Part shown: positions 1 to 64,000 of the stretch, piece by piece
Numbering within the stretch: position 1 is the stretch's first letter
How the letters are laid out: every line of letters begins with the position of its first letter
Origin: Tridacna crocea
Lineage: Eukaryota > Mollusca > Bivalvia > Cardiida > Cardiidae
DNA: 64,000 bases
Direction: 5' to 3'
Assembly (NCBI GenBank): GCA_943736015.1
Contig: OX031065.1
Coordinates: forward strand, 34,672,427 to 34,736,426
Translations under genes and position numbers: made by a program
Notes under the pieces: generated by a model
What the model was told of the DNA's origin: nothing
Database searches by the model: none
The model's input: the letters and a program-made list of their open reading frames with translations, nothing else

Positions 1-39
1 CAGCATTTTGAGTCTTCACTCTATTCCAGAATGCAAAGT

Positions 40-268
40 TTAACCCTTTACTACATAGATAATCATTTCTACGCATTGCTTGTGGGAGCCTTTGGAAAAC
101 ATTATGGCAAAAAGTGAAATTGCTTGTGACGAGCAATTTCACCTTTTGTCACATTGTTTTCCATGCTATCAAAAGATGTCATATACACATAAGAAATGGC
201 TTCATCCTTTCTGTTATTTAGGGTCAGTTAGAGATATCATGAAAATGCCTTATGGGGTAAAGGGTTAA
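40..268 (+). mobile_element. TTAA-MITE family B
   Basis: Defines family B: TTAA, CCCTTTACTxCATAGATACTC, a hairpin centred on TTGCTTGTGACGAGCAA with arms reading AAAACATTxTGGCAAAA, then ATGGGGTAAAGGG and TTAA. The ends match family A over 9-10 bp but the body differs. Open frames reading through the hairpin recur in every copy and are not genes. Confidence 0.85.
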
Positions 269-450
269 GACTTCAAAATTGAAAGCATTTGCAGGCAACA
301 ATTGAAATGTGGCATGGGGTTAACATTTAGCAGAGTTTAAAAAAATTCTGTGGTTTCCACCATTTTCTCCTTTTCTCACAATATTTTCAAAAACTTTTTT
401 CCTCCAGGTTTTGAAAATCTGGGATTGTTTGGTAAAAGGTTGATACATGA
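269..450 (-). mobile_element. TTAA-MITE family A, degenerate
   Basis: Remnants of the 3' end (GAAAGCATTTGCAGGCAAC) and of the hairpin half plus GGGATTGTTTGGTAAAAGG. Middle lost. Confidence 0.5.
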
Positions 451-755
451 ATAACTCTGTACTGAACTTCTGCTTTTCCTCTCCCAGAATGCTTTGCCAT
501 TTACCACCACACCAAATGTCTAGTCTATTCTCTAATCGGCGGCTTTTATGGACATGTTCTGTGCTGTCTGATCTTGGTTTACATTTGCTGTATATCAATT
601 TAGCTTTTGTTAGACTTCTGGTGTAAAGTAAATAGAAAATTTAATTTAATTCATAATATACTTGTTTCACTTTTAAGCATCAGAAAATATACAAATTAGT
701 GCTAAAACTAAGGTTTCTCTTGAAATTTAAGATGGTGTAGGCTAGAGATCAGAAC

Positions 756-985
756 TTAACCCATTACCACACAATCCCAACTTTTGACGACCCTGAGATA
801 GAAGCCTGTAGAAAACATTGTGGGAAAAGGAGAAAATGGTGGTAATGAGAATTTTCTTCTTTTCCCAGAATGTTTTCTACCTTTTACAAAACAAATTTAA
901 AATTTTCAGTCACTTTTATTTTGTCATCTGCAAAATGCTTTTGATTTGGACAAACCTATAATATTGTCGTTTGATAATGAGTCAA
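756..985 (+). mobile_element. TTAA-MITE family A
   Basis: Reference layout for family A, + orientation: TTAA, CYCWTTACCACACAATCC, GAAGCC, a hairpin with 32-bp arms (AAAACATTGTGGGAAAAGG...ATGCTGGT) around GGTAACC, CACTTTTATTTTGTCGTCTG, GCAAATGCTTTCAATTTGGA, TCGTTTGGTAAAGAG, TTAA. In this copy the right duplication has become TCAA and the hairpin loop has diverged. Confidence 0.8.
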
Positions 986-1906
986 GCAGCATAAGTTTTT
1001 AATTGCATGGATTTGGCATGACATTTCATTGGAGAATAGATGAAGAAATTTGGATGTATCTATTGGTGTTGGGCATAAGTTTTTTATTATCCTATGCATG
1101 AGTTTAATCTTATAATCCATACCTATTTCTTTCTCTTTAGCTTCTTTTTAACATTAATAGGATAATCTGCTTTCTCTAATAATACTTCTAATTATAGAAT
1201 GCATGTCTAGAAGCATGTTTATTATTGTGTTACTCTGATATTTGATGATTTTCATGAACTTTATGAATGAAACCTATGTTTTTAGATATTATGTGTTTTA
1301 ACTGTTCTTTACAGGAATATAGAATCTACGATTGACCTTTCTATTGATTTTGAATGACAGGTCTAGCAATGTGTTATCGGCCAATGAAAACGCAGGATTG
1401 GGAGTCGTGTAAACAAAAAAGTCTGACACAATTTCTGGTTAGCTTGTCAGGCTTGACAACCAATATAGCGCGTTTAAGGGGGAGTGGGGGGGGGGGGGCT
1501 GCTAAACTTCGTTGTCTGTGCATGTCATATTCTTGGAAGATTCGACTGTCTTATGTGATGCATCACTAGTGCCAAAAGCGGGCTGAGTGTAATATTATGC
1601 TCTATAAAGTAGTAATGCAGTAAATAGCTTTTATCAATATGTTTGAGGAAAAATGAGACCTGCTTTAGCTCCAGATTTCTCTAGACTGCTGATCATAGCT
1701 GAGTGAATTGTACGAGGTAGCGTTTTATTGAGTAAACGTTTATTTTAGCTTGAAATTCAAAGTAAAGGTTGTCACGTAGGAAAGTGGTTCGGTTCTGTAC
1801 CCAGGATGCCAAAATTAGATAGATGAGTATTTATAGAATGCCATCTAGCGGAAGATAATGTGCTAAACTTGCGTTTACAGAAAGGTCAATTGAGCTTATA
1901 TCAAAT
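986..1906. other. Stretch without gene or recognised repeat
   Basis: No coding potential I can support. It holds a run of G (about 1486-1498) in a G-rich patch starting near 1480. Confidence 0.5.
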
Positions 1907-2125
1907 AGCATTATTTTGGACTTGTCCAAATCAAAAGCATTAAATTATACAGAGAAAAAAATACAGAATTTGCACAAATGATGGCATTGTCCATGAAAGG
2001 GTAGAAAACATTGTGAGAATAGTTGAAAATGCTGGATTCCAGTGTTTTCTCCTTTTACCACTATGTTTTCAAAAGCAATCTTCTTCAGCTTGTTTGAACT
2101 TGGCATGTTTTTGGTGAAGGGTTAA
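1907..2125 (-). mobile_element. TTAA-MITE family A, degenerate
   Basis: Left end eroded. Hairpin arms differ (GTGAGAATAG against CCTTTTACCAC). Ends GGTGAAGGGTTAA. Confidence 0.6.
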
Positions 2126-2159
2126 ATAGGTCTTTAATGCCTTTGTCACATGTTTAAAT

Positions 2160-2262
2160 TATAGAGGTTACCAGTATTTTCTCCTTTTCCCACAATTGTT
2201 TCAAAAGGCTTCTTTCCCATGGTCATTAAAAGTCGGGATTGTGTGGAAAAGGGTGAAGCCAT
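2160..2262 (-). mobile_element. TTAA-MITE family A, right half
   Basis: Begins inside the hairpin (GGTTACCAG) and runs to GGGATTGTGTGG. No left half present. Confidence 0.55.
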
Positions 2263-2337
2263 CTTGATGTTTCTTTCAGAGACTGTAAGCAGAAGTTTGT
2301 TTGGTAGAGGTTCTAAGCAAATGTAACATGTATCTTT

Positions 2338-2435
2338 TGAAATCTTTACCACACGATCCCGACTCCCAATGACCCTGAGAAAGAAGCCTTTTGAAATATT
2401 GTAGGAAAAGAAGAAAATGCTGGTAGCCAGATCAT
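2338..2435 (+). mobile_element. TTAA-MITE family A, left half
   Basis: From CTTTACCACACGATCCCGAC to the hairpin centre; then unrelated sequence. Confidence 0.55.
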
Positions 2436-2615
2436 GAAGGCAAAAGTCTTTATAATTGGAATGGACAGACTGTTTTGCCAACCAGCTTTTTTCATGTTTT
2501 TGGACAATGATTCCTCACTACATAATCTAAAACTATTCTTATTATTGTAATTACAGAGTATCTCTCACTTGCAGATCCTTTTAAAAGAAGCAAGTCTAAA
2601 ATTTTGTGGCCCAAT

Positions 2616-2842
2616 TAATGCTTTACCACCCAATCTCTGGTTTTTATGACCCAGACAAAGAAGCCTTCTGAAAACATTGTGGGAAAAGAAGAAAATGCTG
2701 GTAACCAGCATTTCCTCCCTTTCCCACCATGTTTTCTACTCTTCTAAAGTCATGTGTCAATTTTTGAGTCACATTTATTTTGTCATTTGCAAATGCTTTG
2801 ATTAAGACAAGTCTGATATTTTATTGTTTGTTAATAAGTTAA
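2616..2842 (+). mobile_element. TTAA-MITE family A
   Basis: Full length with TTAA at both ends; ATAAG replaces AAGAG at the right TIR. Confidence 0.8.
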
Positions 2843-3116
2843 GCCAATTGATATACAATATTTCAATTCTCTCTTAAAACTTCCGCTAAATAAGCACTTT
2901 TAAGTGCTCTAAAAGTTAAAAAAAAAAAACTCTCACTGACATTGGGTCTCCCTTGTCTCTCGTTACGTATGCGTAGGTTAGACCTGTATCTTTTACAAAA
3001 AAGGATTACCTTGACAAATTTATTTGCACTTTGGGGCATTATACCGCATCCTACTGACATTTTTTTGTTTTAGAGGGTCTTCGTGATTCACGTCTAAATG
3101 CTGCATTTGTCTCCCT

Positions 3117-3346
3117 TTAACCCTTTACTGAACAATACCTGGTTTTCACAACCCGAGTGCAGAAGCATTCTGAAAACATCATGGAAAAAGGAGAAAATGC
3201 TGGTAACCAGCATTTTCTCCTTTTTCCAGGATGTTTTCTACTCTTCTAAAGTCAAGTTTCAATTCTTGAGTCATGTTTATTTTTTTGTCTGCAAATGCTT
3301 TTAACTTGGACAAAACTAAAATTCTGTCATTTGGTGAAGAGATTAT
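3117..3346 (+). mobile_element. TTAA-MITE family A
   Basis: Full length. Right duplication degraded to TTAT. Confidence 0.75.
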
Positions 3347-3362
3347 ATCATAAGCAGTCATA

Positions 3363-3572
3363 TACTCTATACCACAATCCCATAGTGTAACGACCTTCTG
3401 GTTTATGTTTTCCAAATATATTGTGAAAAAAAGAAGAAAATGTTGGTAACTGGTATTTTCTCCTTTCCCAGCAGTGTTCTCACCCTTTCAGTGACAAGTA
3501 CCAATATTTTGGCTATATTATATTTGTTATCTGCAAAGGCTTTTGATATGGACAAGTCTGTTAAAGAGTTAA
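3363..3572 (+). mobile_element. TTAA-MITE family A, degenerate
   Basis: Follows the previous copy within 20 bp. Hairpin with altered, still pairing loop (TGTTGGTAACTGGTA). Confidence 0.55.
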
Positions 3573-3804
3573 TTACATGTCTGCTTTGCATATTTAAATT
3601 TAGAATTTATAACAATAAATTCTCTGTAATTTTGATATAATCTGCATAAAACCTCTGTCATCTGTAGATTTGAAATTTCAACAGTTTATCCTGTCAAGGA
3701 AATAATAAGTCTCCAACAGTGTTGATTTTTTTTCGGTGTAAATGTCAGGCTCCGTTCTGGTTAGAGAATTTCTGTTGCTTCCTTGAAAAAGGTTATTTCC
3801 TTTA

Positions 3805-4028
3805 TTAACTCTTTACCGGATGAGGCGCGGTAATTTTGGTCTACTGAAATTGATAGAATTTGCAGACGACAAATTTTTGATTCGTGAAAAAGGTGGTATT
3901 TTTATGTGTAATGGAAGAAAACAGTGGATAATGAGAAAATGCTTGTTATGAGCATTTTCTCCTTTTTTCACAGTGTTTCCATACACATCAGAGCTGTAAA
4001 ATTCAGTTCTGATCTGGGAAAGGGTTAA
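3805..4028 (-). mobile_element. TTAA-MITE family A, variant
   Basis: TTAACTCTTTACCGGATGAGG start. Hairpin loop AATGCTTGTTATGAGCATT. Shares its right TTAA (4025-4028) with the next copy. Confidence 0.7.
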
Positions 4029-4254
4029 CACATTACCACACGGCAAAGTTTTAGACCTATCCAAACTGAAACATTTGCAGACGACAATTTCAAAGAGGCT
4101 CAAATAGTGCAATTCTGCTTTTATAGGGTAGAAAAAACTTCATGGGAAAAGGAGAAAATGCTGGTTACCAGCATTTTCTCCTTTTCCCACAATGTTTTCA
4201 AAAGGCTTCTTCCTCAGGGGCGTTAAAAGGTGTCATTGTGTGGTAATGGGTTAA
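4025..4254 (-). mobile_element. TTAA-MITE family A
   Basis: Full length with a perfect hairpin. Left TTAA is the right TTAA of the preceding copy. Confidence 0.85.
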
Positions 4255-4257
4255 GTC

Positions 4258-4640
4258 ATTACCATTAATGACAACATTTTTGCCTCAACCAAACTGAAAA
4301 CATTTGCGGAAAACAGATGCTGCTAAAATGATGACTTCTGTCTTTTTTGGAGCGGAAAAAAGTGCTTGTTAACAAGCTTTTTCTACTTTACCCACAATGT
4401 TTTCAAAAGCCTTGATTCAATCTGAATATGCTCTTAATTTGGAAACAAGAGGAAATGCTGGTTACCAATTTTTTTTCATTTTCCACAAATTGTTCTGTAA
4501 TGTCTTTCAGCTTAGAATTTTAAAAATTATGGATTTTATGTCAGTGAGGATGAAGCCTTTGAAAAAAGAAAAAATTGCGGGAAAAGGAGGAATTGCTGGT
4601 AACTAGCTTTTTCTCTTTTTCCGACAATCTTGTGTAACTT
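4258..4640. mobile_element. TTAA-MITE family A, two degenerate fragments
   Basis: A - strand fragment to about 4430 and a hairpin-type fragment at 4440-4630 (GGTTACC and GGTAACTAGC centres). Ends unclear. Confidence 0.4.
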
Positions 4641-4672
4641 ATTAAAGAAATATTCCACCATTTAAGCCACAT

Positions 4673-4901
4673 TTAACCCATTACCACACAACCCTTACTT
4701 TTCACGCCCCTGAGAAAGAAGCCTTTAGAAAACATTGTGGGAAAAGGAGAAAATGCTGGTAACCAGCATTTTCTCCTTTTCCCACAATGTTTTCTACCCT
4801 TCACAAAACAAATTTCAAATTTTAAGTCACTTTTATTTTGTCGTCTGCAAATGCTTTCAATTTGAACCAGTCTAAAATATTGTCGTTTGGTAATGGGTTA
4901 A
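4673..4901 (+). mobile_element. TTAA-MITE family A
   Basis: Near-consensus copy with an intact 66-bp palindrome and TTAA at both ends. Good reference copy. Confidence 0.9.
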
Positions 4902-5124
4902 ACTGCTGTGGGCAAATGCTTTCAGTTTGAGCAAGTTTACACTTTCGTTATGTGGTATAGAGTTAAAGCTGCCTCCACAGTAAAAGATTGAAGGTTGTTG
5001 TAGAAGCTGACTGCCAAAATGCAAAGATGCAGATTTTACTTCAAGATATTAAATTTAAAATGTCTCTTCCTCTATCGCATTTGCCTAAGGCCAAATTGAT
5101 TTGATTTGTGGATACATATTATGT

Positions 5125-5348
5125 TTAACCCTTTACCACATAAGCCCAGCTGGTTTTAATAACCTTAAAGAAGAAGCCCTTAAAATTATTATGGGAAAAG
5201 GAGATGATGCTGGTAACCAGCTTTGTCTCCTTCCCCCTCAATGTTTTCTACCCCATCAAAGACGAGTTCCATCATTTGATTCACATTGAATTGTTGTCTG
5301 CTTTGATTTGGACAAGTCAACATCTTTGTCCATTGGTAAAGAGATTTA
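5125..5348 (+). mobile_element. TTAA-MITE family A
   Basis: Hairpin reads GGAGATGATGCTGGTAACC. Right duplication eroded. Confidence 0.7.
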
Positions 5349-5493
5349 TTGACATAATTATTATTTATGTATGTTGCACTGTAATATTGATGATGCAGTG
5401 GGAGTGCATTGAAGGAAGTGAATTTTTGTAATCAGATCTGTATCAGAACACAATTTTAGTTTAAGACTCGTTCAAATCAAATATAGCTTTTTA

Positions 5494-6755
5494 GCTCACC
5501 TGAACACAACGTGCTCAAGGGGAGCTTTTAGGATCACCCGTCGTGCGTCAGTGCGTCGTCCATCGTCAACAATTCTTTAAACATCAACTCCTCCTAAATA
5601 GCTGGGCCAATTTGGACTAAACTTGGCTCGAATGTTCCTTGGGAGGTCCTCTTTAAAAACTGTCCATAGAATTCGATTCCATTAAAAACTCTGGTTGCCA
5701 TGGCAAGCAAATGGAATTGTTTAGCAAATTCTTTAAAAATCTTCTCCTCTCAAACTGCTGGTCGGATTTTGAAATAATTTCACAGATATGTTCCTTGGGT
5801 GACCCTTTTCAAAAAGTGTTCGTGAAATTTTGATCCATCAAAAAATGTGGCTCTGGTGAATGGGGGCTACCTGCACTATACAGAAATGAAGGAATTCTTA
5901 AAAATTCTTCTTCTCTGAAACCGCTGGTCGGTTTTTGAAATAATTTCAAGAGATGTTCTTTGGGTGACCCTTTCCAAAAATTGTTTATGAAATTTTGATC
6001 CATCAAGATACACGGCTCTGGTGAATGGGGGCTACTTGCACTGTACGGAAATAAATATATTCTTAAAAATTCTTCTTCTGTGAAACTGTTGGTCAGATTT
6101 CGAAATAATTTCGCAGAAATGTTCCTTTGCTGACCCTTTCCAAAATGTGTTGGCGAAATTTTGATCCGTCAAGAAACACGGCTCTGGTGAATGGGGGCTA
6201 CTTGCACTAGGGAAATGAAGAAATTCTCAAAAATTCTTCTTCTCAGAAACCACTTGTCAGATTTCAAAATAATTTCACAGAAATGTTCCTTGGATGACCC
6301 TTTTCAAAAATTGTTTGCGAAATTTTGATCCATCAAGAAACATGGCTCTGGTGAATTTGGGCTTCTTGCACTATATATACATGTAGCCATGAAGAAATTC
6401 TTTAAAATTCTTCTTCTCTGAAACGGCTGATCAGATTTTGAAATAATCTCACAGAAATTTTCCTTTGGTAACCCTTTTCAAAAATTGTTCACAAAATGCT
6501 GATTTAGCTAGAAACACGGATCTGGTGAATGGGGGCTGCTTGCACTATTTGGTCTTTAAAATTCTTTTTCTCTGAACAAAAGTTGCTCGAGAAATTTTGA
6601 TCCATCCAGAAACATGGCTCTGATGGCTGTAGGCTATTTACACTAATTCTTGAAAATTCTTCTTGTCCAAAATGGCCGATTAGATTTTGAAAAAAATGGC
6701 TATGGTTCTCTCAGAAATTCAGGTGAGCGATCCAGGGCCATCTTGTCCCTCATGT
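5494..6755 (+). mobile_element. Pearl-like element with GCTCACC terminus and satellite core
   Basis: Starts after TTA with GCTCACCTGAACACAACG and ends with CAGGTGAGCGATCCAGGGCC. Inside are about six tandem units of roughly 150 bp around GAAATTTTGATCCATCAAG and GGCTCTGGTGAATGGGGGC. No transposase. Non-autonomous bivalve elements with a satellite core are known; the class assignment here is inference. Confidence 0.7.
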
Positions 6756-6829
6756 TCTCATTCCCCGCAACGTTTTTATTTTTACCTTTCTCAAATAGCA
6801 TGATAAAACTAAATTTTGACTGATACCTA

Positions 6830-7025
6830 GGGCTGTATTCACCAACCATTCTTAAGAACATTCTTTGTCTTATTCTCCAGAATTTTCTTTATTTGTAAGT
6901 AACACAACTTCCGATTGGCTAAACCATTTGGTTTAGCCAATCAGAAATTGTGTTACTTACAAGTGTAGAAAACCTTGGCAAATAAGACTAATAATATTCT
7001 CAAGAATGGTTGGTGAATATGGGCC
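6830..7025. mobile_element. Palindromic MITE family C
   Basis: Almost one inverted repeat: TTCACCAACCATTCTTAAGA at the left answers AAGAATGGTTGGTGAA at the right. Centre TTGGCTAAACCA / TGGTTTAGCCAA. Confidence 0.75.
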
Positions 7026-7316
7026 TTGGTCCTTCGGTGCTCAATGGTTGGAGGGTCTTCTAGTGTCATTGGTTTTACCCAAGATTTGTAATCAGGAAGT
7101 AATGGTTTAATGATCCCATATGGTAGAATGAAATAATGTAGTGCCTTTGGGCAAGGCTCATGCACATCCCAAACCATTAATCTGGTTATCCATAGGAAAA
7201 ACATGGAACTCGCTGCTGTCATGTTATTCCTGCATCACCACTGAAAGTAGCATTTTGCAATTCAAAAAATCAGGATTTAGGATATTTCCATTTAGCCGCA
7301 GGTGAAAAAATTCTGC

Positions 7317-7530
7317 CATCAACTCTCTATACAAAATTTCACACCACAATTGAAGGTGTTTGTAGACAGCAAATTAAATGTTACAGGCTTGGTTTTCTAC
7401 TGAAAGGGTAGACAACATTGTGGAAAGGAGAAAATGCAGATTATTTCCATTTTCTTCCATTACCACAATAGAGACCAATTATAGCATTCACAGTGCTTGT
7501 TAAAAGTGGGGATTGTCTAGTAAAGGGATA
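7317..7530 (-). mobile_element. TTAA-MITE family A, degenerate
   Basis: Ends visible (CTCTATACAAAATT...GGGGATTGTCTAGTAAAGGG). Hairpin broken. Confidence 0.5.
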
Positions 7531-7674
7531 GATATATGAAACCTTGTAAAAAAAGGAGCAATTTTATTCCGATAACCAGCATGTTCTCCTTTCCCCAAAA
7601 TGTTTTCTAATTCTACCCTTTCAACGACAATCATTTGGCGTCATCATTGCTTGACTGATTGATTGAACGGTATT

Positions 7675-7905
7675 TTAACTCTTTACCGCACAATCCCAAC
7701 TTTTAACAACCCTGAGAAAGAAGCCTTTTGAAAACACTGTGGGAAAAGGGGAAAATGCTGATAACTAACATTTTCCCCTTTTCCCACAATGTTTTCTACC
7801 CTTCCCAAGGCAAATTTCAATTTTTCAGTAACATGTATTTTTGTTATTTGCAAAATATTTTCAATTTGGACCAGTCTATAAATTTGTTGTTTGGTAAAGA
7901 GTAAA
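7675..7905 (+). mobile_element. TTAA-MITE family A
   Basis: Full length. Both arms carry the same change (AAGGGGAAAATG against CATTTTCCCCTT), so pairing is kept. Confidence 0.85.
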
Positions 7906-7989
7906 GTAGTTTTCAACATTATTTCATTAAATTACTTGTATATATCATCACAACAGCCAATAGCATAATTATTCATGTATTTGTGATCT

Positions 7990-8148
7990 ATGTCCTGGGT
8001 TTTGCCACTACTAGGTTGGGGATCTGAAGTGTCTTGCTCAAGGACATTCCCAGAAAGAAACCCTGAGCTGTCAGCTGAGGCATGAACCTGAACCTGTCAG
8101 GTTCAGTGTTCTACTGTGACTCTGCCACTGAGCCACACAGGACCTCCG
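7990..8148 (-). repeat. tRNA-derived SINE fragment
   Basis: On the - strand it begins near TGTGTGGCTCAGTGGCAGAG, a box A match (TGGCNNAGTGG), with a box-B-like GGTTCAGGTTCATGCC downstream. Confidence 0.5.
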
Positions 8149-8217
8149 CCATCAGTGCATTTAATGTTGATTTACATTGCATGCAAAAGTGTCCATAGCT
8201 GTGCTTTGCACTCTTAA

Positions 8218-8441
8218 TTAACTCTTTACCACACAATCCCGACTTTTAACGACCCTGACATAGAAGCCTTTTGAAAACATTGTGGGAAAAGGAGAAAATG
8301 ATGGTAACCAGCATTTTCTCCTTTTCCCATTGTGTTTTCTACCCTTCCCAGAACAAATTTCAATTTTTCAGTCACCTTTGTCGTCTGCAAGTGCTTTCAA
8401 TTTGGACATATATAAATTTTTGTCGTTTGGTAAAGAGTTAA
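8218..8441 (+). mobile_element. TTAA-MITE family A
   Basis: Full length. Small deletion in the GTCAC...TTTGTCGTC part. Confidence 0.85.
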
Positions 8442-8497
8442 ACTGGTGGAAATAAGCTGTACTCTTCTAGAGTGAATCATCAACTCCTTCACCATGC

Positions 8498-8724
8498 TTA
8501 ACTCTATACCAAACGACAAAATTTTAGACTGGTTCAAACTGAAAGGATTTGCAGACGACAAAATGAACGTGACTAAAGAATTCAAATTTGTTTTAGGAAA
8601 AGAAGAAAACATTGTGGGAAAAGGAGAAAATGCTGGTTACCAGCATTTCTCCTTTTCCCACAATGTTTTCAAAAGACTTCTTTCATAGAGGTGTTAAAAG
8701 TCAGGATTGTGTGGTAAAGAGTTG
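8498..8724 (-). mobile_element. TTAA-MITE family A
   Basis: Full length. Right duplication changed to TTGA. Confidence 0.85.
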
Positions 8725-8925
8725 AAGGATCCAGAGATGGAAGGCTTTTGAAAAGATTGGGGAGAATGGAGGAAATGCTGGTAATAAGCATTACCTCCTT
8801 TTCCCACAGTATTTGCTACTCTTTCAACGGTTACAAACCTATTTAGCCATGTTTAATTTGGTTTGCAAATGCTTTTAATTTTGGAGGACTCTTAAAATAT
8901 TTTTCATTGTCCGGGAATGAGTTAA
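8725..8925 (+). mobile_element. TTAA-MITE family A, degenerate
   Basis: Left end lost where it abuts the previous copy. Altered hairpin GGAGGAAATGCTGG / GCATTACCTCC still pairs. Confidence 0.55.
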
Positions 8926-9159
8926 GTGTAAATTGAGGAAATAAATTTTGACAGTAAGTGATGATTTAGACAGCAGCATTCCATAACCTGAAAATAGATT
9001 TAGCCCAGTCACCCATATTCTAAAAGCGTACCGAAGAAAAACATTAACCGCTGATTATTCATTTTTGATTCCCGAAATGGTTTTGGTTCAGAGAATGACG
9101 AAAAAAACTTCTACATGTATGTTTCCTTTCAATGGATATTTTTAAAATATGTTACCTAG

Positions 9160-9389
9160 TTAACCCATTACCACACAATCCCTACTTTTGATGCCTCCTG
9201 AGAAAGGAGCCTTTAGAAAACATTGTGGGAAAAGGAGAAAAAGCTGGTAACCAGCATTTTCTCCTTTTTCCACAATGTTTTCTACCCTTCACGAAATAAA
9301 TTTCAAATTTTCAGTCACTTTTCTTTTGTTGTCTGCAAATGCTTTCGATTTTGACAAACTGAAAATTTTGTCGTTTGGTAAATGGTTAA
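9160..9389 (+). mobile_element. TTAA-MITE family A
   Basis: Full length; right TTAA (9386-9389) is shared with the next element. Confidence 0.85.
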
Positions 9390-9692
9390 CCCTTTATCAG
9401 ATGAGAGGATTTTAGGCCTGTCCAAATTGAAAGCATTTGCAGACAAGATTATGTGACCCTGATGACGAAATTTGTCAATAAGGGGGGTAGAAAACATTGT
9501 GAGAAAAGGAGAAAATGCTGGTTACCAGCATTCTGGTAACCAGCATTTTCTCTTTTTTCCCCACAATGTTTTCTTCTTTTTGATCTTCCCTTCTCAAAAC
9601 AAATTTCAATTTTTGAGTTGTGTTAATTTTGTCGTCTGCAAATGCTTCCAATTTGGGCAAGTCTAGAATTATGTCATTTGGTAACGAGTTAA
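9386..9692. mobile_element. TTAA-MITE family A, mirror-type hybrid
   Basis: Both ends are of the right-hand type (GATTTTAGGCCTG...GCAGAC at the left, GTCTGCAAATGC...GTCATTTGG at the right). The centre contains two copies of CCAGCATT. The whole 307 bp is a long palindrome lacking any left-hand end. Confidence 0.75.
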
Positions 9693-9699
9693 AGCAACC

Positions 9700-9815
9700 A
9701 AACCTTATAATGCTCCAATAGACCTATAGAAAAATGTCTTTGAACTGTGGAAAAAGGGGAAAATGCTTGAAATTAGCCATTTCTTCTATTCCCACAATGC
9801 TTTCTACCTATTTTT
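9700..9815 (+). mobile_element. TTAA-MITE family A, left half
   Basis: Truncated at 9815 by insertion of the pearl-like element. Confidence 0.5.
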
Positions 9816-10955
9816 TAAACAAGAAGGCCAAGATGGCCCTGGATAGCTCACCTGAATTTTTGAGATGACCATAGCCTATTTTTTTTTTTTGACGTTTTGA
9901 AACATTGGAACCAAATTTATAATTTTGCTAAGCAATTTTCAAAAGGTCACCTGTAAAATTCATTTTGAAATCTGACCATCAGTTTCAAAAAGAGTTTTTA
10001 AGAATTCTTCATTTCTGTATAAGAGCAAGTATTCCCCATCCACGAGAGCCATGTTTCTTGATGGATCAAAATTTACGAACAAGTTTTCAAAAGGGTCACC
10101 CAAGGAACATTTCGGAAGTTTTTTTTTTTAAATCTGACGAGGGGTTTCTGAGAAAGAGAATTTTCAAGAATTTCATCATGTCCATATCTGACTAGGGGTT
10201 TCAGAGAAGAAGAATTTTCAAGAATTTCTTCATTTCCATATAGTGCAAGTAGCCCCCATTCACCAGAGCCATGTTTCTTGACAGATCAAAATTTTGTGAA
10301 CAGTTTTTGAAAAGGGTCACCCAAGGATCATCTCTGTGAAATCATTTCAAAATCTGTCCAGCTGTTTCAGAGAAGAAGAATTTTTAAGAATTTCTTCATT
10401 TCCCTATAGTGCAAGTAGCCGCCATTCACCAGAGCCATGTTTCTTCACCAACAAAATTTCCCAAAAACTTTTTGAAAAGGGTCACCCAAGGAACATCCTT
10501 GAGAAATTATTTCAAAATCTGACCATCGGTTTCAGAGAAGAAAATTTTTTAAGAATTTCCTCATTTCCCTATAGTGCAAGTAGCCCCCATTCACCAGAGC
10601 CATGTTTCTTGACCAATCAAAATTTCGTGAACAGTTTTTGAAAAGGGTCACCCAAGGAACAACTCTGTGAAATTATTTCAAAATCCAACCAGCGGTTTCA
10701 GAGGAGAAGATTTTTAAAGAATTCCTTGATTTCTGTATAGTGCAAGTAGCCCCCATTCACCAGAGCCACAATTTTTTACGGATCAAAATTTCACGAACAA
10801 GTTTTGAAAAGGGTCACCCAAGGAACATATCTGTGAAATAATTTCAAAATCCGGTTTCAGAGGAGAAGATTTTTAAAGAATTTGCTAATAAATTCCATTT
10901 GGTTGCCATGGCAACCAGAGTTTTTGACGGAATCAAATTCTGTGAACACTTTTTA

Positions 10956-12743
10956 GCTCACCTGAGCACAACGTGCTCAGGGGGAGCTATTGTGACCGGT
11001 CATCGTCCGGCGTCCGTCCGTCCGTCCGTCCATCTGTCCGTCCGTTAACAATTTCTTTAAAAATCTTCTCCTCCAAAACCAGAAGGCCAATCTTGATAAA
11101 ACTTGGCAGGAATGTTCCTTGGGTGAAGCTCTACAAAAATTGTTAAAAGAATTTAATTCCAACAAAAACTCTGGTTGCCATGGCAACAAAATGGCTGAAA
11201 ATGGAAAAAATCTTTAAAAATCTTCTTGTGACAAACCATAAGGCCGGGAGCATTCATATTTTGTATGAAGCATCATTGGGTGACCCTTTACCAAAATTGT
11301 TAAAATTATTCCCCTGGGGTCATATTTGGGCTTTGCCCGGGCGCACCCTATTTTACATAGAAACAAAGAAGGAAAGCTTTAAAAAATCTTCTTCTGACAA
11401 ACCATAATGGCTAGAGCATTCATATTTGGTATGTAGCATTATCTGATGATCCTCTACCAAAATTGTTAAAATTATTCCTCTGCTGTCATATTTGGGCTCT
11501 GCCCGGGCGCACCCTATTTTAAAATCTTTAAAAATCTTCTTTTGACAAAACATAAGGTTGGGAGCATTCATATTTTGTTTGAAACATCATTGGGTGACCC
11601 CTTACCAAAATTGTTAAAATCATTCCCATGGGGTCATATTTGGGCTTTGCCCGGGCGCACCCTATTTTACATAGATATTTAGAAGGAAATCTTTAAAACT
11701 TCTTCTGGTGACAAATCATAATGGCTAGAACATTCCTATTTAGTGTGTAGCATTAATTGATGATCTTCTACCAAAATTGTTGAAATTATCCTTCTGCGGT
11801 CATATTTGGGCTCTGCCCGGGCGCACCCTATTTTACAATCTTTAAAAATCTTCTTGTGACAAACCATAAGGCGGAGGGCGTTCATATTTTAATTGAAGCA
11901 TTATTGGGTGACCCCTTACCAAAATTGTTAAAATTATTCCCAGTGGGTCATATTTGGGCTTTGCCCGGGCACACCCTATTTTACATAGAAACAAAGAAGG
12001 AAACCTTTAATAAATCTTTTTCTGACAAACCGTAATGGCTAGAGCATTCATATTTGCTATGTAGCAAAATCTGATAATCTTCTACTAAAATTGCTAGAAT
12101 TATCCCTCTGCGGTCATATTTGGGCTCTGCCCGGGCGCACCCTATTTTACATAGAAACAAAGAAGGAAATCTTTTATAAATTTATTTGTGACAAACCATA
12201 AAGGCTAGAGCATTCATATTTTGCATGTAGCATCATCTAGTGACCCTTTATAGAAATAATTAAAATTATCCCCTTGGGGTCATATTTTGGCTCTGTGCCC
12301 TGGTGCACACTATTTCACATGGAATCATAAAAGGAAATTTTTAAAATCAATTCCATCTAAAAAGGAGAAATTGTTTGTAACAAGCAATTTCTCCTTTCTC
12401 ACAATCTTTTCTACCATATAGATCACTTATTTTTCATTTTAGATACATTTTAAAATGTCGTCTGCAATTTGTTTCAATTTGGAACGGTCTAAAATTTTGT
12501 CGTCTGGTAATGGCTAAACTACAAGTCAAAAATGGAACAAGACACTGTGAAGAGAAAAATTGATGATAAACAGCAGCTTTTAGCTCCACTGGCCAAAGAC
12601 AAAGAAGAAAATCTGTAAACATATTTTTGTGACAAACCCCAGGGTATGCCTTATTTGAAAAGAATTAATAGCCTGCCCTTGATAAACCATATAAGTTACA
12701 AATATACTCAGGTGAGCGATATAGGACCATCATGGTCCTCTTG
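10956..12743 (+). mobile_element. Pearl-like element nested in another, different satellite core
   Basis: GCTCACCTGAGCACAACG start and CAGGTGAGCGATATAGGACC near the end, flanked by TTA (10953-10955, 12744-12746). The core is a different array: about seven units of roughly 160 bp containing TTTGGGCTCTGCCCGGGCGC and CAAACCATAATGGCTAGAGC. A short CCGTCCGTCC run lies near the 5' end. Confidence 0.75.
12355..12517 (+). mobile_element. TTAA-MITE family A, partial
   Basis: Hairpin (GAGAAATTGTTTGTAACAAG) and right end inside the nested pearl-like element. Left end missing. Confidence 0.6.
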
Positions 12744-12914
12744 TTAAAGAGGACCTCCCAAGGAACATTCCTGCCAAGTTTGGTCCAAATTGGCCCCGCG
12801 GATTAGGAGGAGTTGATGTTTAAAGAATTGTTGACGACGCACGACGGACGACGGACACCCAGTGACCCTAAAAGCTCCCCTTGAGCACTACTTGTGCTCA
12901 GGTGAGCTAACAAA

Positions 12915-13022
12915 TTCGATCAAGTCTGAGCCACATATACATTTGGGATTCATATGTAATCTGTTGTCGGAAAAACTCTTTCAATATGGAGCAATCTAAA
13001 ACTTGGTGTCTCGGTAAGAGTC
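12915..13022 (+). mobile_element. TTAA-MITE family A, right-end fragment
   Basis: Degenerate version of the right half (GTAATCTGTTGTC...GTGTCTCGGTAAGAG). Confidence 0.4.
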
Positions 13023-13099
13023 AGAAAGACTATAAATGTTTGAATAATGGGAAAATATTTGTTACTGTCATCCCTTAAAACTTTTACTATTAGTTTTTC

Positions 13100-13310
13100 C
13101 CTTCGCAAACAATCCCCAGTTTTCACGACTCAGTGAAAGCCTTCTGAAAACCTTTTGGGAAAAGGAGAAAATGCTGGTAACCAGCATTTTCTCCTTTTTA
13201 CACATGGTTTTCTTTACTTCTCAAAACAAATTTCAATTTTTGAGTCAAATTGATTTTGTCATCTGCAAATGCTTTCAATTTGGACTTGTCTAAAATAATG
13301 TTTAAATTAA
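13100..13310 (+). mobile_element. TTAA-MITE family A
   Basis: Left TIR eroded, hairpin intact, right end short of GTTTGGTAAAG. Meets the next copy at TTAA 13307. Confidence 0.7.
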
Positions 13311-13539
13311 ACTCTTTACCAAACGACAAAATTTTGGACTAGTCCAAATTGAAAGCATTTGCAGAAGACAAAAAAAAAAGTCAATCAAAAATTGAAATTT
13401 TATTTGGAAAGGGTAGAAAACGTTGTTGGAATTAAGGAGAAAATGCTGGTTACCAGCATTTTCTCCTTTTCTCAGAGTGTTTTCAAAAGCTTTCATTTCC
13501 AGGGTCGTTAAAAGTCGAGATTGTGTGGTAAAGAGTTAA
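13307..13539 (-). mobile_element. TTAA-MITE family A
   Basis: Full length with a 9-A run after GCAGAAGAC. Confidence 0.85.
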
Positions 13540-13553
13540 AATGGTCAAAAGTG

Positions 13554-13764
13554 TAACCCTTTACCATTTAATCATGTTTTGATTACCAAAAGGAAGAAGG
13601 CATATGAAAACATGGTGGGAAAAGGAGAAAATGGTGGTAACCAGCATTTTCTCCTCTTTCCATACTGTTTTCAACAATTTCTAAGGCAAATTTCGTCATT
13701 TTGGTCTCATTTATTTTGTTATCTGCAAGTGCTTTTAATTCAGAAAAATATAACATTTTTCTAT
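13554..13764 (+). mobile_element. TTAA-MITE family A, right end cut
   Basis: Left end intact (AACCCTTTACCATTTAATC). Right TIR replaced by the start of palindromic family D. Confidence 0.7.
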
Positions 13765-13961
13765 CAGAGCTCCAGATAAGAGGGAGTGATGGTATCCTTA
13801 ATCTATTATTTCTTTCCCAAACCCTATGTTATGGGTACTCATTAGAAATGTCTCATCAAGATGATTCTAATGAGTACCCATAACATAGGGGTTTAGTGGA
13901 GAATTATAAATAGTTTCATATTTTGAAATCAAAATCACTCCCTCTATCCCAGAAACTCTAG
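13765..13961. mobile_element. Palindromic MITE family D
   Basis: CAGAGCTCCAGATAAGAGGG at the left answers CCCTCTATCCCAGAAACTCT at the right. The centre is a strong hairpin, CCTATGTTATGGGTACTCAT against its complement. Confidence 0.8.
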
Positions 13962-14361
13962 TGTTATGATGTAAAGAGTAAATCTATCATTTCTGCAACA
14001 AGAGAAATTCAACCTTTGAATTCCTAGAAAGATTTAGTGGTAGAATTCGGTTGAAGAATTTGTGAGCTTTTCCACACACAATGGACATCAGATCAGTTGC
14101 AAATTTTCAGTGTGCTATCTGATCTTTGGTTCCCACCATCTTAAACTTTTCAAGATATACTTGACCGGAACAGATTTATGATCACTGTAAATATCTAGAT
14201 GTTTAATTATGTTCCTGATGATAAGTCATTAAATGAATTTTATCACTGTAAAGGTTTGTTAAATTCCTATTTTGTATCTAAGTGACTCATACAAACTTGG
14301 ATTCTATTAAAGGAACATGATGTATAATATCTAGGGATGGCCTATATTTCTATTTTAGACT
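13962..14361. other. Stretch without gene or recognised repeat
   Basis: Only a short inverted pair, ATCAGATCAG / CTGATCT, near 14090-14130. Confidence 0.45.
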
Positions 14362-14627
14362 GTTGGTTGGTTGTATTGGGGTTAATGCCACTTTAACAGC
14401 TAAGGTCATATCATGGCGGTTGGTGGCACACATATGTTTCCTTGCTTTCTTTACACTGTTAATAACACAACTTTCTTTCCAAAGCCACTGACTTTTTTTC
14501 TCACATGCTTCAGCAGAGGTGAGAGGCAAAAATATGCAGGAAAGAAAGTTTGTTCAACAGGGTATCAAACTCACAACCACCAGGTCATAAGTCATACAAA
14601 CTCACCACCGAGCCATCCAAGCGGGCC
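14362..14627 (-). repeat. tRNA-derived SINE (family E)
   Basis: Reverse copy of the SINE at 53618: tail GGTTGTATTGGGGTTAATGC, body AGGAAAGAAAGTTTG, box B as GTATCAAACTCACAACC, box A as CACCGAGCCA. Confidence 0.75.
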
Positions 14628-14688
14628 AAGGAACCTAGGACTTGTCCGAACTGGACTGTACCATTTGCAGTTTGATAGTAATGTGGTT

Positions 14689-14916
14689 TTAACCCATTAC
14701 CACACAATCCCTACTTTTGACGACCCTTAGAAAGAAGCCTGTAGAAAACATTGTGGGAAAAGGAGAAAATGCTGGTAACCAGCATTTTCTCCTTTTCCCA
14801 CAGTGATTTCTACCCTCCACAAAACAAAATTTCAAATTTTCAGTCACTTTTATTTTGTTGTTTGCAAATGCTTTCGATTTGGACAAGCCTAAAATATTGT
14901 TGTTTGGTAATGAGTA
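14689..14916 (+). mobile_element. TTAA-MITE family A
   Basis: Near consensus. Right end reads GAGTAA and runs straight into a second right half. Confidence 0.85.
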
Positions 14917-15056
14917 ACCAGCATTTTCTCCTTTTCCCAAATTGTTTTCTACCCTTCACAAAACAAAATTTCAAACTTTCAGTCACTTTTATTTTGTCTT
15001 CTGCATATGCTTTCGATTTCAACAAGTCTAAAATATTGTTGTTTGGTAAGGATTTC
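14917..15056 (+). mobile_element. TTAA-MITE family A, extra right half
   Basis: Starts at the hairpin centre (CCAGCATTTTCTCC) and ends GTTTGGTAAGG. Looks like a tandem duplication of the right half of the previous copy. Confidence 0.75.
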
Positions 15057-15072
15057 TGAATCTAGAACTATA

Positions 15073-15301
15073 TTAACTCTCTAAAGTACCACATTTTAGA
15101 CACATACAAATCAAGAGCATTTGCATACAGCTTATTACAGGTGGCTGACATACGATTAGAGCTTCTGTGAAAGGGTAGAAAACATAGTGGTAAGAGGAGA
15201 AAATGCTGGCTACCGGCATTTTCTCCTTTTCCCACTATGTTTTCATAGGCTGTCATTTTGTCAGGATTGTTGAAAGTCATGACTGCATGGTAAATGGTCA
15301 A
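15073..15301 (-). mobile_element. TTAA-MITE family A, variant
   Basis: Hairpin centre GCTGGCTACCGGC, with arms AACATAGTGG / CCACTATGTT changed together. Right duplication is TCAA. Confidence 0.7.
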
Positions 15302-15730
15302 GAAAGTTAGATGATACAGCCCCTGATTGTATATTTGTGATCTGTATCCAACATAGCGTTTGAAATTGATTTTGAGGTAATTAGCACTTTGTGGATACTC
15401 TCATCCCTAGGTCACTTCCAAAATTGGCTAAAGATGCCATGTCATGGTCACTCACTGACCAGTTCATTTTTGTGGTTACTTTGAACTTTGAAATGCCCTT
15501 TGTCTGTGGTATAAAGTTATATACTAAATCCATTGATCTTAAATTGATACATGACTGCAAGGATTTTTGCTGAGCAATTATTAGTGTTGTAATTATTTTA
15601 CTCTGTCACTGGTAATGGTTGCTGGTAAGTTGCCTTTCATTCAGAGGAGACCTTTGGCCATGCAGAGCAGATCAGACACACTTTTGTGTTGTCACTGCCC
15701 ATCTCTTCATTAAAATATGTTGGGACCCAT
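15302..15730. other. Stretch without gene or recognised repeat
   Basis: A short open frame (15391-15573) has no recognisable domain; I do not call it. Confidence 0.45.
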
Positions 15731-15926
15731 CTAACCCTTTACCACACAATGTCGACTTTTTATGCTTCTGGAAAAGAATGGTTACCAGCATTTTCTCCTT
15801 TTCCCGTAATGCTTTCTACCTTGCTGGAATCAAATTTCAATTTTTGAGTTACGTTTTTTTTGTAGTCTGCAAGTGCTTAAATGATTTGGACCAGTCTAAA
15901 ATTTTTGTCGTTTGGTAAAGGGTTAA
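15731..15926 (+). mobile_element. TTAA-MITE family A, internal deletion
   Basis: Left hairpin arm is deleted (CTGGAAAAGAATGGTTACCAGC). Right half complete. Confidence 0.7.
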
Positions 15927-15939
15927 AGAAAGATTGCAT

Positions 15940-16022
15940 TATTTTAGCTACATTAAAACTGTCATCTGCAAATACTTTGAATTTGGACAAGTCTAGAATA
16001 TTGTCGTTTGGTAAAGAGTTAA
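15940..16022 (+). mobile_element. TTAA-MITE family A, right end
   Basis: Only the right ~80 bp; shares TTAA 16019-16022 with the next copy. Confidence 0.65.
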
Positions 16023-16247
16023 CTCATTACCAAACGACAAAATTTTAGGATTGCCCAGATCGAAAGCATTTGCAGACGCCGAAATAAAAGTAACTGAAAA
16101 ATTGAAATTTGTCTTATGAAGGGTAGAAATCATTGTGGAAAAAGGAGAAAATGCTGGTTACAAGCATTTTCTCCTTTTCCCACCTTGTTTTCTAAAGGCT
16201 TCTTTCTCAGGTGCTTCAAAAGTAGGGATTGTGTGGTAATGGGCTAA
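16019..16247 (-). mobile_element. TTAA-MITE family A
   Basis: Full length. Right duplication CTAA. Confidence 0.85.
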
Positions 16248-16650
16248 GTACAGAATACACCTTTTGCCCATTATGTTTTATTTTTACATAATTATTATAT
16301 CATCATATCTTGTTAGGCCATAGATAACTTTTACTAATCATCTACATTATGATCAGCAACGAAAGAACTTGGTTGACCTTGAAGTATATTGCAGGTTACT
16401 CAGTGTTTACAGTTAGACCACAATTACATTATGGCACCTGCAATTAAGTTAATGGGAAAAACACTAATCGCCTGTCAACAGAATACATCTGTCACAATAT
16501 CATCCATATGCAGATTCTTATTGTCATTTTCATATTGTGCGTGTTTGTCATCAGGGGTCAGAGTTCAAGCAGTTGACAGCTGACCAGATACACTAGCTAC
16601 CTGAGCTGTAAAAACATTTAAAGGTAATTATCTCCCTTAATGTGATGTAA
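16248..16650. other. Stretch without gene or recognised repeat
   Basis: Nothing recognised. Confidence 0.45.
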
Positions 16651-16922
16651 TTAACCCTTTACTCCACAGATACTCATTTCTACGCATTGCTTGTAGGAAC
16701 CTTTTGGAAAACATTGTGACAAAAGGTGAAATTGCTTGTAACGAGCAATTTCACCTCTTGTCACAATGTTTTCTATGCTATCAAAAGCAATTTCACCTTT
16801 TGTCACAATGTTTTCTATGCTATCAAAAGGTGTCATATACACATAAGAAACGGTATCATCCTTGCTGTCATTTAGGGTCAGTTAGAGATACAATAGAAAT
16901 GCCTTTTGGGGTAAAGGGTTAA
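16651..16922 (+). mobile_element. TTAA-MITE family B with internal duplication
   Basis: About 42 bp of the right hairpin arm (CAATTTCACC...ATCAAAAG) is present twice in tandem. Right TTAA shared with the next MITE. Confidence 0.85.
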
Positions 16923-17146
16923 CTCTTTACCAAACGACAAAATTTTGGACTTGTCCAAGTTGAAAGCATTTGCAGACGACAAAATTAATGTGACTCACGA
17001 ATTGAAATTTGTTCTGGGAAGGGAAGAAAACATTGTGGGAAAAGGAGAAAATGCTGGTTACCAGCATTTTCTCCTTTTCCCACAATGTTTTAGAAGTTTT
17101 TTTTCTTAGGGTCGTTAAAAGTCGGGATTGTGTGTTAAAGGGTTAA
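16919..17146 (-). mobile_element. TTAA-MITE family A
   Basis: Near consensus, intact hairpin, left TTAA shared with the family B copy. Confidence 0.9.
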
Positions 17147-17156
17147 TGTGATGTAA

Positions 17157-17352
17157 TTGACCCTTTACCGAATGATTCGCAGTAATGTAGCTCAGAGATT
17201 GAAGGCTTTAAAAACATTGTGGGAAAGGAGAAAATGCTGGTAAACATTTCTACCCTTTCAAACAGAGGTATCTTTATATGAGAAACATTTGTCGTCTGCA
17301 GATGGTACCAAACAGGAAAAGACAAAAAAATTGTTTTCTAGTAAAGACTTAA
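17157..17352 (+). mobile_element. TTAA-MITE family A, internal deletion
   Basis: Right hairpin arm lost (GCTGGTAAACATTTCTACC). Right TTAA shared with the next copy. Confidence 0.65.
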
Positions 17353-17571
17353 CTCTTTACCACACAGTCCCATCTTTTCACGACCCGGAGCAAAGAAGCC
17401 ATTCTGGGAATCGAAGAAAATGCTTGTAACCAGCATTTTCTCCTTTCCCCAGATTATTTTCCACCCTTTCATAGTCAGAAATCATTATAATTAACAAGAT
17501 TTAATTTGTTATGTGCTGATGCTTTGAATTTCGCCAATTCCAAAACTTTGTTCTTTTGGTATAAGAGTTAA
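17349..17571 (+). mobile_element. TTAA-MITE family A
   Basis: Fourth element of a chain starting at 16651; left arm shortened. Confidence 0.7.
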
Positions 17572-20050
17572 ACCTGTTCTGGAAAACAATTGGAATATTC
17601 AAAATATGGGGAGTTCAGCTAAACACCATGCATGCTAAATGCATCTCAAGGTACTTTTGCAGATCTTTTAGATTAAGATTAGACTGCACAGTTTTTTTAT
17701 TGAGTCGCCTGTTTGCGTAGCAAACAGGCTCTCATTGTTATCGTCTTGATCTATGGGGTGACGTAAGCATACCTCCGGCCTCGTACTGCTTCCTGTCTCA
17801 AGTTCCGGTTTACGAGACAAAACAGTTTTCTAATAATTCGGTGAACAACCCAGTTTTTTTCTGTAGTAAAGAATTTACAATTGTGCCTATGTGATAATGA
17901 ATATGTCTATAAAGACTGAGCTGTTTAACGGTTCAAACCTTTGAAACAATCATCTCGTCCAAAAGGGTACACATTAGCCTGATGTCTATGTAAGACATCA
18001 TCTCTAAAAATAGCGCATTACGTATATATGTAAAAATAGCTGCCGTGAACTAAACAAGTCTGCGGACACGCAGAGAAATCTTCAACTACAAGCATCTTTT
18101 CTGCTTCTATTTGCGGACAATTCTCAGTGAAAATTGTTTGACAATTACCTATTAGATGTACACTCTAACTCTTACAATCTTACAATCCTAACTGCAAGCC
18201 TTATTTCAATTCAGCGCTCAACCTTTGATTGGACAGAGAAAGGCGATGCCGAGTTAACATGTCAACAGTAGGCTAATTTTTTTTAACGAATTTTTAACGA
18301 CATGGAATGGTTGCATTGCCTTCTTAGACATTCTTACACGTTGTTTCTTCCCAGCTTTTTAATCTAGACTTTAGATACTTTGCACACCCATATTCTAGGT
18401 GCACCAGAGATCGTACATAGCGTATGCAATATACACGGTTCTATGCTGTACCAAGTTATCGCTTTGCAGGTGTTTTCTGGAATGTAGCTTTGTGACAAAT
18501 ATAGATCTTGTAATCACGTGACGTGTAAACGTCATTTGCACCACGGAAATCTTTATGAATTTACATATTTATGAATCAGTCGCTGAACCGGCCTTTTCTT
18601 TCAGCGTGCACCGACCTATGTAGAGAGAGGGTTGGAAATTTACTATATTTAATTGGTTTTCGTTCATAAAGACGGCCAAATTTGTTAAAGTCTGCTGGTT
18701 TTTTTTTTTCCAATGAGCGATTAACTTAGATCTAGTATTTATTAAACAACAATTTATTAGTGTGGGTGTTAGAACGCAAAGGTGCTTTTGTAACTGCCAA
18801 AATCTGAATTTACACTACGCAGTTCTAAAAACCAGTAGTCTGAGAAATTGACTTTTTACTCCGCTATAATTCAAATATAATAGAACAGATCAGTGTTTAC
18901 CCGCTTGAACAACAAGTTCTTTATTGGAGTGTTTGTAATCTTGTGAAGGGTTTTTGTAAAGGGTAATAAAGCGAATCGCAAACATTTAATTTACACCAAA
19001 GCAATATACATGTAGACAATTTTCGATTGGTGTAGAAGCACTATATAATCCCTGGGACGTTATAAAACGCAGACAAATATTAAAGGCTGATGACCATGCT
19101 GTTGGGTTATAGATTTTATTGAGTTGTACCAGCCACATTCATAGAGTCCATTGTTGGTCAAAACCTCAACCTGGACAACAACAAAAACAAATTATTTCCA
19201 AAGGACAGGTAGATCGCTTTGTCAGATACTTTTTTGTGCTCCAAAGGCTACAGTTCAGTCCAATGATCATGAAATTGCCCGGCTGTTTGTCTCAATAATT
19301 TCTTTGACAAAACTGAATATAGGTCACCTGGGGTTAAAAGAAAAAGCCTTAAGGTCGTCATTAGGTCAAATCAGACGAAACCGTAATAGAGCTGTAGAAT
19401 CCATTTATGTTCAGTGTAATACTTATGAAACTTTGACAGACTGCTAAGATTAGATATGAGCGAGTTGCAAAAGGGCATTTTTTGTCTAAAAGTATGTAAC
19501 TAGATCCTATACCAGAAGATAATCTGGTCTTTATTTGTAAAGGGTTGTTGTCTGTGAATAAAAAACGTTGAACTCATTAAAGCTGGTCCTGGTGCCTAAA
19601 TTTTAATTTCCACCACATTTTTTTAAATGTAAATTTTGATACGGATATTTTGAATTTTAGGATGACAACTCAGAAATATGCTTGCATATAATACTGTCTT
19701 GTGGTTAAGTTATTTTGTATCTTGAATGCTTTTAATAGATTTCAACAAAAAAGGGTGAAATCTTCTAACCCATTACCCTACAGGCGACTCTCAGGACTAT
19801 CAGTCCTTTGATTGGTTTAATAATTGCCCAACATCATAGAGACAGACTGGCAAATGAGTTTTGTCTAAAAATGTTTCATTTACCTTGCAGGCAGTGAGTC
19901 CGTTTTCTCGTGCAAGATTACAAACAAAATAAAGTATCAAAAAGTTATAATGATGTGAGTATTACAAAAAATGGAGAAATTGTTCATTGGAGCAACCTCC
20001 CCACTGTAGTCGGTCATATATCTGCGATTTACTGATCATAATGGATGCAT
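17572..20050. other. MITE-free stretch of about 2.5 kb
   Basis: No family A or B copy in 2.5 kb, against one every 300-700 bp around it. It contains a short hairpin (GCCTGTTTGCGTAGCAAACAGGC, arms about 17700-17735), more CpG than its surroundings, and a CACGTG next to ACGTGTAAACGTCA at about 18514-18536. It could hold promoter or untranslated exon sequence; nothing proves this. Confidence 0.4.
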
Positions 20051-20271
20051 TTAACTCTTTACCACACAATCCTGAGTTTTGATGCCCTTAAAGAAAAAGA
20101 CTTTTGAAAACATTGTGGGAAAAGGAGAAAATGCTGGTAACCAGCATTTTCTCCTTTTCCCGCCATGTTTTCTACCCTTCCCAGAACAAATCCCACTATT
20201 TGGCAATTTGTTGTCTGCAAATGCTTTGAATTTGAGCAAGCCTAAAATTTTGTCGTTTGGTGAAGAGTTAA
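20051..20271 (+). mobile_element. TTAA-MITE family A
   Basis: Full length with an 8-10 bp deletion after the hairpin. Confidence 0.85.
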
Positions 20272-20804
20272 TGTAAAGGGTAACACATACAACCCTGAGG
20301 GGATGGGACTGCATCTTTGACAGACTCTTACCGCAAAAGGCTGACGTTTGCAGGGCAAAACAAACCAGATCACTGACAGCTCAGGTTCTGCTGAGTGTAT
20401 TTCCTGGTTGGACTTCAGCTTGCGTGAAAACCATTCATGATGAGGTGGAAGTGATGTGGCTTTTTTCGTAATGTTGAAACATACAAGTTATTGTTAGTGC
20501 CTGACACAAGTGTTTCCTTTTCTGAATAAGCTTTCAAAGAAAAACGATTGTGTCGGATTCTGAAAAGAGTATAGTCTTGAAAATGGTATCAAATCACTGT
20601 AAGTTGTATTCATATAATTTGTTTGCCAAGATTTTAATGTTGACATGGACTGCTATTTGAAGCATCAAAATTTCAAATGTATATTTAATGAAAAAATTAT
20701 ATTTTAAGGAGCAAGAAAAACATCTGATATCCAAAATAAACATTTTAATATACTAAAATTTGGAAGCAGTAGTAATAGTTTTTTTGTGTTTTTCTCTCTA
20801 TTGC
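20272..20804. other. Stretch without gene or recognised repeat
   Basis: Nothing recognised. Confidence 0.4.
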
Positions 20805-20920
20805 TATACCCCCACAAAACAAACATTTGTAGGGGTATAACTGGAATCAGCCTGTCTGTCCGTCCGTGTGTCTGTTCCATGTGTCTTTCCGTCCGTGTGT
20901 CCCTTTGAGTACAAAATACT
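20805..20920 (+). repeat. TATACCCCCACAAA repeat fragment
   Basis: Starts with an imperfect hairpin (TATACCCCCACAAAAC / ATTTGTAGGGGTATA) followed by CTGTCTGTCCGTCCGTGTG. A type of dispersed repeat I associate with molluscs. Confidence 0.5.
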
Positions 20921-21085
20921 TAAGTAATTTTGTGTCATGGACTGCTACTATAGTTTGCTGCTATTGTATTGAAATATTGTTGATATATTGATTGTATGCT
21001 GAAGTTTTTCAAGACGCAGCTTTCAATCATCTACTCCCTATGATTCAAGGGTAATCTCCCCTTGAACGTAGAATTTTTGTTTTTT

Positions 21086-21314
21086 TTAACTCTTTACAAC
21101 ATGACAAAATTTTAGACTGGTTCAAATCGAAAGCATTTGCAGACGACAAAATAAAGGTGACTGAAAAATTGAAATTTGTTCTGGGAAGGGTAGAAAACAC
21201 TGTGGGAAAAGGAGAAAATGCTGGTTACCAGCATTTTCTCCTTTTCCCACAGTGTTTTCAAAAGGCTTCTTTTTCAGGGCCGTAAAAACCAGGGGTTGTT
21301 TGGTAAAAGGTTAA
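21086..21314 (-). mobile_element. TTAA-MITE family A
   Basis: Near consensus. Both arms carry AACACTGTGGG / CCCACAGTGTT, a paired variant of AACATTGTGGG. Confidence 0.9.
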
Positions 21315-21334
21315 TTGCCTTTTTCTATCAAAGC

Positions 21335-21563
21335 ATCCTAACCTGATACAGTGTGACCCTAAGTTTTAACAACCCAAAAGAAGATTAGGCTTTTGAAAAT
21401 ATTGTACAATAAGGAGAAAACGCTGGTAAGCAGCATTTTCCCCTTTTCCTACAATGTTTTCTACTCTTTAGCGAAAAATCCCAGCATTTGAGACACAGTT
21501 GTCTTCAGCAACTGCTGTCAATTTTGACAAGTTTGAAATTTTGTTGGTTTGAAAAGACTTTAA
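21335..21563 (+). mobile_element. TTAA-MITE family A, degenerate
   Basis: Hairpin AACGCTGGTAAGCAGCATT; ends weak. Confidence 0.55.
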
Positions 21564-21602
21564 TGCAATGGATTACAGAAATTTGTTGGTTGACATAGAG
21601 TT

Positions 21603-21831
21603 TTAACCCTTTACCAAACAATCCCTGTTTTTTATGACCCTGACATAGAAGCCTTTTGAAAACATTGTGGGAAAAGGAGAAAATGCTGGTAACCAGGATT
21701 TTCACCTTTTCCCACAATGTTTTTTACCCATGTTCTAATTTTTCACTTACATTTGATTTGTCGCCTGCAATCGTCTGCAAGTCCTTTAAATTTGGACCAG
21801 CCTAAAATTTTGTCGTTTGGTGAAGGGTTAA
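21603..21831 (+). mobile_element. TTAA-MITE family A
   Basis: Full length; GCCTGCAATCG is inserted before GTCTGCAAGTCC. Confidence 0.85.
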
Positions 21832-22239
21832 GTCTTCGTAATGCAATGGAGTAAAGGTTTCAGTTATTAAAGGTTGCACATTTACCGTATTGTTACTTTT
21901 TATTGGAAAGTATTTGATACAAAAGATAAATGATATAATCTCTAATCATGTGCTGACTTGATTTAATTCAGCTCTGGAGTTAGACAAGGTTGCTTCTTTG
22001 TCCTAAATCTGTTTACAGCAAATATGGTTTGATGATATTGATTACATAACTATAACTGTTTATCTTTTTGTTGATGGTAAGATTTTGTCACAGTTTGCTT
22101 TTAACCTTTAGAACTGTTTTGACTTGTTCTTGATCACATCAAGTTAAAAATATTGTGGTTTTTTCCTGAAATATTCGCTTGGGATGAACATGCTTTTTGC
22201 ATCACATACAAGGATGTTGAGTCCAAACCCATACATGTA
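21832..22239. other. Stretch without gene or recognised repeat
   Basis: Nothing recognised. Confidence 0.4.
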
Positions 22240-22363
22240 TTATCCCTTTCACACACAATCCCAAGTGTTAACCTGCAAAAAAAAAAATGTGAAAACTGTG
22301 TGGGAAAATGCAGGAAATTTGTGTTTTTTCCTCTTCTTGAATGTTTATGTCTTGCATAATTAA
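22240..22363 (+). mobile_element. TTAA-MITE family A, fragment
   Basis: Left half with a poly-A run; joins the next copy at TTAA 22360. Confidence 0.45.
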
Positions 22364-22584
22364 CTCTGTATACCCATAAGTAAAATTCAAGACTAGTCCA
22401 ATTTGAAAGCATTTGAAGATGACAAAATGCATGTAAGTGAAAAATTCAAATTTGTTTGTTGAAGGATAGAAAACTCTGTGAAAAAGAAAAAAGAAAAACA
22501 GTTCTTTAGACCTGTATTTTCTCCTTAATGTAATGTAATGTTTTCATTCTCAGGATCTGTAAAAGTGAGGATTGTGTGGTATTT
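22360..22584 (-). mobile_element. TTAA-MITE family A, degenerate
   Basis: Ends clear, hairpin lost (AAAAGAAAAAAGAAAAACAG). Confidence 0.55.
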
Positions 22585-22667
22585 TGTAAAATGCAAAATT
22601 GATGAAAGTTCAATGGGTAAAATTTTGAAATGCGAGAATCTCGGAATAAAATGCTAGAGATTCAATA

Positions 22668-22876
22668 TTAACTCTTTACCAAACGACTGGTCTGAACTTA
22701 AAGCATTTGCAGACATCAAAAAAGAAGTGACTGAAAGTTGTATTTGGGAGGGAAGAAAACTTCGTGTGAAAAAGAGAAAATGCTGGTTACAAGCATTTTT
22801 TGCTTTTCCAACAATGTTTTCAGAAGGCTTGTTTCTCAGAATCCATAAAAGGCAGGATTGTGTGGTAAAAGGTTAA
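22668..22876 (-). mobile_element. TTAA-MITE family A
   Basis: Short deletions at the left. Hairpin AATGCTGGTTACAAGCATT. Confidence 0.75.
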
Positions 22877-22954
22877 GGGAATCTCATGATGGTATCAGAC
22901 GGTTTAATTTTGGAACTTACTGACCCAGACCTTGGCTGAAGAACATGTGTATAC

Positions 22955-23135
22955 AAGGTCCACCAACAATTCTGAAGAACATTCTTAGTCTCATTTTGAA
23001 GAAATTTCTAATTTGAAAGTAACACAACTTCTGATTGGCTGATCCATATACGGTAGTTTAGCTGAATATTAAATATGTTAAGATGTAGTTCTTTGATAAA
23101 TTAAAAATGTCTATAAGAATGGTTGGGACTTGAGA
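22955..23135. mobile_element. Palindromic MITE family C, degenerate
   Basis: CCACCAACAATTCTGAAGAA at the left, AAGAATGGTTGGGA at the right, and ACACAACTTCTGATTGGCTG in the middle. Confidence 0.5.
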
Positions 23136-23239
23136 TTATTGACCCTAAGTCAGGTTTCTAGGTTTGATTGATTGACTTTGCATTTATTTATTGTCACCAA
23201 TGGTTTCTCAGATTGTTAGTATTGTTAGAGGGGATAGTG

Positions 23240-23791
23240 CATCTTTGCAAGCCAAGAGTAATGATCCACTACGCTATTCTACCCTTGGCGGATCGAGCTT
23301 GATTTCGACATTCCCCGATACGTATTTTCATAGGTTGCAGCTAGCTCTAACTGCACGAATCAAATGGCTGGTAGCATTTCATCTTAGATAAAAATACAAC
23401 AAGGTCACAACCTTTCGGATAGAAATAGAAGGTAAATATGAATACCTTGGATGTGTGCAGGCTCTGTAATAATTTATTACCAAAAAAAGACATAGATTTA
23501 ACAATATTTACAGAAAGTTTCAGTGTAACCAATCAATTATCAGAGGCTTTAGGCTATATCCTAGCACCTGACCTTAGAATGTCGAAGTATGTTTGTGCTT
23601 ATTGCTTCATGTTGAATTATTATATTCGTAAGCGGTTTGTTCAACGATATTTCACTGGTTATAAGAAATATGATGTAAAGGGAAATAATAAGCAGCATCC
23701 AATAGGGGATGTATCATGGGAATCTCGAAATCTGGCTCAATCCGTCAAGGTAAGATTCACATAGTGATCATAACCTTGGCTGGCGAAGATG
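23240..23791 (+). mobile_element. Mutator-like TIR element carrying the ZAD-like exon (copy 1)
   Basis: The ends begin CATCTT and finish AAGATG. About 95 bp at each end form an imperfect inverted repeat (roughly 70 percent by eye; shared blocks GCCAAG, ATGATC, GGATxGAGC, GATTTCGA, ATTCC). The 9-bp direct repeat GGGATAGTG flanks it at 23231-23239 and 23792-23800. Long TIRs with 9-bp duplications are typical of Mutator-like elements. No transposase is encoded; the inside holds the ZAD-like exon, so the structure is Pack-MULE-like. Confidence 0.8.
23438..23749 (+). CDS. ZAD-like exon, candidate first coding exon
   Basis: The exon opens with ATG at 23438, after an in-frame TAG at 23426, and ends at a good donor (AAG|GTAAGA). 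The 104 codons end in phase 0, the phase required by the first recognised RREB1 exon at 37508. Residues 1-60 look like a zinc-finger-associated domain: C7, C10, C53 and C56 form two CxxC pairs 42 residues apart, with LTIF after the first pair and hydrophobic positions between, as in ZAD (usually an N-terminal dimerisation module of C2H2 factors). The last codons overlap the 3' terminal inverted repeat of the mobile element that contains the exon. It may be the true N-terminus of the zinc-finger gene, the first exon of something else, or a captured fragment with no host role. Domain call fair, linkage to RREB1 uncertain. Confidence 0.45.
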
Positions 23792-23812
23792 GGGATAGTG
23801 CAGAACAGGTCT

Positions 23813-23963
23813 TTTAGCACCATCACATGGACCTCGGTTTAATGTCTCATCCGAAAGACTATTAGTAATTTTAGATGGCCAGCTGTGGGGATGGAACCCA
23901 CACATTCATGATAACGAGTCCTACGCTCTACCAATTAACTGAGCTATGCAGGCTGGTCCACGT
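23813..23963 (-). repeat. tRNA-derived SINE
   Basis: On the - strand: TGCATAGCTCAGTTAATTGG (box A), GTGGGTTCCATCCCCAC (T-arm, box B), then GTCTTTCGGATGAGAC and TTAAACCGAGGTCCATG. The head folds like a tRNA but the acceptor stem is mismatched, so it is not a functional tRNA gene. It lies just right of the ZAD element. Confidence 0.7.
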
Positions 23964-24309
23964 TTCTAGGGACAGTCAAACAGAGATATTAAGTAGAAAT
24001 TTCATAGTATATAGTCATTGTAATATAAATATGCATAATTAATCCCAGCAAGAAGGAGAAAGGCAATTTTTACCGATTATTGCAATGTCTGCCTCAGGAG
24101 GGAAGCAGAGAAATGGAGACTGAGTGTTTTTATAGCAACATTATAGTGATTGATAGAGATGACATTTATATAGCTGGGATAGAAGATTGATCAGCAAACA
24201 TTGACAGATCTACTTCTGGCCTCTATTGTCTATGTACAGATCCAGGGATACATTGCACCCATCGACTTCCCATCTGTAACTCTTTCACTTAATTTCCTTT
24301 AAAAACAAT
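23964..24309. other. Stretch without gene or recognised repeat
   Basis: Nothing recognised. Confidence 0.4.
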
Positions 24310-24509
24310 ACAGTTTTTGACTGGTCTAAAATTGAAAGCATTTGCAGATAACAAAAAAATATTGGACACATGTGGAAAACTCCCTATGAAAGGGGAGAAA
24401 ACACTGTGGGAAAAAGAGCAATGATGCTGGTAACCAGCATTTTCTCCTTTTCACACAATGTTTTTAAAAGTTGTGTTCATTGGGTTTGTGGAGTGTTTGG
24501 TAAAGATTT
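24310..24509 (-). mobile_element. TTAA-MITE family A, degenerate
   Basis: ACTGGTCTAAAATTGAAAGC start. Hairpin GATGCTGGTAACCAGCATT. Ends GAGTGTTTGGTAAAG. Confidence 0.6.
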
Positions 24510-24561
24510 GCATTGCCTGTTCACAGTGGATAGAGTAGAGGGAGATCAGATTGCTCAGTGT

Positions 24562-24650
24562 GTTCAGCATTTTCTCCTTTTCCCGGAATTTTTTCAAAAG
24601 GCATCTTTCTGAGGGTCATTAAAAGTCTTCATTGAGTGGTGAAGGGTTAA
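24562..24650 (-). mobile_element. TTAA-MITE family A, right end
   Basis: From the right hairpin arm to TTAA 24647-24650, shared with the next copy. Confidence 0.65.
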
Positions 24651-24872
24651 TTCTGTACCAAACAACAAAATTTTAGACTTATCCAAGGTTGAAAGATTTT
24701 GCAGATGACAAATTGAATGTGAATTAATGATAAAATTTGTCTGTGACAGGGTAGAAAACATTGTGGGAAAAGGAGAAAATGCTGGTTACCAGCATTTTTT
24801 CCTTTTCCCACAATGTTTTCAAAAGCCTTCCACACCAGGGTCATCAAAAGTCGGGATTGTATGGGAAAGAAC
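24647..24872 (-). mobile_element. TTAA-MITE family A
   Basis: Complete apart from the eroded right TIR (GTATGGGAAAGAAC). Confidence 0.8.
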
Positions 24873-25089
24873 TTCAAGATTTCAGTTTTACTTATTGTTA
24901 GCTATCACACAGTTTCTTGAAGGACTTGGCAGCGTACAGTCTAGTGATGCTATCCTCTGCCATGAACATATTTGGTAATTTTCAACTTCATCCAGCTTCA
25001 GAAAGAAAGAACAGAACCAGGTGTTGGAAAGAGCCCTTTTTGTTGAAAATCCAAATAAAGTTTTTTTGGCAGATATCGTTTATCTTACA

Positions 25090-25512
25090 CAGAGCACCAG
25101 ATAGAGGGAGTGAATTTGATTTCATAATTGAAAATACTAATTATGGTTCTCTTAACCCATTACCACACAATCCCTACTTTTGACGCCTCTGAGAAAGAAG
25201 CCTTTAGAAAACATTGTGGGAAAAGAAGAAAATGCTGGTAACCAGCATTTTCTCCTTTTCCCACAATGTTTTCTACCCTTTCCCACAATGTTTTCTACCC
25301 TTCACAAAACAACTTTTAAATTTTCAGTCACTTTTATTTTGTCGTCTGCAAATGCTTTCGATTTGGACAAACCTAAAATTTTGTTGTTTGGTAATGAGTT
25401 AACCCTATCTTATGGGTACTCATTAGAATCATCTCATCATGACAATTCTAATGAGTAATCATAACATAGAATTTGGAAGTGAAATAAGGGATTTAGAATG
25501 CCATCACTCTGC
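25090..25512. mobile_element. Palindromic MITE family D, split by a TTAA-MITE
   Basis: Left part 25090-25151 (CAGAGCACCAGATAGAGGGA), right part from 25403 (CCCTATCTTATGGGTACTCA). Family A is inserted at a TTAA between them. Confidence 0.75.
25152..25402 (+). mobile_element. TTAA-MITE family A inserted in family D
   Basis: Right arm segment CCCACAATGTTTTCTACCCT is duplicated in tandem. TTAA at both ends. Confidence 0.9.
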
Positions 25513-25577
25513 TTACAATTTGCTAGAAAAATTATTATAAATCAATAAATTAGTAAAATTGCTTGTTTTAAGCTATT

Positions 25578-25804
25578 TTAACCGTTTATCAAACAATCCC
25601 TGGTTTTTACGACCTTGAGATAGAAGCCTTTCAAAACATTGTGGGAAAAGGAGAAAATGCTGGTAAGCATTTTCTCCTTCTCTCACAATGTTTTCTATCG
25701 TGCTGGAAACAAATTTCAATTTTTGAGTTACGTTTATCTTGTCGTCTGCAAGTGCTTTCAATTTGGGCCAGGCTAAAAATTTGTCGTTTCATAAAGGTCT
25801 AAAG
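25578..25804 (+). mobile_element. TTAA-MITE family A
   Basis: Hairpin loop shortened (AATGCTGGTAAGCATT). Right duplication CTAA. Confidence 0.8.
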
Positions 25805-26791
25805 ATAACCTACAGGGTCATCAAGGTGTTCTGTGCACCTTGTTTTTTAGGGGAGGTAGTTATCAGTTTCTCAGAAAGATGAAGTTGATTGTTATTCATT
25901 CATTATATTCATAAAAGAAAAAAAAAAGCATAAAGGATGATTATCATAATTGTTTCATCAGCTGATTTGTCTTAAGTTGTTAACTGTTGTGGTATTTGAT
26001 GTATCACTGCTATTTATTAATAGAAATAGAGAATGGTAAATAGAAAATGAAACCCATACATGGATCCGTGGAAATCGATATTTGACCAATCAGGACATCG
26101 CATTTATTCTACCCGATGTCCTACCTTGGTTTCTGCTATTTCGGCTCACAAATAAACGACTGTTAACGTTGGAAGAATGCAATTCTCTTTATTTATGTTG
26201 TGTTTTTAACGTTTGAATTTTAAAAAAAGCTTTAAAAATGTGCTTTGCGAACGTGTACCGATGACGTGAGATCACGCAGAGGCTATAGACAAGTTTAAAT
26301 TGTGATGATTACTGAAAATTTGAACTTATGCAAAGAGCTGATCAGCGCTGGATAATGGATTAATTCAAAGTATTCTATGATTTTTCCTCTCTGAAAGAGA
26401 AAACTGAAAAATAAAGCTAAAAATAGACCTATGTGAAGTATTAATAAAAAGAAATACTTTTACTTGAATATTAAACTTGTTCAATTACCTATGCACATCC
26501 AAAAAGTGGCCGCGTAACTTGTTACCAATGTTTCAATTTGACATTAATCTTAACCCATGGTGCATGAAGAATATGCTGAATGTGTCCTGGGATCGTATAT
26601 ATGATCTCTGATGTGTAGATATAGATCAGATTGCAAATTACATGATGATTAGTCTTGGATTTAAAGAACCCGCTGATTACAATAAGCACTTTGACGTGTA
26701 GTTCTTCCTCACTAGGGGTATATTTCAATTTTAAAAAAAGTCTAACTTCTGATCTGGTGGAACTTGGAAATTTTTCTCTTGACTTGATGTT
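25805..26791. other. MITE-free stretch
   Basis: No gene recognised. Contains the left arm (26057-26071) of a 15-bp inverted pair whose other arm is at 27724. Confidence 0.4.
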
Positions 26792-27738
26792 TTAACCGTT
26801 TACCACAGAACACCGAGTTTAAACGACCCGTAGAAAGCTTTTAAAAGCATTGCGGAAAAAGGAGAAAATGCTTGTAACATTCATTTTATCTTTTTCTCAC
26901 TGTGTTTTGCGCTCTTTCAAAAACAAATTTCAATTTTTGAATCATTTATTTTGTTGTCTGCAAATATTTGAGTTTGGATTGCTCTAAAAATTTTGTCATT
27001 TGGTGACGACTTTAAATGGATTAGCACAGATCTGCACTTTAACACAAAGGGTGTGTTGGTAAACTGTTAATTTGATAAGAAGTGTGTTTGATTGCAAAGC
27101 AAATTACCGCTCTAATCAACTTGACCACCCGTTGTCATCAGTATATCATATACTACCGTCAGTGATATTAACAATTTTCTTAATAGACAACACACTTCAC
27201 ACATTTTATAATCATCAGACAACCCTATTCCCCCTACGTAATATTGAAATTTTTCATTAACTTAAACGTCTCTGTTGAATCAGACATTCTATAAACTTTT
27301 CGAAAGGCTTGTAATTCAGTGTTATTTAATTTGGTATGATGCTGAGATGACTTTACTAGCCCAACGAAAGCAATAAGTATCGTTAATTCTATTATTCTGT
27401 GGCAAAACGGAGATTTGTTGATGTTTTTTATATGTTCAAATTTTTGTTTAAACATGTAAATCTGTTACATTGTACGTCGCCCCCGTAATTCGCCCTTTTA
27501 ATACATCTCCGTATATAAATTAGTTAAGCACCTTTAAATTGCTTACTGAGAATTTATCATCGATAGAAATATATGATTAAAGTACTTTTTCAGGAATTTT
27601 ATTGAGAGAAACAGTCATGACAGCACGATTTAAGTAGCATATCTGCTATACTGTACATGTATTGAATACGTTTGTTTGTGAGACCTTGGCAACAGTAACT
27701 AAGGTAGTCGGTTTATCTTATCGCCACGGATCCATGTA
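26057..27738. repeat. Inverted repeat pair, possible 1.7-kb TIR element
   Basis: TACATGGATCCGTGG at 26057-26071 is matched by its exact complement at 27724-27738. Further in, CGATA...ACC occurs in both arms with a short gap. The flanking dinucleotide would be TA on both sides. No transposase; one family A MITE sits inside. Could be chance. Confidence 0.3.
26792..27015 (+). mobile_element. TTAA-MITE family A, diverged
   Basis: Both TTAA present; hairpin partly broken (AATGCTTGTAACATTCATT). Confidence 0.7.
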
Positions 27739-27757
27739 TTTATGTTCTTGGTTTACA
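27016..27757. other. Stretch without gene or recognised repeat
   Basis: Short open frames here lack domains and I do not call them. Confidence 0.4.
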
Positions 27758-27759
27758 AT

Positions 27760-27905
27760 CCTTTACCATACAGTCCTGAAGTTAAAATGACACTAAAGAA
27801 AAATCCTTCTGGAAATATTGTGGTAAAATAATTTCTTCTTTTTCTACAATGTTTTGAAAATTCTCAATAACTCAGGATTTTGTGCTTTGGTACAGATTTG
27901 TTAAT
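27760..27905 (+). mobile_element. TTAA-MITE family A, fragment
   Basis: CCTTTACCATACAGTCCTG start, hairpin loop deleted. Confidence 0.45.
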
Positions 27906-29509
27906 GAATTATTAAAATAAAATTCTTTTCTAGATCATGGAATGTTTGCCAACAAATTGGTTAAAAATGAACAAAAAAGAATTTATAGATTTGTCAACAA
28001 AACATCAGTAGTAGGGCATTGTGCATCAATTTACTTCACTTTGTTCACCATGTTTAATAATGTTTCCACCATGCTGTGATAAAATCATCAATCCTATCTT
28101 TAATGCAATCTTTTATAATCTAAGCAACACCTGAACATCAAAGCATTTGTAATTAACAAATACACTAAATTGTCAGTACCTGGGAGAGAGAGCTGTTCTA
28201 TCAAGTCTTGGCATGAAAGGATAGATATTTTCACACACAATAAACTAATCTACTTTGTGAAAAAACTGTGATAATTTGGTCCAATGGGATCAAGAAATAC
28301 CTTTCTATCTGCTACATCAACAAAAAATTGAGGGCCTTTCAATATGTTATATAATGCTTTTGAAAGAAAATGTCAAACATTCTTTTGGGTGTTAATCACA
28401 ATTGATGTTGAAGAAAATTGCATCACTGCAACCTTCAATTGGAACCCTCTTGAAATCAGTGATATATACTGGGTACTTAATCGTTGCTGACCACTTTGGT
28501 TGAGTAATTTGATGTGGCAAGGCTATTGAATGTAGATGGCATTATTTGCAGAGAGAGTATGACACTTGCAAAGGTACTTTAAAGTTGTTATAGCTCATTT
28601 TGTAATTGGTGAGTCTTACAGCTTCCTTTTTTGCCAATGATGTTTATTGAAATAGGAAAGTTTTCAGGTATCAAAAATAGGTATGATATTTTCTTTTTCA
28701 ACAAAAAAGTTTAAGACTTTGAAAAATACACATGTAGAATGTAAAGACATGTTTCATGTTACTGGCTTTGAAAAGAAATATTTAAAACTCGGCATTAGGC
28801 TTATTTATCAAATTGAAAATTCTGTTTAAGGTCTTTCTCTGGTCATAACATGGAAATGTCTTAAATCTTTTTACTTTGTAGAACATCATTTCAATTTCAC
28901 CAACAATTAATTCTTTACAAGATTTTTATCTGAGAGTGAAATACTGCTTTTGTTTCCTTTGATTGTTCAGCTTTTCTTATTATGGCACTTGGGTTTCAGC
29001 TTGTCAGAACAGAACATCGTTTATTTGACAAAAAACTACATAGTTAATAGTCCTAAAGGCTATAATATATAAATTTTTAAAATACTAGGAAATGCATTTA
29101 GTCACGCGATTTCTGAGAATGCTAGTCATATGTTTACAATTCCAAATAATCTAATATGAACACAAAACCATGGTTTGAAGTAGGAAGTAGAATTTTTTAT
29201 GTTAATGTTTAATTGTCATTAATTGTAAATTGATCAAACTGACAATAATGCTATAATAATGCCACAGGCATCTTGTGACTTAATATTTAACATGTATTGA
29301 TCATGTTTTATGCTGTGATACTGACCTTGCTTGAAGGGCAGTTTAAATTGGGATTGGATCCATTTTATGGGTGTTAATCAGTGGGCAACAAATGAAACTT
29401 ATCATCTGTAACATTGTTTTTTTTTCCAGATTTTAAAAATGAAAATATTCGTCGAGTTAGGCATTGTTCTTTGTTCCACAATGTTTTCAAAAGCTGTTTA
29501 CTGAGCATC
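27906..29509. other. MITE-poor stretch of 1.6 kb
   Basis: AT-rich, without gene, hairpin element or satellite that I can recognise apart from a short hairpin-arm scrap near 29480. Confidence 0.45.
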
Positions 29510-29731
29510 TCAAAACAATCCCTGGTTTTATCGGCTTAGATAGTTCTAAGCCATTTGGAAAACATTGTGGGAAAAGGAGAAAATGCTGCTAACCAGTATT
29601 TTCTCCTTTGCCCACAATGTTTTCTACCCTGCTGGAAAAAAAATCAATTTTTGAGTTATGTTTCACTTTGTTGTCTGCAAGTGCTTTCAATTTGGGCCAG
29701 TCTAAAATTTTGTCATTTGGTAAAGATTTAA
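29510..29731 (+). mobile_element. TTAA-MITE family A
   Basis: Left TIR eroded. Right TTAA (29728-29731) is also the left flank of family F copy 1. Confidence 0.75.
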
Positions 29732-30277
29732 AGGTGGCCCTTAAGATTTTGGGACGAAAATTTTACAAAAATACAAAAAAAAAAATCATCCTTATACTCC
29801 TGAAATCTTTTAATATTCATTCATAAAACCCCAGTAGTCAAAAACCATCAGACAACAAGAGAAATTATAGATGTACTACGGTCCAGGTTGACACCGACAG
29901 AAAACACAGTCTGTTTTTACATGAGCAACTCGCTCATTTACATACCAGAAATTCATAGAGGAAGCTTCAAACATGGCGTCTGAAGAAGACATAATGAAAT
30001 ATAATTAACGTTTGTTATGATATGGAGTTTAAGCGTCATTAGTCACTTGCCTGTCACTTACCATTCCTAAAATGCGTTTTTGTTTTTTGGAGCAAAATCT
30101 AAAAATACCGTAGGAGGCTAAGTAGCCTTTTAAAGGAACACTTTCAAAAGAATTTTTTTTGTAATTTTATGATTCTTGATTATTGATCATTTGTATTGTT
30201 TTTTTCATATAAATTTCAGTGATATGGGATATTCTTTAGTTTGGTGAGATGTGAAAAATCTAAATACCCACCTTTAA
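29728..30277 (+). mobile_element. TTAA element family F, copy 1
   Basis: 550 bp from TTAAAGGTGGCCC to ACCCACCTTTAA; the ends form short TIRs with TTAA flanks. Inside are TACATGAGCAACTCGCTC, CATTTACATACC and AACATGGCGTCTGAAGAAG, the last looking like the start of a coding sequence (MASEED). The frame stops after ten codons. Confidence 0.75.
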
Positions 30278-30719
30278 AGAATCTTACCAATTATGGATTC
30301 AGGTGCAGGCAGTGTTAGATCAAGACCTATACTGTCTGTTTTGCATAGACATTTTGGACAATAGATTACTTCAAAATTTGCTGATTAATAGGGACTTATT
30401 TCTAGAATGAAACTATTCCACAGGTTAGTTCAGGTATTCTGTTGGATGAAGAATAAAATTTGAAGAAGCAGTAAAGTTAAATGATTGAGTGTTGGAGACT
30501 GAGTTTGTTGATGTGATTTTTGACAGTAGCCCAAGGTCCTTTATGGTCCACTTGGTCCACAAGGATATGTAACTTGAAAAATCAGAAGAGAAAACTTGTA
30601 ATCACATGAAAAGAATGTTGTTTTCACTAAAATATTTCCAAGACAAGACATTATGCCTTGTGTAGCCTGATCACAAATACTAGTATACAATGTCTGCTAA
30701 TGTATCTGATACTGCTGGA
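30278..30719. other. Stretch without gene or recognised repeat
   Basis: Nothing recognised. Confidence 0.4.
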
Positions 30720-30948
30720 TTAACCCTTTACCCCATAAGATATTTTTATGTTATCTCTAATTGACCCTAAATAACAGCAAGGACGAAGCCGTTTCTTATG
30801 TGTGTATGACATCTTTTGATAGCATAGAAAACATTGCGACAAAAGGTGAAATTGCTCGTCACGAGCAATTTCTCCTTTTGCCACAATGTTTTCCAAAGGC
30901 TCCTTCAAGCAATGCGTAGAAATGAGTATCTGTGGAGTAAAGGGTTAA
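30720..30948 (-). mobile_element. TTAA-MITE family B
   Basis: Full length, hairpin TTGCTCGTCACGAGCAA. Confidence 0.9.
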
Positions 30949-31008
30949 ACCTTTTGCTAGAGTTACTTGTCCTGCAGAAGAGATGAAGTTGACATTTTAA
31001 GTCATCAA

Positions 31009-31236
31009 TTAACCCTTTGCCACACAGCAAAATTTCATTCTTGTCTACAATGTGGAAATTCACAGAGGAAAATTAATAGATTTTCAAATAATGGTAATTG
31101 TTTTTGAATTAATAGAAAACATTACGGGAAAAGGAGAAAATGCTGGTTACCAGCATTTTCTCCTTTTCCCACAATGTTTTCAAAAGCGTTCTTTCTCAGG
31201 GTCGTCAACAGTAGGGATTGTGTGGTAATGGGTTAA
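31009..31236 (-). mobile_element. TTAA-MITE family A
   Basis: Full length. Right TTAA shared with the next copy. Confidence 0.85.
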
Positions 31237-31461
31237 CCCATTACCACACAGAAAAAATTTAGACCTATCCATATTAAAAGCATTTGCAGACAACAATTTT
31301 CAAGTAGCTGAAGTGGTGCAATTTTGCTTCGATAGGGTAGAAAACTTTTGGGAAAAGGAGAAAATGGTGGTTACCAGCATTTTCTCCCTTTCGTACAATG
31401 TTTTTCAAACGCCTTCTCCTTCAGGGTCGTTAAAACTCGGGATTGTGTGGTAATGGGTTAA
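31233..31461 (-). mobile_element. TTAA-MITE family A
   Basis: Full length, same subtype as 4025-4254 (TTTAGACCTATCCA, TAGCTGAAGTGGTGCAATT). Confidence 0.85.
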
Positions 31462-31587
31462 GATGCTGCTATACAAGAATTTTAAAACTGCTTTTGTCAG
31501 AATGGAGGACCAAAATGTGGACAGAGGAGATTCAAGATCACGCACATTCTGTGGAGTCTGATTAACTACACTGTTCCCAGACGAACC

Positions 31588-31815
31588 TTAACTCTTTGCC
31601 AAACGACAAATTTTTAGACTGGTCCAATATCAAAGGATTTGCAGAAGACAAAATAAATTTGATTGAAAAATTGAAATTTGATTTGGGAAGGGTAGAAAAC
31701 ATTGAGGGAAAAGGAGAAAATGCTGGTAACCAGCATTTTCTCCTTTTCGCACGATGTTTTCAAAAGGCCTTTTTCTCTGGGTCGTTAAAAGTTTGGATTG
31801 CATGGTAAAGAGTTA
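31588..31815 (-). mobile_element. TTAA-MITE family A
   Basis: Full length. Centre reads GGTAACC, the + form, in a - strand copy. Confidence 0.85.
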
Positions 31816-32504
31816 ATTTAGAAAATTGGGGCTTGTAGGGTTAAGGGTGTGGTGATGCTCTTCCCTTTCTGATTTGACAATTAGCACATTGCCTTTTTCA
31901 CTGTTTGTCCTGTGTAATGAAAACCCTTCAGGGGCCAGGTTTTTATTGCCACAGAGTCCTAAGTGGCTAGCTTTTCAAATGACATTTAATGGTTTTTAGC
32001 CTAAGTGGAGGAATGTTTATGGGAATTATTGGCTATTGAGTAATATTGGGTCCATTTACTTCGGGTCCATTTACCTGTGGTCCCTACATGTTTGTTCTAG
32101 GGTTGGATTATGGTTACTCTGTTGTGGTCAGACTAAAACGCTCAGGTATTTGTTACATCTTATTCTCCTTTATATAGAAACATGTAAACATTTCACATTT
32201 GATGACTGTTTCAAATGTAAAATTTAGAAAGTTTGTTAAGTTTTTAAGATGTCTTGTGACTCATGTGTAAGATCCTGAAATGAATGATGCAAGTAATTGT
32301 GATAATATTGTAGACATGAATAATGACATCTGCACACAATTACAACAATGTTCATATTTCAAAATGATTTTGCAATGCTGAAATGAAAATGCATAAATTT
32401 TTTGTAGTTTGATTCACAAGCTTAGAGAAAGTGAGCAATGTTTCTCTTCCCTTCCTTTTTAGAGCAAAATGGTCAGATGCAAGGAAAAAATAAATGAAAA
32501 AAAA
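31816..32504. other. Stretch without gene or recognised repeat
   Basis: Nothing recognised. Confidence 0.4.
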
Positions 32505-32670
32505 AAAAAGTTGGAAAAGGAGAAAATGCTGGTTATCAGCTGCTTTTTTTTTCCCTTCTGTGTTTTTTTTACTCGACTAAAAATTATGAACTATCAAATG
32601 TTTAGTGGCATTTATTTTGTTATCTGCAAATACTTTCAATTTGATCAAGCCTAAAAAATTTTGATGTTAA
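32505..32670 (+). mobile_element. TTAA-MITE family A, partial
   Basis: Left end missing, hairpin partly T-expanded, ends GATGTTAA. Confidence 0.55.
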
Positions 32671-32881
32671 GCCCTGAGATTTGAAAACATGGGGAATTAA
32701 AGTTCCTGAAAACCTGTTGGAAAAAGGAGAAAATACTGGTGACCAGTATTCTCTCCTTTTCCCACAATATTTTCTATGCTATCAAAGTCAGAAATCGTCT
32801 TATTAACAAGATTTAATTTGTTGTCTGCAGACTCTCTGAATTTTAAGTCTAGTCCAGAAATTTGTGGTTTGGTAGAGTTAA
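32671..32881 (+). mobile_element. TTAA-MITE family A, variant
   Basis: Hairpin AATACTGGTGACCAGTATT shows paired changes in both arms. Confidence 0.65.
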
Positions 32882-33025
32882 AGGGTGAATACCTGTTGAA
32901 TTATTGATCAACTGCCAATATGAAATAGATAATTTAAGGTGCTGTAACTGATAAGAAGTTTTGCCATATTCTTCAGATATTGGCAGATCAATTAAGATAC
33001 ACAAATTGCGATAGGCTTAGGTGCC

Positions 33026-33253
33026 AGACCCATTACCACACAATCCCTACTTTTGACGCCCCTGAGACAGAAGCCTTTTGAAAACACTGTGGGAAAAGGA
33101 GAAAATGCTGGTAACCAGCATTTTCTCCTTTTCCCACAGTGTTTTCTACCCTTCCCAGAACAACTTTCAATTTTTCAGTCACCTTTATTTTGTCATCTGC
33201 AAATGCTTTCAATTTGAACCAGTCTGAATTTTTCTCGTGTGGTAATGGGTTAA
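33026..33253 (+). mobile_element. TTAA-MITE family A
   Basis: Left TTAA lost (AGAC). Arms AACACTGTGGG / CCCACAGTGTT. Confidence 0.85.
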
Positions 33254-33476
33254 GAAACATAGTTTGAATTTTTGCCAATCATCACCCCATTGTAACCTTC
33301 TCATTTCACTGTAGCCTGTGGGTCTTCTTGTCCATCTTTTGAATTCTGACTTTTTTTCACCACTAGGCAAGATATTTTTTGTCAGATATTCTGGCAGAAG
33401 AATTCTTTCTTTTGAAACAGGTGGTCTAATTTGTGGCAGTTGGTTAAACTTGCACTTCATTTAACATTTAGCATTT

Positions 33477-33704
33477 ACCGGCATTAACACACAATCCCTA
33501 ATTTTGAAGACCCTTGAGAAAGAATCCTTTAGAAAACATCATGGGAAAAGAAGAAAATGCGGGTTACAAGCATTTATTCCCTTTTCCCACAATGTTTTCT
33601 ACTCTTCACAAAACAAATTTCAAATTTTCAGTCACTTTATTTTGATGTCTGCAAATGCATTAATTTGGACAAAACTAAAATATTGTCATTTGGTAATGAG
33701 TTAA
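33477..33704 (+). mobile_element. TTAA-MITE family A
   Basis: Right TTAA (33701-33704) is also the flank of family F copy 2. Confidence 0.75.
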
Positions 33705-34248
33705 AGGTGGGTATTTAGGTTTTTCACGTCTCACCAAATTAAAAAATATATATATATCACTGAAATTGATATGAAAAAACAATACAAATCATCAATAATT
33801 AAAAATCATAAAATCACACACACACAAAAAATTGATGGTATTCCCTTAAAAGGCTACGTAGCCTCTTAAGCTATTTTTAGATTTCGCGCTAAAAATAAAA
33901 AGAAGCATTGTGGGAACGATAAGTGACTGGCACGTGACTAATGACGCTTAAATTCCATAACATAACAAACATGTAATTATTTTCCATAATGTCTTCTTCA
34001 GACGCTATGTTTGAAGCTTCGTCTGTGTATTTCCGGTATGTAAATGAGAGAGTTGCTCATGTAAAAATAGACCGTGTTTACCGTCAGTGTCAACCTGGGC
34101 TGTAGTAAATCTTTAATTTCTCATGTTGTCGGATGGTTTTCGACTACTTGGGTTTTATGTATGAAAATTATAAGGCTTTGGGAGTTTAAAGATGATTTTT
34201 TGTATTTTTGTAAAATTTTCTTCCCAAATTCTGAAGGGCCACCTTTAA
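33701..34248 (-). mobile_element. TTAA element family F, copy 2
   Basis: Homologous to 29728-30277 in reverse orientation, with TTAA flanks. The ATG of MASEED is ATA here. Confidence 0.8.
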
Positions 34249-34456
34249 ATCCCCTTTTCCCAAAACATGGCACAGAAAGTGCATGTACAATTTACAACCA
34301 AAATGGGCCATGCTCTGTGAAAAGAGAGCTTAATGCATCTGCTAAACATTCAGGGTAGGCTCGGCGAAACATTTCACTTACGGTTAATTTTCTGTATGTC
34401 AAAGGATCATTCTACCTCATTATTTAGTCAGTTGTTTCAAGAAGTTGCTATTATCT

Positions 34457-34644
34457 GAGAGTTCCAGACAAGAGGGAGTGAAGGTATTCTAATTCTGTTA
34501 TTTCTAAAACCCTATGTTGTGGGTACTCATCAGAATTGTCTCGATGAGATGATTCTAATGAGTACCCACAACATAGTGTTTAGTGGATAATAATAAATAT
34601 TTTCAATATTAAAACCTAGATCACTCCCTCTATCTGGAGCTCTG
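34457..34644. mobile_element. Palindromic MITE family D
   Basis: GAGTTCCAGACAAGAGGGAG to CCCTCTATCTGGAGCTCTG. The centre hairpin is TGTTGTGGGTACTCAT with its complement. It ends 4 bp before the 9-bp duplication of the inverted ZAD element. Confidence 0.8.
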
Positions 34645-34656
34645 TATTATGGATCC

Positions 34657-35058
34657 CATCTTCACGAGCCAAGGTTACGATCACTACATGAATCTTCCCT
34701 TAGCTGATTGAGCCTGATTTCGAGATTCCTGTGATGCTCCCTCTATTGGATGCTGGTTATTACCCCCTTTTACATCATATTTTTAATAGCCAATGAAATA
34801 TCATTTTACAAACTGCTTACGAATACACATGAAGTGATAAGCAGACATCCACGTGGGTTTCCATGTTTACCTTATATTAAAAAAGTAGCAACCATATTCT
34901 ATTTTTATCACAGATGAAATGCTACAAGGGATTTCATTTGTTGCAGTTAGAGCTGGCTGCATCAAATGAAAAAGTGTATCAGAGGAATGTAAAAATCAAG
35001 CTCGATCTGCCAAGGGTAGAGTAGCCTAGTGAATCGTCAGCCTTGGCTTGCGAAGATG
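34657..35058 (-). mobile_element. Mutator-like ZAD element, decayed inverted copy (copy 2)
   Basis: Read on the - strand this is homologous to 23240-23791 along its whole length, about 80 percent in the best parts. It has the same ~95-bp TIRs and its own perfect 9-bp flanks TATGGATCC (34648-34656 and 35059-35067). About 130-150 bp covering the ZAD core are deleted, leaving ATG and DVC followed by a frameshifted tail that stops after 15 codons. The splice donor is lost (AAGGTAAG has become AAGGGAAG). Confidence 0.85.
34725..34865 (-). pseudogene. Remnant of ZAD-like exon in inverted element
   Basis: Homologous to 23438-23749 on the opposite strand. The start ATG survives (in AAACATGG), but the second half of the domain is joined out of frame and reaches TAA at once. 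Deletion ends share TGTGC or TGC, suggesting microhomology-mediated loss. Confidence 0.75.
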
Positions 35059-35339
35059 TATGGATCCATAATTATGTGATGACTTGTCTGGTTTGATGTA
35101 TAATGTAGATGCATAAAGCCCTCTTTTGTCATAGCATGGCTCAAATGAATGGTATCCAATACAGGTGCTGATGTTGGCCTTGTTTGATAGGAGCCAAATT
35201 TGTCAATTTTATTGGGTTCTGAAGCAGGTGTTAATTGCACTTGAGTCTGTCAGGGTAGCATCCACTCGTTGATATATGACAGTTTCTTAAACTGTGGTAA
35301 CTTGGCAACCCAGGATCATGGATGTTTTAGTAGCTTTTG

Positions 35340-35571
35340 TTTTACTCCTCTACTAAACAATCCCCGACTTTAATGATCCTGAGGAAGAAGCCTTTTGAAA
35401 ATAGTGTGGGAAAAGGAGAAAATGCTGTTAACCAGCATTTTTCTTCTTTTCCCTCAATGTTTTCTACTCTTCCAAAGTCAAGTTTCAATTTTAGCATCAC
35501 AATAATTGTGTTTTCTGCAAATGTTTTCAATTTGGACAAGCCTAAAATTTTGTCGTATGGTGAAGAGTTAT
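35340..35571 (+). mobile_element. TTAA-MITE family A
   Basis: Arms AATAGTGTGGG / CCCTCAATG slightly mispaired. Right duplication TTAT. Confidence 0.75.
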
Positions 35572-35960
35572 TATTGTAACTGCCTTCGTTCAAAATTCGT
35601 TCAAAATTCGTAGCAATTAGTGCAGTGATATTCATGTCATAATAGTGACAGTTTGTTGAGTTATACCTTTGAACTAGAACATATTAGTTTTTGGATAATT
35701 TAGAAGTAAGTTTATATTTAACTTTTAAAAAGAGCTTGCTTTGAGCAAGACTGTATTGAAGATTTAAAGACTATATTGTAGATTTTGAAAAAAAATATTA
35801 AACACTTTACAGACTACAATCTGATCTTGAATGATTATGATGCAATGATTTGTCTTTGTAAGCTATTTTGGCAAAAAAAGATTCAGTGATGTAATACTTT
35901 CGTTTTTGTCCCAAAATGAAAATATCTATGTTCCATTAGCAGTCTCGGAATGCAATTAGT
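35572..35960. other. Stretch without gene or recognised repeat
   Basis: CGTTCAAAATT is repeated twice near 35586. Nothing else. Confidence 0.4.
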
Positions 35961-36196
35961 TTAACCCTTTACTCCATAGATACTCATTTCTGCGCATTGC
36001 TTGTAGGAGCCTTTGGAAAACATTGTGGCAAAAGGTGAAATTGCTCGTGACGAGCAATTTCACCTTTTGCCACAATGTTTTCTATGCTATCAAAAGGTTT
36101 CATATACACATAAAAAACAGCTTCATCCTTGCTGTTACATGTATTTAGGGTCAATTAGAAATACCATAGAAATGCCTTATGGGGGTAAAGGGTTAA
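35961..36196 (+). mobile_element. TTAA-MITE family B (tandem unit 1)
   Basis: Full length; followed by CTAAACTCACC before the second unit. Confidence 0.9.
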
Positions 36197-36207
36197 CTAA
36201 ACTCACC

Positions 36208-36443
36208 TTAACCCTTTACTCCATAGATACTCATTTTAACGCATTGCTTGTAGGAGCTTTTGGAAAACATTGTGGCAAAAGGTGAAATTGCTCGTGACGA
36301 GCAATTTCACCTTTTGCCAAAATGTTTTCTATGCTATCAAAAGGTGTCATATACACATAAAAAACAGCTTCATCCTTGCTGTTACATGTATTTAGGGTCA
36401 ATTAGAGATACCATAGAAATGCCTTATGGGGGTAAAGGGTTAA
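36208..36443 (+). mobile_element. TTAA-MITE family B (tandem unit 2)
   Basis: Almost identical to the previous copy and followed by the same CTAAACTCACC, so the pair is a 247-bp tandem duplication. Confidence 0.9.
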
Positions 36444-36570
36444 CTAAACTCACCTTAATTAATATTTTTGTAACCACCATACACTACTGCACCCTATATC
36501 AGAATTAAAAAATTATTTGTAAATATTTTGTCCAGGAACTAAATTGTTTTTTTTACTGCTGGTACAAGAT

Positions 36571-37000
36571 CTGGGTCTTTTACTTCACCAAACATTCTCT
36601 TGACCATTCTTTTTCTTTTTCTCAAAGATATTCCAAATTTACAAGTAACACACTTTCTGATTGGCTAAACCAAATGGTTTCAAATTTGGAAAAATCTGGT
36701 CAATAAGACTAAGAATATTCTTAACCCTTTACTAAACAACAAAAACTACTGGTAATACACTTGTCCAAATTGAAAACATTTGCAGACGACAAAATAAATG
36801 TGGGTCAAAAATTTAAATTGAAATTAAAATTTAAATTTGTTTTGGGAAGGGTAGAAAACATTGTGGGAAAAGGAGAAAATGCTGGTTACCAGCATTTTTT
36901 CCTTTTCCTACAATGTTTTCAAAAGGCTTCTTCCTCAGGGTTGTTAAAAGTCAGAATCGTGTGGTAAAGAGTTAAGAATGGTTGGTGAATTACGGACCCT
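36571..37000. mobile_element. Palindromic MITE family C, split by a TTAA-MITE
   Basis: TTCACCAAACATTCTCTTGA at the left, GAATGGTTGGTGAATT at the right. A family A copy sits at the TTAA of ATTCTTAAGAATGG. Confidence 0.8.
36721..36975 (-). mobile_element. TTAA-MITE family A inserted in family C
   Basis: Full length with a short AAATTTAAATTGAAA expansion. Both flanking TTAAs belong to one target site. Confidence 0.92.
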
Positions 37001-37079
37001 GCTGATATAAAAGTACATGTATAGTTAATTAATGAATCAGGACATGTACATATTTCTTTCTTTGTAAAAGTTTTAAAAC

Positions 37080-37305
37080 TTAACCCTTTACCTAATAATC
37101 CCTGATTTTAACCCTGAGAAGTCTTTTGAAAACAATGTTGGAAAAGTAAAAAAAAATGCTGGTAACCAGCATTTTATCCTCTTCTCGCCATGTTTATCTA
37201 GCCTTCTGGAAACAAAATTCATTTTCTGAGTTAAGTTTATTTTGTAGTCTGGAAGTGCTTCCAATTTGGACCAGTCTAAAATTTAATTGGTTGGTTAAGG
37301 GTTAA
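37080..37305 (+). mobile_element. TTAA-MITE family A
   Basis: Last full copy before the first recognised RREB1 exon; a hairpin scrap follows at 37355-37390. Confidence 0.75.
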
Positions 37306-37507
37306 GCATATTGAACAGACTTTATGTATCATAGATATCACACTTCAAATAACACCATGGGAAAAGGAGAAAACGATTGTTACCAGGATCTTTCATTGAA
37401 CACACAGGATTATAATGGTAAAAGGTTTGAAAAAAACAATAATATTTGGTTCATAGGTGCATATGAATTTATCATATTTATGAATATTTTCTTTTTTTTA
37501 TCGGCAG

Positions 37508-37709
37508 ATTTTACCAATATCTGATGAAAACGGGGAGAAGTTTATCTGCCCAGTTTGTAACTGTTCATTGCTGACTCTGCATGATCTCACAGTCCATATT
37601 CGGTCCCACAACACCCCAGCCTCTGGTACCCAGTCCAATACCTGTAAAATTTGTGCCAAAGTTCTCAGTTCTCAGAGCTCATTGGATCGACACATGCTTG
37701 TACATTCAG
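37508..37709 (+). CDS. RREB1: RREB1 coding exon: zinc fingers 1-2
   Basis: The acceptor is TCGGCAG|ATT, phase 0, and the donor is TTCAG|GTGAG, phase 1. It encodes 67 residues with two C2H2 fingers, CPVCNCSLLTLHDLTVHIRSH and CKICAKVLSSQSSLDRHMLVH (last residues of each trimmed here by the split at the exon end). These equal the first two fingers of vertebrate RREB1, where SSLDRHMLVHSGERP is almost unchanged. There is no methionine before the first finger, so the exon is internal. The acceptor tract is a T-rich run after a fragment of TTAA MITE. Confidence 0.95.
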
Positions 37710-37766
37710 GTGAGAAAAGTTGAAATGTCAGAATATATTAGAAATGTATAGTTATGCATCTTACAG

Positions 37767-37995
37767 TTAACCCATTACCAAAAGACAATATTTTAGACAG
37801 GTCCAAATTGAAAGCATTTGGAGACAACAAAATTAAAGTGACTGAAAATTTGAAATTTGCTTTGTGAAGAGTAGAAAACATTGTGGGAAAAGGAGAAAAT
37901 GCTGGTTACCAGCATTTTCTCCTTTTCCCACAATGTTTTCTAAAGGCTTCTTTCTCATGGGCGTCAAAAGTAGGGATTGTGTGGTAATGGGTTAA
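37767..37995 (-). mobile_element. TTAA-MITE family A
   Basis: Intronic, 58 nt after the donor of exon 37508-37709. Near consensus. Confidence 0.9.
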
Positions 37996-38081
37996 TTGAG
38001 TATCTCAAAGTTTGAATTTATTGAGAGTTAAAACAGAAAAGGGAATTGCAAATGTACTGAAATCTTGATCAAACATTACTC

Positions 38082-38424
38082 TTAACTTTTTACCAAACAA
38101 CAAATTTATAGACGGGTCCAAATTCCAAAATCCAAGACTGGTCCAAACTGAAAGCATTTGCAGATGACAAAATGAATGCGTCTGAAAAATCAAAATTTGA
38201 TTTGGGAAGGTTTACCCTTTACCAAAAAATCATTGGTTTTTATACCCCTGAGATAGAAGACTACTGAAAACAATTTGTGGGAAATGGAGAAAATGCTGGT
38301 AAACACAATGTTTTCTACCCTGCTGGAAATTAATTTCAATTTTTGAGTTACATTTGTTATGTCGTATGCAAGTGCTTTCAATTTGGATTTGTTTAGAATT
38401 TTGTCATTTGGTAAAGAGTTTTAA
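38082..38424. mobile_element. TTAA-MITE family A, mirror-type hybrid
   Basis: Left part of a - copy (to about 38210) fused to a + copy with a left end starting CCCTTTACCAAAAAATC. Both outer ends are of the right-hand type. Confidence 0.65.
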
Positions 38425-38444
38425 CTGGCTTTTCATGTATCAAC

Positions 38445-38546
38445 CTTTTATCACTTGATAACTAGTTTTATTGACCTTAGAGAAAAGAGCTTTCTGACAT
38501 TGTTTGATAAGAAGAAACTGCTGGCAAAATGCATTTTCTTCTATTA
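38445..38546 (+). mobile_element. TTAA-MITE family A, fragment
   Basis: Diverged left half and hairpin, cut by the next copy. Confidence 0.4.
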
Positions 38547-38767
38547 ACTCTTTACCACACAATCCCGACTTTTATCGACCCTGAGAAAGAAACCTGTTGA
38601 AACCATTGTGAGAAAAGGAGAAAATGCTGGTAACCAGCATTTTTTCCGTCCACAATGTTTTCTACCCTTCCCAAACCAAAGTTCAATTCTCGCCACATTC
38701 ATTTTGTCATCTGCAAATGCTTTCAGTTTGGACCAGTCTTGGATTTTGTTGTTTGGTAACAAGTTAA
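38544..38767 (+). mobile_element. TTAA-MITE family A
   Basis: Full length; right arm shortened (TTTTTTCCGTCCACAATG). Confidence 0.85.
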
Positions 38768-38792
38768 TTTAATTTCCGTCCTGTTAGGATCA

Positions 38793-39021
38793 TTAACTCT
38801 TTACCACACGACAAAATTTTAGACTGGTTCAAATTGAAAGCATTTGCAGACGACAAAATAAAATTGACTGAAAAATTGAAATTTGTTCTGGGAAGGGTAG
38901 AAAACATTGTGGGAAAAGGAGAAAATGCTGGTAACCAGCATTTTCTCCTTTTCCCACATTGTTTTCAAAGGCTTTCATTTTCAGGGTAGTTAAAAGTCGG
39001 GATTGTGTGGTAAAGAGTTAA
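38793..39021 (-). mobile_element. TTAA-MITE family A
   Basis: Near consensus; ends 86 nt before exon 39108. Confidence 0.9.
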
Positions 39022-39107
39022 CCTGTCATCTGCAATTGCTTTTTAAAATTCCAAATATTTCTTTGTTATAGTAGCATGTTGATATATCTTTTTATATCTA
39101 ATTACAG

Positions 39108-39583
39108 GGGAGAGACCTTTTGTTTGTAAAGTATGCAACATGTCTTTCACAACCAATGGGAACATGCATAGACATGCACGCATTCATACCAAAGAAGAAA
39201 ATATGAACGCCCTTGGCAGCAGCCAGGCTAACAAATTCCAAATGCGGAGAAGTAAAACAGCATGGCGTCAACGTCTTGGTCAATACCTGACCCAGAATAA
39301 CAGTCCTGTTGCTGACCGTATAAAGCCCTTATCGTCTCAGGAATTACTTCAAACATTACCCAATCACTCTCAACGATCTTTGTTTGGACGTCCCACAGAA
39401 AATCTCCCATCTATGGTGCCAAATTTAAAGCGACAGTATAGCAATGGACCAGACTCAAGTCCTGATTGGTCAATTCCATTTAAACGACAATCACTAGAAA
39501 ATAATAATGATATCTATAAGACATATAACTACACTCTCAACACGTGTAAAGAGGAGGAACCAGAACAGATTAAACAAGAAGTG
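39108..39583 (+). CDS. RREB1: RREB1 coding exon: zinc finger 3 and basic linker
   Basis: The acceptor is ATTACAG|GGG and the donor AGTG|GTGAGT, leaving phase 0. The exon completes the HSGERPF linker and encodes finger 3 ([21 protein letters not shown]), which is nearly identical to the third finger of human RREB1. The remaining 125 residues are low in structure and rich in S, N, Q and R, with the basic patches [11 protein letters not shown] and FKRQS and a terminal [11 protein letters not shown] that contains a SUMO-type motif (IKQE). In vertebrates the same position holds a basic, NLS-like linker. Confidence 0.95.
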
Positions 39584-39621
39584 GTGAGTTATTTTATTGC
39601 TAATTTGTAAAGTTCTTAAAT

Positions 39622-39690
39622 CTTGACCAAACAACAGATTTTAGGATTGTTCTAATTGAAAGCATTAGCAGACTACAAAGAAAAGTTGCG
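39622..39690 (-). mobile_element. TTAA-MITE family A, end fragment
   Basis: ACCAAACAACAGATTTTAGG and GAAAGCATTAGCAGAC only. Confidence 0.4.
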
Positions 39691-39817
39691 GACTGTTCTG
39701 TATTGTGAAAGCATTTACAGATGACTGATCAAATGTTGCTCAAAGGAATGCCTCGTGTTCATCAGTGAGAGAGGAATTAATCCTGTTGCAATCATTAGTC
39801 CTGGGCTGGGAATTCAT

Positions 39818-40045
39818 ATACTCTTTACCAAATGACAAAATTTTAGATTGGTCCAAATTGAAAGCATTGGCAGACAACAAAATAAAGTGACTGAAATTTT
39901 GCAATTTCTTTTAGGAAGGGAAGAAAACATTGTGCAGAAAAGGAGAAAATGTTGGTTACCAGCATTTTCTCTTTTTCCCAAGATGTTTTCTAAAGGCTTC
40001 TTTCTCAGGGGTGTCAAAAGTAGGGATTGTGTGGTAATGGGTTAA
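39818..40045 (-). mobile_element. TTAA-MITE family A
   Basis: Full length; left duplication ATATA. Confidence 0.8.
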
Positions 40046-40123
40046 ACCATTGACCCCGTTAGTCTCAAGAACTGCGTGCTACAGAATAGTGGAATTCGAG
40101 AGGTGTATGCGTCGGGCATTATA

Positions 40124-40354
40124 CATTACCAGATTACCGAACAACATTTATTTTAGGGTTGGACAATTTGAAAAAGTTGCAGACGACAAAATAAAAGTGA
40201 CTGAAAAATTGGAATTTGTTTTGTGAAGAGTAGAAAACATTGTGTGAAAAGGAGAAAATGCTGGTTACCAGCATTTTCTCATTTTCCCACAAATTTTTTT
40301 CAAAAGCCTCTATCCTCAGGGTTGTTAAAAGTTGGGATTGTGTGGTAGAGTTAA
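40124..40354 (-). mobile_element. TTAA-MITE family A
   Basis: Full length. A second copy of its last 60 bp follows at 40355-40415, ending 62 nt before exon 40478. Confidence 0.75.
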
Positions 40355-40477
40355 TTTTCTCCTTTTCACACAATGTTTTCAAAAGCCTGTATCCTTGGCG
40401 TCGTGTGGTAGAGTTGATACATGTGCCTATTTAAGTCAAAACAGGTCTTACCACTTTTACGTTTTACAATATTTCAG

Positions 40478-41630
40478 CCTGAAGAAACAGAAAGTAAGAC
40501 AGATAAGGATGTTCTTCATTGTCCAGTTTGTTCCAAAACATTCCTGTGTAAAAATGGCCTAGAAAATCATCTAGAAACTCATCCAGACTTTGTCTGTCAT
40601 TGTAGCATATGTAATCTCACTTTTGAAAACCCGAGAAAACTCCGAGTTCATCGATTAATCGCTCACTCCGATGTCAGCAAGGAAGATTCATCGAAAGGTG
40701 ACAGTGAGAATGACGATGACATTGAAATTGGTTTTCATGATCTCAGTTTTGTGGATTTTTCCGTAGACAAATTTCCTCTGATTGCTAAGCATTATTTTGA
40801 GGAAAATGCTCGGATACCTAGCAGTGTATATCTGAACTTTACCTGTAAAAAATGCTCAAAAGCATTTCCATGTGAAACAAGCCTCTACCTTCATTCTTTC
40901 TCTCACACCAAGGATAAATCAACCCAGTGTCCTATCTGTGAGTCTGACTACACATCAAGTGCCGAGCTGCATAACCATATGCTCAAACATTTGGCTGACA
41001 GGGCTTTTGAAGAAATCCGTCCATCCAGTAAAAATGAGAAAGGAGACAATGATGTAATGCCCGACAGTCTCCTGAAGCATGACTTTCTTGCAATGTTTGG
41101 GTTGAAAGAGGAAGAAAATAGATCTGACATGAAACCTGTTACTCAACAACCAAAGAAAGAGCAATCAAAATCCAGTAAATCATCTGAAAAGAAAATAAAC
41201 AATGAATATTTCTCAAAGTTAGGACAAATATTTGGGGCTGGTCTGCCACCATTGTTCAGTCAGCTTCCTTTCTTCCCACCAGGTTATCAACCAACATTAG
41301 ATGACTTTCATAAGATGCTCCAGATAGCCACCAACATGACATCTTTACCAAGTATGGGTCCTGGATTGTTGATGAAGGGTCTGCCAGGTGCTGGTGGTCC
41401 CTCCCCATCAAAATTACCCTCTGAATCCAAATCTCTTAATGATGACCCACCAAAAACATCACCTCTTCCTGCCCATTCTAAAAGTGGAAAGAGGGCAAGT
41501 TTGTTATCCTCACCCAAACTGGAAGATCGACAATCACTCAGTGGACCTGAGAAAGAGATCAACGACATTAAGTTGCAGAACACTCACCCCTGGCCTTGCA
41601 GTTCCTTCACCAGCTATAAGTCTTTAGAAG
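40478..41630 (+). CDS. RREB1: RREB1 coding exon: zinc fingers 4-7 and start of degenerate finger 8
   Basis: The acceptor is TATTTCAG|CCT (phase 0) and the donor TAGAAG|GTATGC (phase 1). Four C2H2 fingers are visible (CPVCSKTF..., CSICNLTF..., CKKCSKAF..., CPICESDY...). Between the second and third lies the block IGFHDLSFVDFSVDKFP, a diagnostic RREB1 segment (human reads GFHDLGFTDFS). A ~200-residue linker follows, rich in P, S, L and K, with FLAMFGLKEE matching the human FLALLGLQ motif. The last residues start finger 8, whose second cysteine is missing (WPCSSFTSYKSLE). An unspliced transcript would stop 18 codons into the intron. Confidence 0.95.
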
Positions 41631-41689
41631 GTATGCATAATTATAATGAATTTTTGCTTTCTCAGACTTCAGCCTTGACCTTATAACAG

Positions 41690-41890
41690 AATTGTGTAAT
41701 CTACCAAATTACACAGTTTGCATATGACATAGTGTATAGTTCTAATGATGACTTTCTGTCTTTGATAGTTCAGGAAATATTGTGGGAAAAGGAGAAAATG
41801 CTGGTTACCAGTATTTTCTCTTTTTCCCACATTATTTTCAAAACCCTTTTACATGAGGTTATTTAAACCTGGTATTGTGTAGGAAATTAC
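41690..41890 (-). mobile_element. TTAA-MITE family A, degenerate
   Basis: Starts 60 nt after the donor of exon 40478-41630. Hairpin intact. Confidence 0.55.
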
Positions 41891-42009
41891 CATATTATCA
41901 GTATTTGATATGCTCTTGTTGGTTGAAAACTACTGAAAATATTGATTGAAAATAGGGCAGTTACTAAAGACAAGCAATTGCACTGTCACAACGTTTTCCA
42001 TTCAATTCT

Positions 42010-42238
42010 TTAAACCATTACCACAGATTCCCTACTTTTGACAACCCTGAGAATGAAGCCTTTAGAAAACATTGAGGGAAAAGGAGAAAATGCTGGTAAC
42101 CAGCATTTTCTCCTTTTCTCACAATGTTATGTACCCTTCACAAAACAAATTTCAAATTTTTAGTCACTTTTATTTTGTCGTCTGCAAATGCTTTCCATTT
42201 GGACAAGCCTAAAATATTGTCATTTGGTAATGACTTAA
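42010..42238 (+). mobile_element. TTAA-MITE family A
   Basis: Full length, both TTAA present. Confidence 0.85.
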
Positions 42239-42494
42239 GCATTAATAAATTACAAAATTCTTGACTAAACTGAACTCAAAGCATTAATAAATTACAAAAT
42301 TCTAGACTAAACTGAACTCAAAGCATTAGCAGACAACATATAGAGTTTTGCTAAAATGAGGATTCTATGCGTGATAGGATAGAAAACGTTGCAAGAAAAG
42401 GCTGGTTACAAGCATCTTCTTGCTTTCTTACAATGTTTAAAGAGGCTTCTTCCCTAGGGGTGTTAAAATTTGAGGTTGTGTGGTAAACAGTTAA
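42239..42494 (-). mobile_element. TTAA-MITE family A with 42-bp duplication
   Basis: Follows the preceding TTAA directly. Its left part is duplicated (42239-42280 and 42281-42322, one mismatch). Confidence 0.7.
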
Positions 42495-42621
42495 TAGCTT
42501 TTTTTGTTTTTGGTAGACATTTTTTCTTCGTTTTATTTGAAGTCAATCTCATTTTTGAATTTTGAACGATTCTTTATGTACGAATTTGTTCGTAAACTTG
42601 GAATTCAAGCTAGAAACTCCT

Positions 42622-42841
42622 TTAACCCTTTACTCCATAGATACTCATTTCTACTCATTGCTTGTAGGAGCCTTTGGAAAACATTGTGGCAAAAGGTGAA
42701 ATTGCTCGTGACGAGCAATTTCAACTTTTGCCACAATGTTTTCTATGCTATCAAAAGGTGTCATATACACATAAGGAACAGCTTTATCCTTGCTGTTGTT
42801 TAGGGTCAATTAGAGATACCATAGAAATGCATTATAGGGTA
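42622..42841 (+). mobile_element. TTAA-MITE family B, right end eroded
   Basis: Ends ATTATAGGGTATGC instead of GGGGTAAAGGGTTAA. Confidence 0.85.
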
Positions 42842-42924
42842 TGCTTTGTAAATGCAATCGAGATTATTAGCCTTTGCCAGTGCTCATTATACTTAAGTCC
42901 CCAAAACAACTTAGTTCCTACTCA

Positions 42925-43034
42925 AAGCTCGGCTGGGTACAGCTCAGTGGTTAGGGTATCTGACTCGTGACCTGGAATTTGTGGGTTTGATACCAAGTTG
43001 CCGTAACTTCTTTTGTGGTGACATCAACGCTCTG
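42925..43034 (+). repeat. tRNA-derived SINE head
   Basis: CAGCTCAGTGGTTAGGG (box A) and GGGTTTGATACC (box B) about 40 bp apart, joined to a MITE fragment. Confidence 0.55.
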
Positions 43035-43215
43035 AAAGACTGATTTTGAAAATATTGTGGGAAAAGGGGAAAATGCCTGTAACCAGCATTTTCCCCTTTT
43101 CCCACTATGTTTTCTTCACTTTCTAGTAGAAATTTTAGCTTTTTAGTCTCATTCTTTTTGTTGTCTGCAAACACTGTTAATTTGGACTAAAATTTTGTCA
43201 TTTGGTAAAGTGTTA
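43035..43215 (+). mobile_element. TTAA-MITE family A, left end missing
   Basis: Hairpin with paired change AAAAGGGGAAAATG / CATTTTCCCCTTTT. Confidence 0.7.
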
Positions 43216-43619
43216 CGCATTTGTAGGTGCAGGTTTGTTTACAAATTTTACTTATTGCAGCCCATAGAGAAAAGAGAGTAAGTTTCACCAAAATATCTGT
43301 ACTCCATAACACAAAATTAGAAAACAAGTATACACCTTTGCTAAATAGTTTTGAACATCTGCAGACCTTCTGAATTTGAAAGAATCTTAAATCTGTTGGT
43401 TTTTGAAAGTGTGAAAGGTCATCTGTCTATTTTTATCTTTTACAAGAGATTTGGAAACAAAGTTTTTTTCATATTATTGTTCGAGGAGTCATTTAAAAAA
43501 GAAAAACAGAATTGTAACAATCTTATTTGAAAAAAAAACATGTAAAGTACAATTGTTAATATTTTCCCATCATTTTATTGTTGTGAATGAATTAGGATTC
43601 CAAATACACTATAGAGACT
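43216..43619. other. Intronic stretch, no clear feature
   Basis: Weak MITE-like traces at 43300-43410 only. Confidence 0.35.
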
Positions 43620-43849
43620 TTAACTCATTACCAAACGACAATATTTTAGGTTTGTCCAAATCAAAAGCATTTGCAGACGACAATATGAAAGTGACTGAAA
43701 ATTTGAAATTTGTTTTGTGAAGGGTAGAAAACATTGTGGGAAAAGGAGAAAATGCTAGTTACCAGCATTTTCTCCTTTACCCACAATGTTTTTTAAACGA
43801 TTTTTCAGGGGTGTCACAAGCAGGGAATGTGTGGTAACGAATGGGTTAA
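43620..43849 (-). mobile_element. TTAA-MITE family A
   Basis: Full length. Confidence 0.85.
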
Positions 43850-44169
43850 CAAAAAATAGGGTGTTCAAGGATGCTTTTGTTCATACACATGTTTTGTGTA
43901 GTCTGATCTTGATCTACACTGGATACATAAATATCTAAAGTTGATAGGTGCTTTATAGTTAAGTAATGTTTGTTATGGAGGACAGAATAGCTGGTTTTGT
44001 AAGGTATGTTGTTCTTGACTTGCAATATCTTTTCTTTAAGTACATGCACCGAATAAAGTGCATCATTCGCTGTTGAATGAATATGTGTAGTTGATATATT
44101 GTTAAACGTATATAGCATTATCTAAAGTCTGTTAAAATGAGTGGCTTTGTATCCTGTTAAGATTCAAAT

Positions 44170-44405
44170 CTTTGACCATACAGTCCATGTAGTGTAGCCT
44201 ACCCTCTGTTCATGTGGATCCATTTTTGCAATAGATGGTTGAAATCATGAGAATTTAATTATGGCGTAACCGATTGAATTTGACTTTGATATACAGAAAA
44301 TATTTCAAGAAAACAAGAGTGTTGGTTACAGGCATTTTCTGTTTTCTACAGTGTTTTTGTATGTCTTCTTCTATGGGGTAGGTAAAAACCGGGATTGTTT
44401 GGTAG
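44170..44405 (-). mobile_element. TTAA-MITE family A, highly degenerate
   Basis: Only GTGTTGGTTACAGGCATTTT and GGGATTGTTTGGTAGAG remain clear. Confidence 0.35.
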
Positions 44406-44687
44406 AGATATCAAAAGCATTTATGCATCAAGTAAAGTTTGGACAGATTTGGTCAGAAGCAGCTCTGTGCATGAATATCAAATGCTTAAATCTTTGGAAA
44501 CAGATCCTGGCTGTCTTGCTCAAAATTCTTTTAGATAAAACAGCATGTGATGGATTGTTAATACATGTATTTGTATTTTATTTCAAGGCATGACTATTGA
44601 GTTTGCAAACCATGAACTCTGTAATTGATTTCATTGGACACTTTGTTGCACAAGCATGTACAGTATAATGTAGATTTGTGGATTGAC

Positions 44688-44896
44688 TTAACTCATTACC
44701 AAATGACAATATTTTAGGCTTGCCCAAATGGAAAGCATTTTCAGACGACAAAATAAAAGTGATTGAAAATTTGAAATTTGTTTTGTGAAGGGTAGAAAAC
44801 ACAGTGGGATAAGGAGAAAATGCTGGTTACCAGTATTTTTCTCCTTTTGCCACAATATTTTCTAAGGCTTCTTTCTCAGGGTCATCAAATTATGTG
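44688..44896 (-). mobile_element. TTAA-MITE family A, right end lost
   Basis: Runs into the 16-bp tandem array that follows. Confidence 0.8.
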
Positions 44897-44911
44897 GAAA
44901 AATTTTGTGGA

Positions 44912-44975
44912 AAATTACAGAAGACTCAAATTACAGAAGACTTAAATTACAAAAGACTTAAATTACAGAAGCCTT
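44912..44975 (+). repeat. 16-bp tandem repeat, four units
   Basis: AAATTACAGAAGACTT with one or two changes per unit. Confidence 0.85.
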
Positions 44976-45348
44976 TGAGGATGCTAAGTTTTTATTTGTC
45001 TAATTAAAAGTCTCACAAGTAAACATTATGGAAAAATGAAAAAAAATGCTGGTAATTTTTTCATTTCCCCCATACTGTTTTTCCAAGCATTTTTTTTGGT
45101 TGCCAAGAGGTGATTGTTTGGTAATTCTTTACCAAGCATGTAAATTGTTGAAGATATTTGTGTTTCTATGATGCATAATGATTTATTATTATCCCATGAT
45201 CTTTGCCATTTAGGGAAAAAACTCCCCAAAGTTTTATACACTCAAGTATATGTAACAGATTAATTTTGATATTATTTCTTCAACTGCTGCTTTGTATTCT
45301 TGATTAAAATCATATTCATAATAATTATTTGATATTTTAAAAGGATGT

Positions 45349-45574
45349 TTAACTTGTTACCAACGACAAAATTTTAGACTGGTCCAAATTGAAAGCATTT
45401 GCAGATGACAAAATAGAAGTGACTAAAGATCTGAAATTTGTTTTGTGAAGGGTAGAAAACATAGTGGGAAAAGGAGAAAATGCTGGTTACCAGCATTTTC
45501 TCCTTTTCCCACAATGTTTTCTAAAGGCTTCTTTCTCAGGGTCGACAAAAGTAGGGATTGTGTTAATGGGTTAA
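45349..45574 (-). mobile_element. TTAA-MITE family A
   Basis: Full length; a scrap of a further right half follows to about 45650. Confidence 0.85.
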
Positions 45575-45721
45575 AAGCAGCTTTCCAGCTTCCAGTTACC
45601 AGCTTTTTCTCCATTTTCTGCAAAGTTTTTGGAAGCATTCTTCCTCAAACTCACGAGAACTTGGAAATGCATTGTAAAAAATTAATAGTACTGGACTGAC
45701 CATGTTTGATTTTATTTTCAG

Positions 45722-45899
45722 CTCATATCACTACCCACCTAGTCCATGCTCCCTACAAGTGTAACCTCTGTGTATATTCAAGCCCAGACAGGAGCTCTCT
45801 CATCCGTCATATTCGAACCCATACGGGCAGTCGCCCATTCCAGTGTCTGGAGTGTGATTATGCATTCTCAACTAGAGGGAATTGTGAAAGACATATCAG
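45722..45899 (+). CDS. RREB1: RREB1 coding exon: end of finger 8, fingers 9-10
   Basis: The acceptor is TTTTCAG|CTC and the donor ATATCAG|GTAGGC, leaving phase 2. It encodes the histidine half of finger 8 (AHITTH), then CNLCVYSSPDRSSLIRHIRTH and CLECDYAFSTRGNCERHIR. Human RREB1 has the same triplet, with a CDYI-type finger followed by one ending NCERHLRKKH. The second finger is completed by the next exon (RKQHH). Confidence 0.95.
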
Positions 45900-46102
45900 G
45901 TAGGCTGTACAAGAGTTCTTGTATTTGTAACACAGTGATATCAATCATGTGACATAATTATATTGTTATTCTTTTTTTTCACTCCTTTTTCTGTAGAAAA
46001 CTGAGCAATAGATATAGTTCTGTTCGTGCAAACTTCACTTTATTGTGACATTTCGTTAGTGTTTATTAGGTCCTAAAACAGCCTTTGTAATTATGAATTA
46101 AA

Positions 46103-46317
46103 TCTATACCAGGTGCTTATACTTGTACAAATTAAAAGCATTTTTACTTAGCAAATGTCGACTCATCCAAAAATTGAAACTGATTTTGGGAAGAGTAGAA
46201 GACATTGTGGGAAAAGGATAAAAGGCTGGTTAGCAATAATTTGTCCTGTTCCTACAATGTGTAGGAAAGCTTTCTTTTTCAGGGTCATAAAAACAGGATT
46301 GATTGGCAGAGATTTAA
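46103..46317 (-). mobile_element. TTAA-MITE family A, diverged
   Basis: First of three chained copies. Confidence 0.6.
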
Positions 46318-46521
46318 CCCCTTACCACTCAATCCCAAATTATAATGACCTTGAGGAAAGGACTTTTTAAAATATTTTGGAAAAAGGAGAACATGCCTGT
46401 AATCAGCATTTTCTCCTTTTCCACAATATTTTCTACCCTATCAAAAGCAGAAATCATATTTAGAGCTACCTTTAAGTTTTCGTCTGCAAATGCTTTCAAT
46501 TTGGTCAAGTACAAAAGTTAA
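46314..46521 (+). mobile_element. TTAA-MITE family A, variant
   Basis: Shares a TTAA with each neighbour. Confidence 0.7.
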
Positions 46522-46745
46522 CTCTTTACCAAACAACAAAAAATTAATGTGGACAAGACCAAATTCAAACCAGACGACATAATCAGTGTAGCTAAAATAA
46601 TGATTTCTATCTACAACAGGTTAGAAAATATTGTAGGAAAAGGAGAAAATGCTGGTTACCAGCATTTTCTCCTTTTTCCACAATGTTTTCAAAAGGCTTC
46701 TTCCTCAGGCTTGTTAAAACTCGGGATTGTGTGGTAAAGAGTTAA
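46518..46745 (-). mobile_element. TTAA-MITE family A
   Basis: Right end and hairpin near consensus; left part diverged. Confidence 0.8.
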
Positions 46746-46787
46746 GGAGCTGTCTGCCTCATTGTCCATGATTCTATTGGTATTTTG

Positions 46788-47017
46788 TTAATCCTTTTCC
46801 ACACAATGATGACTTTTGACGACCCTGAGGTAGATGCCATTTGAAAACATTGTGGGAAAAGGAGAAAATGCTGGTAACCAGCATTTTCTCCTTTTCCAAC
46901 AATGTTTTCTACCTTTCCCAAATGAAAATTCCGATTTTACAGTCACATTTATTTTGTCGTCTACAAATGCTTTCAATTTGGACCTGTTTATAAATTTGTG
47001 GTTTGCTAAAGAGTTAA
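46788..47017 (+). mobile_element. TTAA-MITE family A
   Basis: Full length, ending 36 nt before the acceptor of exon 47054. Confidence 0.85.
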
Positions 47018-47053
47018 GGGGATTCTACTTCACCTTTTCATTTTACATTTTAG

Positions 47054-47810
47054 GAAACAGCATCATATAGAGCGTAAAGAGGACATTGAAAGGTGCATCT
47101 ACTTCAACAGAAATGCATTACAATATGACACAGGCAAGTTACGCTCTCCAGATACAGTATGCAAGTACTGCAGTACAGATTTCAAATATTTCCAAGCCTT
47201 GAAGAATCATCTACAATCACCTGCTGTTAGTAAGGAGAAACCTTACCAGTGTGTCTTGTGTAAAATAGGATTCTGCGCGAAGTCTCTCTGTGTGCGTCAC
47301 ATTCACAAGTCACATCCTGAAGTCAGCGAGATACAGACTGATGCATTCATAAAGGTTGTCTTTGATGTTGACAGTAAAGATGTAGACACAAATGTTGATG
47401 ATGGAATACCCTTGTATTCTATTGAGACACCAGAGTTTTTCTCCCATTTCAATCACAGATCTGAAAATGGGACACCACAACCTCCCGCTGCCCACTCTAC
47501 ACCAAAACCTGACAGTTTGGTTGGCCGTACAAGTCGTCATGTATCACCAAATCGCCATGTTTCCCCAAGTCGTCATATTTCACCGAATAGGCACATATCC
47601 CCAAAGGCACATATTTCACCATCAGAAAGCCCTATGTTTATTAAGAAAGAAGTGGAAGATGATAGTGTAGAAACACCACTAGATTTTAGTAAAACGGCAG
47701 CAAGTGACCCTGTTGATATGTCCAATAGTAAAGACAAAGTTTCAGCCGAGGCTCCGATGGATTTATCCTGTAAGAAGTCTACCACACCAGAGAGGAAGGA
47801 ATATTCTTCG
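47054..47810 (+). CDS. RREB1: RREB1 coding exon: fingers 11-12, RHxSP repeats, CtBP motifs
   Basis: The acceptor is CATTTTAG|GAA (phase 2) and the donor CTTCG|GTAAGA (phase 0). After RKQHHIERKEDIE (human RKKHLKATRKDIE) comes finger 11, CKYCSTDFKYFQALKNHL, which lacks its last histidine, and canonical finger 12, CVLCKIGFCAKSLCVRHIHKSH. Five or six copies of RHxSPx follow (RHVSPNRHVSPSRHISPN and on), each a proline-directed phosphorylation site. Near the end are PLDFS, PVDMS and PMDLS, PxDLS-type motifs known to bind the corepressor CtBP; human RREB1 has PLDFS and PIDLS at this position. A TTAA MITE ends 36 nt before the acceptor. Confidence 0.95.
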
Positions 47811-47974
47811 GTAAGAAATTTTTGAAATCTTGTGGAGGAAGAGGGCTGTCTAGGACTTTTTTGAAAAAAGAAAAAAATGTGTGAATATTCATTTTTTCTT
47901 TAGCCCATTATGTTTTCTATTGTTATAGAGGCAAATCATTTGAATAATATTTACATCATTTACCAAAGATGAGC

Positions 47975-48236
47975 CATGTTTGATACACAATTTTAGACTG
48001 GCCCAAAGTCAATGCAGTTGCAGATGACAAAATAAACACAAGTCAAAAATCAAAAATCAAATACTGTTTCCAGTAAGGCAGAAAGCATTGTGGGAAAAGG
48101 AGAAAATGCTGGTTTCCAACATTTTCTCCTTTTCCCACAGTGTTTTCAAAAGGCTTTTTTTCAGGGCCTTAAAAACCAGGAATTGTTTTTTCCCAAGGAG
48201 GAAATGCTGGCTACCAATGTTTTCAAAAGGCCTCAT
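47975..48236 (-). mobile_element. TTAA-MITE family A, diverged
   Basis: Hairpin AATGCTGGTTTCCAACATT, followed by an extra partial arm at 48195-48230. Confidence 0.55.
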
Positions 48237-48461
48237 TTAACCCTTTACCAAACAACCCCTGGTTTTTATGGCCCTGAAAAAGAAGCCTTTTGAAAACACT
48301 GTGGGAAAAGGAGAAAATGCTAGTAAACAGCATTTTCTCCTTTTCCCACAATGTTTTTTTACCCTTTTCACAAAACAAATTTTCAGTCGCTTTTATTTTG
48401 TCGACTGCAAATGCTTTCGGTTTAGACAAACCTAAAATATTGTTATTTGGTAATGAGTTAA
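48237..48461 (+). mobile_element. TTAA-MITE family A
   Basis: Full length. Confidence 0.85.
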
Positions 48462-48637
48462 AGACAATAAATTATCGTTTCAGTGAAGCCGCATTTTTTC
48501 TACAGTTATTTCTTTAGATTTAACAAGTCTTAAATTTTGTCTTTTTCAGTTGGAAGATGTAAGTTATAGATGTAATAAAAAATTGGAAAATTGGACTATA
48601 GTTGGATCATCTTCACTGTTATTTATTTCATTTTCAG

Positions 48638-48935
48638 TCGGATTTGGCCTCATTTGAAAGACGTATGCAGCATCAACATGGTCATGTGCCCTTCTCTGAA
48701 TCGTCAGTTTCATCTCACTTTTCTGCCTTTCCGTTGTGGAATACTGAAGGAAAACTACTCCTCCCTCCTAGATCTTCTGTTTCACCTTTCCAGTCCAATC
48801 CTGCGACAGGACTTATACCTAGTCGTGTAGGGTCGTTTCAACCAAAGGGAAAGATGCCAGTCTCCACTCTACAGTCTTTGCAAGATAAGATTAAGATGAA
48901 CCTGAAACATGACAATTTGACAAGATCCCCTAGTG
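48638..48935 (+). CDS. RREB1: RREB1 coding exon: linker without fingers
   Basis: The acceptor is CATTTTCAG|TCG (phase 0) and the donor CTAGTG|GTAAGT (phase 1). It encodes 99 residues without cysteine pairs, rich in S, P, F and H, ending in a basic helix-like stretch (LQDKIKMNLKHDNL). I see no named domain. Assignment rests on frame continuity with both neighbours, good splice sites and position; the matching part of vertebrate RREB1 is also unstructured and poorly conserved. Confidence 0.85.
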
Positions 48936-49028
48936 GTAAGTTGTACAGTATGTTTTGAATGACCATCACACAGCAATGAATATGGCAAAAAGTATGAATT
49001 ATGCTCTGTGAAAGAAGGACGAAGGTTT

Positions 49029-49437
49029 TTAACTCTTTACCAAACAACAGTATTATAGACTGGTCCAAATTGGTGTCCATGGTCATGAGGTACAGTGTCG
49101 GCTTTATAACCTAAAGGTCCTGAGTTCGATACCCAGGAGTGGGTGTCAACTTTGGGATTTTTCATTGGCCCACACATTCGGCGCCAGTACTGGTGAGGTT
49201 CCCAGGAAGCAGAATCAAGAGAGATTAGTAGGAACTTATTTCTCAATCGATGTAAAATAAATATGTTTAAACTAAATTGAAAGCATTAGCAGACAAGTAA
49301 ATGTGACTAAAACACAGAAATTTTGTTTGGGAAGGTTAGAAAACTGATTACCAGCATTTTCTCCTTTTCCCACAATGTTTTCAAAAGGCTTCTTTCTCAG
49401 TGTAATCAAAAGTAAGAATTGTGTGGTATTGGGTTAA
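49029..49437 (-). mobile_element. TTAA-MITE family A, split by a SINE
   Basis: Left part 49029-49072, right part from 49280. Left hairpin arm deleted. Confidence 0.8.
49073..49273 (+). repeat. tRNA-derived SINE inside a MITE
   Basis: Box B in GAGTTCGATACCCAG; body GTGGGTGTCAACTTTGGG; AT-rich tail. Flanked by AAATTG (49067-49072, 49274-49279), a duplicated piece of the MITE. Confidence 0.7.
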
Positions 49438-49473
49438 TATGATTTTCACTGGCTGCTACAGCCAGTGATAGGG

Positions 49474-49655
49474 TAACTCTTTATAAGGCAACAAAATTTG
49501 AGCCTTGGCCTAACTGAAAGCATAAATTTTTCACACAACAAAGTACATGTATATAGATGTTAAATGGGTAGGAAAAACATAGGGCAAATGAGAAATGCTG
49601 GTTGCTAGCAATTTCTCCTCTCTATAGTCTTTTCAAAGTCCTTTTATTGTCACTG
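49474..49655 (-). mobile_element. TTAA-MITE family A, degenerate
   Basis: Hairpin AAATGCTGGTTGCTAGCAATT. Confidence 0.45.
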
Positions 49656-49679
49656 TTATTTGTTTCCTTGAGGAAAGGA

Positions 49680-49844
49680 TTAGAATTTCAATCAAAAATT
49701 GAAAATTGGTTTTAGCAGGGTAGAAAACATTGTGGTAAAAGGAAAAACTGCTGGTTACCAGCATTTTCTCCTTTTCCGGAGATGTTTTCAAAAGGTGTCT
49801 TCCTCAAGGTCATTAAAAGTTCGAATTGTTTGGTAAAGGGTTAA
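49680..49844 (-). mobile_element. TTAA-MITE family A, left end missing
   Basis: Hairpin to GGTAAAGGGTTAA. Confidence 0.65.
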
Positions 49845-50178
49845 GGAGTTTTATATGATTATGAATACACTACAGTTGTACAATATTATGGTAAGAGGAG
49901 AAAATATTAGCATCAAGCAGAGTTGCCTTTTGTCACATTGTTATTGAGAATGGCCTGCATCAATGTGAAAGAAGTCATTAGTTTGTGATAATAATATTTA
50001 TAGAGTTAATCTTTCATTTCTTTTTACGAACATGCTGAACAGATATTTAATATGGATGATGTAAGTTGATGAAGTTGTAAACTTGTTAGAATGATTATTT
50101 TCCTTTTGTGCCTGTTTATTTTGTTTTGTTTAATTTGCTTCCTTTTGTAGTTGAAACAGAATATTGACTGGCAAACAG

Positions 50179-50415
50179 TTAACTCTTTACCAAATGACAA
50201 AATTGTAGACTGGTCCAAATTGAATACAGTAAACTGTTGCAGACGACAAAATAAATATGACTGAAAAATTCAAATTTAGTTTGGGAAGGTTAGAAAACAT
50301 TGTGGGAAAAGGAGAAAATGCTGGTTTACCAGCATTTTCTCCTTTTCTTACAATGTTTTCAAAAGGCTTCTTTCTCAGGGTCGTCAAATGTCGGGATTGT
50401 GTGGTAAACTGTTAA
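50179..50415 (-). mobile_element. TTAA-MITE family A
   Basis: Full length with ACAGTAAACTG inserted near the left end. Confidence 0.85.
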
Positions 50416-50653
50416 GGTCGCCAGGATATAGTTGAAGCTGGCGATGCATGAGTGATATGGCTGCCTTTGACATTTATTTCTATATTCCATACATGATAGT
50501 AAGAAACAGTCATGTGTAGAATATTGCGAGAGAAAGTTTGCTAGGGTAATTATGTACGGAATACATGGAGAATAGTTGACAAACATATGCACAAAAAAAA
50601 GCTCTACCTTTGAAAAACACTGTCAACACTTTTTTTTTCATTTTTCTTTTCTG

Positions 50654-50882
50654 TTAACCCTTTCCCAAACAAACCCTTGTTTTTATGCGTCTGCAGTACA
50701 GGTCTTATGAAAACACTGTGGGAAAAGGAGAAATTGCTTGTAACAAGCAATTTGTCCTTTTCCCACAGTGATTTCTACCCATTTGGAGAACTTTCGGCCA
50801 TTTTTAATCAAATTTGAAATTGTCTTCTGCAAACTTCTTCAGTTTGGAAAGGTTGATAATTTGTCGTTTGGGTAAGGGTTAA
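50654..50882 (+). mobile_element. TTAA-MITE family A, variant
   Basis: Loop TTGCTTGTAACAAGCAA and arms AACACTGTGGG / CCCACAGTG differ from consensus but pair. Confidence 0.8.
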
Positions 50883-51445
50883 ATATTTCTTTATTTTGTT
50901 TATCATGTGATTGAATGGACTTCCTTATGCACAAAGTTTTGATCTTTTGAAATGTTTAAAAATTTGTTTAGAAATATATTTTGATTGTTGTTAATCTTCT
51001 TGTAAACTAAATAGCTTGCACTAGACAACTTTTCAAAGCATGGAGAGAAAAGAAGCAGCATCTTTCTTTTTCCATGGCATTTTCTAGAACAAAATACTGG
51101 TAGAAGCACAAATTTTGTATATAATAAAAGGTTAAAAAGACATTCTCACATGCCTGCCTGTAAAAGATCATTACTACAGTGGGCCCTTGCTTCCAAAGAC
51201 AAAGGGGTCATCATTGATTCAAATGAAAATCTCGGGAAAACATGTGATAATAAGAGTACGCCAAATTATTGCACACTGGTGATGTCATTAAATTGCATCA
51301 CTAAGGCACTACGCAACTGATGCTGGTAAAGTTTTAGGCAAGGCTTTTTCTTTCTTACATTTTTCATACAAGATCATTTTGATGGCTTCTGTAGATCTTT
51401 ATCTTCCATCAACTATTTTCAGGGGTGATTAATATCAATACATGT
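50883..51445. other. Intronic stretch, no clear feature
   Basis: A weak hairpin trace at 51030-51090. Confidence 0.35.
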
Positions 51446-51675
51446 ACAAAACTTTTTACTAGATGATGCAATTTTAGTTGTGTCCAAATTGAAAGCAATT
51501 TGCAGATGACGTATTGTGCAACTTTAAATGATGAGATTAGGCACTGAATGGGTAGAAAATATATTGTGGAAAAGGAGAAATTGCTGGTTTCTAGCATTTT
51601 CTCCTTTTCCCACAGTATTTTCATAAGGCTTCTTCCTGAGTCATTGAAACTTTGGGCTGTTTGGTAAAAAGTTAA
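51446..51675 (-). mobile_element. TTAA-MITE family A
   Basis: Diverged left end, complete right end. About 108 nt upstream of exon 51784. Confidence 0.75.
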
Positions 51676-51783
51676 CTCCCGTTGTATAGATACAAGGTAA
51701 AAGTGTAAACTAAAAGCATTTGAATACATTTTAAAAGAAAAAACTACAAGTTATATTTCTATAAATTCCTTTGCTATTAACAG

Positions 51784-52163
51784 GAATGGATTGTGACCTT
51801 TCTTCAGTGAGAAAGATGATTGATGTAACAGACCCTTTAAACTTTAAAGCTTTCTTCAACCAAGACCAACAGGTCGATAAAACCCCACAGAATAAACCTC
51901 GCAGAAATATGCCAAACATTTTGAAAAGACCAGGAGTACAGATCTCTCTAGAACACTGCAATGCAATCAATCGAGAACTAGATAACCTTCAGCGTGAAGG
52001 AGACGTAGATGAGGTGGCCCTGTCACAAGTACGAGAAATGGCCCTCTCTGTTAAAGAAGAATGTGTGAACAATGCTCAGACAATTCCGTCCAGTACAGTT
52101 CAGATTGCACCTGCCCCAACCAATCCTTCAGCTAGTCCACCCAGCAGTGATGTTCAACAAGAG
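51784..52163 (+). CDS. RREB1: RREB1 coding exon: conserved S-V-R-K-M block
   Basis: The acceptor is TTAACAG|GAA and the donor CAAGAG|GTTGGT, phase 0. The start encodes DLSSVRKMIDVTDPLNFKAFF, which aligns with the human segment [21 protein letters not shown] upstream of the KRNSY finger. The rest is charged and helical (NRELDNLQREGDVDEVALSQ) and then turns P/S/T/Q-rich. No fingers. Confidence 0.92.
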
Positions 52164-52339
52164 GTTGGTTTGACTTTGTTTTTTTGTTGCATTATTATCA
52201 TGATATAAAATGAGAATTGAAATCTGGTACACGCAGACTCATGCTTTTAGGACCCCCTGACTGTTAAAAATAGGTTTCAAGGACGCCTTAATGTTAAAAA
52301 TAGGTCTTTTGAAACGTCACAAACAAAAAAAATTGTAAC

Positions 52340-52475
52340 CAGCTTTTTCTCCCTTTCTCATAATGCCTTCTCCATGTAAAAAAACCAAAACAATTCAATT
52401 ATTTTTGTGGCATCTGATTTGTCATTTGCAAATGTTTTCCGTTTGGACAAGTCCAGAAATTTGTTGTTTCAGATA
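52340..52475 (+). mobile_element. TTAA-MITE family A, right half
   Basis: From GTAACCAGC to AAATTTGTTGTTTC. Confidence 0.45.
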
Positions 52476-52570
52476 GACTTTTATTTGCTTTCAATAATAT
52501 TCCCATCATTTGTACCATGTTTGATATTTGTCTTCAACTGCATATAGTATATGTATGCATGTACATCTTG

Positions 52571-52681
52571 TCGCTCTTTTACCAAGCAATCCAAGTTTTT
52601 TTTTTATACCTTAAGGAAGGATCCTTTTGAAAATATTGTGGGGAAAGGGGAAAATGCTTGTTACCAGCAAAAATGCTGGTT
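52571..52681 (+). mobile_element. TTAA-MITE family A, left half
   Basis: Cut at the hairpin (GCTTGTTACCAGCAAAAATG) where the next copy begins. Confidence 0.6.
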
Positions 52682-52908
52682 AACTGATTACCAAAAGACA
52701 ATATTTTAGGCATGTACACATCGAAAGCATTTGCAGACGATAAAATAAAAGTGACTGAGAATTTGAAATTTGTTTTGTGTACGGTGGAAAACATTGTGGG
52801 AATAGGAGAAAATTCTGGTTACCAGCATTTTCTCCTTTTTCCACACAGTTTTTGAAAGGCTTCGATCTCGGGGTTGTAAAAGCCAGGGATTGTATGGTGA
52901 AAGATTAA
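52680..52908 (-). mobile_element. TTAA-MITE family A
   Basis: Full length, 56 nt upstream of exon 52965. Confidence 0.85.
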
Positions 52909-52964
52909 ATTTTGTGGTATGGTAAAAAAAATTAAACAATAGAATTCTTCACACTATTGTACAG

Positions 52965-53148
52965 GATGAGAATTCAGGGGACGGTTCTCTCAGTGGAAAA
53001 AAGTCTGACGGAGACAACACTGACACAGCTCCAGTGAAAAAGAAACGCAACTCATACGCTGACTCTCCCCACAAACTGTCCTGTCCATATTGTCCACGAG
53101 CTTTTCCCTGGGTAAGCTCCCTTACCCGCCATTTGCTGACTCATACAG
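52965..53148 (+). CDS. RREB1: RREB1 coding exon: zinc finger 13 (KRNSY finger)
   Basis: The acceptor is TGTACAG|GAT (phase 0) and the donor ATACAG|GTATGT (phase 1). An acidic, S/G-rich start is followed by [16 protein letters not shown] and the finger [21 protein letters not shown]. The human equivalent is AKRNSY...[21 protein letters not shown], one of the best conserved RREB1 fingers. KKKR just before the finger could serve as a nuclear localisation signal. Confidence 0.96.
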
Positions 53149-53220
53149 GTATGTTTTCTCGTATTTTGGCAAGTCGGACAGAATGTTATCTTTTCAGACT
53201 TTTAGGTATGAAATTGGCCT

Positions 53221-53449
53221 TTAACTTGTTACCACACAATCCCTCACTTCTGATGCCCCTGAGAAAGAAGCCTTTTGAAAACACTGTAGGAAAGGAGAAA
53301 ATGCTGGTAACCAGCATTTTCTCCTTTTCCCACAGTGTTTTCTACCCTTCCCAGATCAAATTTCAATTTTTCAGTCACCTTTATTTTGTCGTCTGCAAAT
53401 GCTTTCAATTTGAACCAGTCTAAAATTTTGTCTTGTGGTAAGGGGTTAA
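53221..53449 (+). mobile_element. TTAA-MITE family A
   Basis: Full length, arms AACACTGTxGG / CCCACAGTGTT. Confidence 0.9.
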
Positions 53450-53617
53450 ATACCAAGGGCAACTACATTTGCTTTTGCAGTGAAGATCAAGATCAGAGGG
53501 TAGAGGAAATGTGGTCTAATCTGAATTTACACTGTCCAACAAATTGTAGGATACAGAAAGAGCCCAGTAGTTACTATGTGCAATTATCTGTTTTTGGTGT
53601 AAATTGACATCGAATGC

Positions 53618-53877
53618 GCCCGCCCGGGTGGCTCAGTGGTGAGTGTGTCGAACCATAGCCTGGTGGTTGTAAGTTTGATACCTGGTTCAGGCAAACTTTC
53701 TTTCCGGTGTATTTTCGCATCTCATCTCTGCTGAAGCAAGTGAGAAAAGTAGTCGGTGGCTTTGGAAAGAAAGTAGTGTTAGTACTGGTATGAGAAAGCC
53801 AGGAAACACCGACCGCCATGATATGACCATAGCTGTTAAAGTGGCGTTAAACCCCAATACAACCAAATACAACCAAC
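53618..53877 (+). repeat. tRNA-derived SINE (family E), intact target duplication
   Basis: Box A TGGCTCAGTGG, box B GGTTGTAAGTTTGATACC, tail GCGTTAAACCCCAATACAAC with a short CAAATACAAC repeat. Flanked by GACATCGAATGC (53606-53617 and 53878-53889). Confidence 0.9.
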
Positions 53878-54069
53878 GACATCGAATGCACCCATGTGCA
53901 CCAATTGATGTGAATTTCATTGTGATACAGTGGCTATTTTTTCCCCATTTCCATCATGGGTATTTTATCAGAAAACAAAGAAATATTGGTGGTCAGTTTA
54001 ATTTGGTGCTACTTATCTCGACCACGAATATAGGCAAAATAGAACAACCACCAATGAACAAATATATAC

Positions 54070-54196
54070 CGTAGTAGAAAACATTGTGCGAAAAGGAGAA
54101 AATGTTGGTTACCAACATTTTCTCCTTTTCTGACTGTTTTTAAAAGGTTTGTCCTACAGGATTGTTCAATGTTGGGATTTTTTGGTAAAGGTTTAA
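54070..54196 (-). mobile_element. TTAA-MITE family A, left end missing
   Basis: Loop AATGTTGGTTACCAACATT, a paired variant. Confidence 0.65.
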
Positions 54197-54351
54197 ACAT
54201 CTACAGATAACAAATCTTGGTTTGATACAAATTAGCCAAAATTTTCTAAGTGGTAGAAAACTACTTGTTGGAAAGAAGAAATATTAATGACTATTAAAAG
54301 TATTTTCTTCTTTTCCCACATTGTTTTCAAAAGCCTCCCCTGACAGGGTAT

Positions 54352-54580
54352 TCAACTCTTTACCAAACAACAAAAGTACAGATTGGCCAAAATTGAAAGC
54401 ATTTGCAGATGATATAATAAATGTGATTCAAATATTGAAATTTGGTTTGGGAAGGGTAAAAAACATTGTGGTAAAAGAAGAAAATGCTGGTTACCAGCAT
54501 TTTCTTCTTTTTCCACAATGTTTTCAAAAGGCGTTTTTCACAGGGTCGTTAACAGTTGGGATTGTGTGGTAAAGAGTTAA
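54352..54580 (-). mobile_element. TTAA-MITE family A
   Basis: Full length, 81 nt upstream of exon 54662. Confidence 0.85.
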
Positions 54581-54661
54581 AACAAGGGGTTATTTTGTCA
54601 AAGATTAAAGAATTAATTCACAGTTTTGAAAATAAGAAAAGATGTCTATTATACTTTTCAG

Positions 54662-54835
54662 GTCAGAAGCCATTCAAATGTCCCAGATGTCCGGTGACCT
54701 TCTCTACAAAATCAAACCGAGAGAGGCATCTGATCAGAAAACATGGCGTGAACATGTTAGATCCTATGTCTAGGCAGACAATGGACCGGCCATACAAATG
54801 CCCACTTTGTGTGTTTAGCTCGTTTTCAACACAGA
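54662..54835 (+). CDS. RREB1: RREB1 coding exon: zinc finger 14 and first half of 15
   Basis: The acceptor is TTTTCAG|GTC and the donor ACACAGA|GTAAGT (phase 1). It encodes GQKPFKCPRCPVTFSTKSNRE...HGV (finger 14) and then YKCPLCVFSSFSTQ, whose helix is supplied by the next exon. Joining the exons gives CPLCVFSSFSTQSNLLKHY and RDRH, a complete C-x2-C-x13-H-x4-H finger interrupted by a phase-1 intron. Confidence 0.93.
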
Positions 54836-54859
54836 GTAAGTTTGCAGAATACCCTACAC

Positions 54860-55270
54860 TTTTATACCATAGTTCTTGACCACACAACCCTCTGAGGAAG
54901 AAGCAATGTGGGTGAAGTAGGAAGCATGCTGGTGACCTGCGGTTTCTACTTGGCAGACAATGTTTCCTACCCAATCAGAAAAGACAAAGAATTTGCACTT
55001 ATTTTAAAGTACTACCTGCTGTTAGATTTATAATTTTTGCATTAAACCTTTTGTACATATTTGTATTGAATATGAATGACCCTGAAGAAAGGTTTTTACA
55101 AAAAATGTGGGAAAAAAGAGAAAATACCGGCATCCAGCAAATTCTCCTTTTCACACAATGTTTCCAACCTTTTCTAATAAAAATCTTATCCATAATGCTA
55201 AATTAAATATGCCACATCCAATGATTTGAGTTTGGATCAGTCAAAAAGCTTGTCATTTAGTAAAGAGTTC
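54860..55270 (+). mobile_element. TTAA-MITE family A, two degenerate copies
   Basis: Traces at 54860-55000 and 55070-55270 (GTCATTTAGTAAAGAG end). Confidence 0.4.
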
Positions 55271-55353
55271 AGTGGTAGTATCTCTTCATATTTGAGTGCT
55301 TATACGTTTTCAACAAACTTTATATTGTTATATTGTTATTTCATGTTACACAG

Positions 55354-56580
55354 GTAACCTTCTAAAGCACTACAGAGACAGACATAATGGCATCAACCTC
55401 CCAGATAACATTGCAGACATAGAGAGAATGTCACCTGCTGCCATCCAAGCTGCCACCTTAGAGATGGAGAGTCGTGCAGCTGAAAACCCTCCACAGTTAG
55501 ACGAAGCATCTGCACTCAATCTTGCTACTGAAGAAGATGAAGATGAAATGGACAATAGCCTGGATTCTGATGAAAAAATGGATGATGAAATGTCATACAC
55601 TGAGGCAGAGATGCCAGAAGAATTGCCTAGGCCAGACAGTGGTTCAGAAGTATCAGAATCTTCACTAACATCTGTGTCGACACAGCCTGTAATGGCCGAT
55701 AAACCTTTAGAACTTGCGGTGGATAAACCCAAGATTGCCCCACACTTGTTGATGAAAATGCAGGAATTGAAGAATTTCAACGAGGAAGACCCAGTGGAGA
55801 AGATTATAGCTAGACAAGAAGTTAACAAAGAAGAGGAGAGGAAGGCTCAGAAAGAAGAGGAAAGGAAAGCTCTAGAACATAGACCTGAAAGTCCCAACAC
55901 CATGGCTGCTAATATAGAGAGAATCATTGCTGAACAGAGACGTATAATTGAACAGAAAGCCCAAATGGAGATGAAAATACAGGCAGAAATCAGAGCCCAA
56001 ATTGAAGCCCAAAGAAAGGCTGAGATTCAGCCAATGTCTCAAACTGCTGTAGATGTGTCAATGGATGGCCTGAAACTTTTAAAGGACCCAGCAAAATCCT
56101 TCACCGGGTCAGCTGAAAGAATTATCAATCCCGAGAGAGACAATTATGACGTGGACAAGATCACACAGTGCTGGAAATGCAAGTCTGTCTTCCCATCTAG
56201 AAAGGTACTGGTCCGTCATCTTAAAGAGCACAATATTGATTTACCTTACAAGTGCTACTTGTGTGATGCCTCATTTGATGCTAGGTCCGAGTGCTTACAT
56301 CACCAGGCAAGAAGCCACTCTTCTGACTGGAAAATCTTGAAGGACAAAAACAAGGTGATTGACATTGATAATTTTGCTACACACATGGAAAAAGTCGTGG
56401 AAAACAACTGTAACAAATTGGACTCTGGATCTGTCCTGGAGATACCTGGAACTGGAATGGATGAGTCCAAAATGGAGGTGATATCTGCAGACTACATGCA
56501 AAGAAAGGTCTACTGTTCACTGTGTCCAAAACGTTTCTGGTCCTTGCAGGACCTCCGGCGTCACATGCGATCTCACACTG
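55354..56580 (+). CDS. RREB1: RREB1 coding exon: acidic region, coiled coil, fingers 16-18
   Basis: The acceptor is TTACACAG|GTAAC and the donor ACACTG|GTAAGT (phase 1); 1227 nt. It finishes finger 15, then shows an acidic stretch (EEDEDEMDNSLDSDEKMDDE), a long charged helix likely to form a coiled coil (from VEKIIARQEVNKEEE to AQIEAQRKAEIQ), and fingers CWKCKSVFPSRKVLVRHLKEH, CYLCDASFDARSECLHHQARSH and CSLCPKRFWSLQDLRRHMRSH. The last is the human penultimate finger almost unchanged. The coiled coil suggests self-association or partner binding; that is inference. Confidence 0.95.
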
Positions 56581-56622
56581 GTAAGTATTTGGGCTTGATG
56601 GCTCTTGATTAATCTTAGCTGT

Positions 56623-56825
56623 TTAACCCTTTACCAGACAAGAAAAAAAAGATGTGTACTTATTGAAAAGATATTTGCAGGTGACAAATATCTGACAAGA
56701 TGGCAGGGTAGAAAGCATTGTGGGGAAAGTGCTTGTAACTGGCATCTTCCTCTGTTCTGAAACTCTTTTCAAAAGCCTACTTCCCCTTGATCACTAAAAC
56801 AAAGGTTCGTTTGTTAAAGGGTTTT
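56623..56825 (-). mobile_element. TTAA-MITE family A, diverged
   Basis: Left arm shortened. Confidence 0.6.
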
Positions 56826-56827
56826 AG

Positions 56828-57056
56828 TTAACCCTTTACCAAACAATCCTGGGTTTTCACGGCCTTCATGAAGAAGCTTGTTGAAAACATTGTGGGAAAA
56901 GGAGAAAATGCTGGAAACCATCAATTTCTCCTTTTCCTACATTACTTGCTACCCTTCACAACCAAAATTTAAATTTTTAAATCACTTTAATTTTGCCGTC
57001 TGCAAATGTTTCCAATTTGGACTACTCTAAAATTATGTCGTTTGGTAAAGAGTTAA
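56828..57056 (+). mobile_element. TTAA-MITE family A
   Basis: Full length; loop partly mispaired (CTGGAAACCATCAATT). Confidence 0.8.
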
Positions 57057-57079
57057 TATTACAGCTTTGCATCTCCAAG

Positions 57080-57306
57080 TTAACTCTTTACCAAACGACA
57101 ATATTTTGGGCTTGTCCAAATTGAAAGCATTTGCAGACTACAAACTAAAAGTAACTGAAAATTTGAAATTTGTTTTGTGAAGGGTAGAAAACATTGTGGG
57201 AAAAGGAGAAAATTCTGGTTACCAGCATTTTCTCCTTTTCCCACAATATTTTCTACAGGCTTCTTTCTCAAGGTCGTCAAAAGTAGGGATTGTTTGGTAA
57301 TTGTGT
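57080..57306 (-). mobile_element. TTAA-MITE family A
   Basis: Right TIR eroded (TGGTAATTGTG). Confidence 0.85.
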
Positions 57307-57483
57307 TCATAGAAATATAGGAAAGGAGTAAACTAAGAGTTACAGTGCATCAGCCATTATTTCGAGCTGTTTTCATTGCCTTTTACAATGGTTAGAAACC
57401 ATTTGAAAGGGATATGTGACAGAAGTGTTGATGAATTGATTGGTAAAAACAGTAAAATGAGACAGGCTAATCCATTTATTGCT

Positions 57484-57712
57484 TTAACTCTTTACCAGAC
57501 GGCAGAACTATAGACTGGTCCAAATTGAAAGCATTTGCAGACAACAAAATTGATTTGACTAAAAAGTTGAAACTTGGTTTGGGAAGGGTAGAAAACATTG
57601 TGGGAAAAGGAGAAAATGCTGGTTACCAGCATTTTCTCCTTTTCCCACAATGTTTTCAAAAGGCTTCTTTCTAAGGTTTGTTAAAAGTTGGGATTGTGTG
57701 GTAATGGGTTAA
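57484..57712 (-). mobile_element. TTAA-MITE family A (pair, unit 1)
   Basis: Full length; shares TTAA 57709-57712 with unit 2, which is its closest relative in the window. Confidence 0.9.
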
Positions 57713-57923
57713 CTCTTTACCAGACTACAGAATTATGGACTGGTCCAAATTGAAAGCATTTGCAGACAACAAAATTAATTTGACTAAAAAGTTGAAGGGT
57801 AGAAAACATTGTGGGAAAAGGAGAAAATGCTGGTTACCAGCAATTTCTCCTTTTCCCACAATGTTTTCAAAAGGCTTCTTTCTAAGGGTTGTTAAATGTA
57901 GGGATTGTGTGGTAAAGAGTTAA
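57709..57923 (-). mobile_element. TTAA-MITE family A (pair, unit 2)
   Basis: Lacks about 14 bp before GGGTAGAAAAC. Ends 33 nt before the acceptor of exon 57957. Confidence 0.9.
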
Positions 57924-57956
57924 CTTCAAGAATTGCATATTTTTCTGTACGTATAG

Positions 57957-58097
57957 GCGAGAGACCATTTGAATGCGACATCTGTCAGAAGAGGTTCACG
58001 CTGAAACACAGTATGATGCGCCACAGGAAGAAGCACATTGGTGCGCCACCTAGGTCATTCGATGATGATGAAGATTCTAATGGGATTGATGGGAAAG
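57957..58097 (+). CDS. RREB1: RREB1 coding exon: last zinc finger (19)
   Basis: The acceptor is CGTATAG|GCG and the donor GGAAAG|GTCAGT (phase 1). It encodes GERPFECDICQKRFTLKHS and MMRHRKKH, equal to the last finger of vertebrate RREB1 (CERTFTLKHSLVRHQRIH), then an acidic tail (FDDDEDSNGIDGKG). A TTAA MITE ends 33 nt upstream of the exon, so its terminal TTAAC lies at branch-point distance. Confidence 0.95.
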
Positions 58098-58525
58098 GTC
58101 AGTGTAGTTTTCTATGACAAATTTGTTGCCAATACTGAATACAATCATTGCATATTTAATTAAATTTTGGCCAGGTACATGTACATGTATGCTGTAAAAG
58201 TGGATTTTTTTTTGATGTGGAATTTCTTCAGATTTCGCGAATTAGATAATTTCACAAACTTTTCTGTTCGCATATTTTACCATAAGTAGTCTATACGAGC
58301 AAATTACGAGTGTCTTGAGTTCGCAAACATTTTGGGATGCAAATTTGTGTGTAATCGGTAATTTTCAATTTTTCCAACTCTTGTATATATCCATGGTACT
58401 TGTGGGAAGACTGTGGTAGTGAAAATGTCCACCAACCATTCTTGATCTAATTTTAAATTCCTACTGATTGACCTAATTAGCCGTCTACTGGCTGAGAATT
58501 AGTTATCCTCCAGCCAAGCAAATGG
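58098..58525. other. Intronic stretch, no clear feature
   Basis: Contains CACCAACCATTCTTG (about 58431), an end of palindromic family C, without a partner end. Confidence 0.4.
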
Positions 58526-58754
58526 TTAACTCTTTACCATACAATCCTGACTTTTAATGATGCTGAGAAAGAAAACTTTTGAAAACATTCTAGGAAAAGG
58601 AGAAACTACTGGTAACTGGCATTTCCTCCTTTTCCTGCTATGTTTTCTACCCTATCTAAATCAAATTTCAATAATTGAGTCACGGTTATTTTGTTGTCTG
58701 CAAATGCTTTCAGTTTTGTCTAGTCCAAAATTGTGTCGTTTAGTAATGAGTAAA
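58526..58754 (+). mobile_element. TTAA-MITE family A
   Basis: Full length; loop ACTACTGGTAACTGGCAT partly mispaired. Confidence 0.8.
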
Positions 58755-58926
58755 TCATGGAATTTTGAACTCTAACTGACATGGCTGGGAATTAGTTTAC
58801 CCTCCAGCCAACCAGATGACTAGACATGGAATCTAGAACTCTGGTTGAAACTAGAAGGGTGGATAGTTTTGGTCTCTAGGTATAGGATGCTGTCTTATTT
58901 ATGTCTTTTTACACCATCACCCTTCT

Positions 58927-59156
58927 TTAACTTATTACCAAACGACAATATTTTAGGCTTGTCCAAATTGAAAGCATTTGCAGACAACAAAATAAAAGTG
59001 ACTGGAAATTTAAATTTTTTTTTTTGTGAAGGGTAGAAAACACTGTGGGAAAAGGAGAAAATGCTGGTTACCAGCATTTTCTCCTTTTCCCATAATGTCT
59101 TCTAAAGGTTTCTTTCTCAGGGGTGTCAAAAGTAGGGATAGTGTGGTAATGGGTAA
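58927..59156 (-). mobile_element. TTAA-MITE family A
   Basis: Full length with a T-run at the ATTTGTTTTGTG site. Confidence 0.85.
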
Positions 59157-59244
59157 ACATCCTTTTAAACACATTGAGAAAAATTCGCAGCTGTGCTTTA
59201 AATGTTGATTTATGGCACATTGCCTTACCTCAAAATGATAATTG

Positions 59245-59318
59245 AAAATTTTAAAGGGAAAAGGAGGAATTTCTGTAACAAGCAATTCCTCCTTTTTCTT
59301 ACAGTGTTTTCAAAAGAT
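59245..59318 (-). mobile_element. TTAA-MITE hairpin fragment
   Basis: GGGAAAAGGAGGAATTTCTG against CAATTCCTCCTTTTTC; only the hairpin remains. Confidence 0.5.
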
Positions 59319-59401
59319 GCAAAGATGTTCATTTGTTGTACATATTTTCTTATAGTTATAAGTTTAACATCAAACTTAACAAATTTATGTTCTGTTTTCA
59401 G

Positions 59402-59670
59402 GTTCTAGAATAGCAAAGCCTACACCAAGTAGACCTCCAAATATGCATCTGTTCCAGACTGGAATTCCTTTCACTACCACTTTAAGTAGTGAAGGTATGC
59501 CACTGGCCAACACTTTTCTGTTTAGTCCAGGGCTGAGTGGTGGCACTTTGAGGATTGGATCCTCACCCTTGGCAGCTTTGACAGTGGCACCTGTGTCTAC
59601 ACCTCAGCCGGCACCTCAGTCACCAAAACCAGGAGTGAGTGCTGTAAACAGTAATGTTGAGAAGTCTCCT
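59402..59670 (+). CDS. RREB1: RREB1 coding exon: proline-rich C-terminal linker
   Basis: The acceptor is TTTTCAG|GTT and the donor CTCCT|GTAAGT (phase 0). It encodes 90 residues rich in P, S, T, L and A (APVSTPQPAPQSPKPGVSA), with no cysteine pairs. Placed in the gene by frame continuity and splice signals on both sides. Low-complexity composition of this kind is usual after the last RREB1 finger. Confidence 0.88.
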
Positions 59671-60029
59671 GTAAGTATTGGTGAAATTTAGACTTGCTGC
59701 ATATATAATTATGTAAAACCTTATGACAAGCACTGTGACCTTGAAACTTGCATGAACTGTTTCATTTCATTCAAAATATCTTCCATAGTCTTCGGTAAAA
59801 ATGTAGAAGCATTCTTCTTAAGTTCAAAAGCAAGAAGCTGAAATGAAAAACTAACTGCATTGTAATAATGTCCTTTGCTAAAGAGGGTTTTAGTTTGCAC
59901 TAGAAAAAAGATTGCTTGGAAGGGTGGGGAGGCTTGATCCATATTCAACAAAATTGAAAGAATCACAACTTTTGATTGGCTAAAACATAGCCAGTCAGTA
60001 GCTATGTTACTTTCAAAATCAAAGCTAGA

Positions 60030-60163
60030 CTTTACTTTTTATCAAACGATCCCGGGTTTTCCCAACTCTGTGAAAGAGGCCTTTTGAAAACAGTATGGGA
60101 AAAGGAGAAAATGCTGCTAACAATTTGGAACATTCTAAAATTTTGTTGTCTGGTAAAGAGTTG
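60030..60163 (+). mobile_element. TTAA-MITE family A, internal deletion
   Basis: GCTGCTAAC joined to AATTTGGAACATTC. Confidence 0.6.
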
Positions 60164-60366
60164 TCCAAATTAAAAGCATTCTGCAGATGATAGTATATAT
60201 ATAAACAGGACTCAGCAATTGAAACTTGGTTTTGTAAGGGTATGTAACATATCAGAAAAGGAGAAAATGCTGCAAGTTACCAGCATTTATCCCTTTTTCC
60301 ACAATGTTTTCAAAAGGCTTCTTTCTCGAGGTCATTTATATTCAGGATTGTCTTGTGAAGGATTGA
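60160..60366 (-). mobile_element. TTAA-MITE family A, diverged
   Basis: Left end missing; ends 45 nt before exon 60411. Confidence 0.6.
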
Positions 60367-60410
60367 CCCCCTTGCCAGAGCTTGGTTTATATTAATGCTT
60401 TTTATTACAG

Positions 60411-60635
60411 GAATCTCCAGCCAGCGGTACGCCCAGATCTGTGTCTCCAACTGTGGCCACAGTGGACAGTGTGAAAAAAGAATTTTTGAATTGTAATGCT
60501 GATATGCTGCATAATCTACTTGGTGTTGAGTCATCAGAAATTGAGAAAATGCTTGACTCTGCAGATTCCAAAACAGCTGCCAAGTTTTTGGGTGTAACAG
60601 AGGTATCCTTGACCTGTGATGGACCAAAAGTTTGA
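60411..60635 (+). CDS. RREB1: RREB1 last coding exon with stop
   Basis: The acceptor is TTATTACAG|GAA, phase 0. It encodes 74 residues and a TGA stop. The stretch SKTAAKFLGVTE resembles the extreme C-terminus of human RREB1 (ADGASQLVGME), which supports this as the end of the protein. A weak donor (GAG|GTATCC at 60603) follows that motif; if used, ten terminal residues would be replaced by a later exon outside my recognition. DNA from this point is repeated, degenerate, further downstream. Confidence 0.85.
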   Translation, partial: ESPASGTPRSVSPTVATVDSVKKEFLNCNADMLHNLLGVESSEIEKMLDSADSKTAAKFLGVTEVSLTCDGPKV

Positions 60636-60878
60636 ATTCTTTTCTGGCAGAAGTTAGGCTGCGTGTTCACCAACCTGGGCGTTTGACTCGGCCATTTTCT
60701 GTCGAATGACTTGGCATGTTTGCAAATGGTTGCCATATAAGTGGGTACAACAGAAGGATCTTCTACTTGAAATGGAATACATGTACTAGTGACAAAATGA
60801 TTGTTTGACCGATTTTGGGTCGGAAGTTTTGAAGTGTGTTCACCATCCTAGATATTCTTCATGATTCAGCGTTGTTGC

Positions 60879-61107
60879 TTTGACTCTTTACCAAACAGCA
60901 AATTTTGGACCAGACCGAATTGAAAGCATTTTGCAGATGACAGATTAACAGTTGCTAAAAAGATGAATTTTCTATATTATAGGGTAGAAAACATTGTAGG
61001 AAAAGGAGAAAATGCTGGTTACCAGCATTTTCTCCTTTTCCCACAATGTTTTCAAAAGGCTTCTATACCTAACCGGTAAAACCAGGGATCGTTTGGGAAA
61101 GGGTTAA
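60879..61107 (-). mobile_element. TTAA-MITE family A
   Basis: Full length; left duplication TTGA. Confidence 0.85.
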
Positions 61108-61341
61108 CTCTTTACCAAACAACAAATATTTTAACATTTCCAAATTGAAAGTATGAAATTTTGCAGACAGTATGTTACACATGACTCGAAAAATGAAATT
61201 TGTTTTAGGAAGGGTAGAAAATCTTGTGGGGGAAAAAGAGAAAATGCTGGTTACCAGCATTTACTCTTTTTCCCCACAATATTTTCAACAGGCTTCTTTC
61301 TCAGGGTCATTAAAAGTTGGGATCATTTGGTAAAGAGTTAG
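61104..61341 (-). mobile_element. TTAA-MITE family A
   Basis: Shares TTAA with the previous copy; right duplication TTAG. Confidence 0.8.
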
Positions 61342-61671
61342 GCATGGTAGATTTGAAAATGGCAGCTGATTCTTAGGTTGTAAAAGGTTTATCTTATACC
61401 TAGAGTGCTATACTAGCGATTGATAGATTGGTTTTTTTTTTTCTGTCAGAAGTGTTGCAGTGTGTTCACTAGCCAAGATACTGACTCAGCCATTTTGTAT
61501 TGAGCAACTTGGCAGTTTTGAAAAAATGGCTGCCAATTATTTTGGTATGTATGAGGTATCTTTGACCTGGAATGGAATACTAGTAACTGATTGATTGACT
61601 TGATTTTTCTGTCTAAGAGAAGTTTTGTTTCTCTATTATACCTTTACCACATAGCTCGGATTTAACAACCC

Positions 61672-61951
61672 TTAACTTTTTACCAAACGACAAAATTTTC
61701 GACTTTTCCAAATTGAAAACATTTGCAGACGGCGAAATAAATGCAACTTAAATATTGCAATTTATTTTGGGAAGGGTAGAAAACACTGTGGGAAAAGGAG
61801 AAAATGTTGGTAGCCAACATCTTCTCCCTTTTCCATAAAGTTTTCTTCACTTCCAGAGGCAAATTTTATTTTTTGAGTCATATTAAATTTGTTGTATGCA
61901 AGTGCTTTTAATTTGGATCAGTTATAAACTTTGTTCCTTGATAGAGTTCAA
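61672..61951. mobile_element. TTAA-MITE family A, mirror-type hybrid
   Basis: Left end CTTTTTACCAAACGACAAAA and right end ...TTTGGATCAGTTATAAACT are both right-hand ends. Loop AATGTTGGTAGCCAACAT. Confidence 0.7.
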
Positions 61952-61984
61952 TAAAAGGTTAGTTGACAGTTTCAGCAAATGGAA

Positions 61985-62198
61985 AACATTGCATAGATCA
62001 CAACCCTGAAAAAGTAAGCTTTTAAAAACATTGTGGGAAAAGGAGAAAAATCCTGGTAACCGGCATTTTCTCCTTTTCCCACAATGTTTTGTAGCCTTCC
62101 TAAATGGATTTTCAACTTTTGATTCACATTTATTTTGTCGTCTGCAAATGCTTTCAATTTGGACTAATCCAAAATTTTTTCCTTTTGGTAAGAGTTAA
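61985..62198 (+). mobile_element. TTAA-MITE family A, left TIR missing
   Basis: Hairpin and right end intact. Confidence 0.75.
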
Positions 62199-62209
62199 AT
62201 GAGACTCAA

Positions 62210-62346
62210 ATGAAGGGATTGGTTTGAAAAGATTGTGGGAAAGGGTGAAAATGCTGGTTACCAGCATTTTCTCCTTTTCCCACAATGTTTTCAAAAGCCT
62301 TCTTCCTATTGGTTGTTAAAACTTAGGATTGTGAGGTAAAGAGGTT
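62210..62346 (-). mobile_element. TTAA-MITE family A, left end missing
   Basis: Hairpin to GGTAAAGAGGTTAA. Confidence 0.7.
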
Positions 62347-62528
62347 AAAAAGACTCTTATTCTGTGGATTAAGGGAAGGTTTGTATAGTTTTTGGCACAT
62401 ATCAAAACTGTAACTTTACTTTGTCACAAATGAAATACTTATTTTTATAACTGCTGTTTGCTCACAGATTTGTTTACATATCATTCCATTTAAATATATA
62501 CATATCTCTGTTTAAATTTACATCAGTG

Positions 62529-62942
62529 TTAACCCTTTACCAGATGACAAAATTTTAGATTTGCAGAGACTGAAAGCATTTTTAGACATTGAATTAGAAT
62601 GGCCTGAAGCAATTGGATATGCATGGGGAAGTGGAGAACATTATGTGGTAAGGGAGCACAATGCTGGGTGCCCTTTTACCACAATTTTTTTATAAAGCTG
62701 TCTTCTTCAGGGTCATTAACCCTTTCTCAGATAAGCCCTGGTTTCTATGGCTGCAAGGTTGAAGGCATTTGAAAACACTGTGGAAAAAGGAGAAAATGCT
62801 CTTAAAGAGCATTTTCTCCATTTTCCAATGTGTTTTCTTCAATCTAAATTTATCGTCTGCAAATTCTTTCAATTTCAGCAGACCAGAATTACCTCATCTG
62901 GTAAAGAGTGAAAGGATTGAAATTGTTTGGTAGAGAGGTTAT
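62529..62942 (-). mobile_element. TTAA-MITE family A, split by another copy
   Basis: Left part 62529-62719, right part from 62912 (AAAGGATTGAAATTGTTTGG). The insertion used the internal TTAA of GGTCATTAA. Confidence 0.7.
62716..62911 (+). mobile_element. TTAA-MITE family A nested in family A
   Basis: Loop AATGCTCTTAAAGAGCATT pairs with changes in both arms. Right duplication TGAA. Confidence 0.75.
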
Positions 62943-63301
62943 TAAGGTTGTGAGTTGTTTTTTAGTTTACTTAATTAACTCTGAAATCAGAGTTGAGATT
63001 TGATATAGACATAAATATGTCAAGATGATGGCAAAAAGCGGTATTTCTCTTTTTACTGCAATATTTTCATGGTTTGTCATTTTCAAGGCAAGAAGGTATG
63101 CTGTGGATGAAAAGACAAAATTTTTTTGTGCACATTCCTTAGTATTACATTTTGATTGTAACCTCTATAGGGTTTTTTGCTACTTTAGATGCCTGTTGCA
63201 GCCAATGTAGATCTAGATCAGACTGCACAAAAGATGCTGTCTGATCTTTGATCTATTTTCCCCACTTTTCTGACTCAAGGGCATCCTTGGGTTTGTTCTT
63301 A
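62943..63301. other. Stretch without gene or recognised repeat
   Basis: Nothing recognised. Confidence 0.4.
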
Positions 63302-63530
63302 TTAACTCTCTACCCAATGACAAAATTATAGACTGGTCCAAATTGAAAGAATTTGCAGACGACAAACTGAATGTGACTGATAAATGGAAACTCCTTTGGG
63401 GTAGGCTTGAAAACATTGTGGGAAAAGCAGAAAATGCTGGTCACCAGCATTTTCTCCTTCTCCTACAATGTTTTCAAAAGGCTTCCTTCTCAGGGTTGTT
63501 AAAAGTTGGTTTTGTGTGGTAAAGAGTTAA
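63302..63530 (-). mobile_element. TTAA-MITE family A
   Basis: Full length. Confidence 0.88.
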
Positions 63531-63871
63531 GTTGTATTCTCTGGAATGAAAATGCCAGTTTTGCTTATTTGGCTCTCGGGGTGTTATAAAGTAGTAGATC
63601 TACGAGCCTTTGTTGGAGTAGATCATCTTAAGCTTCTCTATTTCCGTTATATGTATTTTTGTATTTCTCAAACTTTGCTGTGATATAGATATTTACACGT
63701 ACATAATGCTATACCATAATTATGCAAATCAGAAGTACTGCTGAATCATTTAATGGTAGATTATTTTGGTAAAATAATAATTTGCAATGTAGTTGTGTGC
63801 TATGACAGTATGTGGTGATAGATGTTGAGAAGAAATCTTGATTTTTTTAATGCCTTTTACTTTGAATTGAA
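63531..63871. other. Stretch without gene or recognised repeat
   Basis: Nothing recognised. Confidence 0.4.
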
Positions 63872-64000
63872 TTAACCCTTTACTCCACAGATACTCATTT
63901 CTCCACATTGCTTGTCGGAGCCTTTGGAAAACATTGTGGCAAAAGGTGAAATTGCTCGTGACGAGCAATTTCACCTTTTGTCACAACGTTTTCTATGCTA
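63872..64000 (+). mobile_element. TTAA-MITE family B, cut by window end
   Basis: Left TIR and complete hairpin; the right half lies beyond the window. Confidence 0.85.

Follow-up and report, generated by a model that had tools for sequence, protein, structure and literature searches.

Does the 552-bp unit at 23240-23791 of a 64,000-nucleotide stretch of Tridacna crocea DNA (contig OX031065.1; the whole stretch is hereafter called the window) represent an animal Pack-MULE, that is, a Mutator-type element that captured a piece of a host gene and spread it? A first-pass annotation had proposed a Pack-MULE-like element of this sort, with a ZAD-domain exon inside. Its remark that gene-carrying Mutator-like elements are little described in animals is a fair one: according to the available sections of PMC8277862, Mutator-type elements that carry coding pieces other than a transposase have been studied extensively in plants and hardly reported in animals; 100 animal reference genomes yielded no Pack-MULE, and the single case is Ssk-FB4 in Drosophila populations. 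Among the papers listed, our literature search pairing MULE with ZAD revealed, by title and abstract, no apparent ZAD-bearing MULE, and those combining ZAD or zf-AD with transposon, transposase or MITE showed no such element, neither result proving absence. We find that the unit is probably one copy of a high-copy, non-autonomous and most likely Mutator-type family that carries a fossil ZAD frame. An animal family that carries a ZAD-like frame in high copy number would be either an animal pack element or the trace of a transposase with an unfamiliar N-terminal domain, and both origins are directly testable in this genome and its relatives.

Inverted ends and target duplication of the unit

The coordinates of the unit given in the first-pass annotation proved exact, as did the perfect 9-bp duplication around it (Table 1). 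The imperfect terminal inverted repeats that had been put at about 95 bp, starting CATCTT, were recovered as arms of about 98 bp, identical at 75 of 96 ungapped positions. Local alignment of the left and right arms scores 70, whereas 1000 shuffled versions of the left end reach 25 at most, and identical 9-mers lying 300-1000 bp apart have a background rate of about 9.6e-5 in the 64-kb window. Only four arms in the 64 kb rise above the inclusion threshold of the arm profile, two in the unit and two in a second, shorter copy (copy 2). Across both copies, left and right arms are 74-78% identical, while left arms agree with each other at 82% and right arms at 86%; among 95 ungapped arm columns, 10 separate left from right and 1 separates copy from copy, so the asymmetry between the arms predates both window copies. 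When 467 inverted pairs from the window were screened for inverted termini with a duplication of at least 7 bp, the unit alone came up, in three registers; copy 2 was missed, we think because BLAST extends its arm pair into the palindromic flank.

The window is also very densely occupied by a palindromic repeat (38544-39021, 8218-8723, 56828-57300, 13106-13539 and 42010-42497, plus dozens of pieces of about 230 bp). Its clearest copy, at 38544-39021, has TTAA on both sides (TTAACTCTTTACCACACAATCCCGA), and from this TTAA the repeat may be piggyBac-like.

Table 1. Positions in the window of the unit, its parts and the second copy.
Feature	Position	Strand	Remarks
Whole unit	23240-23791		552 bp; ends CATCTT...AAGATG; first letters CATCTTTGCAAG, last CTGGCGAAGATG
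Left 9-bp target-site duplication	23231-23239	.	GGGATAGTG; direct reading and family-wide test
Right 9-bp target-site duplication	23792-23800	.	GGGATAGTG; perfect repeat of the left one
Left terminal inverted arm	23240-23338	+	arm profile E 6.8e-28 (profile partly built from this arm)
Spacer from left arm to start codon	23339-23437	+	against copy 2, 19 differences at 92 aligned sites (from 23340)
108-aa frame P0001	23438-23764	+	stop TAG at 23762-23764, within the right arm
ZAD-like C-x2-C ... C-x2-C stretch	23453-23608	+	residues 6-57
Donor-like AAG/GTAAG	23747-23754	+	exact octamer in 29/39 genome copies; candidate site only
Right terminal inverted arm	23695-23791	-	overlaps the 3' end of the frame; arm comparison and profile
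Copy 2	34657-35058	-	402 bp; lacks the ZAD core (about 140 bp)
Copy 2 target-site duplication	35059-35067	.	GGATCCATA as read on the minus strand
Copy 2 target-site duplication, other side	34648-34656	.	GGATCCATA as read on the minus strand

An abundant non-autonomous family

With the unit as query, we searched the genome (1.0488 Gb in 31 contigs) and obtained 5,931 first-look candidates, of which 40 were scored, the query unit included; all 40 match essentially full length. The 39 other scored copies, selected for their likeness to the unit rather than at random and all fetched with flanks, are 86-89% identical to it, two of them covering only 1-540 and 29-552. They diverge by 2.9-8.4% from their majority sequence, and the unit itself by 9.0%. 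The 5,931 first-look candidates suggest that the family probably numbers thousands of copies.

When the edges are fixed by the ends, the flanking 9-mers match at 7 or more of 9 positions in 26 of the 39 copies (7 at 9/9, 15 at 8/9 and 4 at 7/9, with 13 lacking a clear duplication), compared with 3 of 1482 mismatched pairings, in which the left flank of one copy was set against the right flanks of others. A profile by position gives 26-32 matching copies inside the nine positions and 0-14 outside, with a sharp fall beyond exactly 9. The same emerged from a second set of 18 elements, found at 17 of 21 loci (no arm pair came from L120, L131, L135 or L139) and having 4 elements in common with the first set: 11 of 18 reached at least 8/9, while a single one of 306 controls reached 7/9 or more. 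Among the misses of the two sets are copies whose ends are damaged and others whose edges were apparently placed at least one base off (L078, L092, L136). The unit is a DNA transposon with inverted ends and a fixed 9-bp target duplication, the structure of a cut-and-paste (TIR) element, and its family is abundant, non-autonomous and about 555 bp long. The unit does move as a whole, as had been claimed, its duplications sitting at inverted-end edges that coincide in dozens of copies; it is not a rare pack element, however, but belongs to a numerous family without its own transposase.

Ten loci with early-ending protein matches or long frames were also fetched. In eight of them, both arms or the greater part of an ordinary copy are present; in the other two (L135, L139), different sequence has taken the place of the left part of the copy. 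At L135, next to this left-truncated copy, a 361-aa open frame that we take to be LINE ORF1-like runs along the opposite strand within the first ~1340 bases of the oriented locus. Searched in public collections, an 18-letter end pattern (17 specified bases) hit 19 viral and 29 prokaryote stretches with a likeness that did not extend along the arm (41 positions matched at E 0.011 in the best stretch, L046), and a literature text search for the end sequence found nothing related.

A short sub-family moves without the ZAD core

The claim of an independent copy with a different perfect 9-bp duplication holds for copy 2, which has GGATCCATA on both sides where the unit has GGGATAGTG. Copy 2 lacks the ZAD core altogether, about 140 bp having been deleted between short similar sequences, plus 9 bp more. 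The same deletion was found in two further short copies among the fetched copy loci, L083 (87.6% identical to copy 2) and L137 (86.6%), and the flanking duplications match at 9/9 in copy 2, 8/9 in L137 and 7/9 in L083. Since the short copies bear duplications of their own, the short form moved by itself and the ZAD core is dispensable in cis. The leader before the ATG is retained in both sub-families, full-length and short.

The reading frame resembles ZAD remotely

The cysteines of P0001 (Cys 7, 10, 53 and 56) form two C-x2-C pairs with ZAD-like spacing, and 3 of 2000 dinucleotide-shuffled versions of the unit contain an ATG frame of at least 108 aa. Against Pfam, P0001 matched zf-AD (PF07776) alone, with E 0.039 and 14.6 bits, below the curated cut-off of 28. 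Among nine shuffles with pinned cysteines, none matched zf-AD and three matched other, unrelated families at E<0.1, so the Pfam E-value for zf-AD proves little alone. We therefore turn to an independent ZAD profile made of four PDB stretches (7po9, 7pok, 6fp5 and 1pzw), retrieved with a ZAD-like query and presumably all ZADs. P0001 scores 16.9 bits on this profile, a value reached by none of 5,000 Cys-pinned shuffles (4,996 reported, maximum 14.7) and by none of 5,000 free shuffles (4,569 reported, maximum 9.5). The similarity covers the whole C-to-C stretch; Grauzone (1pzw) comes closest, with a BLAST E of 6e-5 when 4 sequences are searched. Sibling translations point the same way, with zf-AD as the best family in four of five (E 0.0021-0.023, 15.3-18.7 bits) and the fifth without a match. 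P0001 had no relative in viral contigs and no NCBIfam match, a PDB sequence search gave three weak, unrelated matches (E 0.53-0.64), and a single-sequence structure model had a mean pLDDT of 40, uninformative on the fold. Judged from these sequence comparisons, the similarity of P0001 to ZAD appears remote but above chance. The ZAD-like C7/C10-C53/C56 domain proposed in the first pass thus stands in its spacing, in a profile score above all shuffles and in zf-AD being the best match, but not at the level of the Pfam cut-off.

In ZAD-ZNF genes, the ZAD sits right behind the start codon. The frame is like these genes (Grauzone and others) in its CRxC ... C-x2-C arrangement directly behind the start codon, and unlike them in comprising 108 aa without a C2H2 array, ending in an inverted end and scoring below the Pfam cut-off.

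Decay of the frame and the donor-like site

Changes from the majority sequence amount to 5.7, 5.9 and 5.0% at codon positions 1, 2 and 3 and to 5.4% outside the frame, and the two window copies differ at 6, 14 and 10 of 53 sites at the three codon positions. As changes are spread evenly over codon positions and outside the frame, there was no coding constraint after insertion. The A-rich run behind Cys 10 measures 16 nt (in frame) in 10 of the 39 copies, 17 nt (frame broken) in 21 and other lengths in 8; including 3 of the latter, its length keeps the frame in 13 copies. A full read from the ATG to the frame end is found in three copies (L057, L065, L078), and the other 36 do not read through; the ancestor of the burst may already have been frame-broken. 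Among the best 150 scored protein matches, a set chosen for protein likeness, 47 (unit included) have no internal stop.

The splice donor reported inside the open frame exists as a donor-like octamer, AAGGTAAG, preserved in 29 of 39 genome copies. These copies ruled out the notion that the site is private to the unit, which had come from its lack in the other three window arms. The exon that the donor was thought to close is less secure: past AAG/GTAAG, the frame of the unit stays open for another 4 codons and then stops within the right inverted end, and it therefore need not be an exon. It is hard to credit the frame as a portable first exon, with its ATG, a ZAD protein-protein contact domain and the conserved candidate donor at its right edge. 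If it were one, a sense insertion in an intron could splice ZAD onto host proteins, thousands of insertions could seed ZAD fusion genes, and copies spliced into host genes would be a source of new ZAD proteins.

Mutator assignment and the search for a partner

The 9-bp duplication and the long ends, the only two characters used here, make the family most likely of Mutator type. In the available part of PMC6446971, the table of MULE groups gives 8-11-bp duplications and lists 9 bp with long ends for several groups; the family has 9 bp by the position profile over 39 copies, and arms of about 98 bp. The genome contains 61 MULE-domain matches, most of them in open frames and 15 with a 515-aa frame. 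Thirty-three of these 61 loci (129,629 bases, with flanks of 1.5-4 kb, from which a long element could escape) were searched for the arms; none had them at E<=0.01, and one partial arm match appeared at E 0.48. At 20 of these loci, open stretches of at least 40 residues gave no convincing match to the ZAD frame (lowest E values 0.049 on the family profile and 0.29 on the ZAD profile). Of the full element that the first pass proposed to look for, the genome offers the MULE transposases, but none with these ends among the 33 loci.

One MULE, seen at L113 and L115 (at about 313) and at L114, has frames of 475-515 aa; its copies are near-identical (about 98-99.5%) and seemingly start with repeats of GGACGTTTTGGCCA. 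This suggests recent Mutator activity in the genome.

Origin of the ZAD frame

In the mechanism that we propose, a transposase made elsewhere would bind the ~98-bp inverted ends and insert the unit at a 9-bp staggered cut, giving rise to the 9-bp duplication; ends and duplications are observed, and the enzyme and its action are reconstructed from them. The cargo looks like the start of a gene, in which a leader, an ATG and a putative ZAD-like zinc-binding domain would have been joined to the right inverted end, in which the frame terminates. The frame would be a fossil that the shared ancestor of the copies already had and that is now neutral passenger sequence; a sub-family without the core has still moved.

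Where this fossil came from is a close call. We slightly prefer, at about even chances, to see in it the first part of a protein encoded by an autonomous partner that is lost or rare: the ZAD stretch would be the N-terminal domain of the partner's own transposase, and an internal deletion would have joined it to the right end. The THAP domain at the N terminus in P elements offers an analogy for a ZAD at the front of a transposase. The layout of the unit is in keeping with such a derivative, the ATG lying 198 bp from the left end, the leader being kept in both sub-families and the frame running into the right arm. Against it, no frame longer than 187 aa appeared among the best 150 of 6,628 matches to the ZAD part (a search with the first 80 residues of the frame), nothing convincingly ZAD-like was found at the 20 MULE loci tested, and the zinc-finger table for MULEs in the available part of PMC6446971 names other types, the word ZAD occurring 0 times in that paper.

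Capture from a host gene ranks close behind, at somewhat less than even chances. Here, the first exon of a host ZAD gene would have been taken up by a Mutator-type element and multiplied with it, making the family an animal Pack-MULE proper. An ATG followed by a ZAD-like domain and then a conserved donor-like site does amount to a complete N-terminal arrangement, MULE transposases occur in the genome, and the 20 of 61 loci without a convincing ZAD-like stretch imply that the domain is not usual MULE equipment there. What speaks against capture is the donor. A zf-AD search of the genome had no match at E<=0.001 (22 candidates), although the controls were also silent and absence is not proven. 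The scored protein matches besides the unit are 62-82% identical (best 150 of 12,406 and best 150 of 6,628 candidates), the frames in these same two sets reach at most 187 aa, with no donor recognised among them, and the 10 matches chosen and fetched are copies of the same repeat, with no donor gene seen.

Comparison with known systems leaves the label 'Pack-MULE-like' partly apt, in that the family moves with a cargo frame, and partly not, given core-less copies that moved and neither a host donor nor a same-ended transposase found among the matches and loci examined. Like the Pack-MULEs of rice and Ssk-FB4 of Drosophila, as the available sections of PMC8277862 describe them, the family has inverted ends, long duplications (9-10 bp in FB4), a non-transposase coding piece and several independent insertions. 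Unlike them, it has no identified host donor gene and a far higher apparent copy number, and its piece is common to the full-length copies examined, decaying and dispensable for movement. Its shortness, high copy number, lack of a transposase, arms with duplications and deletion sub-family resemble those of non-autonomous Mutator-type elements and MITEs, from which it differs in keeping a recognisable ZAD-like N-terminal reading frame. Those elements too are short, high-copy and without transposase, and form deletion sub-families.

Merlin elements make target duplications of 8-9 bp, and P or hAT elements of 8 bp. We consider it unlikely that the family belongs to one of these superfamilies with long duplications and not to Mutator. 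Its ends start with CAT, whereas most arthropod MULEs have G/C in the first three bases, according to the available part of PMC13359780, and the ends recur at none of the 33 MULE loci examined, yet the duplication is 9 bp by the position profile, which speaks against P and hAT. Least likely of the readings of the frame's origin, and very improbable, is an open frame with accidental cysteines in a non-coding element: the lack of coding constraint among genome copies and between the two window copies, the 3 of 2000 shuffles that reach the frame length and the Pfam score under the cut-off would suit it, but none of 5,000 Cys-pinned shuffles reaches the score on the independent ZAD profile and the similarity spans the whole C-to-C stretch, with Grauzone (1pzw) closest.

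Other features of the window

At about 23880-23960 on the minus strand, the sequence looks by eye like a tRNA-derived repeat; the window has no tRNA according to ARAGORN. Related direct and inverted repeats that are 75-86% alike form arrays at 5571-6576, 9951-10955 and 11207-12346. On the plus strand, 39083-56612 contains five long frames with C2H2 zinc fingers (5 of 10 frames scanned), exons of at least one zinc-finger gene, which we take to be RREB1-like.
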